Positions 1 to 40,328 of a stretch of DNA of 40,328 nucleotides are shown piece by piece (position 1 is the first letter of the stretch; each line of letters opens with the position of its first letter). Source of the DNA: Dokdonella sp. (GTDB lineage: Bacteria; Pseudomonadota; Gammaproteobacteria; Xanthomonadales; Rhodanobacteraceae); the NCBI GenBank assembly GCA_019634795.1, contig JAHCAR010000022.1:1-40328 (forward strand), written 5' to 3'. The notes beneath the pieces were generated by a model. It was not told the DNA's origin, made no database searches, and was given only the letters and a program-made list of their open reading frames with translations. The position numbers and the translations under genes were made by a program.

Positions 1-31
1 GGGGGGGGGGGGTGGGGGGGGGGGGGGGGGG
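1..31 (+). repeat. Poly-G homopolymer tract (12 G, T, 18 G)
   Basis: The first 31 bases are G apart from one T at 13. In the dnaJ frame they read as about ten glycine codons, leading directly into the Phe-Ser-Asp of the G/F-rich linker. A glycine-rich linker is normal for DnaJ. Encoding it almost only with GGG is unusual and makes the tract prone to slippage and to sequencing or assembly error. The contig edge falls inside the tract, so its true length is unknown. Confidence 0.9.
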
Positions 32-847
32 TTCAGCGACCTGTTCAGCCAGTTTTTCGGAAGGAAAGGCGAAGGTGGGCCGCATTCGGGCGCTCCGGCG
101 CCGGAGAAGGGCTCGGATCTCGAGTATGCGCTGCGGATTGATTTCTGGCAGTCGATTCGGGGGGCGCAGGTCCGGCTGAACATTCACCGTCTGGAGGGCT
201 GCGGGGCGTGCCGGGGGACGGGATCGGGGGGCGGGGCTTCAAATACGTGTCCACAGTGCAACGGGTCGGGGAATGTGACGCAGATGGCGGGTGCGATGCG
301 CTTCAGCCTGACGTGCCCGAAGTGTAATGGGACGGGACGGTTGCGGAATGCGTGTCCGCGATGCCGGGGCGAGGGCCGGGTGGCGGCGGATGAAAGTGTG
401 GAAGTACGGATTCCGGCGGGGGCGTCGGAAGGCTCGCGCCTGCGCGTGGCCGCGAAAGGCAACGCGGGGACGATGGGCGCGCCGGCGGGGGATCTGTACA
501 TTACCGTGCGGGTGGAACCGCACTCGTTCTTCTCACGCGAAGGGGACGACATTCTGATCCGGGTTCCGGTGAGCGTGAGTGAAGCCGGGTTGGGGGCGAA
601 GATCGAGGTGCCGACGATCGACGGCCGGGCGCTGCTGAAGATTCCGCAGGGAACGCAGAACGGGCAGAAGTTCCGGTTGCGGGAGAAGGGTGTTTTCAAT
701 GCGCGAAAGGGCACGCGGGGGGATCAGATCGTCGAAATTTCGATACAATCGCCCGATGTGCGGGACGAGCGGACGAGGGAGTTGTTGAAGCAACTGGCGC
801 AGGTGGACGGGCGAGACCCGCGCGCTGAACTGTGGGCGAAGGTATAG
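1..847 (+). CDS. dnaJ: Chaperone protein DnaJ, 5'-truncated (G/F linker to C-terminus)
   Basis: DnaJ is the cytoplasmic Hsp40 co-chaperone that delivers unfolded proteins to DnaK and stimulates its ATPase. The open frame begins at base 2 with no start codon, because the J domain lies outside the window. What remains, in order, is the poly-glycine linker, a zinc-binding domain with four CXXCXGXG repeats (CGACRGTG, CPQCNGSG, CPKCNGTG, CPRCRGEG, about bases 200-380) and the two beta-sandwich substrate-binding domains, ending in ELWAKV and a TAG at 845-847. All four zinc repeats are intact, so this is a type I DnaJ rather than the CbpA type. The hspR start follows after 4 bases, so the two are almost certainly co-transcribed, as in actinobacterial dnaK-grpE-dnaJ-hspR operons. 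No dnaK or grpE is visible, but they could lie upstream. Confidence 0.95.
   Translation, partial: GGGGGGGGGGFSDLFSQFFGRKGEGGPHSGAPAPEKGSDLEYALRIDFWQSIRGAQVRLNIHRLEGCGACRGTGSGGGASNTCPQCNGSGNVTQMAGAMRFSLTCPKCNGTGRLRNACPRCRGEGRVAADESVEVRIPAGASEGSRLRVAAKGNAGTMGAPAGDLYITVRVEPHSFFSREGDDILIRVPVSVSEAGLGAKIEVPTIDGRALLKIPQGTQNGQKFRLREKGVFNARKGTRGDQIVEISIQSPDVRDERTRELLKQLAQVDGRDPRAELWAKV
744..749 (+). promoter_or_regulatory. Candidate -10 element inside dnaJ, upstream of hspR
   Basis: TACAAT lies about 100 bp before the hspR start and matches five of six positions of a -10 box. It resembles the TACAAT at 1282-1287. No convincing -35 element accompanies it, so an internal hspR promoter is only a possibility. 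Confidence 0.2.
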
Positions 848-851
848 AGAC

Positions 852-1265
852 GTGGCGAAGACCCGGGCCAGAGCGGCATACATGATCTCGGCGGTAGCCG
901 AGAAGTACGAGATTCACCCGCAGACGCTGCGGATGTACGAGCGGGAAGGGCTGTTGAAGCCGTCGCGGAGCGAGGGGAACACGCGGCTGTACACGGACGA
1001 GGACCTGCAGCGGCTGGAAGTGATTCTGGAGTTGACGCGGGAGTTGGGGGTCAATCTGGCGGGGGTGGAGATCATCCTGAACATGCGCGAAAAGATGGCG
1101 GCGATGCAGGAGCAGATCGAGCAGTTCGTGGCGGAGTTGAATGTGGAGTTGGGGAGGAAGGCGCGTCCGGCTGAGAGTGGGGAGCGGCACGCGCTGATGC
1201 GGGTGGCGCGGGTGGAATCAATGGAAACGCCGCCACCCGTGGTGGGGCGGCGGCGGAAGGCGTAA
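852..1265 (+). CDS. hspR: MerR-family heat-shock repressor HspR
   Basis: This is a 137-residue MerR-type regulator starting at GTG 852, four bases after the dnaJ stop. The N-terminal winged helix has the HspR signature (YMISAVAEKYEIHPQTLRMY, then an EREGLLKP-type wing), followed by a short dimerisation helix (about residues 70-105) and a basic tail. HspR represses chaperone operons by binding HAIR inverted repeats, with DnaK as co-repressor in Streptomyces. Position next to dnaJ supports that role and suggests autoregulation of the operon. No HAIR operator is visible here, which fits an operon promoter upstream of the window. The protein has no cysteine-rich metal-binding tail, which argues against a metal-sensing MerR. 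Confidence 0.88.
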   Translation: MAKTRARAAYMISAVAEKYEIHPQTLRMYEREGLLKPSRSEGNTRLYTDEDLQRLEVILELTRELGVNLAGVEIILNMREKMAAMQEQIEQFVAELNVELGRKARPAESGERHALMRVARVESMETPPPVVGRRRKA

Positions 1266-1281
1266 TTGCCTGCGAGGCGGA

Positions 1282-1287
1282 TACAAT
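1282..1287 (+). promoter_or_regulatory. Candidate -10 element for the PIG-L/symporter operon
   Basis: TACAAT sits 25 bp before the ATG at 1312, in the 46-bp gap after hspR, and would give a short 5' leader. No clear -35 match is found at 16-18 bp. The element is therefore suggestive only. Confidence 0.35.
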
Positions 1288-1311
1288 AGGGAAACTTCCC
1301 CTGGATCCGCT

Positions 1312-3795
1312 ATGTCTCAGACCAAAACTGCACTGTTGTGGATGGCGCTTCTGCTGGCGCCGGTTGGGCTGGAGGCGCAGGCCGTCCGGCGTGCGCCGGG
1401 GTCGGCGGAGTTGAAGCACCGGATCGAGAAGTTGCGGACCGTGGGGCGGGTGTTGATGATCGCGGCGCATCCGGACGATGAGAACACGGCATTTCTGGCG
1501 TATTGCGCGCAGGGGCGGAAGTTGCGGACGGCGTATTTGTCGCTGACGCGTGGCGAGGGGGGGCAGAACCTGATCGGCAGCGAGCAGGGGGCGCTGCTGG
1601 GGGTGATCCGGACGCAGGAGTTGCTGGCGGCGCGGCGGATTGACGGCGCGGAGCAGTTTTTCACGCGCGCAATCGACTTCGGGTTCAGCAAAAGTGCGCC
1701 GGAATCACTCGAAAAGTGGGGTCACGAGGCGGTTTTGGGCGATGTTGTGCAGGTGATCCGCGAGTTTCGTCCGGATGTGATCGTGAACCGGTTCTCGGGA
1801 ACGCCACGCGATGGGCACGGGCATCACCAGGCTTCTGCGCTGCTGGGGAAGGAGGCGTTCCGGGCGGCGGCGGATCCGGCGCGATTCCCGGAGCGGGGGC
1901 GTCCGTGGCAGGCGAAGCGGCTGTTATGGAACGGGTTCAGCTTCTCGCGGGCGCAGGAGCAGGAGCTCGAACAGATGGCCAAGGGTTTGCGGGTGGATTT
2001 GGGCGAGTTTGACGCGCTGGTGGGGTATTCGTACGGGGAGTTGGCGGGGATCAGCCGGAGCCAGCACCGGAGCCAGGGGATGGGCTCGGCGGAGCGGCGG
2101 GGGAGCGTGGCGAACCACCTGTTCGTGGTTGATGGGGCGGCGGCGGAGACGGACTGGCTGGAGGGGTTGGACTTGAGCTGGGCCCGGATACCGGGGGGAG
2201 CGTCCGTGGAAGAGGCGCTGGCGCGGGCCGACCGCGAGTTTGACGTGAATCACCCGGAGCGGGTGTTGGGCGCGTTGGTGGAGGCGCGGCGGCGGATAGC
2301 GGCGCTGGTGCAGGTGGACGCCAAGGCGCGTGTCGAGGAAGCGGATGAAGCGATCGCTCTGGCGGCGGGGTTGTGGCTGGATGTGAGCGTGAACGTGGGG
2401 GAGGCGGCGCCGGGGGAGACGGTCCGGCTGACGCTGACGGCGGTGAGCCGGATGGCCGAAGGGGTGACGCTGGAGCGGGTGGCGGTGACGGGGATGCCGG
2501 GTGCGCCAGTCGTGTTCGACCAACGGGCGGGGCTGGCGCGGAACAAAGCGGTGACAGCGAGCGCGCAGTTTCGGATTCCGGAGGGACAGGCGTGGACGCA
2601 GCCGTTCTGGCTGGCGCGTCCAGCGGCGGGGAATCTGTATACAGTGCCGCCGGAGGCGATTGGGTGGGCGGAGGGCGCGCCAGCGCTGGAGGCGGAGTTT
2701 TTGATCCGGGTTGGGGGCGAGCGGATTGTGCTGAAGAGGCCGGTGGAGTGCCGGTATGTGGACCGGGTCCGGGGCGAGATGACGCGGCCGTTCGCGGTGG
2801 CTCCCGCGGTGGCGGTGCGAATTCCGGCGCATTCGTTGCTGTTTCCAGACACGAAGGCGAGGCCCGTGACAGTGGAGGCGCGGGCGCTGGCCGGCGGGGC
2901 AAAGGCGGTGCTGCGGCTGAAGACGCCAGCGGGGTGGAGGGTGGAACCGGCGGAGGTGGCTTTTGAGGCGAAGGAGAAGGGTGAGCAGAAGGCGATCGTC
3001 TTCCAGGTGACGCCGGGCGCGACTGGGGGTGTGTTGACGGTGGAGGGCGCGCACGAGGTGACGCGGATTGAATACGAGCACATTCCCGTGCAGACGATTC
3101 AGCCGCCGGCGTCGGCGCGGGTGGTTCGGGCGGATGTCCAAATGACGGCCAAGCGGATCGGCTATGTGATGGGGGCGGGCGACGAGGTGCCCGCGGCGCT
3201 GCGGCAGATGGGGGCGGAGGTCGAAATACTGGACGCGGCCGCGCTGGCGCACGGGGAGCTGTCACGGTATCAGGCGATTGTGACGGGCGTCCGGGCCTGG
3301 AACGTGCGCGAGGACTTGCGGAGCGCGCACGAGCGGTTGAAAGAGTTCGCGCGGGCCGGCGGGACGGTGGTGGTGCAGTACAACATCCAGGACGGGGTTT
3401 TTTTCGGGAGCGAGGCGGGAACGCTGAAGAACGTGGGTCCTCTGCCGGTGAAGATCAGCCGCGACCGCGTGACGGTGGAGGAGGCGGATGTCCGGGTACT
3501 GAAGCCAGATCACGTGCTGCTACAGGGGCCGAACGCGATCACGGCGGCGGATTTCGAGGGCTGGGTGCAGGAGCGCGGGCTGTACTTCCCAGGTGAATGG
3601 GACTCGGGCTATGACGCGCTGCTGGAGATGAATGACCCCGGCGAAGAGCCACTGCGGAGCGGCCTGCTCGCCGCGCGAACCGGCCGGGGGTGGTATGTTC
3701 TGACTTCCCTGAGTTTCTTCCGGCAGTTGCCTGCGGGCGTGCCGGGGGCGTACCGGCTGTTTGCGAATCTGGTGAGCGGAGGCGTCGGTCCATGA
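1312..3795 (+). CDS. Secreted PIG-L/LmbE family deacetylase with C-terminal amidotransferase-like domain
   Basis: The 827-residue protein has an N-terminal signal peptide (residues 1 to about 23, hydrophobic LLWMALLLAPVG, then EAQA). The PIG-L deacetylase domain follows: the metal motif AHPDDE is at residues 52-57 and a histidine cluster DGHGHH at 167-172. PIG-L enzymes remove N-acetyl groups from GlcNAc-type sugars using zinc. Residues about 350-600 look like beta-sandwich/NPCBM-type segments. Residues about 615-820 resemble a class I glutamine amidotransferase fold but contain no cysteine, so this part is unlikely to be an active amidotransferase. The export signal and the downstream symporter suggest periplasmic trimming of an amino-sugar compound before uptake. 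The substrate is unknown. The stop overlaps the next start (ATGA at 3792). Confidence 0.88.
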   Translation: MSQTKTALLWMALLLAPVGLEAQAVRRAPGSAELKHRIEKLRTVGRVLMIAAHPDDENTAFLAYCAQGRKLRTAYLSLTRGEGGQNLIGSEQGALLGVIRTQELLAARRIDGAEQFFTRAIDFGFSKSAPESLEKWGHEAVLGDVVQVIREFRPDVIVNRFSGTPRDGHGHHQASALLGKEAFRAAADPARFPERGRPWQAKRLLWNGFSFSRAQEQELEQMAKGLRVDLGEFDALVGYSYGELAGISRSQHRSQGMGSAERRGSVANHLFVVDGAAAETDWLEGLDLSWARIPGGASVEEALARADREFDVNHPERVLGALVEARRRIAALVQVDAKARVEEADEAIALAAGLWLDVSVNVGEAAPGETVRLTLTAVSRMAEGVTLERVAVTGMPGAPVVFDQRAGLARNKAVTASAQFRIPEGQAWTQPFWLARPAAGNLYTVPPEAIGWAEGAPALEAEFLIRVGGERIVLKRPVECRYVDRVRGEMTRPFAVAPAVAVRIPAHSLLFPDTKARPVTVEARALAGGAKAVLRLKTPAGWRVEPAEVAFEAKEKGEQKAIVFQVTPGATGGVLTVEGAHEVTRIEYEHIPVQTIQPPASARVVRADVQMTAKRIGYVMGAGDEVPAALRQMGAEVEILDAAALAHGELSRYQAIVTGVRAWNVREDLRSAHERLKEFARAGGTVVVQYNIQDGVFFGSEAGTLKNVGPLPVKISRDRVTVEEADVRVLKPDHVLLQGPNAITAADFEGWVQERGLYFPGEWDSGYDALLEMNDPGEEPLRSGLLAARTGRGWYVLTSLSFFRQLPAGVPGAYRLFANLVSGGVGP

Positions 3796-3917
3796 GCGAA
3801 GAACAGGAACGGCCGCCGGTATTTGGGTCTTGGCGGCGGCTGTATTGGGCGGTGGGTCTTTATCTGGTGGCCGTGATCGTCCTCTTTTCGATCTTCACGA
3901 GGGTCTTTAACCGGTGA
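3792..3917 (+). CDS. 41-residue single-pass membrane protein, possible symporter small subunit
   Basis: This is a short reading frame starting at ATG 3792, which overlaps the PIG-L stop by four bases, and ending at TGA 3915-3917, which overlaps the GTG start of the symporter at 3914. The polar N-terminus (MSEEQERPPVFGSWRR) is followed by one hydrophobic helix (about residues 18-35, YWAVGLYLVAVIVLFSIF) and a short TRVFNR tail. Double translational coupling to a transporter gene is strong evidence that it is translated. By analogy with the small subunits encoded before some SSS transporters (DUF485 and DUF4212 types, which are larger and have two helices), it may stabilise or regulate the symporter. 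I do not recognise the family. Confidence 0.75.
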   Translation: MSEEQERPPVFGSWRRLYWAVGLYLVAVIVLFSIFTRVFNR

Positions 3918-5551
3918 GACCGCTGGACTGGGCGGTGCTGGCGGTTTCACTGGCGGGGATTGTGTTGTACGGGTTGTGGCGGGGGCGGGGCAGCGACACG
4001 ACGCAGAAGTACCTGCTGGCGGGCAAGACGATGCCCTGGTACGCCATGGCGCTCTCGATCATGGCGACGCAGGCGAGCGCGATCACGTTTATCTCGACGA
4101 CTGGGCAGAGCTACGTGGATGGGATGCGCTTCGTGCAATTCTACTTCGGGCTGCCGCTGGCGATGATCATCATTGCGGCGTACGTGGCGCCGCGGTTCCA
4201 CGCGAGCGGGGTGTACACGGCGTACGAGTACCTGGAGCGGCGGTTTGACGCGCGGACGCGGGCGCTGGTCAGCGTGATCTTTTTGATTCAAAGAGGGTTG
4301 GCGGTGGGCGTGGCGCTGTCGGCGCCGGCGCTGGTGCTGACGGTGATCATGGGGTGGCCGGCGGAGGTTACGACGCTTCTGATGGGGTTGACGGTGATCG
4401 GCTACACGGTCTCTGGGGGGATCGCGGCGGTCACGTGGACGGATTTCGTCCAGATGCTGGTGATGACGCTGGGACTGGTGGCGGCACTGGCGACGGCGCT
4501 GTGGCTTTCACCGGTGGATCTGGGCGGGGCGCTGCAGGTGGCGGGCGCGGCGGGACGGCTGAATCCGGCGGTGTGGACTTTCGATCTGAACGACCGCTAC
4601 AACGTGTGGAGCGGCGTGATCGGTGGGATGTTCCTGGCGCTGGCGTACTTTGGGTGCGATCAGAGCCAGGTGCAGCGGTATCTGACGGGCAAATCCATCG
4701 CGCAGGCGAAGTTGAGCCTGTTGTTCAATGCCGTGGCGAAGATCCCGATGCAGTTCTTCATCCTGTTCATTGGGGCGATGGTCTTTGTTTTCTTCACGTT
4801 CACGAAGCCGCCGGTGGTGTTTGATCCGGGGGTACAGGCGAAGGCGGAGCAGGCGGCGGGGTACGAGGCGGTGGAGCGTGAGTTCAACGTGGCGTGGACT
4901 GCCCGGAAAGCGGCGGCGGAGGCGCTGCCGGGGACGGAAGCGGAGTTCAAGGCGGCGCAGAAGGCGATGGACGTGGCCCGGGCCAAAGCCGCGACCCTGG
5001 CCGGGCACGAAGGGTTTAATGACACGAACTACATCTTTCTGTCGTTTGTGACCAAGTATATGCCGGTGGGGGTGGTCGGGCTGATCATGGCGGCGATTTT
5101 CGCGGCGGCGATGAGTACGATCTCGGCGGAGATCAACTCGCTGGCGACTGTGTCAGTGATCGACGTGTACCGGCGGCACATGAAGAAGGAGGCCGATGAC
5201 GGGCATTACCTGCGGGCGTCGCGCTGGGCGACGGGATTCTGGGGGCTGTACGCGGTGGTGACAGCGCAGTATGCGACCAATCTGGGGTCGCTGATCGAGG
5301 CCGTGAACATGTTGGGATCGCTGTTTTATGGTGGGCTGCTGGGGGTCTTCGGGCTGGCGTTCTTCTTTCCCAGAGTTACGGGGCGGGGGGCGTTCTATGG
5401 GGTTCTGCTGGGGGAGGCCGCGATTTTTGCGACGCGATTTGGCACAGAGATCACGTTCCTCTGGTTCAATGTGATCGGATGTGTTGTCGTGATCGTGTCA
5501 GGGGTGGTGATAAGTAGTATCGGGCGGCGGATTGGCCGGCCGGTGGGCTGA
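3914..5551 (+). CDS. Sodium:solute symporter (SSS family)
   Basis: This 545-residue inner-membrane transporter has about 13 hydrophobic segments. It starts at GTG 3914, overlapping the upstream microprotein. The N-terminal region has the SSS pattern (LLAGKTMPWYAMALSIMATQ, then a Ser/Thr-rich SAITFISTTG), followed by the GYTVSGGIAAVTWTDFVQ and AYFGCDQSQVQRYLTGKS segments typical of the family. SSS proteins couple sodium influx to uptake of sugars, amino acids, sialic acid or short organic acids. A hydrophilic Ala/Lys/Glu-rich insert of about 75 residues (about 300-375) is probably a helical loop and is unusual. The deacetylase two genes upstream suggests an amino-sugar or similar substrate, but this is inference. 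No terminator was found after the gene. Confidence 0.9.
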   Translation: MRPLDWAVLAVSLAGIVLYGLWRGRGSDTTQKYLLAGKTMPWYAMALSIMATQASAITFISTTGQSYVDGMRFVQFYFGLPLAMIIIAAYVAPRFHASGVYTAYEYLERRFDARTRALVSVIFLIQRGLAVGVALSAPALVLTVIMGWPAEVTTLLMGLTVIGYTVSGGIAAVTWTDFVQMLVMTLGLVAALATALWLSPVDLGGALQVAGAAGRLNPAVWTFDLNDRYNVWSGVIGGMFLALAYFGCDQSQVQRYLTGKSIAQAKLSLLFNAVAKIPMQFFILFIGAMVFVFFTFTKPPVVFDPGVQAKAEQAAGYEAVEREFNVAWTARKAAAEALPGTEAEFKAAQKAMDVARAKAATLAGHEGFNDTNYIFLSFVTKYMPVGVVGLIMAAIFAAAMSTISAEINSLATVSVIDVYRRHMKKEADDGHYLRASRWATGFWGLYAVVTAQYATNLGSLIEAVNMLGSLFYGGLLGVFGLAFFFPRVTGRGAFYGVLLGEAAIFATRFGTEITFLWFNVIGCVVVIVSGVVISSIGRRIGRPVG

Positions 5552-5703
5552 CCAGGAACGGGATGGTTGAATGGCGGGCGGTCCTGGGGGCGCAGGTCAA
5601 GCGGAAAGCGCCCAACGTATTGAAAATGCAGGCATTGGGAAGGAAGAAGCAGCGTCAGGTTGCAGGGGGTGTCAATGCGGAAGAAACTTTTGTGAAAAAA
5701 AGA

Positions 5704-5733
5704 TTGCACAAGGACGATCTGTGCTGCTATTCT
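5704..5733 (+). promoter_or_regulatory. Candidate rrn promoter P1
   Basis: TTGCAC at 5704-5709 and TATTCT at 5728-5733 are separated by 18 bp. They lie directly after the A-rich run AAAAAAAGATTG, which could act as an UP-like element. Both boxes match the consensus only partly. Confidence 0.4.
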
Positions 5734-5782
5734 GGGGGACGTAGCCGCGACAGACGCTTGAGTGCGGTTGGGACGGAAGGGC

Positions 5783-5811
5783 TTGCGAAAGTCTGGAACG
5801 TCTGGTACTCT
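5783..5811 (+). promoter_or_regulatory. Candidate rrn promoter P2
   Basis: TTGCGA at 5783-5788 and TACTCT at 5806-5811 are separated by 17 bp. The layout resembles P1 about 78 bp upstream. Tandem promoters are common before rRNA operons, but the match here is weak. Confidence 0.3.
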
Positions 5812-6023
5812 GGCAGATGGGCAGCAATGAACGCCAGTGGGGTGACGTGAGTCGCTGAGCTGGTGCGGCCCGTGAGAGTCGAAGCGGTTTTCAAGTTTCC
5901 CGACTTTTTGGCAAGGAACTTGTGAGTGCCCGGTGAAGCCGGGTCAGGCAAGTGCGCGCCAAAACGCCTTTCGAGGCCGGCAGTGAATCATTCTTCCTTC
6001 GGGATCGGTGGTGGAGCTGCTCA

Positions 6024-6040
6024 GATCATTGAAAATCTGG
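6024..6040 (+). promoter_or_regulatory. boxA-like antitermination element before 16S
   Basis: GATCATTGAAAATCTGG resembles the TCATTGAAAACTGAA boxA seen in many bacterial rRNA leaders. A closely related copy occurs at 8140-8157 before 23S. The recurrence before both large rRNAs supports an Nus-factor antitermination role. Confidence 0.5.
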
Positions 6041-6102
6041 TTGAACGCGAAGTCAATTCCGTGAGAAATCTTGAGTTTCAACCGGAGCAAACTCTACAAC
6101 TT

Positions 6103-7608
<1,506 letters not shown>

Positions 7609-7810
7609 AGAGAAACTGAACAGTATCCGCTGTGTACGGCGGAGACCTGGCCTTCGGGTTGGGGCTGTTCCAACGGATTGGATTGCAGTATGAATTCAAT
7701 TCGTGTTCCGGATCTCCACTCGAGATTTCCCCACGATATTTGACTCAAGCCAGTGAGCAGGACTCCTGGTGTCGCGTTCAACCGGCCTCGAAAAACCTGT
7801 TGAGGAGTTG

Positions 7811-7838
7811 AGGCGGCCGGCTGGAAAGCCGGCCGCCT
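7811..7838 (+). other. Perfect 12-bp hairpin with GGAA tetraloop in the 16S-tRNA spacer
   Basis: AGGCGGCCGGCT (7811-7822), loop GGAA, then AGCCGGCCGCCT (7827-7838), followed by TCTTCTC. The stem is fully G/C-closed and ends 16 nt before tRNA-Ala. It could be an RNase III processing site, or a terminator-like structure that ribosomal antitermination must read through. The T-tract is poor for a normal terminator. Confidence 0.8.
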
Positions 7839-7854
7839 TCTTCTCACGAAACAG

Positions 7855-7930
7855 GGGGCTGTAGCTCAGCTGGGAGAGCGCCTGATTTGCATTCAGGAGG
7901 TCGTCGGTTCGATCCCGATCAGCTCCACCA
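7855..7930 (+). tRNA. tRNA-Ala(UGC)
   Basis: This is a complete cloverleaf of 76 nt with the CCA encoded. The acceptor stem is GGGGCTG/CAGCTCC, the anticodon arm is CCTGA-TTTGCAT-TCAGG with anticodon TGC, and the T arm is GTCGG-TTCGATC-CCGAT. It lies in the 16S-23S spacer, as usual for this tRNA. Confidence 0.97.
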
Positions 7931-7941
7931 GTATCCAATAC

Positions 7942-8018
<77 letters not shown>

Positions 8019-8139
8019 ATAAAGAGTCTTGAGCAGACTAGAAGACGCTGGTTTTTGGACGCGAGTTCAAAGAACACCGTCTCCTGAGCTGATCAGGGCG
8101 CCCGTCCGGAAGGGCGGGAACCGGCGCAAAACCGGAAAG

Positions 8140-8157
8140 CTCATTGAAAACTGAATA
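8140..8157 (+). promoter_or_regulatory. boxA-like antitermination element before 23S
   Basis: GCTCATTGAAAACTGAAT closely matches the boxA-type sequence found before 23S in many bacteria and resembles 6024-6040. It overlaps the outer 5' arm of the 23S processing helix, which begins at 8150. Confidence 0.6.
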
Positions 8158-8167
8158 TTTGACGGGT
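8150..8167 (+). other. Outer 5' arm of the pre-23S processing helix
   Basis: ACTGAATATTTGACGGGT (8150-8167) pairs with GCCCGTCAAATATCAGT (11287-11303), with one bulged A and one terminal G-T pair. With the inner block 8288-8326/11225-11262 it forms the long base-paired stem expected around precursor 23S for RNase III cleavage. The pairing proves that both sides of 23S come from one operon. Confidence 0.85.
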
Positions 8168-8316
8168 AAATCCGCAAGTTGCCGTCCATTCCTGGAAGAA
8201 ATGAAGGGGATGGAGCAAGAGCGAACAACGAATGGATCAGAGGAAATTCGCCCTCGCGAGGGGGTGGAGATGAATCTGGTTATTCTCGAAAGTTCTGTGT
8301 ACGGCGTTTATTTTAT

Positions 8317-11234
<2,918 letters not shown>

Positions 11235-11286
11235 TAAAATACACCCTGTATACAGACTTTCCGCTCTTGGAAGCGATTTGTGGATC

Positions 11287-11303
11287 GCCCGTCAAATATC
11301 AGT
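11287..11303 (+). other. Outer 3' arm of the pre-23S processing helix
   Basis: GCCCGTCAAATATCAGT is the partner of 8150-8167 (see that entry). It is the last point at which the sequence can be tied physically to the acidobacterial operon before the 5S gene. Confidence 0.85.
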
Positions 11304-11324
11304 AGAACTCGAAGCTCAAACGAC

Positions 11325-11442
11325 TTTGGGTGACCATAGCGAGAGGGTCACACCCGTTCCCATCCCGAACACGGCAGTTAAGCCTCTCAGCCCCGATGAT
11401 ACTGCATGCGCAAGTGTGTGGGAAAGTAGGTCAACGCTGAGC
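11325..11442 (+). rRNA. rrf: 5S ribosomal RNA, probably chimeric at its 3' end
   Basis: This is recognisable 5S sequence of the expected 118 nt. Loop A reads GACCATAGCG, the conserved CCCATCCCGAACACGG follows, and helix IV (CTGCATGC, loop GCAA, GTGTGTGG) leads to the GTAGGTCA segment. Helix I, which should join the two ends, does not close. The 5' arm CTTTGGGTGA would need a 3' arm like TCGCCCAAAG, but the sequence after AACGC reads TGAGCATCC. Only the inner pairs (G-C, T-G, G-C, G-T) form, and the base of the helix has an A-A mismatch. The 3' strand AACGCTGAGC would instead fit a 5S beginning GCTCAGCGT. The coding style also changes immediately afterwards. Confidence 0.85.
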
Positions 11443-11575
11443 ATCCAACCCTGAACTCCCGCTCGACCGAGCATTGGGCGGAACTCTTGCAGCCGGCGGC
11501 GCAGCTGCGCGAGCCATTGCGCAACCCTGATCAGCTGGTAGTCTCGCGCTTCCCCATACTAGCGACGCACACCCC
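11438..11575. other. Junction between two genomes (probable assembly chimera)
   Basis: To the left, genes and rRNA are acidobacterial in character, with G-ending codons. To the right, genes are gammaproteobacterial with C-ending codons, starting with hemF. The change falls at the 3' end of 5S, where rRNA conservation lets unrelated genomes share k-mers. This 138-bp stretch holds no gene. It contains no integrase site, direct repeat or IS end that would support true transfer. A weak hemF promoter (TTGCGC 11517-11522, TAGTCT 11539-11544, 16-bp spacer) may be present. Confidence 0.8.
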
Positions 11576-12484
11576 ATGGCCGAGCCGTCTGATCACCTGA
11601 GCGCCATTGAAACCTATCTGACCGGCCTGCAGGACAGGATTTGCCAGTCAGTCGAGGCGCTGGATGGCAAGGAACGCTTCAAGGAGGACCTCTGGACCCG
11701 CGCTGAGGGTGGTGGCGGACGGACCCGCATCCTCGCCAACGGCGGCGTCTTCGAACAGGCAGGCATCGGCTTTTCACGGGTCTCGGGGAGCACGCTGCCG
11801 CCATCCGCATCCCAGCACCGCCCGGAACTGGCCGGCCGCAGCTGGACCGCCCTGGGCGTTTCGCTGGTCTTTCATCCCTTGAACCCGTATGTGCCGACGA
11901 CGCACATGAACGTGCGCTTCTTTGAAGCCAGCGCCGAAGGGGTGCAGCCTGTCTGGTGGTTCGGCGGCGGATTCGACCTGACGCCCTATTACCCGTTCGA
12001 CGAGGACGTGCGTCACTGGCATGGAATCGCCAGGGAAGTCTGCCAGCCGCTCGGCGACTTGGCCTACGCGCGTTACAAGAAGTGGTGCGACGAGTACTTC
12101 TTCCTCAGGCATCGCAATGAAACGCGCGGCGTCGGCGGGCTGTTCTACGACGATCTGCAGGAGGGTGGGTTCGAGCGCTGTTTCGCCTTCATGCAAGGTG
12201 TGGGCGACGGTTTCCTGAGGGCTTATGCGCCCATCGTTGAGCGCAGAAAAGCCACCCCCTACGGCGAGCGCGAGCGCGAGTTCCAGCTTTATCGGCGCGG
12301 TCGCTACGTGGAATTCAACCTCGTCTACGACCGCGGCACCCTGTTTGGACTGCAGTCCGGCGGGCGCGCCGAATCCATCCTGATGAGCCTGCCCCCCCGC
12401 GTCCGCTACGAGTACGGCTACCAGCCCGAAGCCGGTAGCGCCGAGGCACGCTTGGGCGAGTACCTCAGGCCGAGGGACTGGTAA
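11576..12484 (+). CDS. hemF: Oxygen-dependent coproporphyrinogen III oxidase
   Basis: HemF oxidatively decarboxylates coproporphyrinogen III to protoporphyrinogen IX in the cytoplasm, using O2, in haem synthesis. At 302 residues it has the usual bacterial length. Family blocks are all present: [15 protein letters not shown] near residue 55, HMNVRFFEA near 110, [14 protein letters not shown] near 128, [11 protein letters not shown] near 184 and the C-terminal [16 protein letters not shown] followed by [17 protein letters not shown]. The ATG at 11576 is preceded only by a weak ribosome-binding site. It is the first intact gene after the junction and converges on the DUF2782 gene with a 17-bp gap. 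No oxygen-independent HemN is in view. Confidence 0.96.
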
Positions 12485-12501
12485 GGAAAATCAGCTACCA
12501 A

Positions 12502-12972
12502 TCAGTTCCATTCGTAGATCGTGAAATAAACCGGCGCCACGGGACCTTCAAGCGGATCCTTGTCGAGCCGGCCATCGCCGTTCTGATCGACATAGATGTG
12601 CTCCGGTCCGTTTTGCGGGCGAATCCGGACCATTCGCAGTTTTCCCTTCTCTCGGTATTCGGTAATCGTGTCCGAACCCTCGGTGCGCTCGGTCACCGAG
12701 TCGCTGTTGGCTTCGATCTGCGCGGCTGTGCGGTCCTTGCTGCGCGAAGCCTTGTCGCGGACCGGACGCGTGTCCGGCATGTTCGGCTTCAAGGTTTCGG
12801 CGCCGGCTTGGGGCGCCGTTGCGGACGGCACGCCGCTCTCATCCATCCCCGGTGGCGGCGGCGCGCTCTGGAACTTCGGAGCGGCGTCTGTCGCAGGCTT
12901 TGACTCCTCTGCCGATGCGGGCGCCCCGAAAACAACCCCTGCAAGAACTGCAACGACCAACAAACGGTTCAT
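12502..12972 (-). CDS. Secreted DUF2782 family protein
   Basis: The protein has 156 residues and starts at the ATG at 12972; the same frame stays open far upstream, but only this start gives a signal peptide (MNRLLVVAVLAGVVFGAPASA, cleavage before EES). A low-complexity Pro/Ala/Glu/Lys linker spans residues about 25-85. The conserved C-terminal domain (about 88-156) reads TITEYREKGKLRMVRIRP, then HIYVDQNGDGRLD and ends PVYFTIYEWN. Proteins of this kind sit beside polA in Pseudomonas and Xanthomonas relatives, as here, where it is divergent from polA. The function is unknown. The DQNGDGRLD segment resembles an EF-hand-like calcium loop, but only once. Confidence 0.85.
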   Translation of the reverse strand: MNRLLVVAVLAGVVFGAPASAEESKPATDAAPKFQSAPPPPGMDESGVPSATAPQAGAETLKPNMPDTRPVRDKASRSKDRTAAQIEANSDSVTERTEGSDTITEYREKGKLRMVRIRPQNGPEHIYVDQNGDGRLDKDPLEGPVAPVYFTIYEWN

Positions 12973-13041
12973 GGGAAGATCTCCTGATGTCGGCTCAAGC
13001 ATAGCCCAGCTCGACTGTACGCAACTTGACCTCGTGATTTG

Positions 13042-13055
13042 TTGACCTTCATCAA
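13042..13055. promoter_or_regulatory. FNR/Anr-like palindrome between the DUF2782 gene and polA
   Basis: TTGACCTTCATCAA differs from the FNR consensus TTGAT-N4-ATCAA at one position. It lies 70 bp upstream of the DUF2782 start and 167 bp upstream of polA, where it could serve either promoter. A second TTGACC at 13026-13031 could be a -35 box instead. One site with no known regulon is weak evidence. Confidence 0.3.
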
Positions 13056-13221
13056 GGGCGGGACAGGCGTACCCGCTGAGGGCGCCAGCTCTGCTTGGCC
13101 AACCCGGACCATGCCCCACCGCTTTTCGTGCAGCCATGGCGGAATCGATTTGCCATGCCGGGCGTTGCATTCCGGGCTTTCGCGAGCCAAGCTGCCCCGC
13201 CCGCACAAGCCATCCACGCAC

Positions 13222-15984
13222 ATGCAGACGCCGCGCAAACGTCTCGTCCTGATCGACGGGTCCTCCTACCTGTTTCGGGCCTTCCATGCCCTGCCGCCGC
13301 TCAGCAATGCGGCCGGCGAGCCGACCGGGGCGCTGTTCGGCGTGGTCAACATGCTGCGTGCGACGCTGAAGGAGAATCCCGAATATGTCGCCTTTGTCAG
13401 CGATGCCTCCGGGCCGACCTTTCGCGACGAAATGTATGCCGAATACAAGGCCAACAGAGCGCCGACCCCGGAGGACCTGAAGGCCCAGGTCGAGCCCATG
13501 CTCGCGATCGTCGCGGCGCTCGGCTTTCCGATTCTCAGGGTCGCTGGGGTCGAGGCCGACGATGTCATCGGCACCCTGGCCCGCCAGGCCGAGGCGCAGG
13601 ACATCGATGTCGTGATCTCCACCGGCGACAAGGATTTCGCCCAACTCGTGTCGCCGCACATCACGCTGGTCAACACGATGACAAGGACCTCGATGGACCG
13701 CAACGCCGTGATCGAGAAATTCGGCGTGCCGCCAGAACGCATCGTCGATTTCCTCGCATTGACCGGAGACACCGTCGACAACGTACCCGGCGTGCACAAG
13801 TGCGGGCCGAAAACGGCGGCAAAATGGATCGCCGAGTACGGTTCGCTCGACGAGGTGATCCGGCGTGCCGGCGAGGTCGGCGGCAAGATCGGCGAGAATC
13901 TGCGCCAGGCGCTGGGGCACCTGCCGTTGTCGCGGAAACTGGTGACCATCAAGACCGACGTGGCGCTGGACGTCGGTGCGACCGACCTCGCCTTGCGTGA
14001 GCCCGACGTCGAGACACTCGCCACGCTCTACCGTCGCTACGAATTCAATGCTGCCCTTAAGGACCTCGAGGGCAAGTCAGCCAGTCAGGACGTGGCCCGG
14101 GAAGCGCTCACGGGCGAGCCGTCGGCCGCAAAGCGCGCGTCGGACGATCGCTCGGCCGAAAAAACTCCAGCGGTAGCTGGCATCTATGAGACGGTGCTCG
14201 AACAGGACCGTTTCGAGCATTGGCTGCGCCTGATCGAATCCGCCGATCTGGTCTGCTTCGACACCGAAACCACATCGATCGACTCGATGCGGGCGGAGAT
14301 CGTGGGAGTGTCGTTTTCGGTCGAGGCCGGGTCCGCAGCCTACATCCCGCTGGCACACGACTATCCCGGCGCGCCGCGACAACTCGACCGGTCCGCGGTA
14401 CTCGCCGCGCTCAAGCCGCTGCTCGAGGACAAGACCAGGGCCAAGCTTGCCCAGCACGCCAAATACGATATCAACGTCCTCTCGAATGCCGGAATCGAGG
14501 TCGCCGGGGTGGCCCACGACACGATGCTCGAGTCCTACGTGCTGAACTCCACGGCTTCGCGCCACGACATGGATACGCTGGCCAAGCGCCACTTGGACTA
14601 TCAGACCATCCACTTCGAGGACGTTGCCGGCAAGGGCGCCAAGCAGATCCTGTTCTCGCAGGTCGATATCGACACCGCAACCCGCTATGCGGCCGAAGAT
14701 GCCGATATCACGCTGCGCCTGCACCATGCGCTCTGGCCGCAGCTCGAAGCCGAGCCGAAGCTCGCTTCGGTCTACCGCGACATCGAAATACCGCTGATAC
14801 CCGTGCTCGCGCGCATGGAACAGACCGGTGTACTCGTCGATGTCGAGGCCTTGCGCACCCAGGGCCGTCAGCTGGCCAGGCGCATGCACGAGCTGACCAC
14901 CCAGGCCCATGAGATCGCCGGTCGCAACTTCAGCCTCGATTCGCCGAAGCAACTGCAGGCGCTGTTGTTCGACGAGCTGAAGCTGCCGGTGGTCATGAAG
15001 ACACCCAAGGGACAGCCCTCGACCAACGAGGAGGCGCTCGAAGCAATTGCCGATGCCCACGAATTGCCGCGACTGATACTCGAATACCGCGGCTTGGCCA
15101 AGCTGCGCTCGACCTATACCGAAAAGCTCGCGGAGATCGTCAATCCGCGAACCGGGCGCGTGCATACCAGCTATCACCAGGCCACTGCCGCGACCGGACG
15201 CCTTTCCTCGTCCGATCCCAACCTGCAGAACATACCGGTGCGCACCGAGGAAGGACGACGGATTCGCCAGGCCTTCATCGCCCCACCCGGATACAGGATC
15301 CTCGCCGCCGACTACTCGCAGATCGAGCTAAGGATCATGGCCCATCTGTCCGGCGATGCCGGCCTGCTGGCTGCCTTTCACGGCGACCAGGACATCCACC
15401 GCAGCACGGCCGCAGAAGTCTTCTCGGTGCCGCTGGCCGATGTCGATGCGCAGCAGCGACGCGCGGCCAAGGCGATCAATTTCGGTCTGATGTATGGCAT
15501 GAGCGCATTCGGCCTGGCCCGCCAGCTCGGCATCGGCCGCGGTGAGGCGCAGGACTACATCGCCCGCTACTTCAATCGCTATCCGGGCGTTCGCGAATTC
15601 ATGGACCGGGTCCGCGAGCAGGCCCATCAGGATGGCTACGTGGAAACCGTGTTCGGGCGCCGCCTCTACCTCGACAGCATCGGCTCCCGCAACCAGGCGC
15701 AACGCGCCGGAGCCGAGCGCGCAGCGATCAACGCACCGATGCAGGGCACCGCCGCCGACATCATCAAGCGCGCCATGATCGCAGTCGACCACTGGCTGGC
15801 GGAGCGTGCGGGTGAAGCGCGCATGCTCATGCAGGTTCATGACGAACTGGTCTTCGAGGTCCGCGAAGACAGCGTCGAAAGCATTCGCGACGGCGTGCGT
15901 GCACGCATGGCGGGTGCCGCCGAGCTTGATGTTCCGCTGGTCGTCGACATCGGCGTGGGCGCCAACTGGGACGAGGCACATTGA
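13222..15984 (+). CDS. polA: DNA polymerase I
   Basis: PolA fills gaps and removes RNA primers in replication and repair. From ATG 13222 it has 920 residues, the normal size. The N-terminal 5'-3' exonuclease begins VLIDGSSYLFRAFHA, with ADDVIGTLA near residue 114 and STGDKDFAQLV near 135. The 3'-5' proofreading domain is complete: Asp347 and Glu349 in FDTETT, KYDINVL, then Tyr489/Asp493 in YAAEDAD. Polymerase motif A is DYSQIELR (Asp697), motif B RRAAKAINFGLMYG (Arg746, Lys750) and motif C VHDELVF (His873, Asp874). The frame is open from 13039, but the 61-residue extension lacks family similarity, so the start before PRKRLVLIDGSS was chosen. An sRNA gene follows within about 110 bp. Confidence 0.97.
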   Translation: MQTPRKRLVLIDGSSYLFRAFHALPPLSNAAGEPTGALFGVVNMLRATLKENPEYVAFVSDASGPTFRDEMYAEYKANRAPTPEDLKAQVEPMLAIVAALGFPILRVAGVEADDVIGTLARQAEAQDIDVVISTGDKDFAQLVSPHITLVNTMTRTSMDRNAVIEKFGVPPERIVDFLALTGDTVDNVPGVHKCGPKTAAKWIAEYGSLDEVIRRAGEVGGKIGENLRQALGHLPLSRKLVTIKTDVALDVGATDLALREPDVETLATLYRRYEFNAALKDLEGKSASQDVAREALTGEPSAAKRASDDRSAEKTPAVAGIYETVLEQDRFEHWLRLIESADLVCFDTETTSIDSMRAEIVGVSFSVEAGSAAYIPLAHDYPGAPRQLDRSAVLAALKPLLEDKTRAKLAQHAKYDINVLSNAGIEVAGVAHDTMLESYVLNSTASRHDMDTLAKRHLDYQTIHFEDVAGKGAKQILFSQVDIDTATRYAAEDADITLRLHHALWPQLEAEPKLASVYRDIEIPLIPVLARMEQTGVLVDVEALRTQGRQLARRMHELTTQAHEIAGRNFSLDSPKQLQALLFDELKLPVVMKTPKGQPSTNEEALEAIADAHELPRLILEYRGLAKLRSTYTEKLAEIVNPRTGRVHTSYHQATAATGRLSSSDPNLQNIPVRTEEGRRIRQAFIAPPGYRILAADYSQIELRIMAHLSGDAGLLAAFHGDQDIHRSTAAEVFSVPLADVDAQQRRAAKAINFGLMYGMSAFGLARQLGIGRGEAQDYIARYFNRYPGVREFMDRVREQAHQDGYVETVFGRRLYLDSIGSRNQAQRAGAERAAINAPMQGTAADIIKRAMIAVDHWLAERAGEARMLMQVHDELVFEVREDSVESIRDGVRARMAGAAELDVPLVVDIGVGANWDEAH

Positions 15985-16081
15985 GCACCCGTAACAGCCC
16001 GGACCGGAAAGGTGAATAGCGGATAAACGCGCCCGGAAATATTTTTCGGAGCGCGAAACTTATTCCTGCCAACCCGCGTCT

Positions 16082-16087
16082 TATCAT
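16082..16087 (+). promoter_or_regulatory. Candidate -10 box of the polA-downstream sRNA
   Basis: TATCAT lies just before the first hairpin of the sRNA. The position about 17 bp upstream (CTTATT/TTATTC near 16059-16065) is a poor -35. An A/T-rich patch (16037-16047) precedes it. Confidence 0.4.
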
Positions 16088-16216
16088 CCGGGTGCACGCA
16101 ACGGCACCCCCGGATCCACCCACCTCCCTGGCTGGATCCCCCGGAGATCGGTCCCTCCCCAGACCGGTTTTCGAACCCCGCCCCGAGGGCTCCCCCTGGC
16201 CCTCGGGGCAATTTTA
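16088..16216 (+). ncRNA. sX13-like small RNA with C-rich loops
   Basis: The intergenic region after polA folds into consecutive hairpins. The first is GGGTGC/GCACCC (16090-16109). The second is GGATCCA/TGGATCC (16112-16139), with a 14-nt loop containing CCCACCTCCC. The third is CGGTC/GACCG (16149-16166), with loop CCTCCCCA. The fourth is a perfect 10-bp stem CCCCGAGGGC/GCCCTCGGGG (16181-16208), with loop TCCCCCTG, followed by CAATTTTA as an intrinsic terminator. Three C-rich loops presented on stems are the hallmark of sX13, the Xanthomonadaceae sRNA located beside polA, which pairs with G-rich motifs at ribosome-binding sites. The 5' end is approximate. Identification rests on position, length (about 120 nt) and architecture, recalled without alignment. 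Confidence 0.7.
16181..16216 (+). terminator. Rho-independent terminator of the sRNA (or polA)
   Basis: A perfect 10-bp G/C stem (16181-16190 with 16199-16208) and 8-nt loop are followed by CAATTTTA. The T-tract is short but the stem is very strong. It would end the sRNA and also any polA read-through. Confidence 0.8.
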
Positions 16217-16281
16217 TGCCTGCGATTTGCCGGGAATGCGCGCCAGCTCAGGTACCAAAGCGCCGTAATTCCTTGATGTGA

Positions 16282-17661
16282 CTATGTATTTCTCAATGCG
16301 GCCAGCAAGGCGGACCTCGGCAGCTTGCCAGTCTCATTGCGCGGCAATGCATCGACCAGGCGCAAGGGCCGCGGCAGGAACAGCGGGTCGATCGCATGGC
16401 GCATTTCGGCCAGCAGGCTCTTTTCGGAACGTCCGGGCGCGACGGCGAGTGCTGCTATGCGTTGGATCGGCGAACCGGGTTCAGCTTCGAGCTGAAACAC
16501 GACCGCATCCCGGACTCCGTCCAGCGATTGCAGGCGCCGGGTCAGGTCGGCCAGCGACGCGCGCTTGCCGGCAATCTCGAGCAGATCGGCATTGCGCCCG
16601 CGCAGCCTGAAGCGTCCTCCGGGCAGCACTTCGACGATATCCTGCAGGGCCACCGCCTGCTGCAGGTGGCGGGCATTGACCAGCGTGCCGTCGGGTTGCG
16701 GTTGCAGGGAAACACCCTCGTGCAGGATCCAGTCGGTTTCACTGGCCGTGCGCCGGTGGGCAATGACGCAGGTTTCGGTCGACCCGAACATCTCGATCAG
16801 CGGCGCGCCCAGTCGCGCCTCGGCTTGCGCCGCGAGGTCGGCCGACAGGGGCGCCGTTGCCGAGACGATGGCAGCGATCGGTGGCAGTTCGACCGCGTCG
16901 TGCAGAATCGCGCGCAAATGGACCGGTGTGGTCACCAACAGCCGCGGTGCCGGAATCTGTTCGAGTGCCCGGGCGATGTCCGCCGGGAAGAACGGTCGCC
17001 CGGAATGAACCGCGAATGGCCCGAACAGGGGCAGCAGGACCGACAGCTCCATGCCGTACATGTGCTGTGCCGGCACGGTTGCAACGACATGGGCCACGCT
17101 GCCGCGCTGGAGCGCCATCGCCGCACACAACACGTCGCTGTTCAAGCGGCTGCCGATCCGGAAACCCTCCCAGGTCTTTGCATTGGGCTTGGGCGCTCCG
17201 GTGCTGCCGGAGGTGAATCCGATGACTGCGATGTCAGTCGGAACAACTCCACAGGATTCCGCAGCGCGGTGCGCAGGGGCGCCGTCGAGCCGCGGCAGGC
17301 GCACCATGTGTTCGCTGATCTCGCAGGTGGCTGAGTCGCCGAGTACGCAGGCGCCGGCATGCTCGGACTGCGCGTCGGCGATGGCCTGGCGGGCCCGCGA
17401 AGAGGGCAGCAAGGTGGTTCGTCCGAGCGAGGCCGCCGCGCACAGGGCCGCTGTGAAGACGTAGCGATCGTCGCAGAGGTTGATGGCGCTGCCCGCTCCG
17501 GGCAGCAGCGGGCGCAGCTGGCGGACGTCGGCCAGAAATTCGGCGACGCTGACAGGACGGCCCTCGCGCCAGGCGAATACGCGGCCGGGATCCTCGCCCT
17601 CCAGCAGCGCGAACGCGCCGGAACGATCGTCCCGCTCGCCGGGCTCGATGACTGCAGACAT
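16282..17661 (-). CDS. AMP-dependent acyl/aryl-acid ligase
   Basis: This 459-residue adenylate-forming enzyme activates a carboxylic acid as acyl-AMP, for transfer to CoA or an acyl carrier. It has the P-loop GFTSGSTGAPKP near residue 150, MFGSTETC (A5 motif) near 290, the A7/A8 region RLRGRNADLLEIAGKRAS near 352-369 and the A10 lysine in LPRNETGKLPRSALL at the C-terminus. It is shorter than typical acyl-CoA synthetases. It resembles stand-alone ligases from aryl-polyene/xanthomonadin clusters, but no other cluster gene is nearby. The ATG at 17661 has a strong ribosome-binding site (AGGGAGGAGC). It lies 173 bp downstream of topA on the same strand and ends shortly after the sRNA terminator. 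The substrate cannot be told from sequence. Confidence 0.8.
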   Translation of the reverse strand: MSAVIEPGERDDRSGAFALLEGEDPGRVFAWREGRPVSVAEFLADVRQLRPLLPGAGSAINLCDDRYVFTAALCAAASLGRTTLLPSSRARQAIADAQSEHAGACVLGDSATCEISEHMVRLPRLDGAPAHRAAESCGVVPTDIAVIGFTSGSTGAPKPNAKTWEGFRIGSRLNSDVLCAAMALQRGSVAHVVATVPAQHMYGMELSVLLPLFGPFAVHSGRPFFPADIARALEQIPAPRLLVTTPVHLRAILHDAVELPPIAAIVSATAPLSADLAAQAEARLGAPLIEMFGSTETCVIAHRRTASETDWILHEGVSLQPQPDGTLVNARHLQQAVALQDIVEVLPGGRFRLRGRNADLLEIAGKRASLADLTRRLQSLDGVRDAVVFQLEAEPGSPIQRIAALAVAPGRSEKSLLAEMRHAIDPLFLPRPLRLVDALPRNETGKLPRSALLAALRNT

Positions 17662-17834
17662 GCTCCTCCCTCAATCCCTGATCAAATCCCCGGTGATAGC
17701 GTCGCGTATTGGCGTCGGCCGCTCAAGTGCCCCGAACGCATCGACGACCTTCGATCAGATTTCCGGCTGCATCGGTTCCTGTTCGATCGATGCCCGCCAC
17801 CCGGCGCGACGACGTCTCGCGCAACAGGCCGGCG

Positions 17835-20375
17835 TCAGTTGTCGACGCTGGACGCCGACGCCGAGGCCTTGTTCGCCACCTTCTTGGCCGCCGACGACTT
17901 CGAGCCGGCCTTTTTCGCCGGCGCTTTCTTCGCAGCTGACTTCTTCGTGGCGGTCTTTTTGCCGGCCGCTTTCTTCACCGCGGTCTTCTTGACGGCCTTC
18001 TTCGCAGCCGGCTTGGCGGTGGCTGCCGTTTCGGCGGTCTTCTTGCCGGCCGGCTTGCCCTTGGCGCCCTTGCCGAAGCCGCGTTTTGGCCGGAACGGCG
18101 CAGCCGCGAGCAGTTCCACGCACTCGGCCTCGCTCAGGCTCTTCGGCTCGCGGTCCTTCGGGATCCGAGCGTTCTTGTCGCCGTCGGTGATGTAGGCGCC
18201 GTAGCGCCCGTTCAGCACCTGGATGCCATTGCCGAAGTCCTGGATGATCCGGTTGGCCAGGGCCTCGGCCTTGGCCCGGACCAGTTCGAGGGCGCGCGGC
18301 AGTTCGATCGTGTACGGATCGTCTTCCTTGGTCAGCGACGCATAGGTCGAACCGATCTTGACGAAAGGGCCGAAGCGGCCGATGCCGACGGTGACATCTT
18401 CGCCTTCGTCCGAGCTGCCAAGGGTGCGCGGCAGCTTGAACAGTTCGAGGGCTTCTTCGGCGGTGATCGTATGCATGCTCTGGCCGGGGCGCAGGCTTGC
18501 GAACTTCGGCTTTTCCTCGTCTTCCTTGGTGCCGATCTGGGCAAACGGTCCGTAACGCCCGAGCCTCACCGAGAGCGGCTTGCCCGACACCGGATCGACA
18601 CCGAGCACGCGACTGCCGCTGGCCTCGGACTTGTCGACCGTTTCGATCTTTTCGTCGATCTGTGCCTTGAACGGCTTCCAGAACCGGCTCAGCAGCGGGA
18701 CCCAGTCTTCCTCGCCGCGACTCACCGCATCGAGCTCGTCCTCGAGCTTGGCGGTGAAATCGTAGTCGACATAGCGGGCGAAGTGGCTGGCGAGGAACCG
18801 GCCCACCGCGCGTCCGACATCGGTCGGCTTGAAGCGGCGGCTGTCGAGGATCACGTATTCGCGGTTGAGCAGGACCTGGATGATGCTGGCATAGGTCGAT
18901 GGCCGGCCGATCCCGTATTCCTCGAGGGCCTTGACCAGGCTGGCCTCGGAGAAGCGCGGCGGCGGTTCGGTGAAGTGCTGGTCGGTGATGATGTCGCGCA
19001 GTGGCACGGCCTCGCCGACCTTCATCAGCGGCAACTTGCGTGCGTCGTCCTCGTCGTCCGCCGACTTCTGGTCACGGCCTTCCTCGTAGACCGCGAGGAA
19101 GCCCGGGTCGATGACCGTGGTGCCGGTGGCGCGAAACGCCGCATCGGGTCCGCAGGGAAAATCCACCGACACGGTGTTGAGGGTGGCGTGCTGCATCTGG
19201 CTGGCGACCGTGCGCTTCCAGATCAGTTCGTAGAGCTTGGCATGATCGGGCGACAGGAAGGCGGCGACGCGCTTCGGCGTCAGCGCGGCCGAGGTCGGGC
19301 GGATCGCTTCGTGCGCTTCCTGAGCGTTCTTCGACTTCGATTTGTAGACGTTGGCCTGTTCGGGCAGCGACTGGCGGCCGAACTCGCGCGCAATGACCTC
19401 GCGCAGTTCGCCGATCGCCTCCTCGGAAATCGAGGTCGAGTCGGTACGCATGTAGGTGATCAGGCCGACCACGCCCTCGTCGCCGATGGCGATGCCCTCG
19501 TAGAGCTGCTGGGCCAGGCGCATGGTCCGGCTGGTCGCGTAGCCGAGCTTGCGCGCCGCTTCCTGCTGCAGGGTCGAGGTCGTGAACGGCGCCGACGGAC
19601 GCCGCTTGCGTTCCTTCGACTGCACCTCGCCGACGACCAGACGCCCCTGCGCCGCCTTGTACAGCGCGTTGCGGGCGGCATGTGCATCGGCCGTGTTGGT
19701 CAGGTCGAACTGTTCGAACTTCTTGTTGTTGAGCTTGAGCAGGCGCGCCTTGAAGGCCTGGTCCGGATGCGCGAGGTCGGCTTCGATCGTCCAGTATTCG
19801 CGCGGAATGAAGGCCTCGATCTCCTCCTCGCGCTCGACGATCATGCGCAGTGCCGGCGACTGCACGCGTCCGGCAGAGAGGCCGCGCTGGACCTTGCGCC
19901 AGAGCACCGGGGACAGATTGAATCCGACCAGATAGTCCAGCGCACGGCGGGCCTGCTGGGCGTTGACGAGCTCCATCGAAAGCTGGCGCGGGTGGGCGAC
20001 CGCCTCCTTGATGGCCCGTGGCGTGATCTCGGAGAAGACCACGCGATGCACGGCCTTGTTTTCGAGCAACTTCTTCTGCCGCAGGATTTCGGCGATGTGC
20101 CAGGAAATCGCCTCGCCTTCGCGATCAAGGTCGGTTGCGAGATAGAGCGAGTCGGCCTGCTTGATCGCCTTGACGATCGCATCGACGTGCTTGGTGTTCT
20201 TCTCGATCAGGTCGTAGTTCATCGCGAAATCGCGGTCCGGATCGACGGCGCCCTCCTTTGGCACCAGATCGCGCACATGGCCGTAGGAAGCGAGGACCTG
20301 GAAGTCCTTGCCGAGGTACTTGTTGATCGTCTTGGCCTTGGCGGGCGACTCGACGATAAGCAGGTTTTTGGCCAT
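17835..20375 (-). CDS. topA: DNA topoisomerase I with lysine/alanine-rich tail
   Basis: TopA relaxes negative supercoils by a type IA single-strand break. The 846-residue protein has an N-terminal TOPRIM domain (LLIVESPAKAKTI near 5, and the DLDREGEAI metal site near 82) and the active-site tyrosine Tyr308 in GLITYMRTDSTS. The C-terminal part carries topoisomerase repeat domains without zinc cysteines (RLGRYGPFAQIG, GIGRFGPFVKIG, LNGRYGAYI), unlike the zinc-ribbon form of E. coli. The last about 75 residues are a histone-H1-like tail of KKAA/KKTA repeats, which should bind DNA non-specifically. Such tails occur in xanthomonad and actinobacterial TopA. The ATG at 20375 follows a 212-bp gap from dprA with a candidate -10 box. 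Confidence 0.97.
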   Translation of the reverse strand: MAKNLLIVESPAKAKTINKYLGKDFQVLASYGHVRDLVPKEGAVDPDRDFAMNYDLIEKNTKHVDAIVKAIKQADSLYLATDLDREGEAISWHIAEILRQKKLLENKAVHRVVFSEITPRAIKEAVAHPRQLSMELVNAQQARRALDYLVGFNLSPVLWRKVQRGLSAGRVQSPALRMIVEREEEIEAFIPREYWTIEADLAHPDQAFKARLLKLNNKKFEQFDLTNTADAHAARNALYKAAQGRLVVGEVQSKERKRRPSAPFTTSTLQQEAARKLGYATSRTMRLAQQLYEGIAIGDEGVVGLITYMRTDSTSISEEAIGELREVIAREFGRQSLPEQANVYKSKSKNAQEAHEAIRPTSAALTPKRVAAFLSPDHAKLYELIWKRTVASQMQHATLNTVSVDFPCGPDAAFRATGTTVIDPGFLAVYEEGRDQKSADDEDDARKLPLMKVGEAVPLRDIITDQHFTEPPPRFSEASLVKALEEYGIGRPSTYASIIQVLLNREYVILDSRRFKPTDVGRAVGRFLASHFARYVDYDFTAKLEDELDAVSRGEEDWVPLLSRFWKPFKAQIDEKIETVDKSEASGSRVLGVDPVSGKPLSVRLGRYGPFAQIGTKEDEEKPKFASLRPGQSMHTITAEEALELFKLPRTLGSSDEGEDVTVGIGRFGPFVKIGSTYASLTKEDDPYTIELPRALELVRAKAEALANRIIQDFGNGIQVLNGRYGAYITDGDKNARIPKDREPKSLSEAECVELLAAAPFRPKRGFGKGAKGKPAGKKTAETAATAKPAAKKAVKKTAVKKAAGKKTATKKSAAKKAPAKKAGSKSSAAKKVANKASASASSVDN

Positions 20376-20484
20376 GGTGCGGTCCTATGCGCCGGTACTG
20401 GCCGGCGCCAAGCGGGCTGCCGATCCGCAGTGGATCAGCAGGGAAGTTTCGAAAATTGCCTATTCAGCAGGACACACGTGTTTA

Positions 20485-20516
20485 CGGGCTGTCAAGCCCG
20501 AGGGCGCGGCACTATA
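20485..20516 (-). promoter_or_regulatory. topA: Candidate topA promoter and leader hairpin
   Basis: On the minus strand, TATAGT (20516-20511) is a good -10 match about 136 bp before the topA ATG. It is followed in the leader by a 6-bp hairpin CGGGCT/AGCCCG (20500-20485) that contains TTGACA. No strong -35 is seen. Confidence 0.3.
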
Positions 20517-20587
20517 CCCAATCGGACGCTGCTGCGGATCGCGACGACAAGGCCCACGGCGGCCAGCCGGGCCTTCAGGCAGGCGCC

Positions 20588-21751
20588 TCAGGAGCGTGGA
20601 ATCCGCGTGTACTTGCCACCGCGCCCGGGGCGGACATCGCCCTCCAGCTCGAGCACCAGCAGCATCGAGGACAGCGCCGAAACCGCGAGACCGGTTCGCG
20701 CGGCCAGTTCATCGAGCGAGGATTCGTCATGCCCGAGCGCTTCCAGCAGGCGCACATAGTCGGGATCACGAGATCCGGTCGGCGTGGACTCGACCGCAGC
20801 GCCGGTGTCCGCGGCACTGCCCGGTGCGGACCCAAGGCGAGCACGCAAGCGGTCGCCAAGGCTCGCCGCCAGCGCGGACAGCTCGGCGATGATTTCCTCG
20901 GCCGATTCGGTCAGGCGGGCCCCGTCGCGGATCAGCTGATGGCAGCCGCGCGCCAGCGGGTTGTTGATCGAACCAGGGATCGCGAACACCTCGCGGCCCT
21001 GCTCGCTGGCACAGCGGGCGGTGATCAGCGAGCCCGAGCGCAATCCGGCCTCGACCACGAGGGTGCCGAGGGCGAGGCCGGAAATGATCCGGTTGCGGCG
21101 CGGAAAGTGTTCGGGTTTGGCGGCCGTGCCCGGTGGAAATTCGCTGACCAGGGCACCGCTGGCGGCGATGCGTGCGGCCAGCGCGCGGTGCTTGCGCGGA
21201 TAGACCAGGTCAGGCCCGGTGCCGAGCACCGCGACGGTCCGCGCGTCGGCGTCGAGGGCCGCCTGGTGGGCCGCGCCGTCGATGCCATCGGCCATGCCAC
21301 TGGTGACCGTGAAGCCGGCCGAGGCGAGCGCGCGAGCGAAGCGACGGCAAAGGGCTAGCCCATGCTCGCTGGCGCTGCGGCTGCCAACGATGGCGACCTG
21401 GGGCATCCAGAGCAGGGTCGGATCGCCGTCGACGAACAGAGCTGCCGGCGCGCCGGGAATCTCGCGCAGCAGGGACGGGTAGTCGGGATCGTCCCAGCCG
21501 AGCAGGTGGTGGTCCGGGTGCTCGAGCCACTCGAGATCGGCCTCCATGCGCGCCGGATCGGGCGCGTCGAGCCAGCGGCGGGCCTCGGCGTCGAGTTCGC
21601 GCGGGCTGTCGCCGCGACGCAGGGCTTCGAGGGCGGTGCTGGCGCTGCCATGGCGGGCGACCGCGGTGCGCAGCGTGGCAGGGCCGATCGACGGCGTTCG
21701 CAACAGGGTCAGCCAGGCGTCCATGGCCCGAGTTCGCTTCCGTGTGGTCAT
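20588..21751 (-). CDS. dprA: DNA processing protein DprA
   Basis: DprA protects incoming single-stranded DNA and loads RecA during natural transformation. The Rossmann-fold core is clear: VAIVGSRSAS, GFTVTSGMADGIDGAAH, AVLGTGPDLVYPRKH, SEFPPGTAAKPEHFPRRNR and the GTLVVEAGLRSGSLITA segment. An N-terminal helical (SAM-like) part (about 1-90) and a C-terminal winged helix (about 320-387, SSLDELAARTGLAVSALSSM) complete the long gammaproteobacterial form. The frame is open to 21820, but the ATG at 21751 (387 residues) gives the expected N-terminus; MDAWLTLL at 21724 is an alternative. It follows tsaP by 84 bp on the same strand, the familiar order beside def-fmt. Confidence 0.93.
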   Translation of the reverse strand: MTTRKRTRAMDAWLTLLRTPSIGPATLRTAVARHGSASTALEALRRGDSPRELDAEARRWLDAPDPARMEADLEWLEHPDHHLLGWDDPDYPSLLREIPGAPAALFVDGDPTLLWMPQVAIVGSRSASEHGLALCRRFARALASAGFTVTSGMADGIDGAAHQAALDADARTVAVLGTGPDLVYPRKHRALAARIAASGALVSEFPPGTAAKPEHFPRRNRIISGLALGTLVVEAGLRSGSLITARCASEQGREVFAIPGSINNPLARGCHQLIRDGARLTESAEEIIAELSALAASLGDRLRARLGSAPGSAADTGAAVESTPTGSRDPDYVRLLEALGHDESSLDELAARTGLAVSALSSMLLVLELEGDVRPGRGGKYTRIPRS

Positions 21752-21835
21752 GCGGCCAAGTCTAAGCGATGCGCCAACGAAAACGGCGCGGTGGATGCCA
21801 CCGCGCCGTTCCCGGGTCAATCCATCAGGCTTCGG

Positions 21836-22996
21836 TCAGGGTGTGCTGTCCGGGTCGTGCATGAAATCGCCGAGCTGGACCGGCCGCACGCTGTCCATGA
21901 CCAGCGCGTAGCTGACCCGCTTGAAGGTCCGGAAGACCATCACATGGCCGATGAATTCGGGCGGCAGGGTGACCTTGGAATCCTTTGGATGGAAGAACGC
22001 CCGGCTCTTGCCCTCCGGGTAGTCGGTATCGTCGTGGACGGTCTCGCCATCGGTGTAGACCGAGTAGGTCGTGCCGTTGTCGACACCATCCTCGCTGCCG
22101 CGCGACAGGGCGACGACCTGCAGTGGGCCGACCGCCGCGAGGGCATCGGTGAACGCGATGACGCGCATGTTGCTGTCCGGCGCCTGGGCCGGCGGATGCG
22201 GGACGAACTGGTCGTCGTACGGGGTCAGGTCGAGCGGCAGGATGTAGTCGCCCTCGCGCACTTCGAAATCCGAATAGGTCACCAGCGCCGAGGCCGGGCT
22301 GCCGGTTCGGGTGACCTGGATCGTGCCGAACTCGAGGACCTCGTAGCCCAGGAAGCGGACCCGGCCCTTGAAGCTCCACTCATGCGGGCCATGCCGCCAG
22401 AGCAGTTTCTGGCGGCCGTCGCGGCCGTCGCGCGGCTGGCGGTAGGTTTCGCGAACCTCGCCTTCCTTGCGCGGCGGCATGTCGTAGTAGCGCCCCAGCG
22501 GTCGCACGATGGCGAACTGGTCGCCGACGGCGGCATCGAGGCCGCGGATGTAGACCAGTTGCCCGGTCACGCCGCGCAGGCGGTTCTCTTCGATAGCAAC
22601 CACGTGCGGGGCGTTGCGGATCACGTCCTCGTCGACGACCTTGCTGTTCTTGAGGAACTGCTTGATGTCGGACAGGGGAATCGGCTTGACCGCATCGGCC
22701 AGCGAAGTCGCGCGGATATGCGGGCCGATCGAGCCGTCGCCGTGGCTGACGCCGTTGCCGGACAGGACCAGCTCGTCACCGGGATAGATCAGGTGTGGAT
22801 TGCGCACCTTCTGGTTGAGTTGCCAGATTTCCGGCCAGTGCCAGGGCTTGATCAGGAATTTCGCGGAGATGCTCCACAAGGTATCGCCTTTCTTGACGAT
22901 GTAACGCTGCGGTGCGTTCTGCGCCCACTCGGTTGCGGCAAAAACCGAAACGGTGAGCAGGAGTCCGGCAGAAATCGAAAGTAGTTTTTTAAGCAT
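21836..22996 (-). CDS. tsaP: LysM-domain protein, TsaP-like type IV pilus secretin partner
   Basis: The 386-residue exported protein has a signal peptide (MLKKLLSISAGLLLTVSVFAA). An N-terminal LysM domain (about 30-80: YIVKKGDTLWSISAKFL, then NPHLIYPGDELVL) binds peptidoglycan. The rest is a long beta-rich region with no catalytic motif. In Pseudomonas and Neisseria the orthologue in this neighbourhood is TsaP, which anchors the type IV pilus secretin PilQ to the cell wall. The position divergent from def-fmt-rsmB and upstream of dprA matches PA0020. The ATG at 22996 was chosen over the TTG at 23005 because it begins the signal peptide cleanly. Pairing with dprA suggests a link between pili and DNA uptake. 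Confidence 0.85.
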   Translation of the reverse strand: MLKKLLSISAGLLLTVSVFAATEWAQNAPQRYIVKKGDTLWSISAKFLIKPWHWPEIWQLNQKVRNPHLIYPGDELVLSGNGVSHGDGSIGPHIRATSLADAVKPIPLSDIKQFLKNSKVVDEDVIRNAPHVVAIEENRLRGVTGQLVYIRGLDAAVGDQFAIVRPLGRYYDMPPRKEGEVRETYRQPRDGRDGRQKLLWRHGPHEWSFKGRVRFLGYEVLEFGTIQVTRTGSPASALVTYSDFEVREGDYILPLDLTPYDDQFVPHPPAQAPDSNMRVIAFTDALAAVGPLQVVALSRGSEDGVDNGTTYSVYTDGETVHDDTDYPEGKSRAFFHPKDSKVTLPPEFIGHVMVFRTFKRVSYALVMDSVRPVQLGDFMHDPDSTP

Positions 22997-23322
22997 GGCT
23001 GCCAATTACCTGATTCCCCTATGGCTTTGGCGAGTGTATAGGAAAGTTTAACCTGAGAAAACGACCGACCACCGGAAACCGGAACCTCGTCGCAAACCGC
23101 GCTGGCAGGGCCCTGGCGGGTCGAGCCGGGGCAAAACCCGGGGTTTCGGCGTCCCTGGCCGGCCTTTCGGCCGTCCCGGCCTGGCCTGCCGGGCCCCGAA
23201 AAATCGCCTGAAAGGCCTGAAACGCGTAGACTTTCCTCCTGAAACCGGCTTGTCTGCGCCCGTCAAGGCCCCAGATTGTCGTTAACCATGGCGCGCTGGT
23301 CGCGCAAACCCGGATTTTTGTC
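22997..23322. promoter_or_regulatory. Divergent tsaP/def intergenic region
   Basis: This 326-bp stretch has no supported gene. It is rich in short G/C inverted repeats (for example CGGCC-TTTC-GGCCG at 23160-23173, and CCCGG/CCGGG about 23175-23193) and must hold two divergent promoters. A TATACA -10-like box on the minus strand (23040-23035) could serve tsaP. Nothing clear is seen for def. Confidence 0.5.
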
Positions 23323-23838
23323 ATGACACTGCTCAATATCCTCGAATTTCCCGATCCGCGTCTGCGCACCCAGGCGCAGACGGTCACCCAGTTCGACGCA
23401 GCCCTGAAGAAGCTCTCCGAGGACATGCTCGAGACCATGTACGCGGCCCCCGGAATCGGCCTTGCCGCCTCGCAAGTGGACCGGCACATCCAGATGCTCG
23501 TGCTCGATGTCTCCGAGGAGAAGAACGCGCCGATGACGATCGTCAATCCGCGCATCGTCGAGCGCAGCGGCAGCCAGACCTGCCAGGAAGGCTGTCTCTC
23601 GGTGCCCGGCATCTTCGCCGACGTAGAACGCGCCGACCGCATCCGAGTCGCTGCCCAGGATGTCACCGGCCAGGCGATCGAGATCGAGGCCGATGGCCTG
23701 CTCGCGGTCTGCATCCAGCACGAGATGGATCACCTGCTCGGCAAGCTGTTCGTCGATTACCTGTCGCCGCTCAAGCGCGACATGGTGCGCAAGAAACTCG
23801 AAAAGCAGCGCCGCCATGCCGAGTCGGCGGTTGCCTGA
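23323..23838 (+). CDS. def: Peptide deformylase
   Basis: Def removes the formyl group from the N-terminal methionine of new proteins, using Fe2+/Zn2+. The 171-residue protein has the three family motifs: GIGLAASQ (44-51), EGCLS with metal ligand Cys91, and QHEMDH with ligands His133 and His137 and catalytic Glu134. It is the first gene of the def-fmt-rsmB run. fmt follows after 132 bp, so fmt may also have its own promoter. Confidence 0.97.
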
Positions 23839-23970
23839 AGCCTGCCGCCGGGTCCGGGTCCTTCCGTCGTCGGCGCCGCGCACACGCCGGTTTGCGCAAG
23901 CCGGCCCGCTGCCAGCCAGGCCGGGGCCGATGGTCCTGATCGCAACTCCTTACTGAAGCCGAGAATTCCG

Positions 23971-24924
23971 ATGTCCGAGCGCCTGCGCCTGGTGTTTGCG
24001 GGAACGCCAGATTTCTCCGTGCCCAGCTTGCAAGCCTGTCTCGCCGCCGATTGCGACGTCGTCGCGGTGTACACGCAACCCGACCGGCCGTCCGGCCGCG
24101 GGCGCAAGCTGAGCCCGAGCGCGGTCAAGTCGGCGGCGAACGCCGCCGGCGTGCCGGTCGAACAGCCCGAGTCGCTGCGCTCGGTCGAGGCGCGCCAGCG
24201 CCTGGCCGAATGGCAGCCGCATCTGCTCGTTGTCGTCGCCTATGGCCTGATCCTGCCGCGTGCCGTGCTGGCCCTGCCGCGCCATGGCTGCTGGAACGTG
24301 CACGCCTCGCTGTTGCCGCGCTGGCGCGGTGCGGCGCCGATCCAGCGCGCGATCCTGGCCGGCGACACCGAAACCGGCGTCGACCTCATGCAGATGGAGG
24401 CCGGGCTCGACACCGGACCGGTGCTGCTCGAACGCCGCACGCCGATCGCTGCCGACGAAACCGGCGGCAGCCTGCATGACCGGCTGGCCGTGCTCGGCGC
24501 CGAGGCGCTCGCCGAGGGCCTGCGCCACCTGCTCGCCGGTACGCTGCCCGAGCCTGTGGCCCAGTCCGCGGAAGGCATCATCTATGCGCACAAGCTCGAA
24601 AAGAGCGAAGCGCTGCTCGACTGGAACGCCACGGCGATTGAGCTCGAGCGCAAGGTTCGCGCCTTCGATCCGTGGCCGGTGGCGGAAGCGCGGATCGGCG
24701 GCGAGCGCCTGCGCATCTGGGCCGCCCGGGCGCTGCCGGCGACCGGCAGCGATGCGCCGGGCACGATCCTCGCCGCGAGCGCAACGGGCCTCGACCTGCG
24801 TTGTCGCGAGGGCCTGCTCCGGGTCACCGAAATCCAGCGCGATGGCGGCCGCCGCATCGGCGTTCGCGACTGGTTCAACGCGCGACCCGACCTGACCGAC
24901 AGCCTGCCCGGAAGCCGCGCGTGA
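23971..24924 (+). CDS. fmt: Methionyl-tRNA formyltransferase
   Basis: Fmt formylates initiator Met-tRNA with 10-formyl-tetrahydrofolate, the counterpart of the deformylase encoded upstream. The 317-residue protein has the N-terminal Rossmann-like domain ([14 protein letters not shown]) and the catalytic triad Asn109, His111 and Asp147 within [16 protein letters not shown] and [11 protein letters not shown]-terminal OB-fold domain (about 205-317) binds tRNA. The stop overlaps the GTG start of rsmB (GTGA at 24921-24924), so translation is coupled. Confidence 0.97.
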
Positions 24925-26243
24925 GTAGTGCATCCGAGCACGCTGGGGCGGCCATCCGTGCCGACGCGGCGCGGGTCCTGGCCCGGGTCGTGTTCGACGG
25001 CGTCTCGCTGCGCGCGGCCTTCGACGCCCGCGCCGCGCGCAGCGCCGATCCGCGTGACCGCGCGCTGCTCTCGGCCATGCTGTTTTCCGCCTCGCGCTGG
25101 TGGCTGCGCTTCGACGCCGTGCTCGATCGCCTGCTCGAGCGTGCCCTGCCGCCGAAGGCGCGCGAGATCCACAGCCTGCTGGTGCTCGGATTCGTCCAGG
25201 TCGAAGTGATGGGCATGCCCGACTATGCCGTGGTCGCGGCCTGTGTCGACGCCGCACGCCTGCTCGGCCAGCCGCGTCACGCCGGTCTGGTCAATGCGGT
25301 GCTGCGCCGGTTCCTGCGCGAACGCGCCGCCTTGCTGGCCGAGATCGATCTTGATCCGACGACCCGGCATGCCCATCCGCGCTGGCTGATCGAGCGGATC
25401 CGCAACGACTGGCCGCGCGACCTCGAGGCGATCCTCGACGCCAACAACCAGGAAGCACCGCTGACCCTGCGCGTCAATCGCCGCCGCACGAACCGCGAGG
25501 CCCTGCGCGAGCGCCTCGCCGCGGCCGGCGTCGAGGCCGTGCTGCCCGCGCATCTCGCCGATGGCCTGGTCCTGGCCGAGAGTACCGATGTCAGTCGCCT
25601 GCCGGGCTATGCCGAGGGCCACTTCTCGGTCCAGGATGGGGCCGCCCAGCAGGTCGTCGACTGTCTCGAGCTGGAGAATGGCCAGCGCGTACTCGACGCC
25701 TGCGCGGCGCCCGGCGGCAAGGCCTCGCACATGCTCGAACGCGCCGACATCGAACTGACTGCGCTCGATGCCGATGGCCGCCGGGTATCGCGAATCCGCG
25801 AAAACCTCATGCGTCTCGGCCTAGAAGCCAGCGTCGTCGAAGGCGATGCCGCGCGGCCCGCCAGCTGGTGGGATGGCCGGCCCTTCGATCGCATCCTGCT
25901 CGATGCGCCGTGCTCGGCGACCGGCATCATCCGCCGTCAACCCGACATCAAGCTGCATCGCCGGGCAGCCGACATCGGCCCGCTCGCCGCAATCCAGGCA
26001 AGACTCGGAGCCGCGCTGTGGCCTATGCTCGCTCCGGGCGGGAAACTCCTTTACGCCACCTGTTCGCTGCTGCGCGCCGAAAACGAGGCAGTACTGGCCG
26101 GGTTGCTCGATGCCAACGCCGATGCGAGGGCACTGCCCCTGCCGGAACGGCTCGGTCGGGCTGCTGGTGCCGGCCGGCAGAATCTTCCGGGCCACAAGGG
26201 GATGGACGGTTTCTATTATGCGCTTGTGGAAAAAGCTCGCTAG
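24921..26243 (+). CDS. rsmB: 16S rRNA m5C967 methyltransferase RsmB
   Basis: RsmB (Sun/Fmu) methylates C967 of 16S rRNA with S-adenosylmethionine. The 440-residue protein starts at GTG 24921, overlapping the fmt stop. It has an N-terminal NusB-like RNA-binding domain (about 12-140) and a C-terminal methyltransferase domain: SAM site [16 protein letters not shown], conserved Cys331 in DAPCSATG and catalytic Cys381 in YATCSLL. The start before SSASEHAG was chosen because the longer frame overlaps fmt throughout. Its 3' end overlaps the next gene by 26 bp. Confidence 0.96.
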
Positions 26244-26769
26244 CGTCCTGTGCGCGGTCGCCCTGGTCGGCGGCTGCGATGCGCTGCGCGAACAGGCGCC
26301 CGGTTCGTTGCAGGTGCGCGACGCGCGCCTGGTCGCGGCCGCGGACGGGCCGCGCCTCGAGATTGATCTCGAATGCCGTCTGAACGGGCCGATCAGCGAT
26401 GCCCTGGAACACGGCATCCCGATCACCCTCAAGCTGGACCTCAGCGCGACCGGCGACCACGCCGCGTTGAGCAACCGCCGTCTGGTCGAACTGCGCTATT
26501 TTCCGCTGACCCGCCGCTACCAGTTGCGCGACAGCGCCAGTGGCGACCTGCGCAGCTTTCCGGCTTCCGGCTATCTGACCGACGCGCTGGCCAGCCTGCG
26601 CCTGCCGCTGCCACCGGGCTTCGCCAATCTTCCGCCGGGCACGCGCCTGCGCCTCGAGGTCGGTCTCGATCATGGCGCATTGCCGGGCGCCCTGCGCCTT
26701 CCGGCCATGCTCGAACCGGCCTGGCGCCTGCAAGCCCCGGAGTACGCGTGGACCGTCACGGCTGGCTGA
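26218..26769 (+). CDS. DUF4390 family lipoprotein
   Basis: This 183-residue protein matches the uncharacterised DUF4390 family found between rsmB and ntrY in many beta- and gammaproteobacteria. The N-terminus [20 protein letters not shown] looks like a lipoprotein signal with Cys20 as the lipidated residue. The rest is a predicted beta-rich periplasmic domain (LEIDLECRLNGPISDAL, then RLVELRYFPLTRRYQLRD). It overlaps rsmB by 26 bp and ntrY by 22 bp, so the three are translationally linked. The function is unknown; position suggests a role with the NtrY periplasmic sensor. Confidence 0.85.
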   Translation: MRLWKKLASVLCAVALVGGCDALREQAPGSLQVRDARLVAAADGPRLEIDLECRLNGPISDALEHGIPITLKLDLSATGDHAALSNRRLVELRYFPLTRRYQLRDSASGDLRSFPASGYLTDALASLRLPLPPGFANLPPGTRLRLEVGLDHGALPGALRLPAMLEPAWRLQAPEYAWTVTAG

Positions 26770-28907
26770 CCCTGCTCGGAAGGCGCCTGCTGCCGGCGGC
26801 GGCGGTGCTCGCATTGCTGGCCGCATCGCTGAAGCTGGCCGAGCAGGCGGCCGGCGGCAGTGGCGGATTCGTCGACGCCTATCGCTGGGTGCTCGGCGCG
26901 GCCGTGCTGGCCCTTTTCGTGCTGCTCGTCCTGATCGGCCAGCGGCTCTGGCGCCTGCGCCGCGACCTTGCCCGCGATGCGCCGGGCGCCCGCCTGAGCC
27001 GGCGCCTGTTGCTGACCCTGATCCTGCTCGCCGTGCCGCCGGTGGTCGTCGTCTACGGATTTGCCTTGCGCTTCATCAACGCCACCGTCGACAGCTGGTT
27101 CGACGTCAACCTCGAGCGCGCCCTCGACGACGCCCTCGACGTTGGTCGCATCGTCATCGACGAACATCTGCGCAAGGACGAGGCCGGCAGCGTCGAACTG
27201 GCCGACGAGCTGGTCAGCGTGTTCGATGCCAGCCTGCAAGCCACGCTCGATCGCGAGATCGATACGCTCGGCGCAATCCAGCTCAGCGTGTTCGATGTCG
27301 ATCGCCGCGTGCTCGCCCTGGCCAGCTCGGATCCGCGCTACCTCGAGCCGTTGTTCCCCGATTCGAACACCCTGATGCGGGTGGCCGGCGAGGATCGCTT
27401 TGCCGCCGCCGAACCGCTCGGCGAGACCCTGCTGATCCGCGTCGTGGTGCCGGTCGGTACGGCGACCGCGGGCGGCAAACGGCGCCTCCTGCAGGGGTTG
27501 TTTCCGCTGCCCGAGCGCCTGCAGCCGCTGGTCAGCGACATCGAGAACGCCAGTTTCGATTTCCAGCGACTGAAGTATCTGCGCGGGTCGCTCAAGCTGA
27601 CCTTCGGCCTGATCCTGACTTTCGTGCTCTCGCTCTCGGTGCTGTTCGCGGTGCTCGCCGCGTTCGGCGTCTCGCGTCGCCTGCTGGCGCCGGTCGGCCG
27701 TCTGATCCATGCGACCCGCGCGGTCGGTGCCGGCCGCTTCGATACGCCGCTGCCGGTCGGCAGCAACGACGAACTCGGCCAGCTCATGAATGCGTTCAGC
27801 CAGATGACCCGCGAACTCGAACTGGCCGGCACGCGCGCACGGCGCAGCGCCCAGGAAATCGAGACCCAGCGCGCCTGGCTCGGCGCGGTCCTCGAGCGCC
27901 TTTCGGCTGGCGTGCTCGGCTTCGACCAGCAGGGCGTCCTGCGCGTGGCCAATCGCGCGGCCGAAGCGATCCTCGGCATTCCGCTCGGCAGCTACGGCGG
28001 ACGCACCCTCGCCGATGTCCGCCGCGAGCGTCCCGAACTGGCCGCGATCGTCGATCCGCTGGCCCGGCACATGCGCGAAGGCCTGCGCGAGTGGCGCGAG
28101 GAAGTCGTCGTCGATGCCGGCGATGGTCGCCGCGTGCTCATGCTGCGCGGTGCCGCGCTACCTGGCGAAGGTGGCTTCGTCGCCGTGTTCGACGACCTGA
28201 CCGTGCTCAACAGCGCCCAGCGCGATGCGGCCTGGGGCGAAGTCGCGCGGCGCCTCGCCCACGAGGTCAAGAATCCGCTGACGCCGATCCAGCTCTCCGC
28301 CGAACGCCTGCGCCGGCGCTTCATCGGGCGCCTGCCGACCGACGACAGCGAACTGCTCGATCGCGCCACCAGCACCATCATCAGCCAGGTCGAAGCGCTC
28401 AAGTCGATGGTCAATGCCTTCGGCGACTACGCCCGACCGCCGCAGCTGACGACGCGGCCAGTAGCCCTGCATGCGCTGATCGGCGAAGTGCTCGATCTCT
28501 ACGCCAACGACCAGCGCCTGAGCCTGACCCGCCAGTTCGTCGAAGGCGACCCGATGGTCAAGGTCGATGCGGTGCGCCTGCGCCAGGCCATGCACAACCT
28601 GCTCAAGAACGCACTCGAAGCGATCGGCGATCAGCGCAAGCCGCAGATCGTCGTGACGACCCGGACCGCGCGCACCGGCGACAGCACCTGGGTCGACATC
28701 ACCGTTTCCGACAACGGTCCGGGCCTGCCCGAGGCTTTCGGCGAACGCTGGTTCGAGCCCTACACCTCGAGCAAGGCGCGCGGCACCGGCCTCGGCCTGG
28801 CCGTGGTCAAGAAGATTGCCGAAGAACACGGCGGCAGCGTGCGCGCCAATGCCCGCGAGGGCGGCGGCGCCGAATTCACCCTGCGCCTGCCGCTGGAGTC
28901 GCCGTGA
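26748..28907 (+). CDS. ntrY: Sensor histidine kinase NtrY
   Basis: The 719-residue membrane kinase starts at GTG 26748. Two or three N-terminal transmembrane helices (about residues 10-100) are followed by a periplasmic sensor region (about 105-275) and another helix (about 285-310). HAMP (RRLLAPVGRLIHATRAVGAG), PAS (about 370-480) and HisKA follow, with phospho-acceptor His505 in RRLAHEVKNPLTPIQL. The HATPase has its N box NLLKNALEAI, DNGPGLPEAF and GTGLGLAVVKKI. NtrY normally phosphorylates NtrX, controlling nitrogen, redox or envelope genes depending on species. ntrX usually follows at once, but here three envelope genes lie between them. Confidence 0.95.
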   Translation: MDRHGWLTLLGRRLLPAAAVLALLAASLKLAEQAAGGSGGFVDAYRWVLGAAVLALFVLLVLIGQRLWRLRRDLARDAPGARLSRRLLLTLILLAVPPVVVVYGFALRFINATVDSWFDVNLERALDDALDVGRIVIDEHLRKDEAGSVELADELVSVFDASLQATLDREIDTLGAIQLSVFDVDRRVLALASSDPRYLEPLFPDSNTLMRVAGEDRFAAAEPLGETLLIRVVVPVGTATAGGKRRLLQGLFPLPERLQPLVSDIENASFDFQRLKYLRGSLKLTFGLILTFVLSLSVLFAVLAAFGVSRRLLAPVGRLIHATRAVGAGRFDTPLPVGSNDELGQLMNAFSQMTRELELAGTRARRSAQEIETQRAWLGAVLERLSAGVLGFDQQGVLRVANRAAEAILGIPLGSYGGRTLADVRRERPELAAIVDPLARHMREGLREWREEVVVDAGDGRRVLMLRGAALPGEGGFVAVFDDLTVLNSAQRDAAWGEVARRLAHEVKNPLTPIQLSAERLRRRFIGRLPTDDSELLDRATSTIISQVEALKSMVNAFGDYARPPQLTTRPVALHALIGEVLDLYANDQRLSLTRQFVEGDPMVKVDAVRLRQAMHNLLKNALEAIGDQRKPQIVVTTRTARTGDSTWVDITVSDNGPGLPEAFGERWFEPYTSSKARGTGLGLAVVKKIAEEHGGSVRANAREGGGAEFTLRLPLESP

Positions 28908-28985
28908 GCGCAGGCGTAAGCGTGGCACCCGCATGCGCCGCAACGCGACGCAGGGTCAATGCCGTTCGGCGCCGCGGTGCTGGGC

Positions 28986-28991
28986 TATGCT
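28986..28991 (+). promoter_or_regulatory. Candidate -10 box before the envelope gene cassette
   Basis: TATGCT occurs in GGGCTATGCTTT, 47 bp before the ATG at 29038, in a 130-bp gap after ntrY. It resembles the GCGCTATGCTTC before ntrX. The -35 region is unconvincing. A short direct repeat (CCCTTG three times, about 29001-29018) lies between the box and the gene. Confidence 0.3.
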
Positions 28992-29037
28992 TTGCGGCTG
29001 CCCTTGCCCTTGCCCTTGCCGATTCCGGAATCCCCAC

Positions 29038-30783
29038 ATGAGTCATCCCGATCCGACTGCGCTCGTGCGCACGCCGGCCGAGCGCCGCCAGCTCTGGCTG
29101 TTCCTGCTGATCGCCCTGGTCGTGATCGGCGCCGGCATCGGGCTGCGCGATCCGTGGCCGTCCGACGAGCCGCGCTTCACCCTGGTCGCCAAGCATATGG
29201 TCGAGAGCGGCGAGTGGCTGATCACGCATCGCGGCAGCGAACTCTATTCGGACAAGCCGCCGATGTTCATGGCCCTGCAGGCAGCCGCGTACACCCTGAC
29301 CGGTGCCTGGCGCGTGGCTTTCCTGCTGCCATCGCTGCTCGCCGCGCTCGGTACGCTCTTTCTCATCTACGACCTCGGCCGCCGGCTCTGGAACCATCGC
29401 ACCGGCCTATGGGCGGCAATCGCCGTGCTCGCCACGATCCAGTTCGTCTATCAGTCCAAGCGCGCGCAGATCGACCCGCTGGTCACTTTCTTCATCACCC
29501 TGGCCAACTACGGCCTGCTGCGCCACTTCCTGCTCGGGCCGGACTGGCGCGCCTACTGGCTGGGCTGCTTCGCGGCCGGACTCGGCGTCATCACCAAGGG
29601 TGTCGGCGTGCTCGCCCTGCTCATGTTCGTGCCCTACCTGTTCGCGCGCTGGCGCGACTGGAACGAGCTGCCGAAAATCGATGGCGGCGCCTGGCGCTGG
29701 CTGGCCGGCGCGTTCGCCTTCCTCGTCGCGATCGCGCTGTGGATCGTGCCGATGGTGCTGACCGTACGCAGCAACGGCTCGCCTGAATACCGCGCCTATC
29801 TCGAGGACATCCTGTTCCGCCAGACCGCCGCGCGCTACACCGATTCCTGGGACCACCACCAGCCGCCCTGGTACTTTCTCGGCGTCATCATCACCTCGTG
29901 GTTGCCGCTGACCTTTGCCCTGATCGCAGTTGTGCCGCGCTGGCTCGAGCGAATCCGGGCGTGCGATGCGCGCTTCCTGCTGCCGCTGGCCTGGGTCGTC
30001 CTGATCATCCTGTTTTTCTCGTTCCCGAGCGGCAAGCGCGATGTCTACATCATGCCGGCGCTGCCCTGGGTCGCCCTGCTCGCGGCACCCTACCTCGACA
30101 CCCTGATGCAGCGCCGCGGGTTCCGCTGGATCCTGTTCGGATTCACGGTCCTGCTGGCAGGCCTGTTTCTTGGTCTCGGTATCGGCGCCCGCGGCGGCTG
30201 GATAGCACGCGCCAATGACCTCGTCGTCGCGCGCGGACTCGGCGATTCCGGTGTGCAGTTGTGGAATTTCATCATTGCCGTCGGCGTCCTGGCGGCGCTG
30301 GCCGCCGTGGTTTTCCGCGTGCGACGGAGCGCGCTCGGTCTTGGCCTTACCCTGGCCGGGATGTGGCTGCTCTGGGGCTTCTGGGCCTACCCGATACTCA
30401 ACGACGCCAATTCGGCAGCCAAGGTCATGCGCAAGGCCGGCGAGATCGCCGGCGCCGAAGGTCAGATCGGCCTGGTCGGCTGGAAGGAGCAGAACCTGCT
30501 GCTGGCCGACCGCGCGGTCACCGAGTTCGGTTTCCTCAAGCCGAAAAGCGAACAACTGGCCGAGGCCATCCGCTGGCAGGAAGCGGATCCCGAGCGACGC
30601 TGGATATTCATCCTCGACAACCTCATGGCGCCCTGTGTCGACCCCGGGCGCAGCGTCCTCGTCGGCCACGCCAACCGGCGTGCCTGGATGATGTTCCGCA
30701 GCGATGCCGTCGCCGGGGAATGCCGGGGCGGACGCGTACCGGCAGGCAAGGTGGAAACGCCGGAGGAAGCCAACGCGGAATAG
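29038..30783 (+). CDS. ArnT-like GT-C glycosyltransferase
   Basis: This 581-residue polytopic inner-membrane protein of the GT39/GT83 (PMT/ArnT) type uses a polyprenyl-phosphate sugar to modify lipid A or other envelope acceptors. About 12 hydrophobic helices are visible. The first periplasmic loop carries the family signature, including the acidic pair in PWPSDEPRF (about residues 37-45) and SDKPPMFMALQ. A C-terminal periplasmic region (about 455-581) is mostly hydrophilic. The start at 29038 gives the standard N-terminus. The acceptor and sugar cannot be told. It stands first in the cassette inserted between ntrY and ntrX. Confidence 0.85.
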   Translation: MSHPDPTALVRTPAERRQLWLFLLIALVVIGAGIGLRDPWPSDEPRFTLVAKHMVESGEWLITHRGSELYSDKPPMFMALQAAAYTLTGAWRVAFLLPSLLAALGTLFLIYDLGRRLWNHRTGLWAAIAVLATIQFVYQSKRAQIDPLVTFFITLANYGLLRHFLLGPDWRAYWLGCFAAGLGVITKGVGVLALLMFVPYLFARWRDWNELPKIDGGAWRWLAGAFAFLVAIALWIVPMVLTVRSNGSPEYRAYLEDILFRQTAARYTDSWDHHQPPWYFLGVIITSWLPLTFALIAVVPRWLERIRACDARFLLPLAWVVLIILFFSFPSGKRDVYIMPALPWVALLAAPYLDTLMQRRGFRWILFGFTVLLAGLFLGLGIGARGGWIARANDLVVARGLGDSGVQLWNFIIAVGVLAALAAVVFRVRRSALGLGLTLAGMWLLWGFWAYPILNDANSAAKVMRKAGEIAGAEGQIGLVGWKEQNLLLADRAVTEFGFLKPKSEQLAEAIRWQEADPERRWIFILDNLMAPCVDPGRSVLVGHANRRAWMMFRSDAVAGECRGGRVPAGKVETPEEANAE

Positions 30784-30899
30784 CCCGACGATCGGCGCTG
30801 CGGTTATTCTTCGAGGCAGCGCAGGATTGGCCCGATCCCGCAGGCGTTCCGGCATTGTGCCGGCTCGGCTTTGATTGGGGGCAGGATTTGCAGATCGGA

Positions 30900-31958
30900 A
30901 TGCAGCGTTTTCTTCTTTTCGCGACCACACTCTACGCGCTGCCCATCCTGCGGCCGCTGGCGCAGTCGATCCGGGCGAGCGGTGGCGAGGTCGGCTGGTT
31001 CGTCGCGACGCCATTGCTTGCCTACATGAAATCCGGCGAACGCCTGCTGCGCGACATCGCAGGAGTCAATGCCTTCGCCCCCGGCGTGGTGTTCTCGGCG
31101 AGCAACTGGGTGCCGTATTTTTTCCCTGGACTCAAGGTCCAGGTATTCCACGGGTTCAATGTGGAGAAGCGCGCACCTGAACGCGGCCATTTCCGCATCC
31201 GCGGCCTGTTCGATCTGTACTGCACCCAGGGTCCGGCGACGACCGAGCCGTTCCAGGCACTGGCCGCGCGGCACCGGCATTTCGCCGTCGTCGAAACCGG
31301 ATGGCCGAAACTCGATCCACTGTTTTCCACGAACGGGCACGACACGCGCGACCTGCGTCCGGCAGACGGCCGTCGCGTCTGCATGTATGCGCCGACCTTC
31401 ACCGATGGCCTCAGTTCGGCGCGCAGCCTCTACGACGAGATCGCGCGCCAGGTCGCTGCCGGCGATCGCTACTGGCTGCTGACCCTGCATCCGAAGTGCG
31501 AGCCCGACATCGTCGCCCGCTACCGCGCCCTCGGCGGCCCGAACGCGCGCTTCCTCGAAGCGACCGATCTCGTCGACATGATGCGCGCCGCCGACATCCT
31601 CGTTTCCGACACCTCATCGGTAGTGTCCGAGTTCGTGGTCCAGGAAAAGCCCGTCGTGACCTTCCGCAATCGGGCGCCGAAACCGCACATGATCAATTTC
31701 TCCCGCTGCGATCAGCTTGAGGCGGCACTGCGCATCGCCGAGTCGCCCGGCGCGCAATACCGCAACGAGGTCCGCGCCTGGGCCGAGCAGATCCATCCCT
31801 ACCGCGATGGCCGGTCGAGCGAACGCGTGCTCGCCGCTACCGCGGAATTCGAAGCGCGATGGGCGCGCCAGCTCGCGCCGAAGCCGCGCAATTTCCTGCG
31901 CAATCTCAAGGGTCGCCTTCGCTACCATCGCTGGGTCGAGCAGGCCGTTTCGGAATGA
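30900..31958 (+). CDS. CDP-glycerol glycerophosphotransferase-like transferase
   Basis: This 352-residue protein resembles the Glyphos_transf (TagB/TagF-like) family, a GT-B fold group that moves glycerol-phosphate or related units in cell-wall teichoic acids and some Gram-negative surface glycans. Family-type segments are KVQVFHGFNVEKR (about 79-91), VVETGWPKLDPLF (about 130-142), MYAPTFTDGL (about 162-171), LLTLHPKCEPDI (about 196-207) and ADILVSDTSSVVSEFVV (about 235-251). No signal peptide or membrane helix is clear, so it probably acts on the cytoplasmic face. It follows the ArnT-like gene by 116 bp and overlaps the next start (ATGA, 31955-31958). The ATG at 30900 has a weak ribosome-binding site, and a TTG upstream is possible. 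Confidence 0.8.
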   Translation: MQRFLLFATTLYALPILRPLAQSIRASGGEVGWFVATPLLAYMKSGERLLRDIAGVNAFAPGVVFSASNWVPYFFPGLKVQVFHGFNVEKRAPERGHFRIRGLFDLYCTQGPATTEPFQALAARHRHFAVVETGWPKLDPLFSTNGHDTRDLRPADGRRVCMYAPTFTDGLSSARSLYDEIARQVAAGDRYWLLTLHPKCEPDIVARYRALGGPNARFLEATDLVDMMRAADILVSDTSSVVSEFVVQEKPVVTFRNRAPKPHMINFSRCDQLEAALRIAESPGAQYRNEVRAWAEQIHPYRDGRSSERVLAATAEFEARWARQLAPKPRNFLRNLKGRLRYHRWVEQAVSE

Positions 31959-33733
31959 AGGCGGCGCTCGCCGATGGCGGCGGCCAGTCGCGCCTTCAGC
32001 TTCCCTCGGGACTATGGGCGCCGCTGTGGCTGTTGACTGCGCTGATCGCGATCTTCCAGACCGGTTTCATGCCGCTCTACTCGACGCGCGCGCTCGGCGT
32101 CGCCTGGGAGATGTGGAACAGTGGTCAATTCCTCATTCCGTACAGCAACGGCGAGCCGTACAGCCACAAGGTGCCGCTGCTGTTCTGGCTGATCCACCTC
32201 GGCTGGGCGGTCGGCGGGGTCGGCGATGTCTGGCCGCGCCTGCTCGAGGTGGCGTTCGGATTCGGTGTCCTGCTGCTGGCTCGGCGCCTCGCGCGCATCC
32301 TGTTCCGCGACCTGCCGCTGGTCGCCCAGCTGACGCCCTGGCTGCTCGCCGCATTCAGCTATGCCTTCCTGTTCGGCCTGCAGATCATGTACGAAGTGCT
32401 GCTGGCCCTGTGCGTGCTGGCCGCGCTGAATGCCCTGGTCGGGCGCGATCCGGAGCGTCGTCCATGGTTCTTCGGATTCGCCCTCGCCGTGGCCGCCGGC
32501 CTGATGAGCAAGGGTCCGGTCATGCTCCTGCACGTGCTGTTCCCCTTCCTGCTCGGCCCGCTCTGGCATCCCTGGGCGCAACGTCGGCGCGCGCGCTGGT
32601 ATCTCGGCGGCGGCATCGCCGTGCTCGGTGGCTGTGCCGTGCTGATCGCCTGGGCTGTCGCAGCCGGCATGGCCGGCGGCGAGGCCTATCGGAATGAACT
32701 GTTCTTCATGCAGACCGCCGGTCGCGTGGTCGACAGCTTCGATCATGCGCGGCCGTGGTGGTGGTATGCCACGGTCGTTCCCGCCCTGCTGCTGCCCTGG
32801 TTGCTGTGGCCGCGCGCCTGGCAGGCGCTCGGGCGCGCGCTCGATTTCCGCCGTCATCCGGGCGTGCGCCTGCTGGCCTGCTGGCTGCCGCCGGTATTTA
32901 TCGGCTTTTCGATGGTCAGCGGCAAGCAGACCTATTACCTGCTGCCGGAACTGGGCGGCGTCGCGATCCTGCTCGCCGCCGGATTTGCGCGTCTCGTCCA
33001 TCACCGGCAGATGCCGCGACGGCTGGCCGGGCCCTGGCCCCTGGCGCTCGGCATGTTCGGCGTCGTCGTTGGCTTGCTCACGCTCCCGCATTGGCTGGAC
33101 TCGGGCCTGTTCGATTCGAGTGCGCTGGTCGATTTGTCGCGTGCCAGCCCGTGGTTCGCAGTCGCTGCAGCCGCTCTCGGCGGCTTGCTGCTGCTCGCGC
33201 CGCGCAACGATGTCGCGGCGCTGCGCCACATCAGCGCCATCGCCATGCTCGCCGCGTGTCTGGCCTATGTGCTGTTCGCCAACACGTTCTGGGTCCAGTT
33301 CGATCTGCGCCCGGCCGCCGCGCGCATCTCGGCCCTGCAGGCCGCCGGTATTCCGGTGGCCCATTTCCGCGGCTATGAAAACCAGTTCCAGTACCTCGGC
33401 CGCTTGACCCGGCCACTCGACATCGTGCGCGACGACAGCCTGCAGCGCTGGTCCGAGTCCCATCCGCAAGGCCGCATCATCCATTACGAGAGCAGCCTGT
33501 CGAGTGCGGACCTGGCCTACGCCGAACTGGTCCAGCCGTTCCGTTCGACCTGGCTGATCATCGAGCCGGCCGCGCAATGGGTCGCGCGCAGGCAGGGTCT
33601 ATCGCCGCCGCCGCCGGCCACGCCGGCCGAGCGTTTTCCGCCCGACTATTGGCCGTATCGCCGGCTGCTGGCGCCGTCTGCAGGCCCCGCCAACGGCAGC
33701 CCTGCAGCGGAAGGCATCCCGAACCGGCTCTGA
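31955..33733 (+). CDS. Second ArnT-like GT-C glycosyltransferase, acidic motif replaced
   Basis: This 592-residue polytopic membrane protein of the same superfamily as the gene at 29038 overlaps its upstream neighbour by four bases. The N-terminal pattern is family-like (FMPLYSTRALGVAWEMW, then GQFLIPYSNGEPYSHKVPLLFWL). The position normally occupied by the Asp-Glu pair of GT-C enzymes is Ser-Thr (YSTRA where DEARY-type sequence is expected). A glutamate follows at AWEMW, as in relatives (AREM). About 11-12 helices are predicted, then a C-terminal soluble domain (about 440-592) ending in a proline/alanine-rich tail. It may be catalytically altered, use another acidic residue, or work as a partner. 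The substrate is unknown. Confidence 0.82.
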   Translation: MKAALADGGGQSRLQLPSGLWAPLWLLTALIAIFQTGFMPLYSTRALGVAWEMWNSGQFLIPYSNGEPYSHKVPLLFWLIHLGWAVGGVGDVWPRLLEVAFGFGVLLLARRLARILFRDLPLVAQLTPWLLAAFSYAFLFGLQIMYEVLLALCVLAALNALVGRDPERRPWFFGFALAVAAGLMSKGPVMLLHVLFPFLLGPLWHPWAQRRRARWYLGGGIAVLGGCAVLIAWAVAAGMAGGEAYRNELFFMQTAGRVVDSFDHARPWWWYATVVPALLLPWLLWPRAWQALGRALDFRRHPGVRLLACWLPPVFIGFSMVSGKQTYYLLPELGGVAILLAAGFARLVHHRQMPRRLAGPWPLALGMFGVVVGLLTLPHWLDSGLFDSSALVDLSRASPWFAVAAAALGGLLLLAPRNDVAALRHISAIAMLAACLAYVLFANTFWVQFDLRPAAARISALQAAGIPVAHFRGYENQFQYLGRLTRPLDIVRDDSLQRWSESHPQGRIIHYESSLSSADLAYAELVQPFRSTWLIIEPAAQWVARRQGLSPPPPATPAERFPPDYWPYRRLLAPSAGPANGSPAAEGIPNRL

Positions 33734-33857
33734 TCCGATTCCCGCAGTGCTGCGGCCAGGTAGAGGGGGTTCGAACGGCGATCACGAGTTGCGCCAGGGC
33801 CCGGGGCGAGCCGAGGTCGGGCCGCATCGGAACGCGCCCAGGCGCCTCGCCGTGCGC

Positions 33858-33863
33858 TATGCT
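33858..33863 (+). promoter_or_regulatory. Candidate -10 box before ntrX
   Basis: TATGCT in GTGCGCTATGCTTCTG lies 30 bp before the ntrX ATG, in a 159-bp gap. No good -35 is seen. If real, ntrX is transcribed separately from ntrY. Confidence 0.3.
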
Positions 33864-33892
33864 TCTGTCTCTTTTTTGCAACGAGCCTGCGC

Positions 33893-35275
33893 ATGTCCAC
33901 CGCCCGAGTCCTGGTCGTCGACGACGAGCCCGATATCCGCGGCCTGGTCAAGGAAATCCTCGAGGACGAGGGCTACGCCGTGACCACGGCCGAATCGGCT
34001 GCCGCGGCCCGCGAGGCTCGTCGCGGCGAACGCCCCGACGTGGTCCTGCTCGATATCTGGATGCCCGACCTCGATGGCATCAGCCTGCTGCGCGAGTGGA
34101 ACGAGCGTGGCGGACTGCCCTGTCCGGTGATCATGATGAGCGGCCACGGCACGATCGAAACGGCGATCGAGGCGACCCGCCTTGGTGCCTACGATTTCGT
34201 CGAGAAGCCGATCTCCCTGGCCAAGCTGCTGCTGACCGTCGAGCGCGCCCTCGAAGCGAGCCGCCTGCGCCGCGAAAACGAAGGCCTGCGTAGCCAGTTC
34301 GTCATGCCGCTCGACCCGGTCGTGACCAGCCGCGCGATCCAGGCGCTGAAGGCGCAAATGGAAAAACTGACCGCGCACGATGCCTGGATCCTCGTCCACG
34401 GCGAACGCGGCACCGACAAGGAAGCCCTGGCGCGCTGGCTGCACGAAAAGAGCGGCCGGCGCGAAGGGCCGTTCATCACCGTCGCCCCCGGTTCGATCGC
34501 CCACGATCACGCCGCGCGTGCCTTGTTCGGCAGCGAGCAGAACGGCGCCATCCAGTACGGCCTGATCGAACAGGCCAACGGCGGTACCCTCTATCTCGAC
34601 GAGGTCGCCGATCTCGATCCCGAACTGCAGCTGCGCCTGTCGAGCGCGTTCGCGCGACGCCACCTGATCCGCTGCGGCGCACCCGACGCGGTGCCGATCG
34701 ACCTGCGCGTGATCGCGGCCAGCTCACAGGACCTCGATGCCGCCGTGCAGGCCGGCAAGTTCCGCGAGGAGCTCTACTACCAGCTCAACGTCGTGCCGCT
34801 GCAGGTGCCGAGCCTGCGCGAACGCATCGAGGACATCCCCGAACTGCTGCGCTACTACGCCGATTTCTTCGCCAATCGCGACAAGCTGCCATACCGCCAG
34901 TTTCCGGTCGCCGTGCAGAACCGCCTGCGCAATTACCCGTGGCCCGGCAACCTGCGCGAACTGCGCAACCTGGTCCAGCGCCTGCTGATCCTCGGCAACG
35001 CACCCGAAGTCTCGATCGAGGAAGTCGAGCTCGCCCTTGGCACCGCGCCAGTGGTCGAGCGCCCGCTGCACGGAGCGCCACTCGGTATCGACTTCAGCCT
35101 GCCCTTGCGCGAGGCCCGCGAGGAGTTCGAGCGCACCTACCTGCTGCACCAGCTCGGCGAAGCCGGCGGCAGCGTCGGCAAGCTGGCCAAGATGGTCGGC
35201 ATGGAACGCACGCATCTGTACCGCAAGCTCAAGGATCTCGGCGTCGATCCGAAATCCGCCGTGCGCGACGACTAG
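33893..35275 (+). CDS. ntrX: NtrX-type response regulator with degenerate AAA+ domain
   Basis: The 460-residue regulator has a receiver domain (about 4-120, phospho-site Asp54 in VVLLDIWMPD, Lys in DFVEKPIS), an AAA+ domain (about 140-370) and a C-terminal Fis-type helix-turn-helix (about 425-452, GSVGKLAKMVGMERTHLYRKLKDL). The AAA+ part departs from sigma-54 activators. The Walker A motif reads GERGTDKE (170-177), with Asp175 where GESGTGKE has glycine, and the GAFTGA loop that touches sigma-54 is replaced by EQNGAIQ (215-221). Walker B (GGTLYLDEVAD) is intact. NtrX proteins elsewhere also vary in this loop, and some act without sigma-54, so direct activation at sigma-70 promoters or repression is likely. 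The partner kinase gene is about 5 kb upstream. Confidence 0.9.
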   Translation: MSTARVLVVDDEPDIRGLVKEILEDEGYAVTTAESAAAAREARRGERPDVVLLDIWMPDLDGISLLREWNERGGLPCPVIMMSGHGTIETAIEATRLGAYDFVEKPISLAKLLLTVERALEASRLRRENEGLRSQFVMPLDPVVTSRAIQALKAQMEKLTAHDAWILVHGERGTDKEALARWLHEKSGRREGPFITVAPGSIAHDHAARALFGSEQNGAIQYGLIEQANGGTLYLDEVADLDPELQLRLSSAFARRHLIRCGAPDAVPIDLRVIAASSQDLDAAVQAGKFREELYYQLNVVPLQVPSLRERIEDIPELLRYYADFFANRDKLPYRQFPVAVQNRLRNYPWPGNLRELRNLVQRLLILGNAPEVSIEEVELALGTAPVVERPLHGAPLGIDFSLPLREAREEFERTYLLHQLGEAGGSVGKLAKMVGMERTHLYRKLKDLGVDPKSAVRDD

Positions 35276-35484
35276 GCGCTGCGCCAATCCACGCAAGGCG
35301 ACACCATGCAGGCGAATGAACGGCGTAGCAATACTGAAACCGGCCTCCGGAACCATTGCCGACGACACGGGCTCAAAGCGGCCCGTACGGGCCATCGCCG
35401 CCGACCGACCACGGTGCGCTGACACCGCTCTGGCTCGCGCCATTCCCGACTCCCCATTCCCCATTCCCCCCAAAGGAGACAAGC
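35276..35484. other. ntrX-bdhA intergenic region with ATTCCC repeats
   Basis: This 209-bp stretch has no gene. Near its end, ATTCCCGACTCCCCATTCC and following bases (35442-35471) form an imperfect repeat of (A/C)TTCCC units. This CT-rich run stands just before a very good ribosome-binding site (AAAGGAGAC). Confidence 0.6.
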
Positions 35485-36267
35485 ATGCAACTCAAAGGCA
35501 AGGTCGCACTGATCACCGGCGCCGCCAGCGGCATCGGCAAGCGCATCGCCGAGGTCTATGCGAAAGAGGGCGCCGCGGTCGCCATCGCCGACCTCAACCT
35601 CGAGGGCGCCAACGCCACCGCCAAGGAACTCGTCGATGCCGGCGGCATGGCCATGGGCGTGAAGATGGACGTGACCCACGAAGGCGAAGTCGACGACGGC
35701 GTCGCCGAAGTGGTCAAGAAATTCGGCAAGGTCGACATCCTCATTTCCAACGCCGGCATCCAGATCGTCAAGCCGGTCCAGGAATTCAGCCTCGCCGAAT
35801 GGAAGAAGATGCTCGCCATCCACCTCGACGGCGCTTTCCTGACCACGCGTGCCTGCATCAAGGACATGTACTCGCGCAACGAAGGCGGCGCGATCATCTA
35901 CATGGGCTCGGTGCACTCGCACGAGGCGTCCAAGCTCAAAGCGCCCTATGTCACGGCCAAGCACGGTCTGCTCGGCCTCGCCCGCGTGGTCGCCAAGGAA
36001 GGCGGTCCGAAGGGCATCCGCGCCAACGTGATCTGCCCGGGCTTCGTGCGCACGCCGCTGGTCGAGAAGCAGATTCCCGAACAGGCCAAGGAGTTCGGCA
36101 TCAGCGAAGAAGAGGTGATCAAGAACATCATGCTCAAGGAAACCGTCGACACCGAATTCACCACCGTCGACGACGTCGCCAACCTGGCCCTGTTCCTCGC
36201 CGCGTTCGAGACCAACGCGCTGACCGGCCAGAGCATCACGGTCAGCCACGGCTGGCACATGCAGTGA
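35485..36267 (+). CDS. bdhA: D-3-hydroxybutyrate dehydrogenase
   Basis: This 260-residue short-chain dehydrogenase oxidises D-3-hydroxybutyrate to acetoacetate with NAD, in polyhydroxybutyrate or ketone-body use. The NAD site ITGAASGIG (about 10-18), NAG (about 88-90) and catalytic Ser142, Tyr155 and Lys159 (GSVHS, YVTAKHG) are intact. The segments [20 protein letters not shown] and [11 protein letters not shown] are typical of this family. AAAGGAG lies seven bases before the ATG. The stop overlaps the start of the patatin gene (GTGA, 36264-36267). A plain SDR of other specificity is possible, but the sequence is close to known BdhA. Confidence 0.92.
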
Positions 36268-37496
36268 GCACGGCGCGAGCAGGCGGTAGCAAAGGACAAG
36301 GCAAGCCGGCCTCAGAAGCCGCATCGCCCGCCCAATGGGCGGCGCGCTACGAACAGGTCGCCCTGGTCCTGCAGGGCGGCGGCGCGCTCGGCGCCTACCA
36401 GTGCGGCGTCTGCGAAGCGCTGCATGAAGCCGGCATCCATCCGCACTGGTTCGCCGGCACCTCGATCGGCGCGATCAACGCGGCCCTGCTCGCCGGCAAC
36501 GCCCCCGAGCACCGCATCGATCGCCTGCGCACGTTCTGGCGCGAGATCACCCGCCTCGGCAATTCGGTCGCCTGGCCGTTCGAGGCGGTGGCCCGCGCCG
36601 CCGCCTGGCTGCCGCCGACCAACGCGGTCAGCGCCGGCCTCTCCGCGGCCAGCGCAATCGGCAGCGTGGCCCTCGGCCAGCACGGCTTCTTCGAACCGCG
36701 CGCAATCTCGCCGCTGGCCTATGCCGATGGCAGCCCGCAGGCGACCAGCCTCTACGACACCCAGCCGCTCAAGCGCACCCTCGAACGCCTGGTCGATTTC
36801 GATCGCATCAACCACCGCTCGGTGCGCCTGGCCGTAGGTGCCGCCAACATCGATACCGGCAACGTGCGCTACTTCGACTCCGCCCTCGAACCCTTGCGCG
36901 CCGAACACATCATGGCCTCGGCCGCGCTGCCGCCGGCCTTTCCGGCCATCGAAATCGACGGCAAGGCCTACTGGGACGGCGGCATCGTCAGCAACACGCC
37001 GCTCGATTACGTGCTGGCCGCGCAACCGCGCCGCGACAGCCTGGTCTTCCAGGTCGACCTGTGGAGCGCGCGCGGCCTGCGCCCGCAGACCCTGATGGAC
37101 GTGCTCGAACGGCAAAAGGACATCCAGTACTCGAGCCGCACCCGCTACGGCACCGACACCGTCGCGCGCGAACAGAAACTGCGCAACGCACTCGGCCAGC
37201 TCATCGAATCGCTGCCCGACGGCAAGCTGCCGGCCAAACTCGAAGCCGACCTGCAACCCTGGCTGTGCGATCGCGTCTTCAACATCGTCCACCTGATCTA
37301 CCAGGCCAAGCACCACGAGGAGCAATACAAGGACTACGCCTTCGGTGCCTCGGCCATGCGCGAACACTGGCGCAGCGGCCTCGACGACATGCAGCGCACC
37401 CTCGCACGCGAGGATTTCTTCAGCCTGCCCTCGCGCCACCTCGGCGTCGTCACCCACGACATCCACCGCGCCTTTGCCAAAACCCCTACCGCCTGA
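36264..37496 (+). CDS. Patatin-like phospholipase with DUF3734 tail
   Basis: The 410-residue serine hydrolase starts at GTG 36264, overlapping the bdhA stop. After a short basic tail (1-25) comes the patatin domain: oxyanion loop [11 protein letters not shown], nucleophile Ser67 in GTSIGAIN and catalytic Asp238 in [11 protein letters not shown]. The C-terminal third (about 280-400, [18 protein letters not shown], then [20 protein letters not shown]) matches the DUF3734 extension. Such proteins often sit next to hydroxybutyrate dehydrogenase and may release fatty or hydroxy acids from lipids or PHB granules. No signal peptide is seen, so a cytoplasmic or membrane-peripheral location is likely. 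Confidence 0.9.
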
Positions 37497-37841
37497 CCTC
37501 CCATTCCTTACTCGCCCCGGGCAAGGCCAAGGAAAAGGCAAGGCGGCAAGCCTGCCGCAGATCAGGAGCAAGCCCCACGGAAAGTGCCGGTTCGAACCAT
37601 GGCAGTGGCATAAGGGAAGGGCGCGGCTTTTTCCTTCTCCCGCCGGGAGAAGGTGCCCGGAGGGCGGATGAGGGTCCGTGCGAAGCGGGCTATTGACGAC
37701 ACGGCGTACCCGCATAGGGCGCTTCCGGCCACCTGAACGCGCACCATGCATGGCCCTCGCCCTTGTTCGCTCTGTCCCCTCCGCTTCGGGCCGGCATCCA
37801 CCCAGTTGCCCACCCCACAAGCCGCAAGCGATCATTCCGGC
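37497..37841. other. Intergenic region with REP-like element
   Basis: This 345-bp stretch has no supported gene. It contains the repeat described at 37633-37680 and, before it, a purine-rich stretch (about 37519-37550). Reading frames that extend the TPR gene upstream to 37746 have atypical composition. A promoter for the TPR gene is not evident. Confidence 0.6.
37633..37680 (+). repeat. REP-like palindromic repeat
   Basis: CCTTCTCCC (37633-37641), loop GCC, GGGAGAAGG (37645-37653), then TGCCCGGAGGGCGGATGAGG. The pattern of a CTCTCCC-type hairpin followed by GGCGGATGAGGG is a widespread repeat in intergenic regions of xanthomonads, Lysobacter and pseudomonads. Only one copy is in this window. 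Confidence 0.7.
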
Positions 37842-38171
37842 ATGGACCCGACCCCGCTCTCCGACCGCCTGCGCAAGCAACTCGATGGCCCACGCGATGG
37901 CGCCCTGCTGCGCTACTCGCTCGGCAACGCCCTGATCGCCGAAGGCAAACCCGCCGAAGCCGCCGAAGCCCTGCGCAAGGCCGTCGAATTCGACCCTAGC
38001 TATTCGGCCGCCTGGAAATCCCTCGGCAAGGCCCTCGCTGAAGCCGGCGACAACAACGCCGCCATGCAAGCCTACGAAAGCGGCATCGCAGTCGCCGAAG
38101 CACGCGGCGACAAGCAGGCCGCCAAGGAAATGCGCGTGTTCCTGCGCCGCCTGCAGAAGGCTGTGCCATGA
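37842..38171 (+). CDS. Tetratricopeptide repeat protein
   Basis: This 109-residue soluble protein has two to three TPR-type helix pairs (about 20-90): ALLRYSLGNALIAEGKPAEA, then ALRKAVEFDPSYSAAWKSLG, then GDNNAAMQAYESGIAVAEARG. The start MDPTPLSDRL at 37842 was chosen because the upstream extension is low-complexity. The stop overlaps the next start (ATGA, 38168-38171), so the two are probably a unit. TPRs mediate protein contacts. The specific role is unknown. Confidence 0.82.
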   Translation: MDPTPLSDRLRKQLDGPRDGALLRYSLGNALIAEGKPAEAAEALRKAVEFDPSYSAAWKSLGKALAEAGDNNAAMQAYESGIAVAEARGDKQAAKEMRVFLRRLQKAVP

Positions 38172-38767
38172 ACCTGCGCAGCATCGCAATCGCGCTGTTC
38201 GTACTCGCCCTGATCGGCGCCGCACGCTGGTACCCGCACCGCTCGATCGCGCATGAACCAGGCGTCCTCATCGAAACCCTTCCGCAACAGAACGAACCGG
38301 CCAGCACCACGCCAATCCAGCACGGCGACTACCAGCTCACCCCGCTAGCCGACTTCGAGCTCGAAGCCCGCGTGCTCTCGCGCGCTGATTACTCAATCGA
38401 CGCCGGCAGCGACCTCTCGCCGACCGACCTTGCGCTGGGCTGGCGCCGCATGTCCGACACCGCCGTCATCGAACAGCTCGATATCGAACAATCGGTGCGC
38501 TTCTACTCCTACCGCTGGCAACACGCGCCACCGATTCCGCCCGACGAGATCATCCGATCCAGCGCCAACATGCACCTGATCCCGGCCGATGACACCGTCA
38601 AGGACGATCTCGACAAGATCCGCCAAGGCTCCCTCATCCACCTCCGCGGCCACCTCGTCTACGCCCAACGCAGCGACGGATTCCACTGGCGCAGCTCGCT
38701 GACCCGCGAAGACACCGGGGCAGGGGCCTGTGAACTGGTGCTGGTGGAGGCGGTGGAGCGGTTGTAG
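38168..38767 (+). CDS. Conserved single-pass membrane protein of unknown function
   Basis: The 199-residue protein has one N-terminal hydrophobic helix (about 5-20, SIAIALFVLALIGAAR) and a probable periplasmic domain. Conserved-looking segments are YQLTPLADFELEARVLSR (about 57-74), PTDLALGWRRMSD (about 86-98), PPDEIIRSSANMHLIPADD (about 125-143), KIRQGSLIHLRGHL (about 150-163) and FHWRSSLTREDTGAGACEL (about 173-191). I have seen this pattern as a hypothetical protein in many Gram-negative bacteria but know no function. The HLIPAD and RGHLVYA parts look OB-fold- or SOUL-like, but this is a guess. It is coupled to the TPR protein. An IS element follows after about 240 bp. Confidence 0.8.
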   Translation: MNLRSIAIALFVLALIGAARWYPHRSIAHEPGVLIETLPQQNEPASTTPIQHGDYQLTPLADFELEARVLSRADYSIDAGSDLSPTDLALGWRRMSDTAVIEQLDIEQSVRFYSYRWQHAPPIPPDEIIRSSANMHLIPADDTVKDDLDKIRQGSLIHLRGHLVYAQRSDGFHWRSSLTREDTGAGACELVLVEAVERL

Positions 38768-39003
38768 CCGGAATATCGATGTGCCGATCGAGAGATGCGG
38801 TCGATACCGAGTCTATTGAAAAGACTGTCGCCGCTCACGAAGGAGAGCGCCGGTGCGTACCTTGATGTGTCGGGATATTGTCGTTCCAACCATTGCGTCG
38901 CCGACGTGGCGCTCCAATCGATCATTCGAATTCTGCAGCTATCGGAAGAGAGTGTCGCTGTGATTGACGGGCTATGAGAAAAATAGAATTGATTTGGATC
39001 CCT
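38768..39003. other. Intergenic region upstream of the IS element
   Basis: This 236-bp stretch has lower G+C than its neighbours and no supported gene. A 60-codon frame at 38795-38977 has no recognisable features. The left inverted repeat of the IS begins at 39004. Confidence 0.5.
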
Positions 39004-40327
39004 CAGTACTGTCCGGGGAAAACCAAGTCTTGAAGATCTAGTTCATTGATTTGGATGGCTTTTCGCCCGTTTTCGAAGTGTCACCGATTTCAACGTCGGT
39101 TGCGTCAGGCTGGCGGCTTCCACCCTCAGTGGGCCACCGCCATGCATCAGGGTCACTTTGTCTTCTCGCAGCTCATGCAGCACTTGCCTTGGCACACCTT
39201 TCGACGTTTGGTTCGCAAGTACGATGGCAATCGTTATGTGAAGCGGTTCTCCTGCTCCGACCAGTTTCTCTGTATGGCCTTCGCGCAACTTACCGGGCGC
39301 GAGAGCCTGCGCGATATCGAAGTGTGCCTGCGCGCACATCACTCAAAGAGCTACCACTTGGGCTTTCGCTCACAGGTCTCACGCAGCACGTTGGCCGACG
39401 CCAACGAGTCGCGCGATTGGCGCATCTATGCCGAGTTCGCCCAAGCGCTGATTGTCACCGCACGTCACTTGTACGCCGACGAGTTGCTCGGCGAGGAACT
39501 GCAGCAGGCGGCATACGCGCTGGATTCAACCACCATCGAACTGTGCTTGAACCTGTTCCCCTGGGCGCCCGCGATGCATGCAGGTCATGGCGGCATCAAG
39601 TTGCACACCGTCCTGGATCTTCGCGGCGCTTTGCCCACGCTTATTACATTTTCTCCCTCAAAAAAACACGATGTGCACCTGTTGGATCAGATTTCGATCG
39701 AGCCGGGCGCGATCTATGTGATGGATCGAGGCTATCTCGATTTCGAGCGGCTCTACCGCATTCATTGCGCCGGGGCGCACTTCCTGATGCGTGCCAAGAA
39801 GAATCTGCGGGTGCGGCGGCGCTACTCGCATCCGGTCGAGGATCGTGCCCTCACGGTGTGCGATCAAACGGTGGTGCTATCGCGCGAGGTGGCTCGTGCG
39901 GACTATCCCCTACCGCTACGCAGGCTGCGATTGCGCGATGCGCGCAGCAGCCAATCCATCGTATTGCTCACCAATCAATTTCAGTTGTCGGCCGCCTCAG
40001 TCGGCGTCCTGTACCGGCATCGCTGGCAAATCGAGATCTTCTTCAAGTGGATCAAACAGCATCTGCGTATCAAGCAGTTTTACGGCACATCGCCGAACGC
40101 GGTGAAGACTCAAGTGTGGATCGCAGTGGCCACCTACGTCCTCGTCGCCATTCTCAAAAAGCGCTTGGCCAGCCCAGCATCGCTCTACGAACTTCTACAG
40201 GTTCTAAGCGTAATGTTGTTCGAGAAAACCCCGATAAACACGCTGTTTTCCGGAGCAAGCGCGCAACTTCCGAGCGAGCACGCCGCCAACCAATTGATTT
40301 TATTCGGCGATTAACCGGACGGTACTG
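39004..40327 (+). mobile_element. IS4-family insertion sequence, complete
   Basis: The 17-bp terminal repeats CAGTACTGTCCGGGGAA (39004-39020) and, reversed, CAGTACCGTCCGGTTAA (40327-40311) match at 14 positions. They enclose one transposase gene, giving an element of about 1,324 bp. The window ends one base past the right repeat, so a target duplication cannot be checked. Repeats of this CAGTAC-GTCCGG type are known in IS4 relatives of proteobacteria. Confidence 0.88.
39142..40314 (+). CDS. IS4-family DDE transposase
   Basis: The transposase has 390 residues if translated from ATG 39142 (MHQGHFVFSQLMQHLPW), the usual family N-terminus; ATG 39055 or TTG 39046 would add 29-32 residues. The catalytic triad is visible: Asp in YALDSTTIE, Asp in YVMDRGYLDF, and Glu in the Y-(2)-R-(3)-E-(6)-K signature (YRHRWQIEIFFKWIK) before QHLRIKQFYG. 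The N-terminal DUF4372-like part (CMAFAQLTGRESLRDIEVCL) is also typical. The frame is intact, so the element may be active. The stop codon lies within the right terminal repeat. Confidence 0.95.
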   Translation: MHQGHFVFSQLMQHLPWHTFRRLVRKYDGNRYVKRFSCSDQFLCMAFAQLTGRESLRDIEVCLRAHHSKSYHLGFRSQVSRSTLADANESRDWRIYAEFAQALIVTARHLYADELLGEELQQAAYALDSTTIELCLNLFPWAPAMHAGHGGIKLHTVLDLRGALPTLITFSPSKKHDVHLLDQISIEPGAIYVMDRGYLDFERLYRIHCAGAHFLMRAKKNLRVRRRYSHPVEDRALTVCDQTVVLSREVARADYPLPLRRLRLRDARSSQSIVLLTNQFQLSAASVGVLYRHRWQIEIFFKWIKQHLRIKQFYGTSPNAVKTQVWIAVATYVLVAILKKRLASPASLYELLQVLSVMLFEKTPINTLFSGASAQLPSEHAANQLILFGD

Positions 40328-40328
40328 G

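Follow-up and report, generated by a model that had tools for sequence, protein, structure and literature searches.

A very probable inter-genome assembly chimera joined within a 5S rRNA gene in a bacterial draft genome

Introduction

According to Chen et al. (2020, PMC7111523), metagenome assemblies seldom contain chimeras of two organisms, and the passages that deal with them name three signs: paired reads fail to support the join, coverage differs strongly, and the parts have different phylogenetic profiles. The contig presented here resembles such inter-genome chimeric scaffolds in that the phylogenetic profiles of its parts differ, which is known from sequence alone. It is unlike the scaffolds of those passages in that its join can be placed within 8 nt, near where a 5S rRNA gene ends on its 3′ side. 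There is also a likeness to the erroneous rRNA genes in metagenome-assembled genomes (MAGs) treated in the same source, whereby a wrong rRNA gene lands in a genome bin. In the cases given there, short scaffolds are misbinned by anomalous coverage, whereas here the 16S gene belongs to a contig of 40 kb that is, for the larger part, placed correctly. A third comparison is with the E. coli-Salmonella chimeric contigs of a mock community (PMC8172020). There too, assembly joins two genomes, but as portrayed in the relevant part of that study the two are highly similar, while the relatives of the two sides considered here share only 8 nt at the switch.

The window that was analysed is the whole of contig C15 (1-40,328) of draft genome G000, which consists of 3,867,029 bases in 51 contigs with a listed completeness of 85.19 and a contamination of 0.54, and which we infer to be a metagenome bin. 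Judged by sequence comparison, the contig is, with a probability of about 0.96, an inter-genome assembly chimera in which DNA of a Bryobacterales acidobacterium and DNA of G000's own genus were joined within a 5S rRNA gene. The features of the window are in Table 1.

Table 1. Coordinates of features in the window, with remarks on their closest relatives.
Feature	Position	Strand	Remarks
Segment assigned to a Bryobacterales acidobacterium: truncated dnaJ, hspR, PIG-L protein, SSS symporter, and rrn operon to the last left-specific base	1..11422	+	17-5748 is 92.3% nt identical to UBA8773 contig; rrn nearest Bryobacterales
dnaJ, C-terminal part, cut by contig start	2..847	+	35-43% aa identity to best DnaJ in 19 relatives of G000
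MerR-family regulator, HspR-like	852..1265	+	103.7 bits, slightly below NCBIfam cut-off of 105
PIG-L-domain protein	1312..3795	+	
Sodium/solute symporter	3914..5551	+	96% aa identity to UBA8773, 92% to Bryobacteraceae ACI1
16S rRNA, acidobacterial	6103..7603	+	Only 16S found in G000
tRNA-Ala(TGC)	7855..7930	+	
tRNA-Ile(GAT)	7942..8018	+	
23S rRNA, acidobacterial	8317..11235	+	
Hybrid 5S rRNA gene	11326..11442	+	Acidobacterial to 11422, other genome from 11431
Switch zone AAAGTAGG	11423..11430	+	AGAGTAGG in relatives of both sides
5S 3′ end and incomplete terminator of right-hand genome	11431..11506	+	11426-11451 identical to G009
Segment assigned to G000's own genus	11507..40328	+	In-order matches to G002:C61 up to 38767
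hemF, oxygen-dependent coproporphyrinogen oxidase	11576..12484	+	93% aa identity to G002
IS4-family transposase with DUF4372 domain	39046..40314	+	At right contig end

Relatives of the left and right parts

The symporter was used in a scan of named genomes. Eighty loci were kept, mostly titled Bryobacterales, Bryobacteraceae or other acidobacteria, and the two closest are from UBA8773 and then ACI1. Positions 17-5748 form a single continuous match to the Bryobacterales contig DNFG01000439.1 of UBA8773, which stops there, and positions 17-5514 match Bryobacteraceae ACI1 at 78.6% nt identity. The DnaJ sequence at 2-844, by comparison, is far from the best DnaJ found across relatives of G000 (Table 1). 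A full-length native DnaJ was not found in G000, where only a more distant DnaJ-like gene, on C12, was detected, and the dnaJ neighbourhood of same-genus G002 had no match in 19 stretches of G000 plus the window, which are a small part of the genome. The missing native gene counts against a chimera, as a gene replacement would explain it too, though the draft is 85% complete.

It should be noted that one locus, L018 (VFZE01000025.1, genome G060), is titled Acidimicrobiia, which is an actinobacterial name. Its symporter shows 68% aa identity and its rrn operon 86-92% nt identity to the acidobacterial set, and G060 is listed in the order of ACI1; the record is probably mislabelled. A separate observation concerns the spacing between symporter and 16S genes, which is about 0.55 kb in the window (5552-6102) versus about 17 kb in ACI1. 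The UBA8773 contig backs the sequence to 5748 only, and matches to ACI1 resume from 5763. A second join near 5,748-5,763 is conceivable.

Within the rrn operon, a duplex calculation pairs 8149-8326 with 11224-11304. This duplex contains the stem 8150-8167/11287-11303 by which the preliminary description had tied the operon together, and thus the operon is one piece up to 11,304. The tRNA genes have the order Ala-Ile, opposite to that in same-genus G009 and G003. The 16S region is 88% identical to Bryobacterales G047 and 91% to G046, versus 79-80% to G009 and G003, and the 23S is 84% and 85% identical to the same two Bryobacterales, versus 71-78% for the 23S pieces of G009 and G003. Among 16S-region matches of more than 300 nt (50 loci in 49 genomes, two being in one genome), the best is to ACI1, 95% over about 1.1 kb, where the ACI1 contig stops inside its 16S. 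The other near-full-length 16S matches in the 49 genomes are at 83-92%, with the exception of the Bryobacteraceae-titled G086 at 80%, a value that counts against the chimera reading. With 88-95% identity to Bryobacterales, the gene bears out the earlier warning that to assign it to the right-hand genome would be wrong. A chimera point inside the 16S or the 23S was considered and rejected on match identities, by which both genes side with Bryobacterales.

Rfam models find no 16S or 5S in G000 besides those on C15. A second rrn operon was likewise not found in G000 with the rrn operon of G009 as query; four matches outside C15, of 61-83 bases, are all in the tRNA part of the query.

On the right, 11507-37532 is colinear with G002:C61 over 26 kb at 88.4% nt identity, and further matches extend to 38767. 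HemF has matches in all 40 genomes searched (G000 included), with G002 the closest and 72-81% aa identity in other members of the genus and family. The contig ends at a transposase of the IS4 family, a usual kind of assembly break point. When compared with the best E. coli 16S among the matches listed, the 16S of G009 is 84.6% identical and that of the window 80.0%; this would fit a gammaproteobacterial right side and is only suggestive, not proof. An sX13-like sRNA had been proposed next to polA, and no sX13 match in the window reaches the Rfam gathering cut-off.

The phylogenetic profile thus differs to the left and right of the join, where synteny breaks as well. The nearest relatives of the two sides are distant from each other and each side is continuous with its own, as expected if, according to the original proposal, unrelated genomes meet in a 5S gene. 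Were the window part of an ordinary one-organism genome with an unusual operon neighbourhood, involving neither chimera nor transfer, the continuity of the contig would be the single point in its favor. Such a genome would have to combine distant nearest relatives, at 92% nt identity on one side and 88% on the other, with a hybrid 5S, and its probability is negligible.

Composition

Tetranucleotide profiles were compared with a sample of G000 made of the first 20 kb of each of 12 of its 51 contigs. The z-score correlation of 1-5748 with this sample is 0.160. Thirty-six pieces of G000 itself, of the same size, give 0.461-0.836 against the rest of the sample, and all five pieces from the right-hand part of the window give 0.711-0.795; the profile comparison, which had been suggested as a check, separates 1-5748 from the right-hand part. 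The correlation of 1-5748 with UBA8773 is 0.890, a high value because the sequences are homologous. With nine pooled acidobacterial loci it is 0.618, which is not distinctive by itself, since G000's own pieces give 0.186-0.689 with that pool and one right-hand piece gives 0.621.

A change from G-ending to C-ending codons had also been described, and it was recovered: at third codon positions the fraction of G is 0.56-0.71 in all four left-hand genes, and that of C is 0.46-0.53 in all nine right-hand genes examined. GC skew, taken in steps of 1 kb, lies at +0.24 to +0.36 for the first six steps and at -0.16 to +0.11 from 11 kb on. The join thus coincides with a compositional break, in tetranucleotides as well as in codon use.

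The hybrid 5S gene

Relatives of both sides carry a 5S at the appropriate place. The acidobacterial loci have 5S genes, and in five of the nine same-genus relatives (G002, G003, G004, G008 and G009) a 5S, or its 3′ part where a contig ends, is directly upstream of hemF, its 3′ end being at -148 to -430 from that gene; the distance in the window is -150. The 5S tail motif was not found upstream of hemF in G001, G006 and G007, nor in any of 10 same-family loci, within upstream stretches of 206-1500 bases. In both G004 and G008 the contig stops inside this 5S, 51 bases before the tail, and thus assemblies of this genus do break there.

Important is the order of bases at the switch. The base after the motif AGAGTAGG is A in every one of the 29 acidobacterial loci, which come from 26 genomes and two of which contain one and the same gene copy. 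In G000's order, 28 loci from 26 genomes were compared, and TC follows the motif in 27 of them; in L109, the exception, the motif had been picked wrongly. The window is acidobacterial in sequence before AAAGTAGG, and continues with TC. In the 5S alignment, it agrees with the acidobacterial rows up to and including GTGTGTGGGA; after GTAGG it agrees with those of the same genus, G009 being closest. The exact runs that it shares with acidobacteria stop at 11,423, and the one shared with G009 begins at 11,425-11,426; all 30 acidobacterial 5S matches among the matches listed end at window position 11,430. The 21-mer that starts at 11,426 is present in two of 10 genomes of the genus, G000 and G009. 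As measured on relatives of the two parents, the sequence therefore switches at a stretch common to both sides, and each side continues differently. The A at 11,424 is absent from all 56 relatives' loci that have the motif, which counts against the chimera reading. The preliminary description had the 5S body continue normally to about 11,437; the switch is earlier, at 11,423-11,430.

The 5S of the window has a score of 88.7 bits, and its closing helix is flagged as containing non-standard pairs, in agreement with the reported failure of that helix. It had also been suggested that the 3′ strand would fit a different 5′ end, and same-genus G002 has such an end, GCTCAGCG, the exact complement of CGCTGAGC. 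When the 5S arms are folded as free duplexes, the window gives -9.9 kcal/mol. Acidobacterial pairs average -13.7 (20 of 25 loci; five were unparsed) and same-genus pairs -17.0 (nine of nine). The 5′ arm of the window cross-pairs at -13.5 with acidobacterial 3′ arms and at -13.8 with same-genus 3′ arms. These energies overlap, and thus the arm duplex energies alone discriminate weakly.

Downstream of the 5S, G009 has a terminator-like hairpin, and the same scan finds none in the window, where the hairpin after the 5S tail (11443-11506) is without the 3′ arm and T-run seen in G009. The hairpin may be incomplete because this copy of the tail has decayed, or because the join is irregular at a second point. 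Extra tail copies are seen elsewhere in the genus. G002 and G003 have an extra tail-like copy before hemF, and positions 1-260 of L085, upstream of hemF in G005, are a tandem array of period 92 with 2.8 copies and 94% matches, each unit of which has a 5S-like 3′ tail and a terminator-like hairpin.

Origin of the join

The DNA to the left of 11,423 is very probably that of a Bryobacterales acidobacterium and ends in its own rrn operon. The DNA to the right of 11,430 is very probably that of G000's genus and starts in the 3′ end of a 5S just upstream of hemF. Alternatively the right piece may start in an additional, degenerate copy of the 5S tail, because the window is without the hairpin of G009 and because G002, G003 and G005 have extra tail-like copies. 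The join itself was probably made by an assembler, a scaffolder or a gap closer, or by a chimeric read, since assemblies break in this repeat and AGAGTAGG is common there to relatives of both sides.

The mechanism first proposed, a merging of two contigs through conserved 5S k-mers, is not borne out in its literal form and was rejected. The exact run common to both sides' relatives at the switch (three acidobacterial versus two same-genus 5S loci) is 8 nt, which is below k; the usual assembly values of k exceed 8 nt and are about 20 or more. Exact runs between the window and G009 and G003 reach 76 nt in the 16S and 74 nt in the 23S, and a de Bruijn merge would be expected there. The 8-nt overlap thus makes a plain k-mer merge unlikely and counts against a chimera of that type. 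A short-overlap join of two contig ends, in scaffolding or gap closing, is more likely, and a chimeric read would come next. The latter, in which a library or amplification artefact would have produced a chimeric DNA molecule or read through the 8-nt homology, falls under the chimera explanation and does not compete with it. It is consistent with the sharing of only AGAGTAGG at the switch and with the one odd base in the window. Yet it needs enough coverage to be assembled, and a conserved repeat where contigs end would be more typical of contig-end joining, so that this route is rather unlikely, if well within consideration.

A real horizontal transfer should also be considered, in which a stretch of Bryobacterales DNA of 11 kb or more, an entire rrn operon included, entered the right-hand organism via short 5S homology. 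A living cell of the right-hand genus would then carry this recent piece, and the cell's own 5S upstream of hemF would be fused to a foreign rrn operon that is complete. Consistent with such an event, the contig is continuous in the record, and neither another rrn operon nor another full-length DnaJ was found in G000. Against it, the left part matches a Bryobacterales contig without a break and is compositionally far from G000, no mobility gene is present among its four genes, the hybrid 5S has a poorly paired closing helix, and the contigs of two relatives end inside this 5S. As for host sequence on both flanks of a putative transferred piece, the contig start falls inside the acidobacterial dnaJ.

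The same junction would be expected in related genomes after an rrn transfer. A hybrid 29-mer was used as a junction probe, with up to 3 mismatches allowed, and it was found in one of 398 genomes sampled from G000's order, G000 itself, and in none of 257 of ACI1's order. The absence of the junction from the other genomes searched agrees with the proposed joining of two genomes in the 5S, and so do the 5S found before hemF in members of the right-hand genus and the base-level switch within the hybrid gene. Natural transfer was rejected as the main reading on composition, on the 5S switch and on the absence of the junction elsewhere, and is very improbable.

Implications for the draft genome

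If the contig is an assembly chimera, G000 carries a foreign 16S, 23S, dnaJ and hspR. Since the contig is very probably an assembly error, the 16S filed under G000 is very likely that of another organism. No other 16S was found in this genome, and the one it has is acidobacterial and not that of the genus in which G000 is placed. Similarly, since a native dnaJ of full length was looked for in G000 and not found, annotation would assign an acidobacterial DnaJ and HspR to it. The listed contamination of 0.54 hides the error, because the foreign 11 kb rides on a contig whose larger part is placed correctly. Users who link G000 to amplicon data, design probes, or count this DnaJ and HspR among its genes would be misled. 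A comparison of the taxonomy of both flanks of each rrn operon would reveal such cases.
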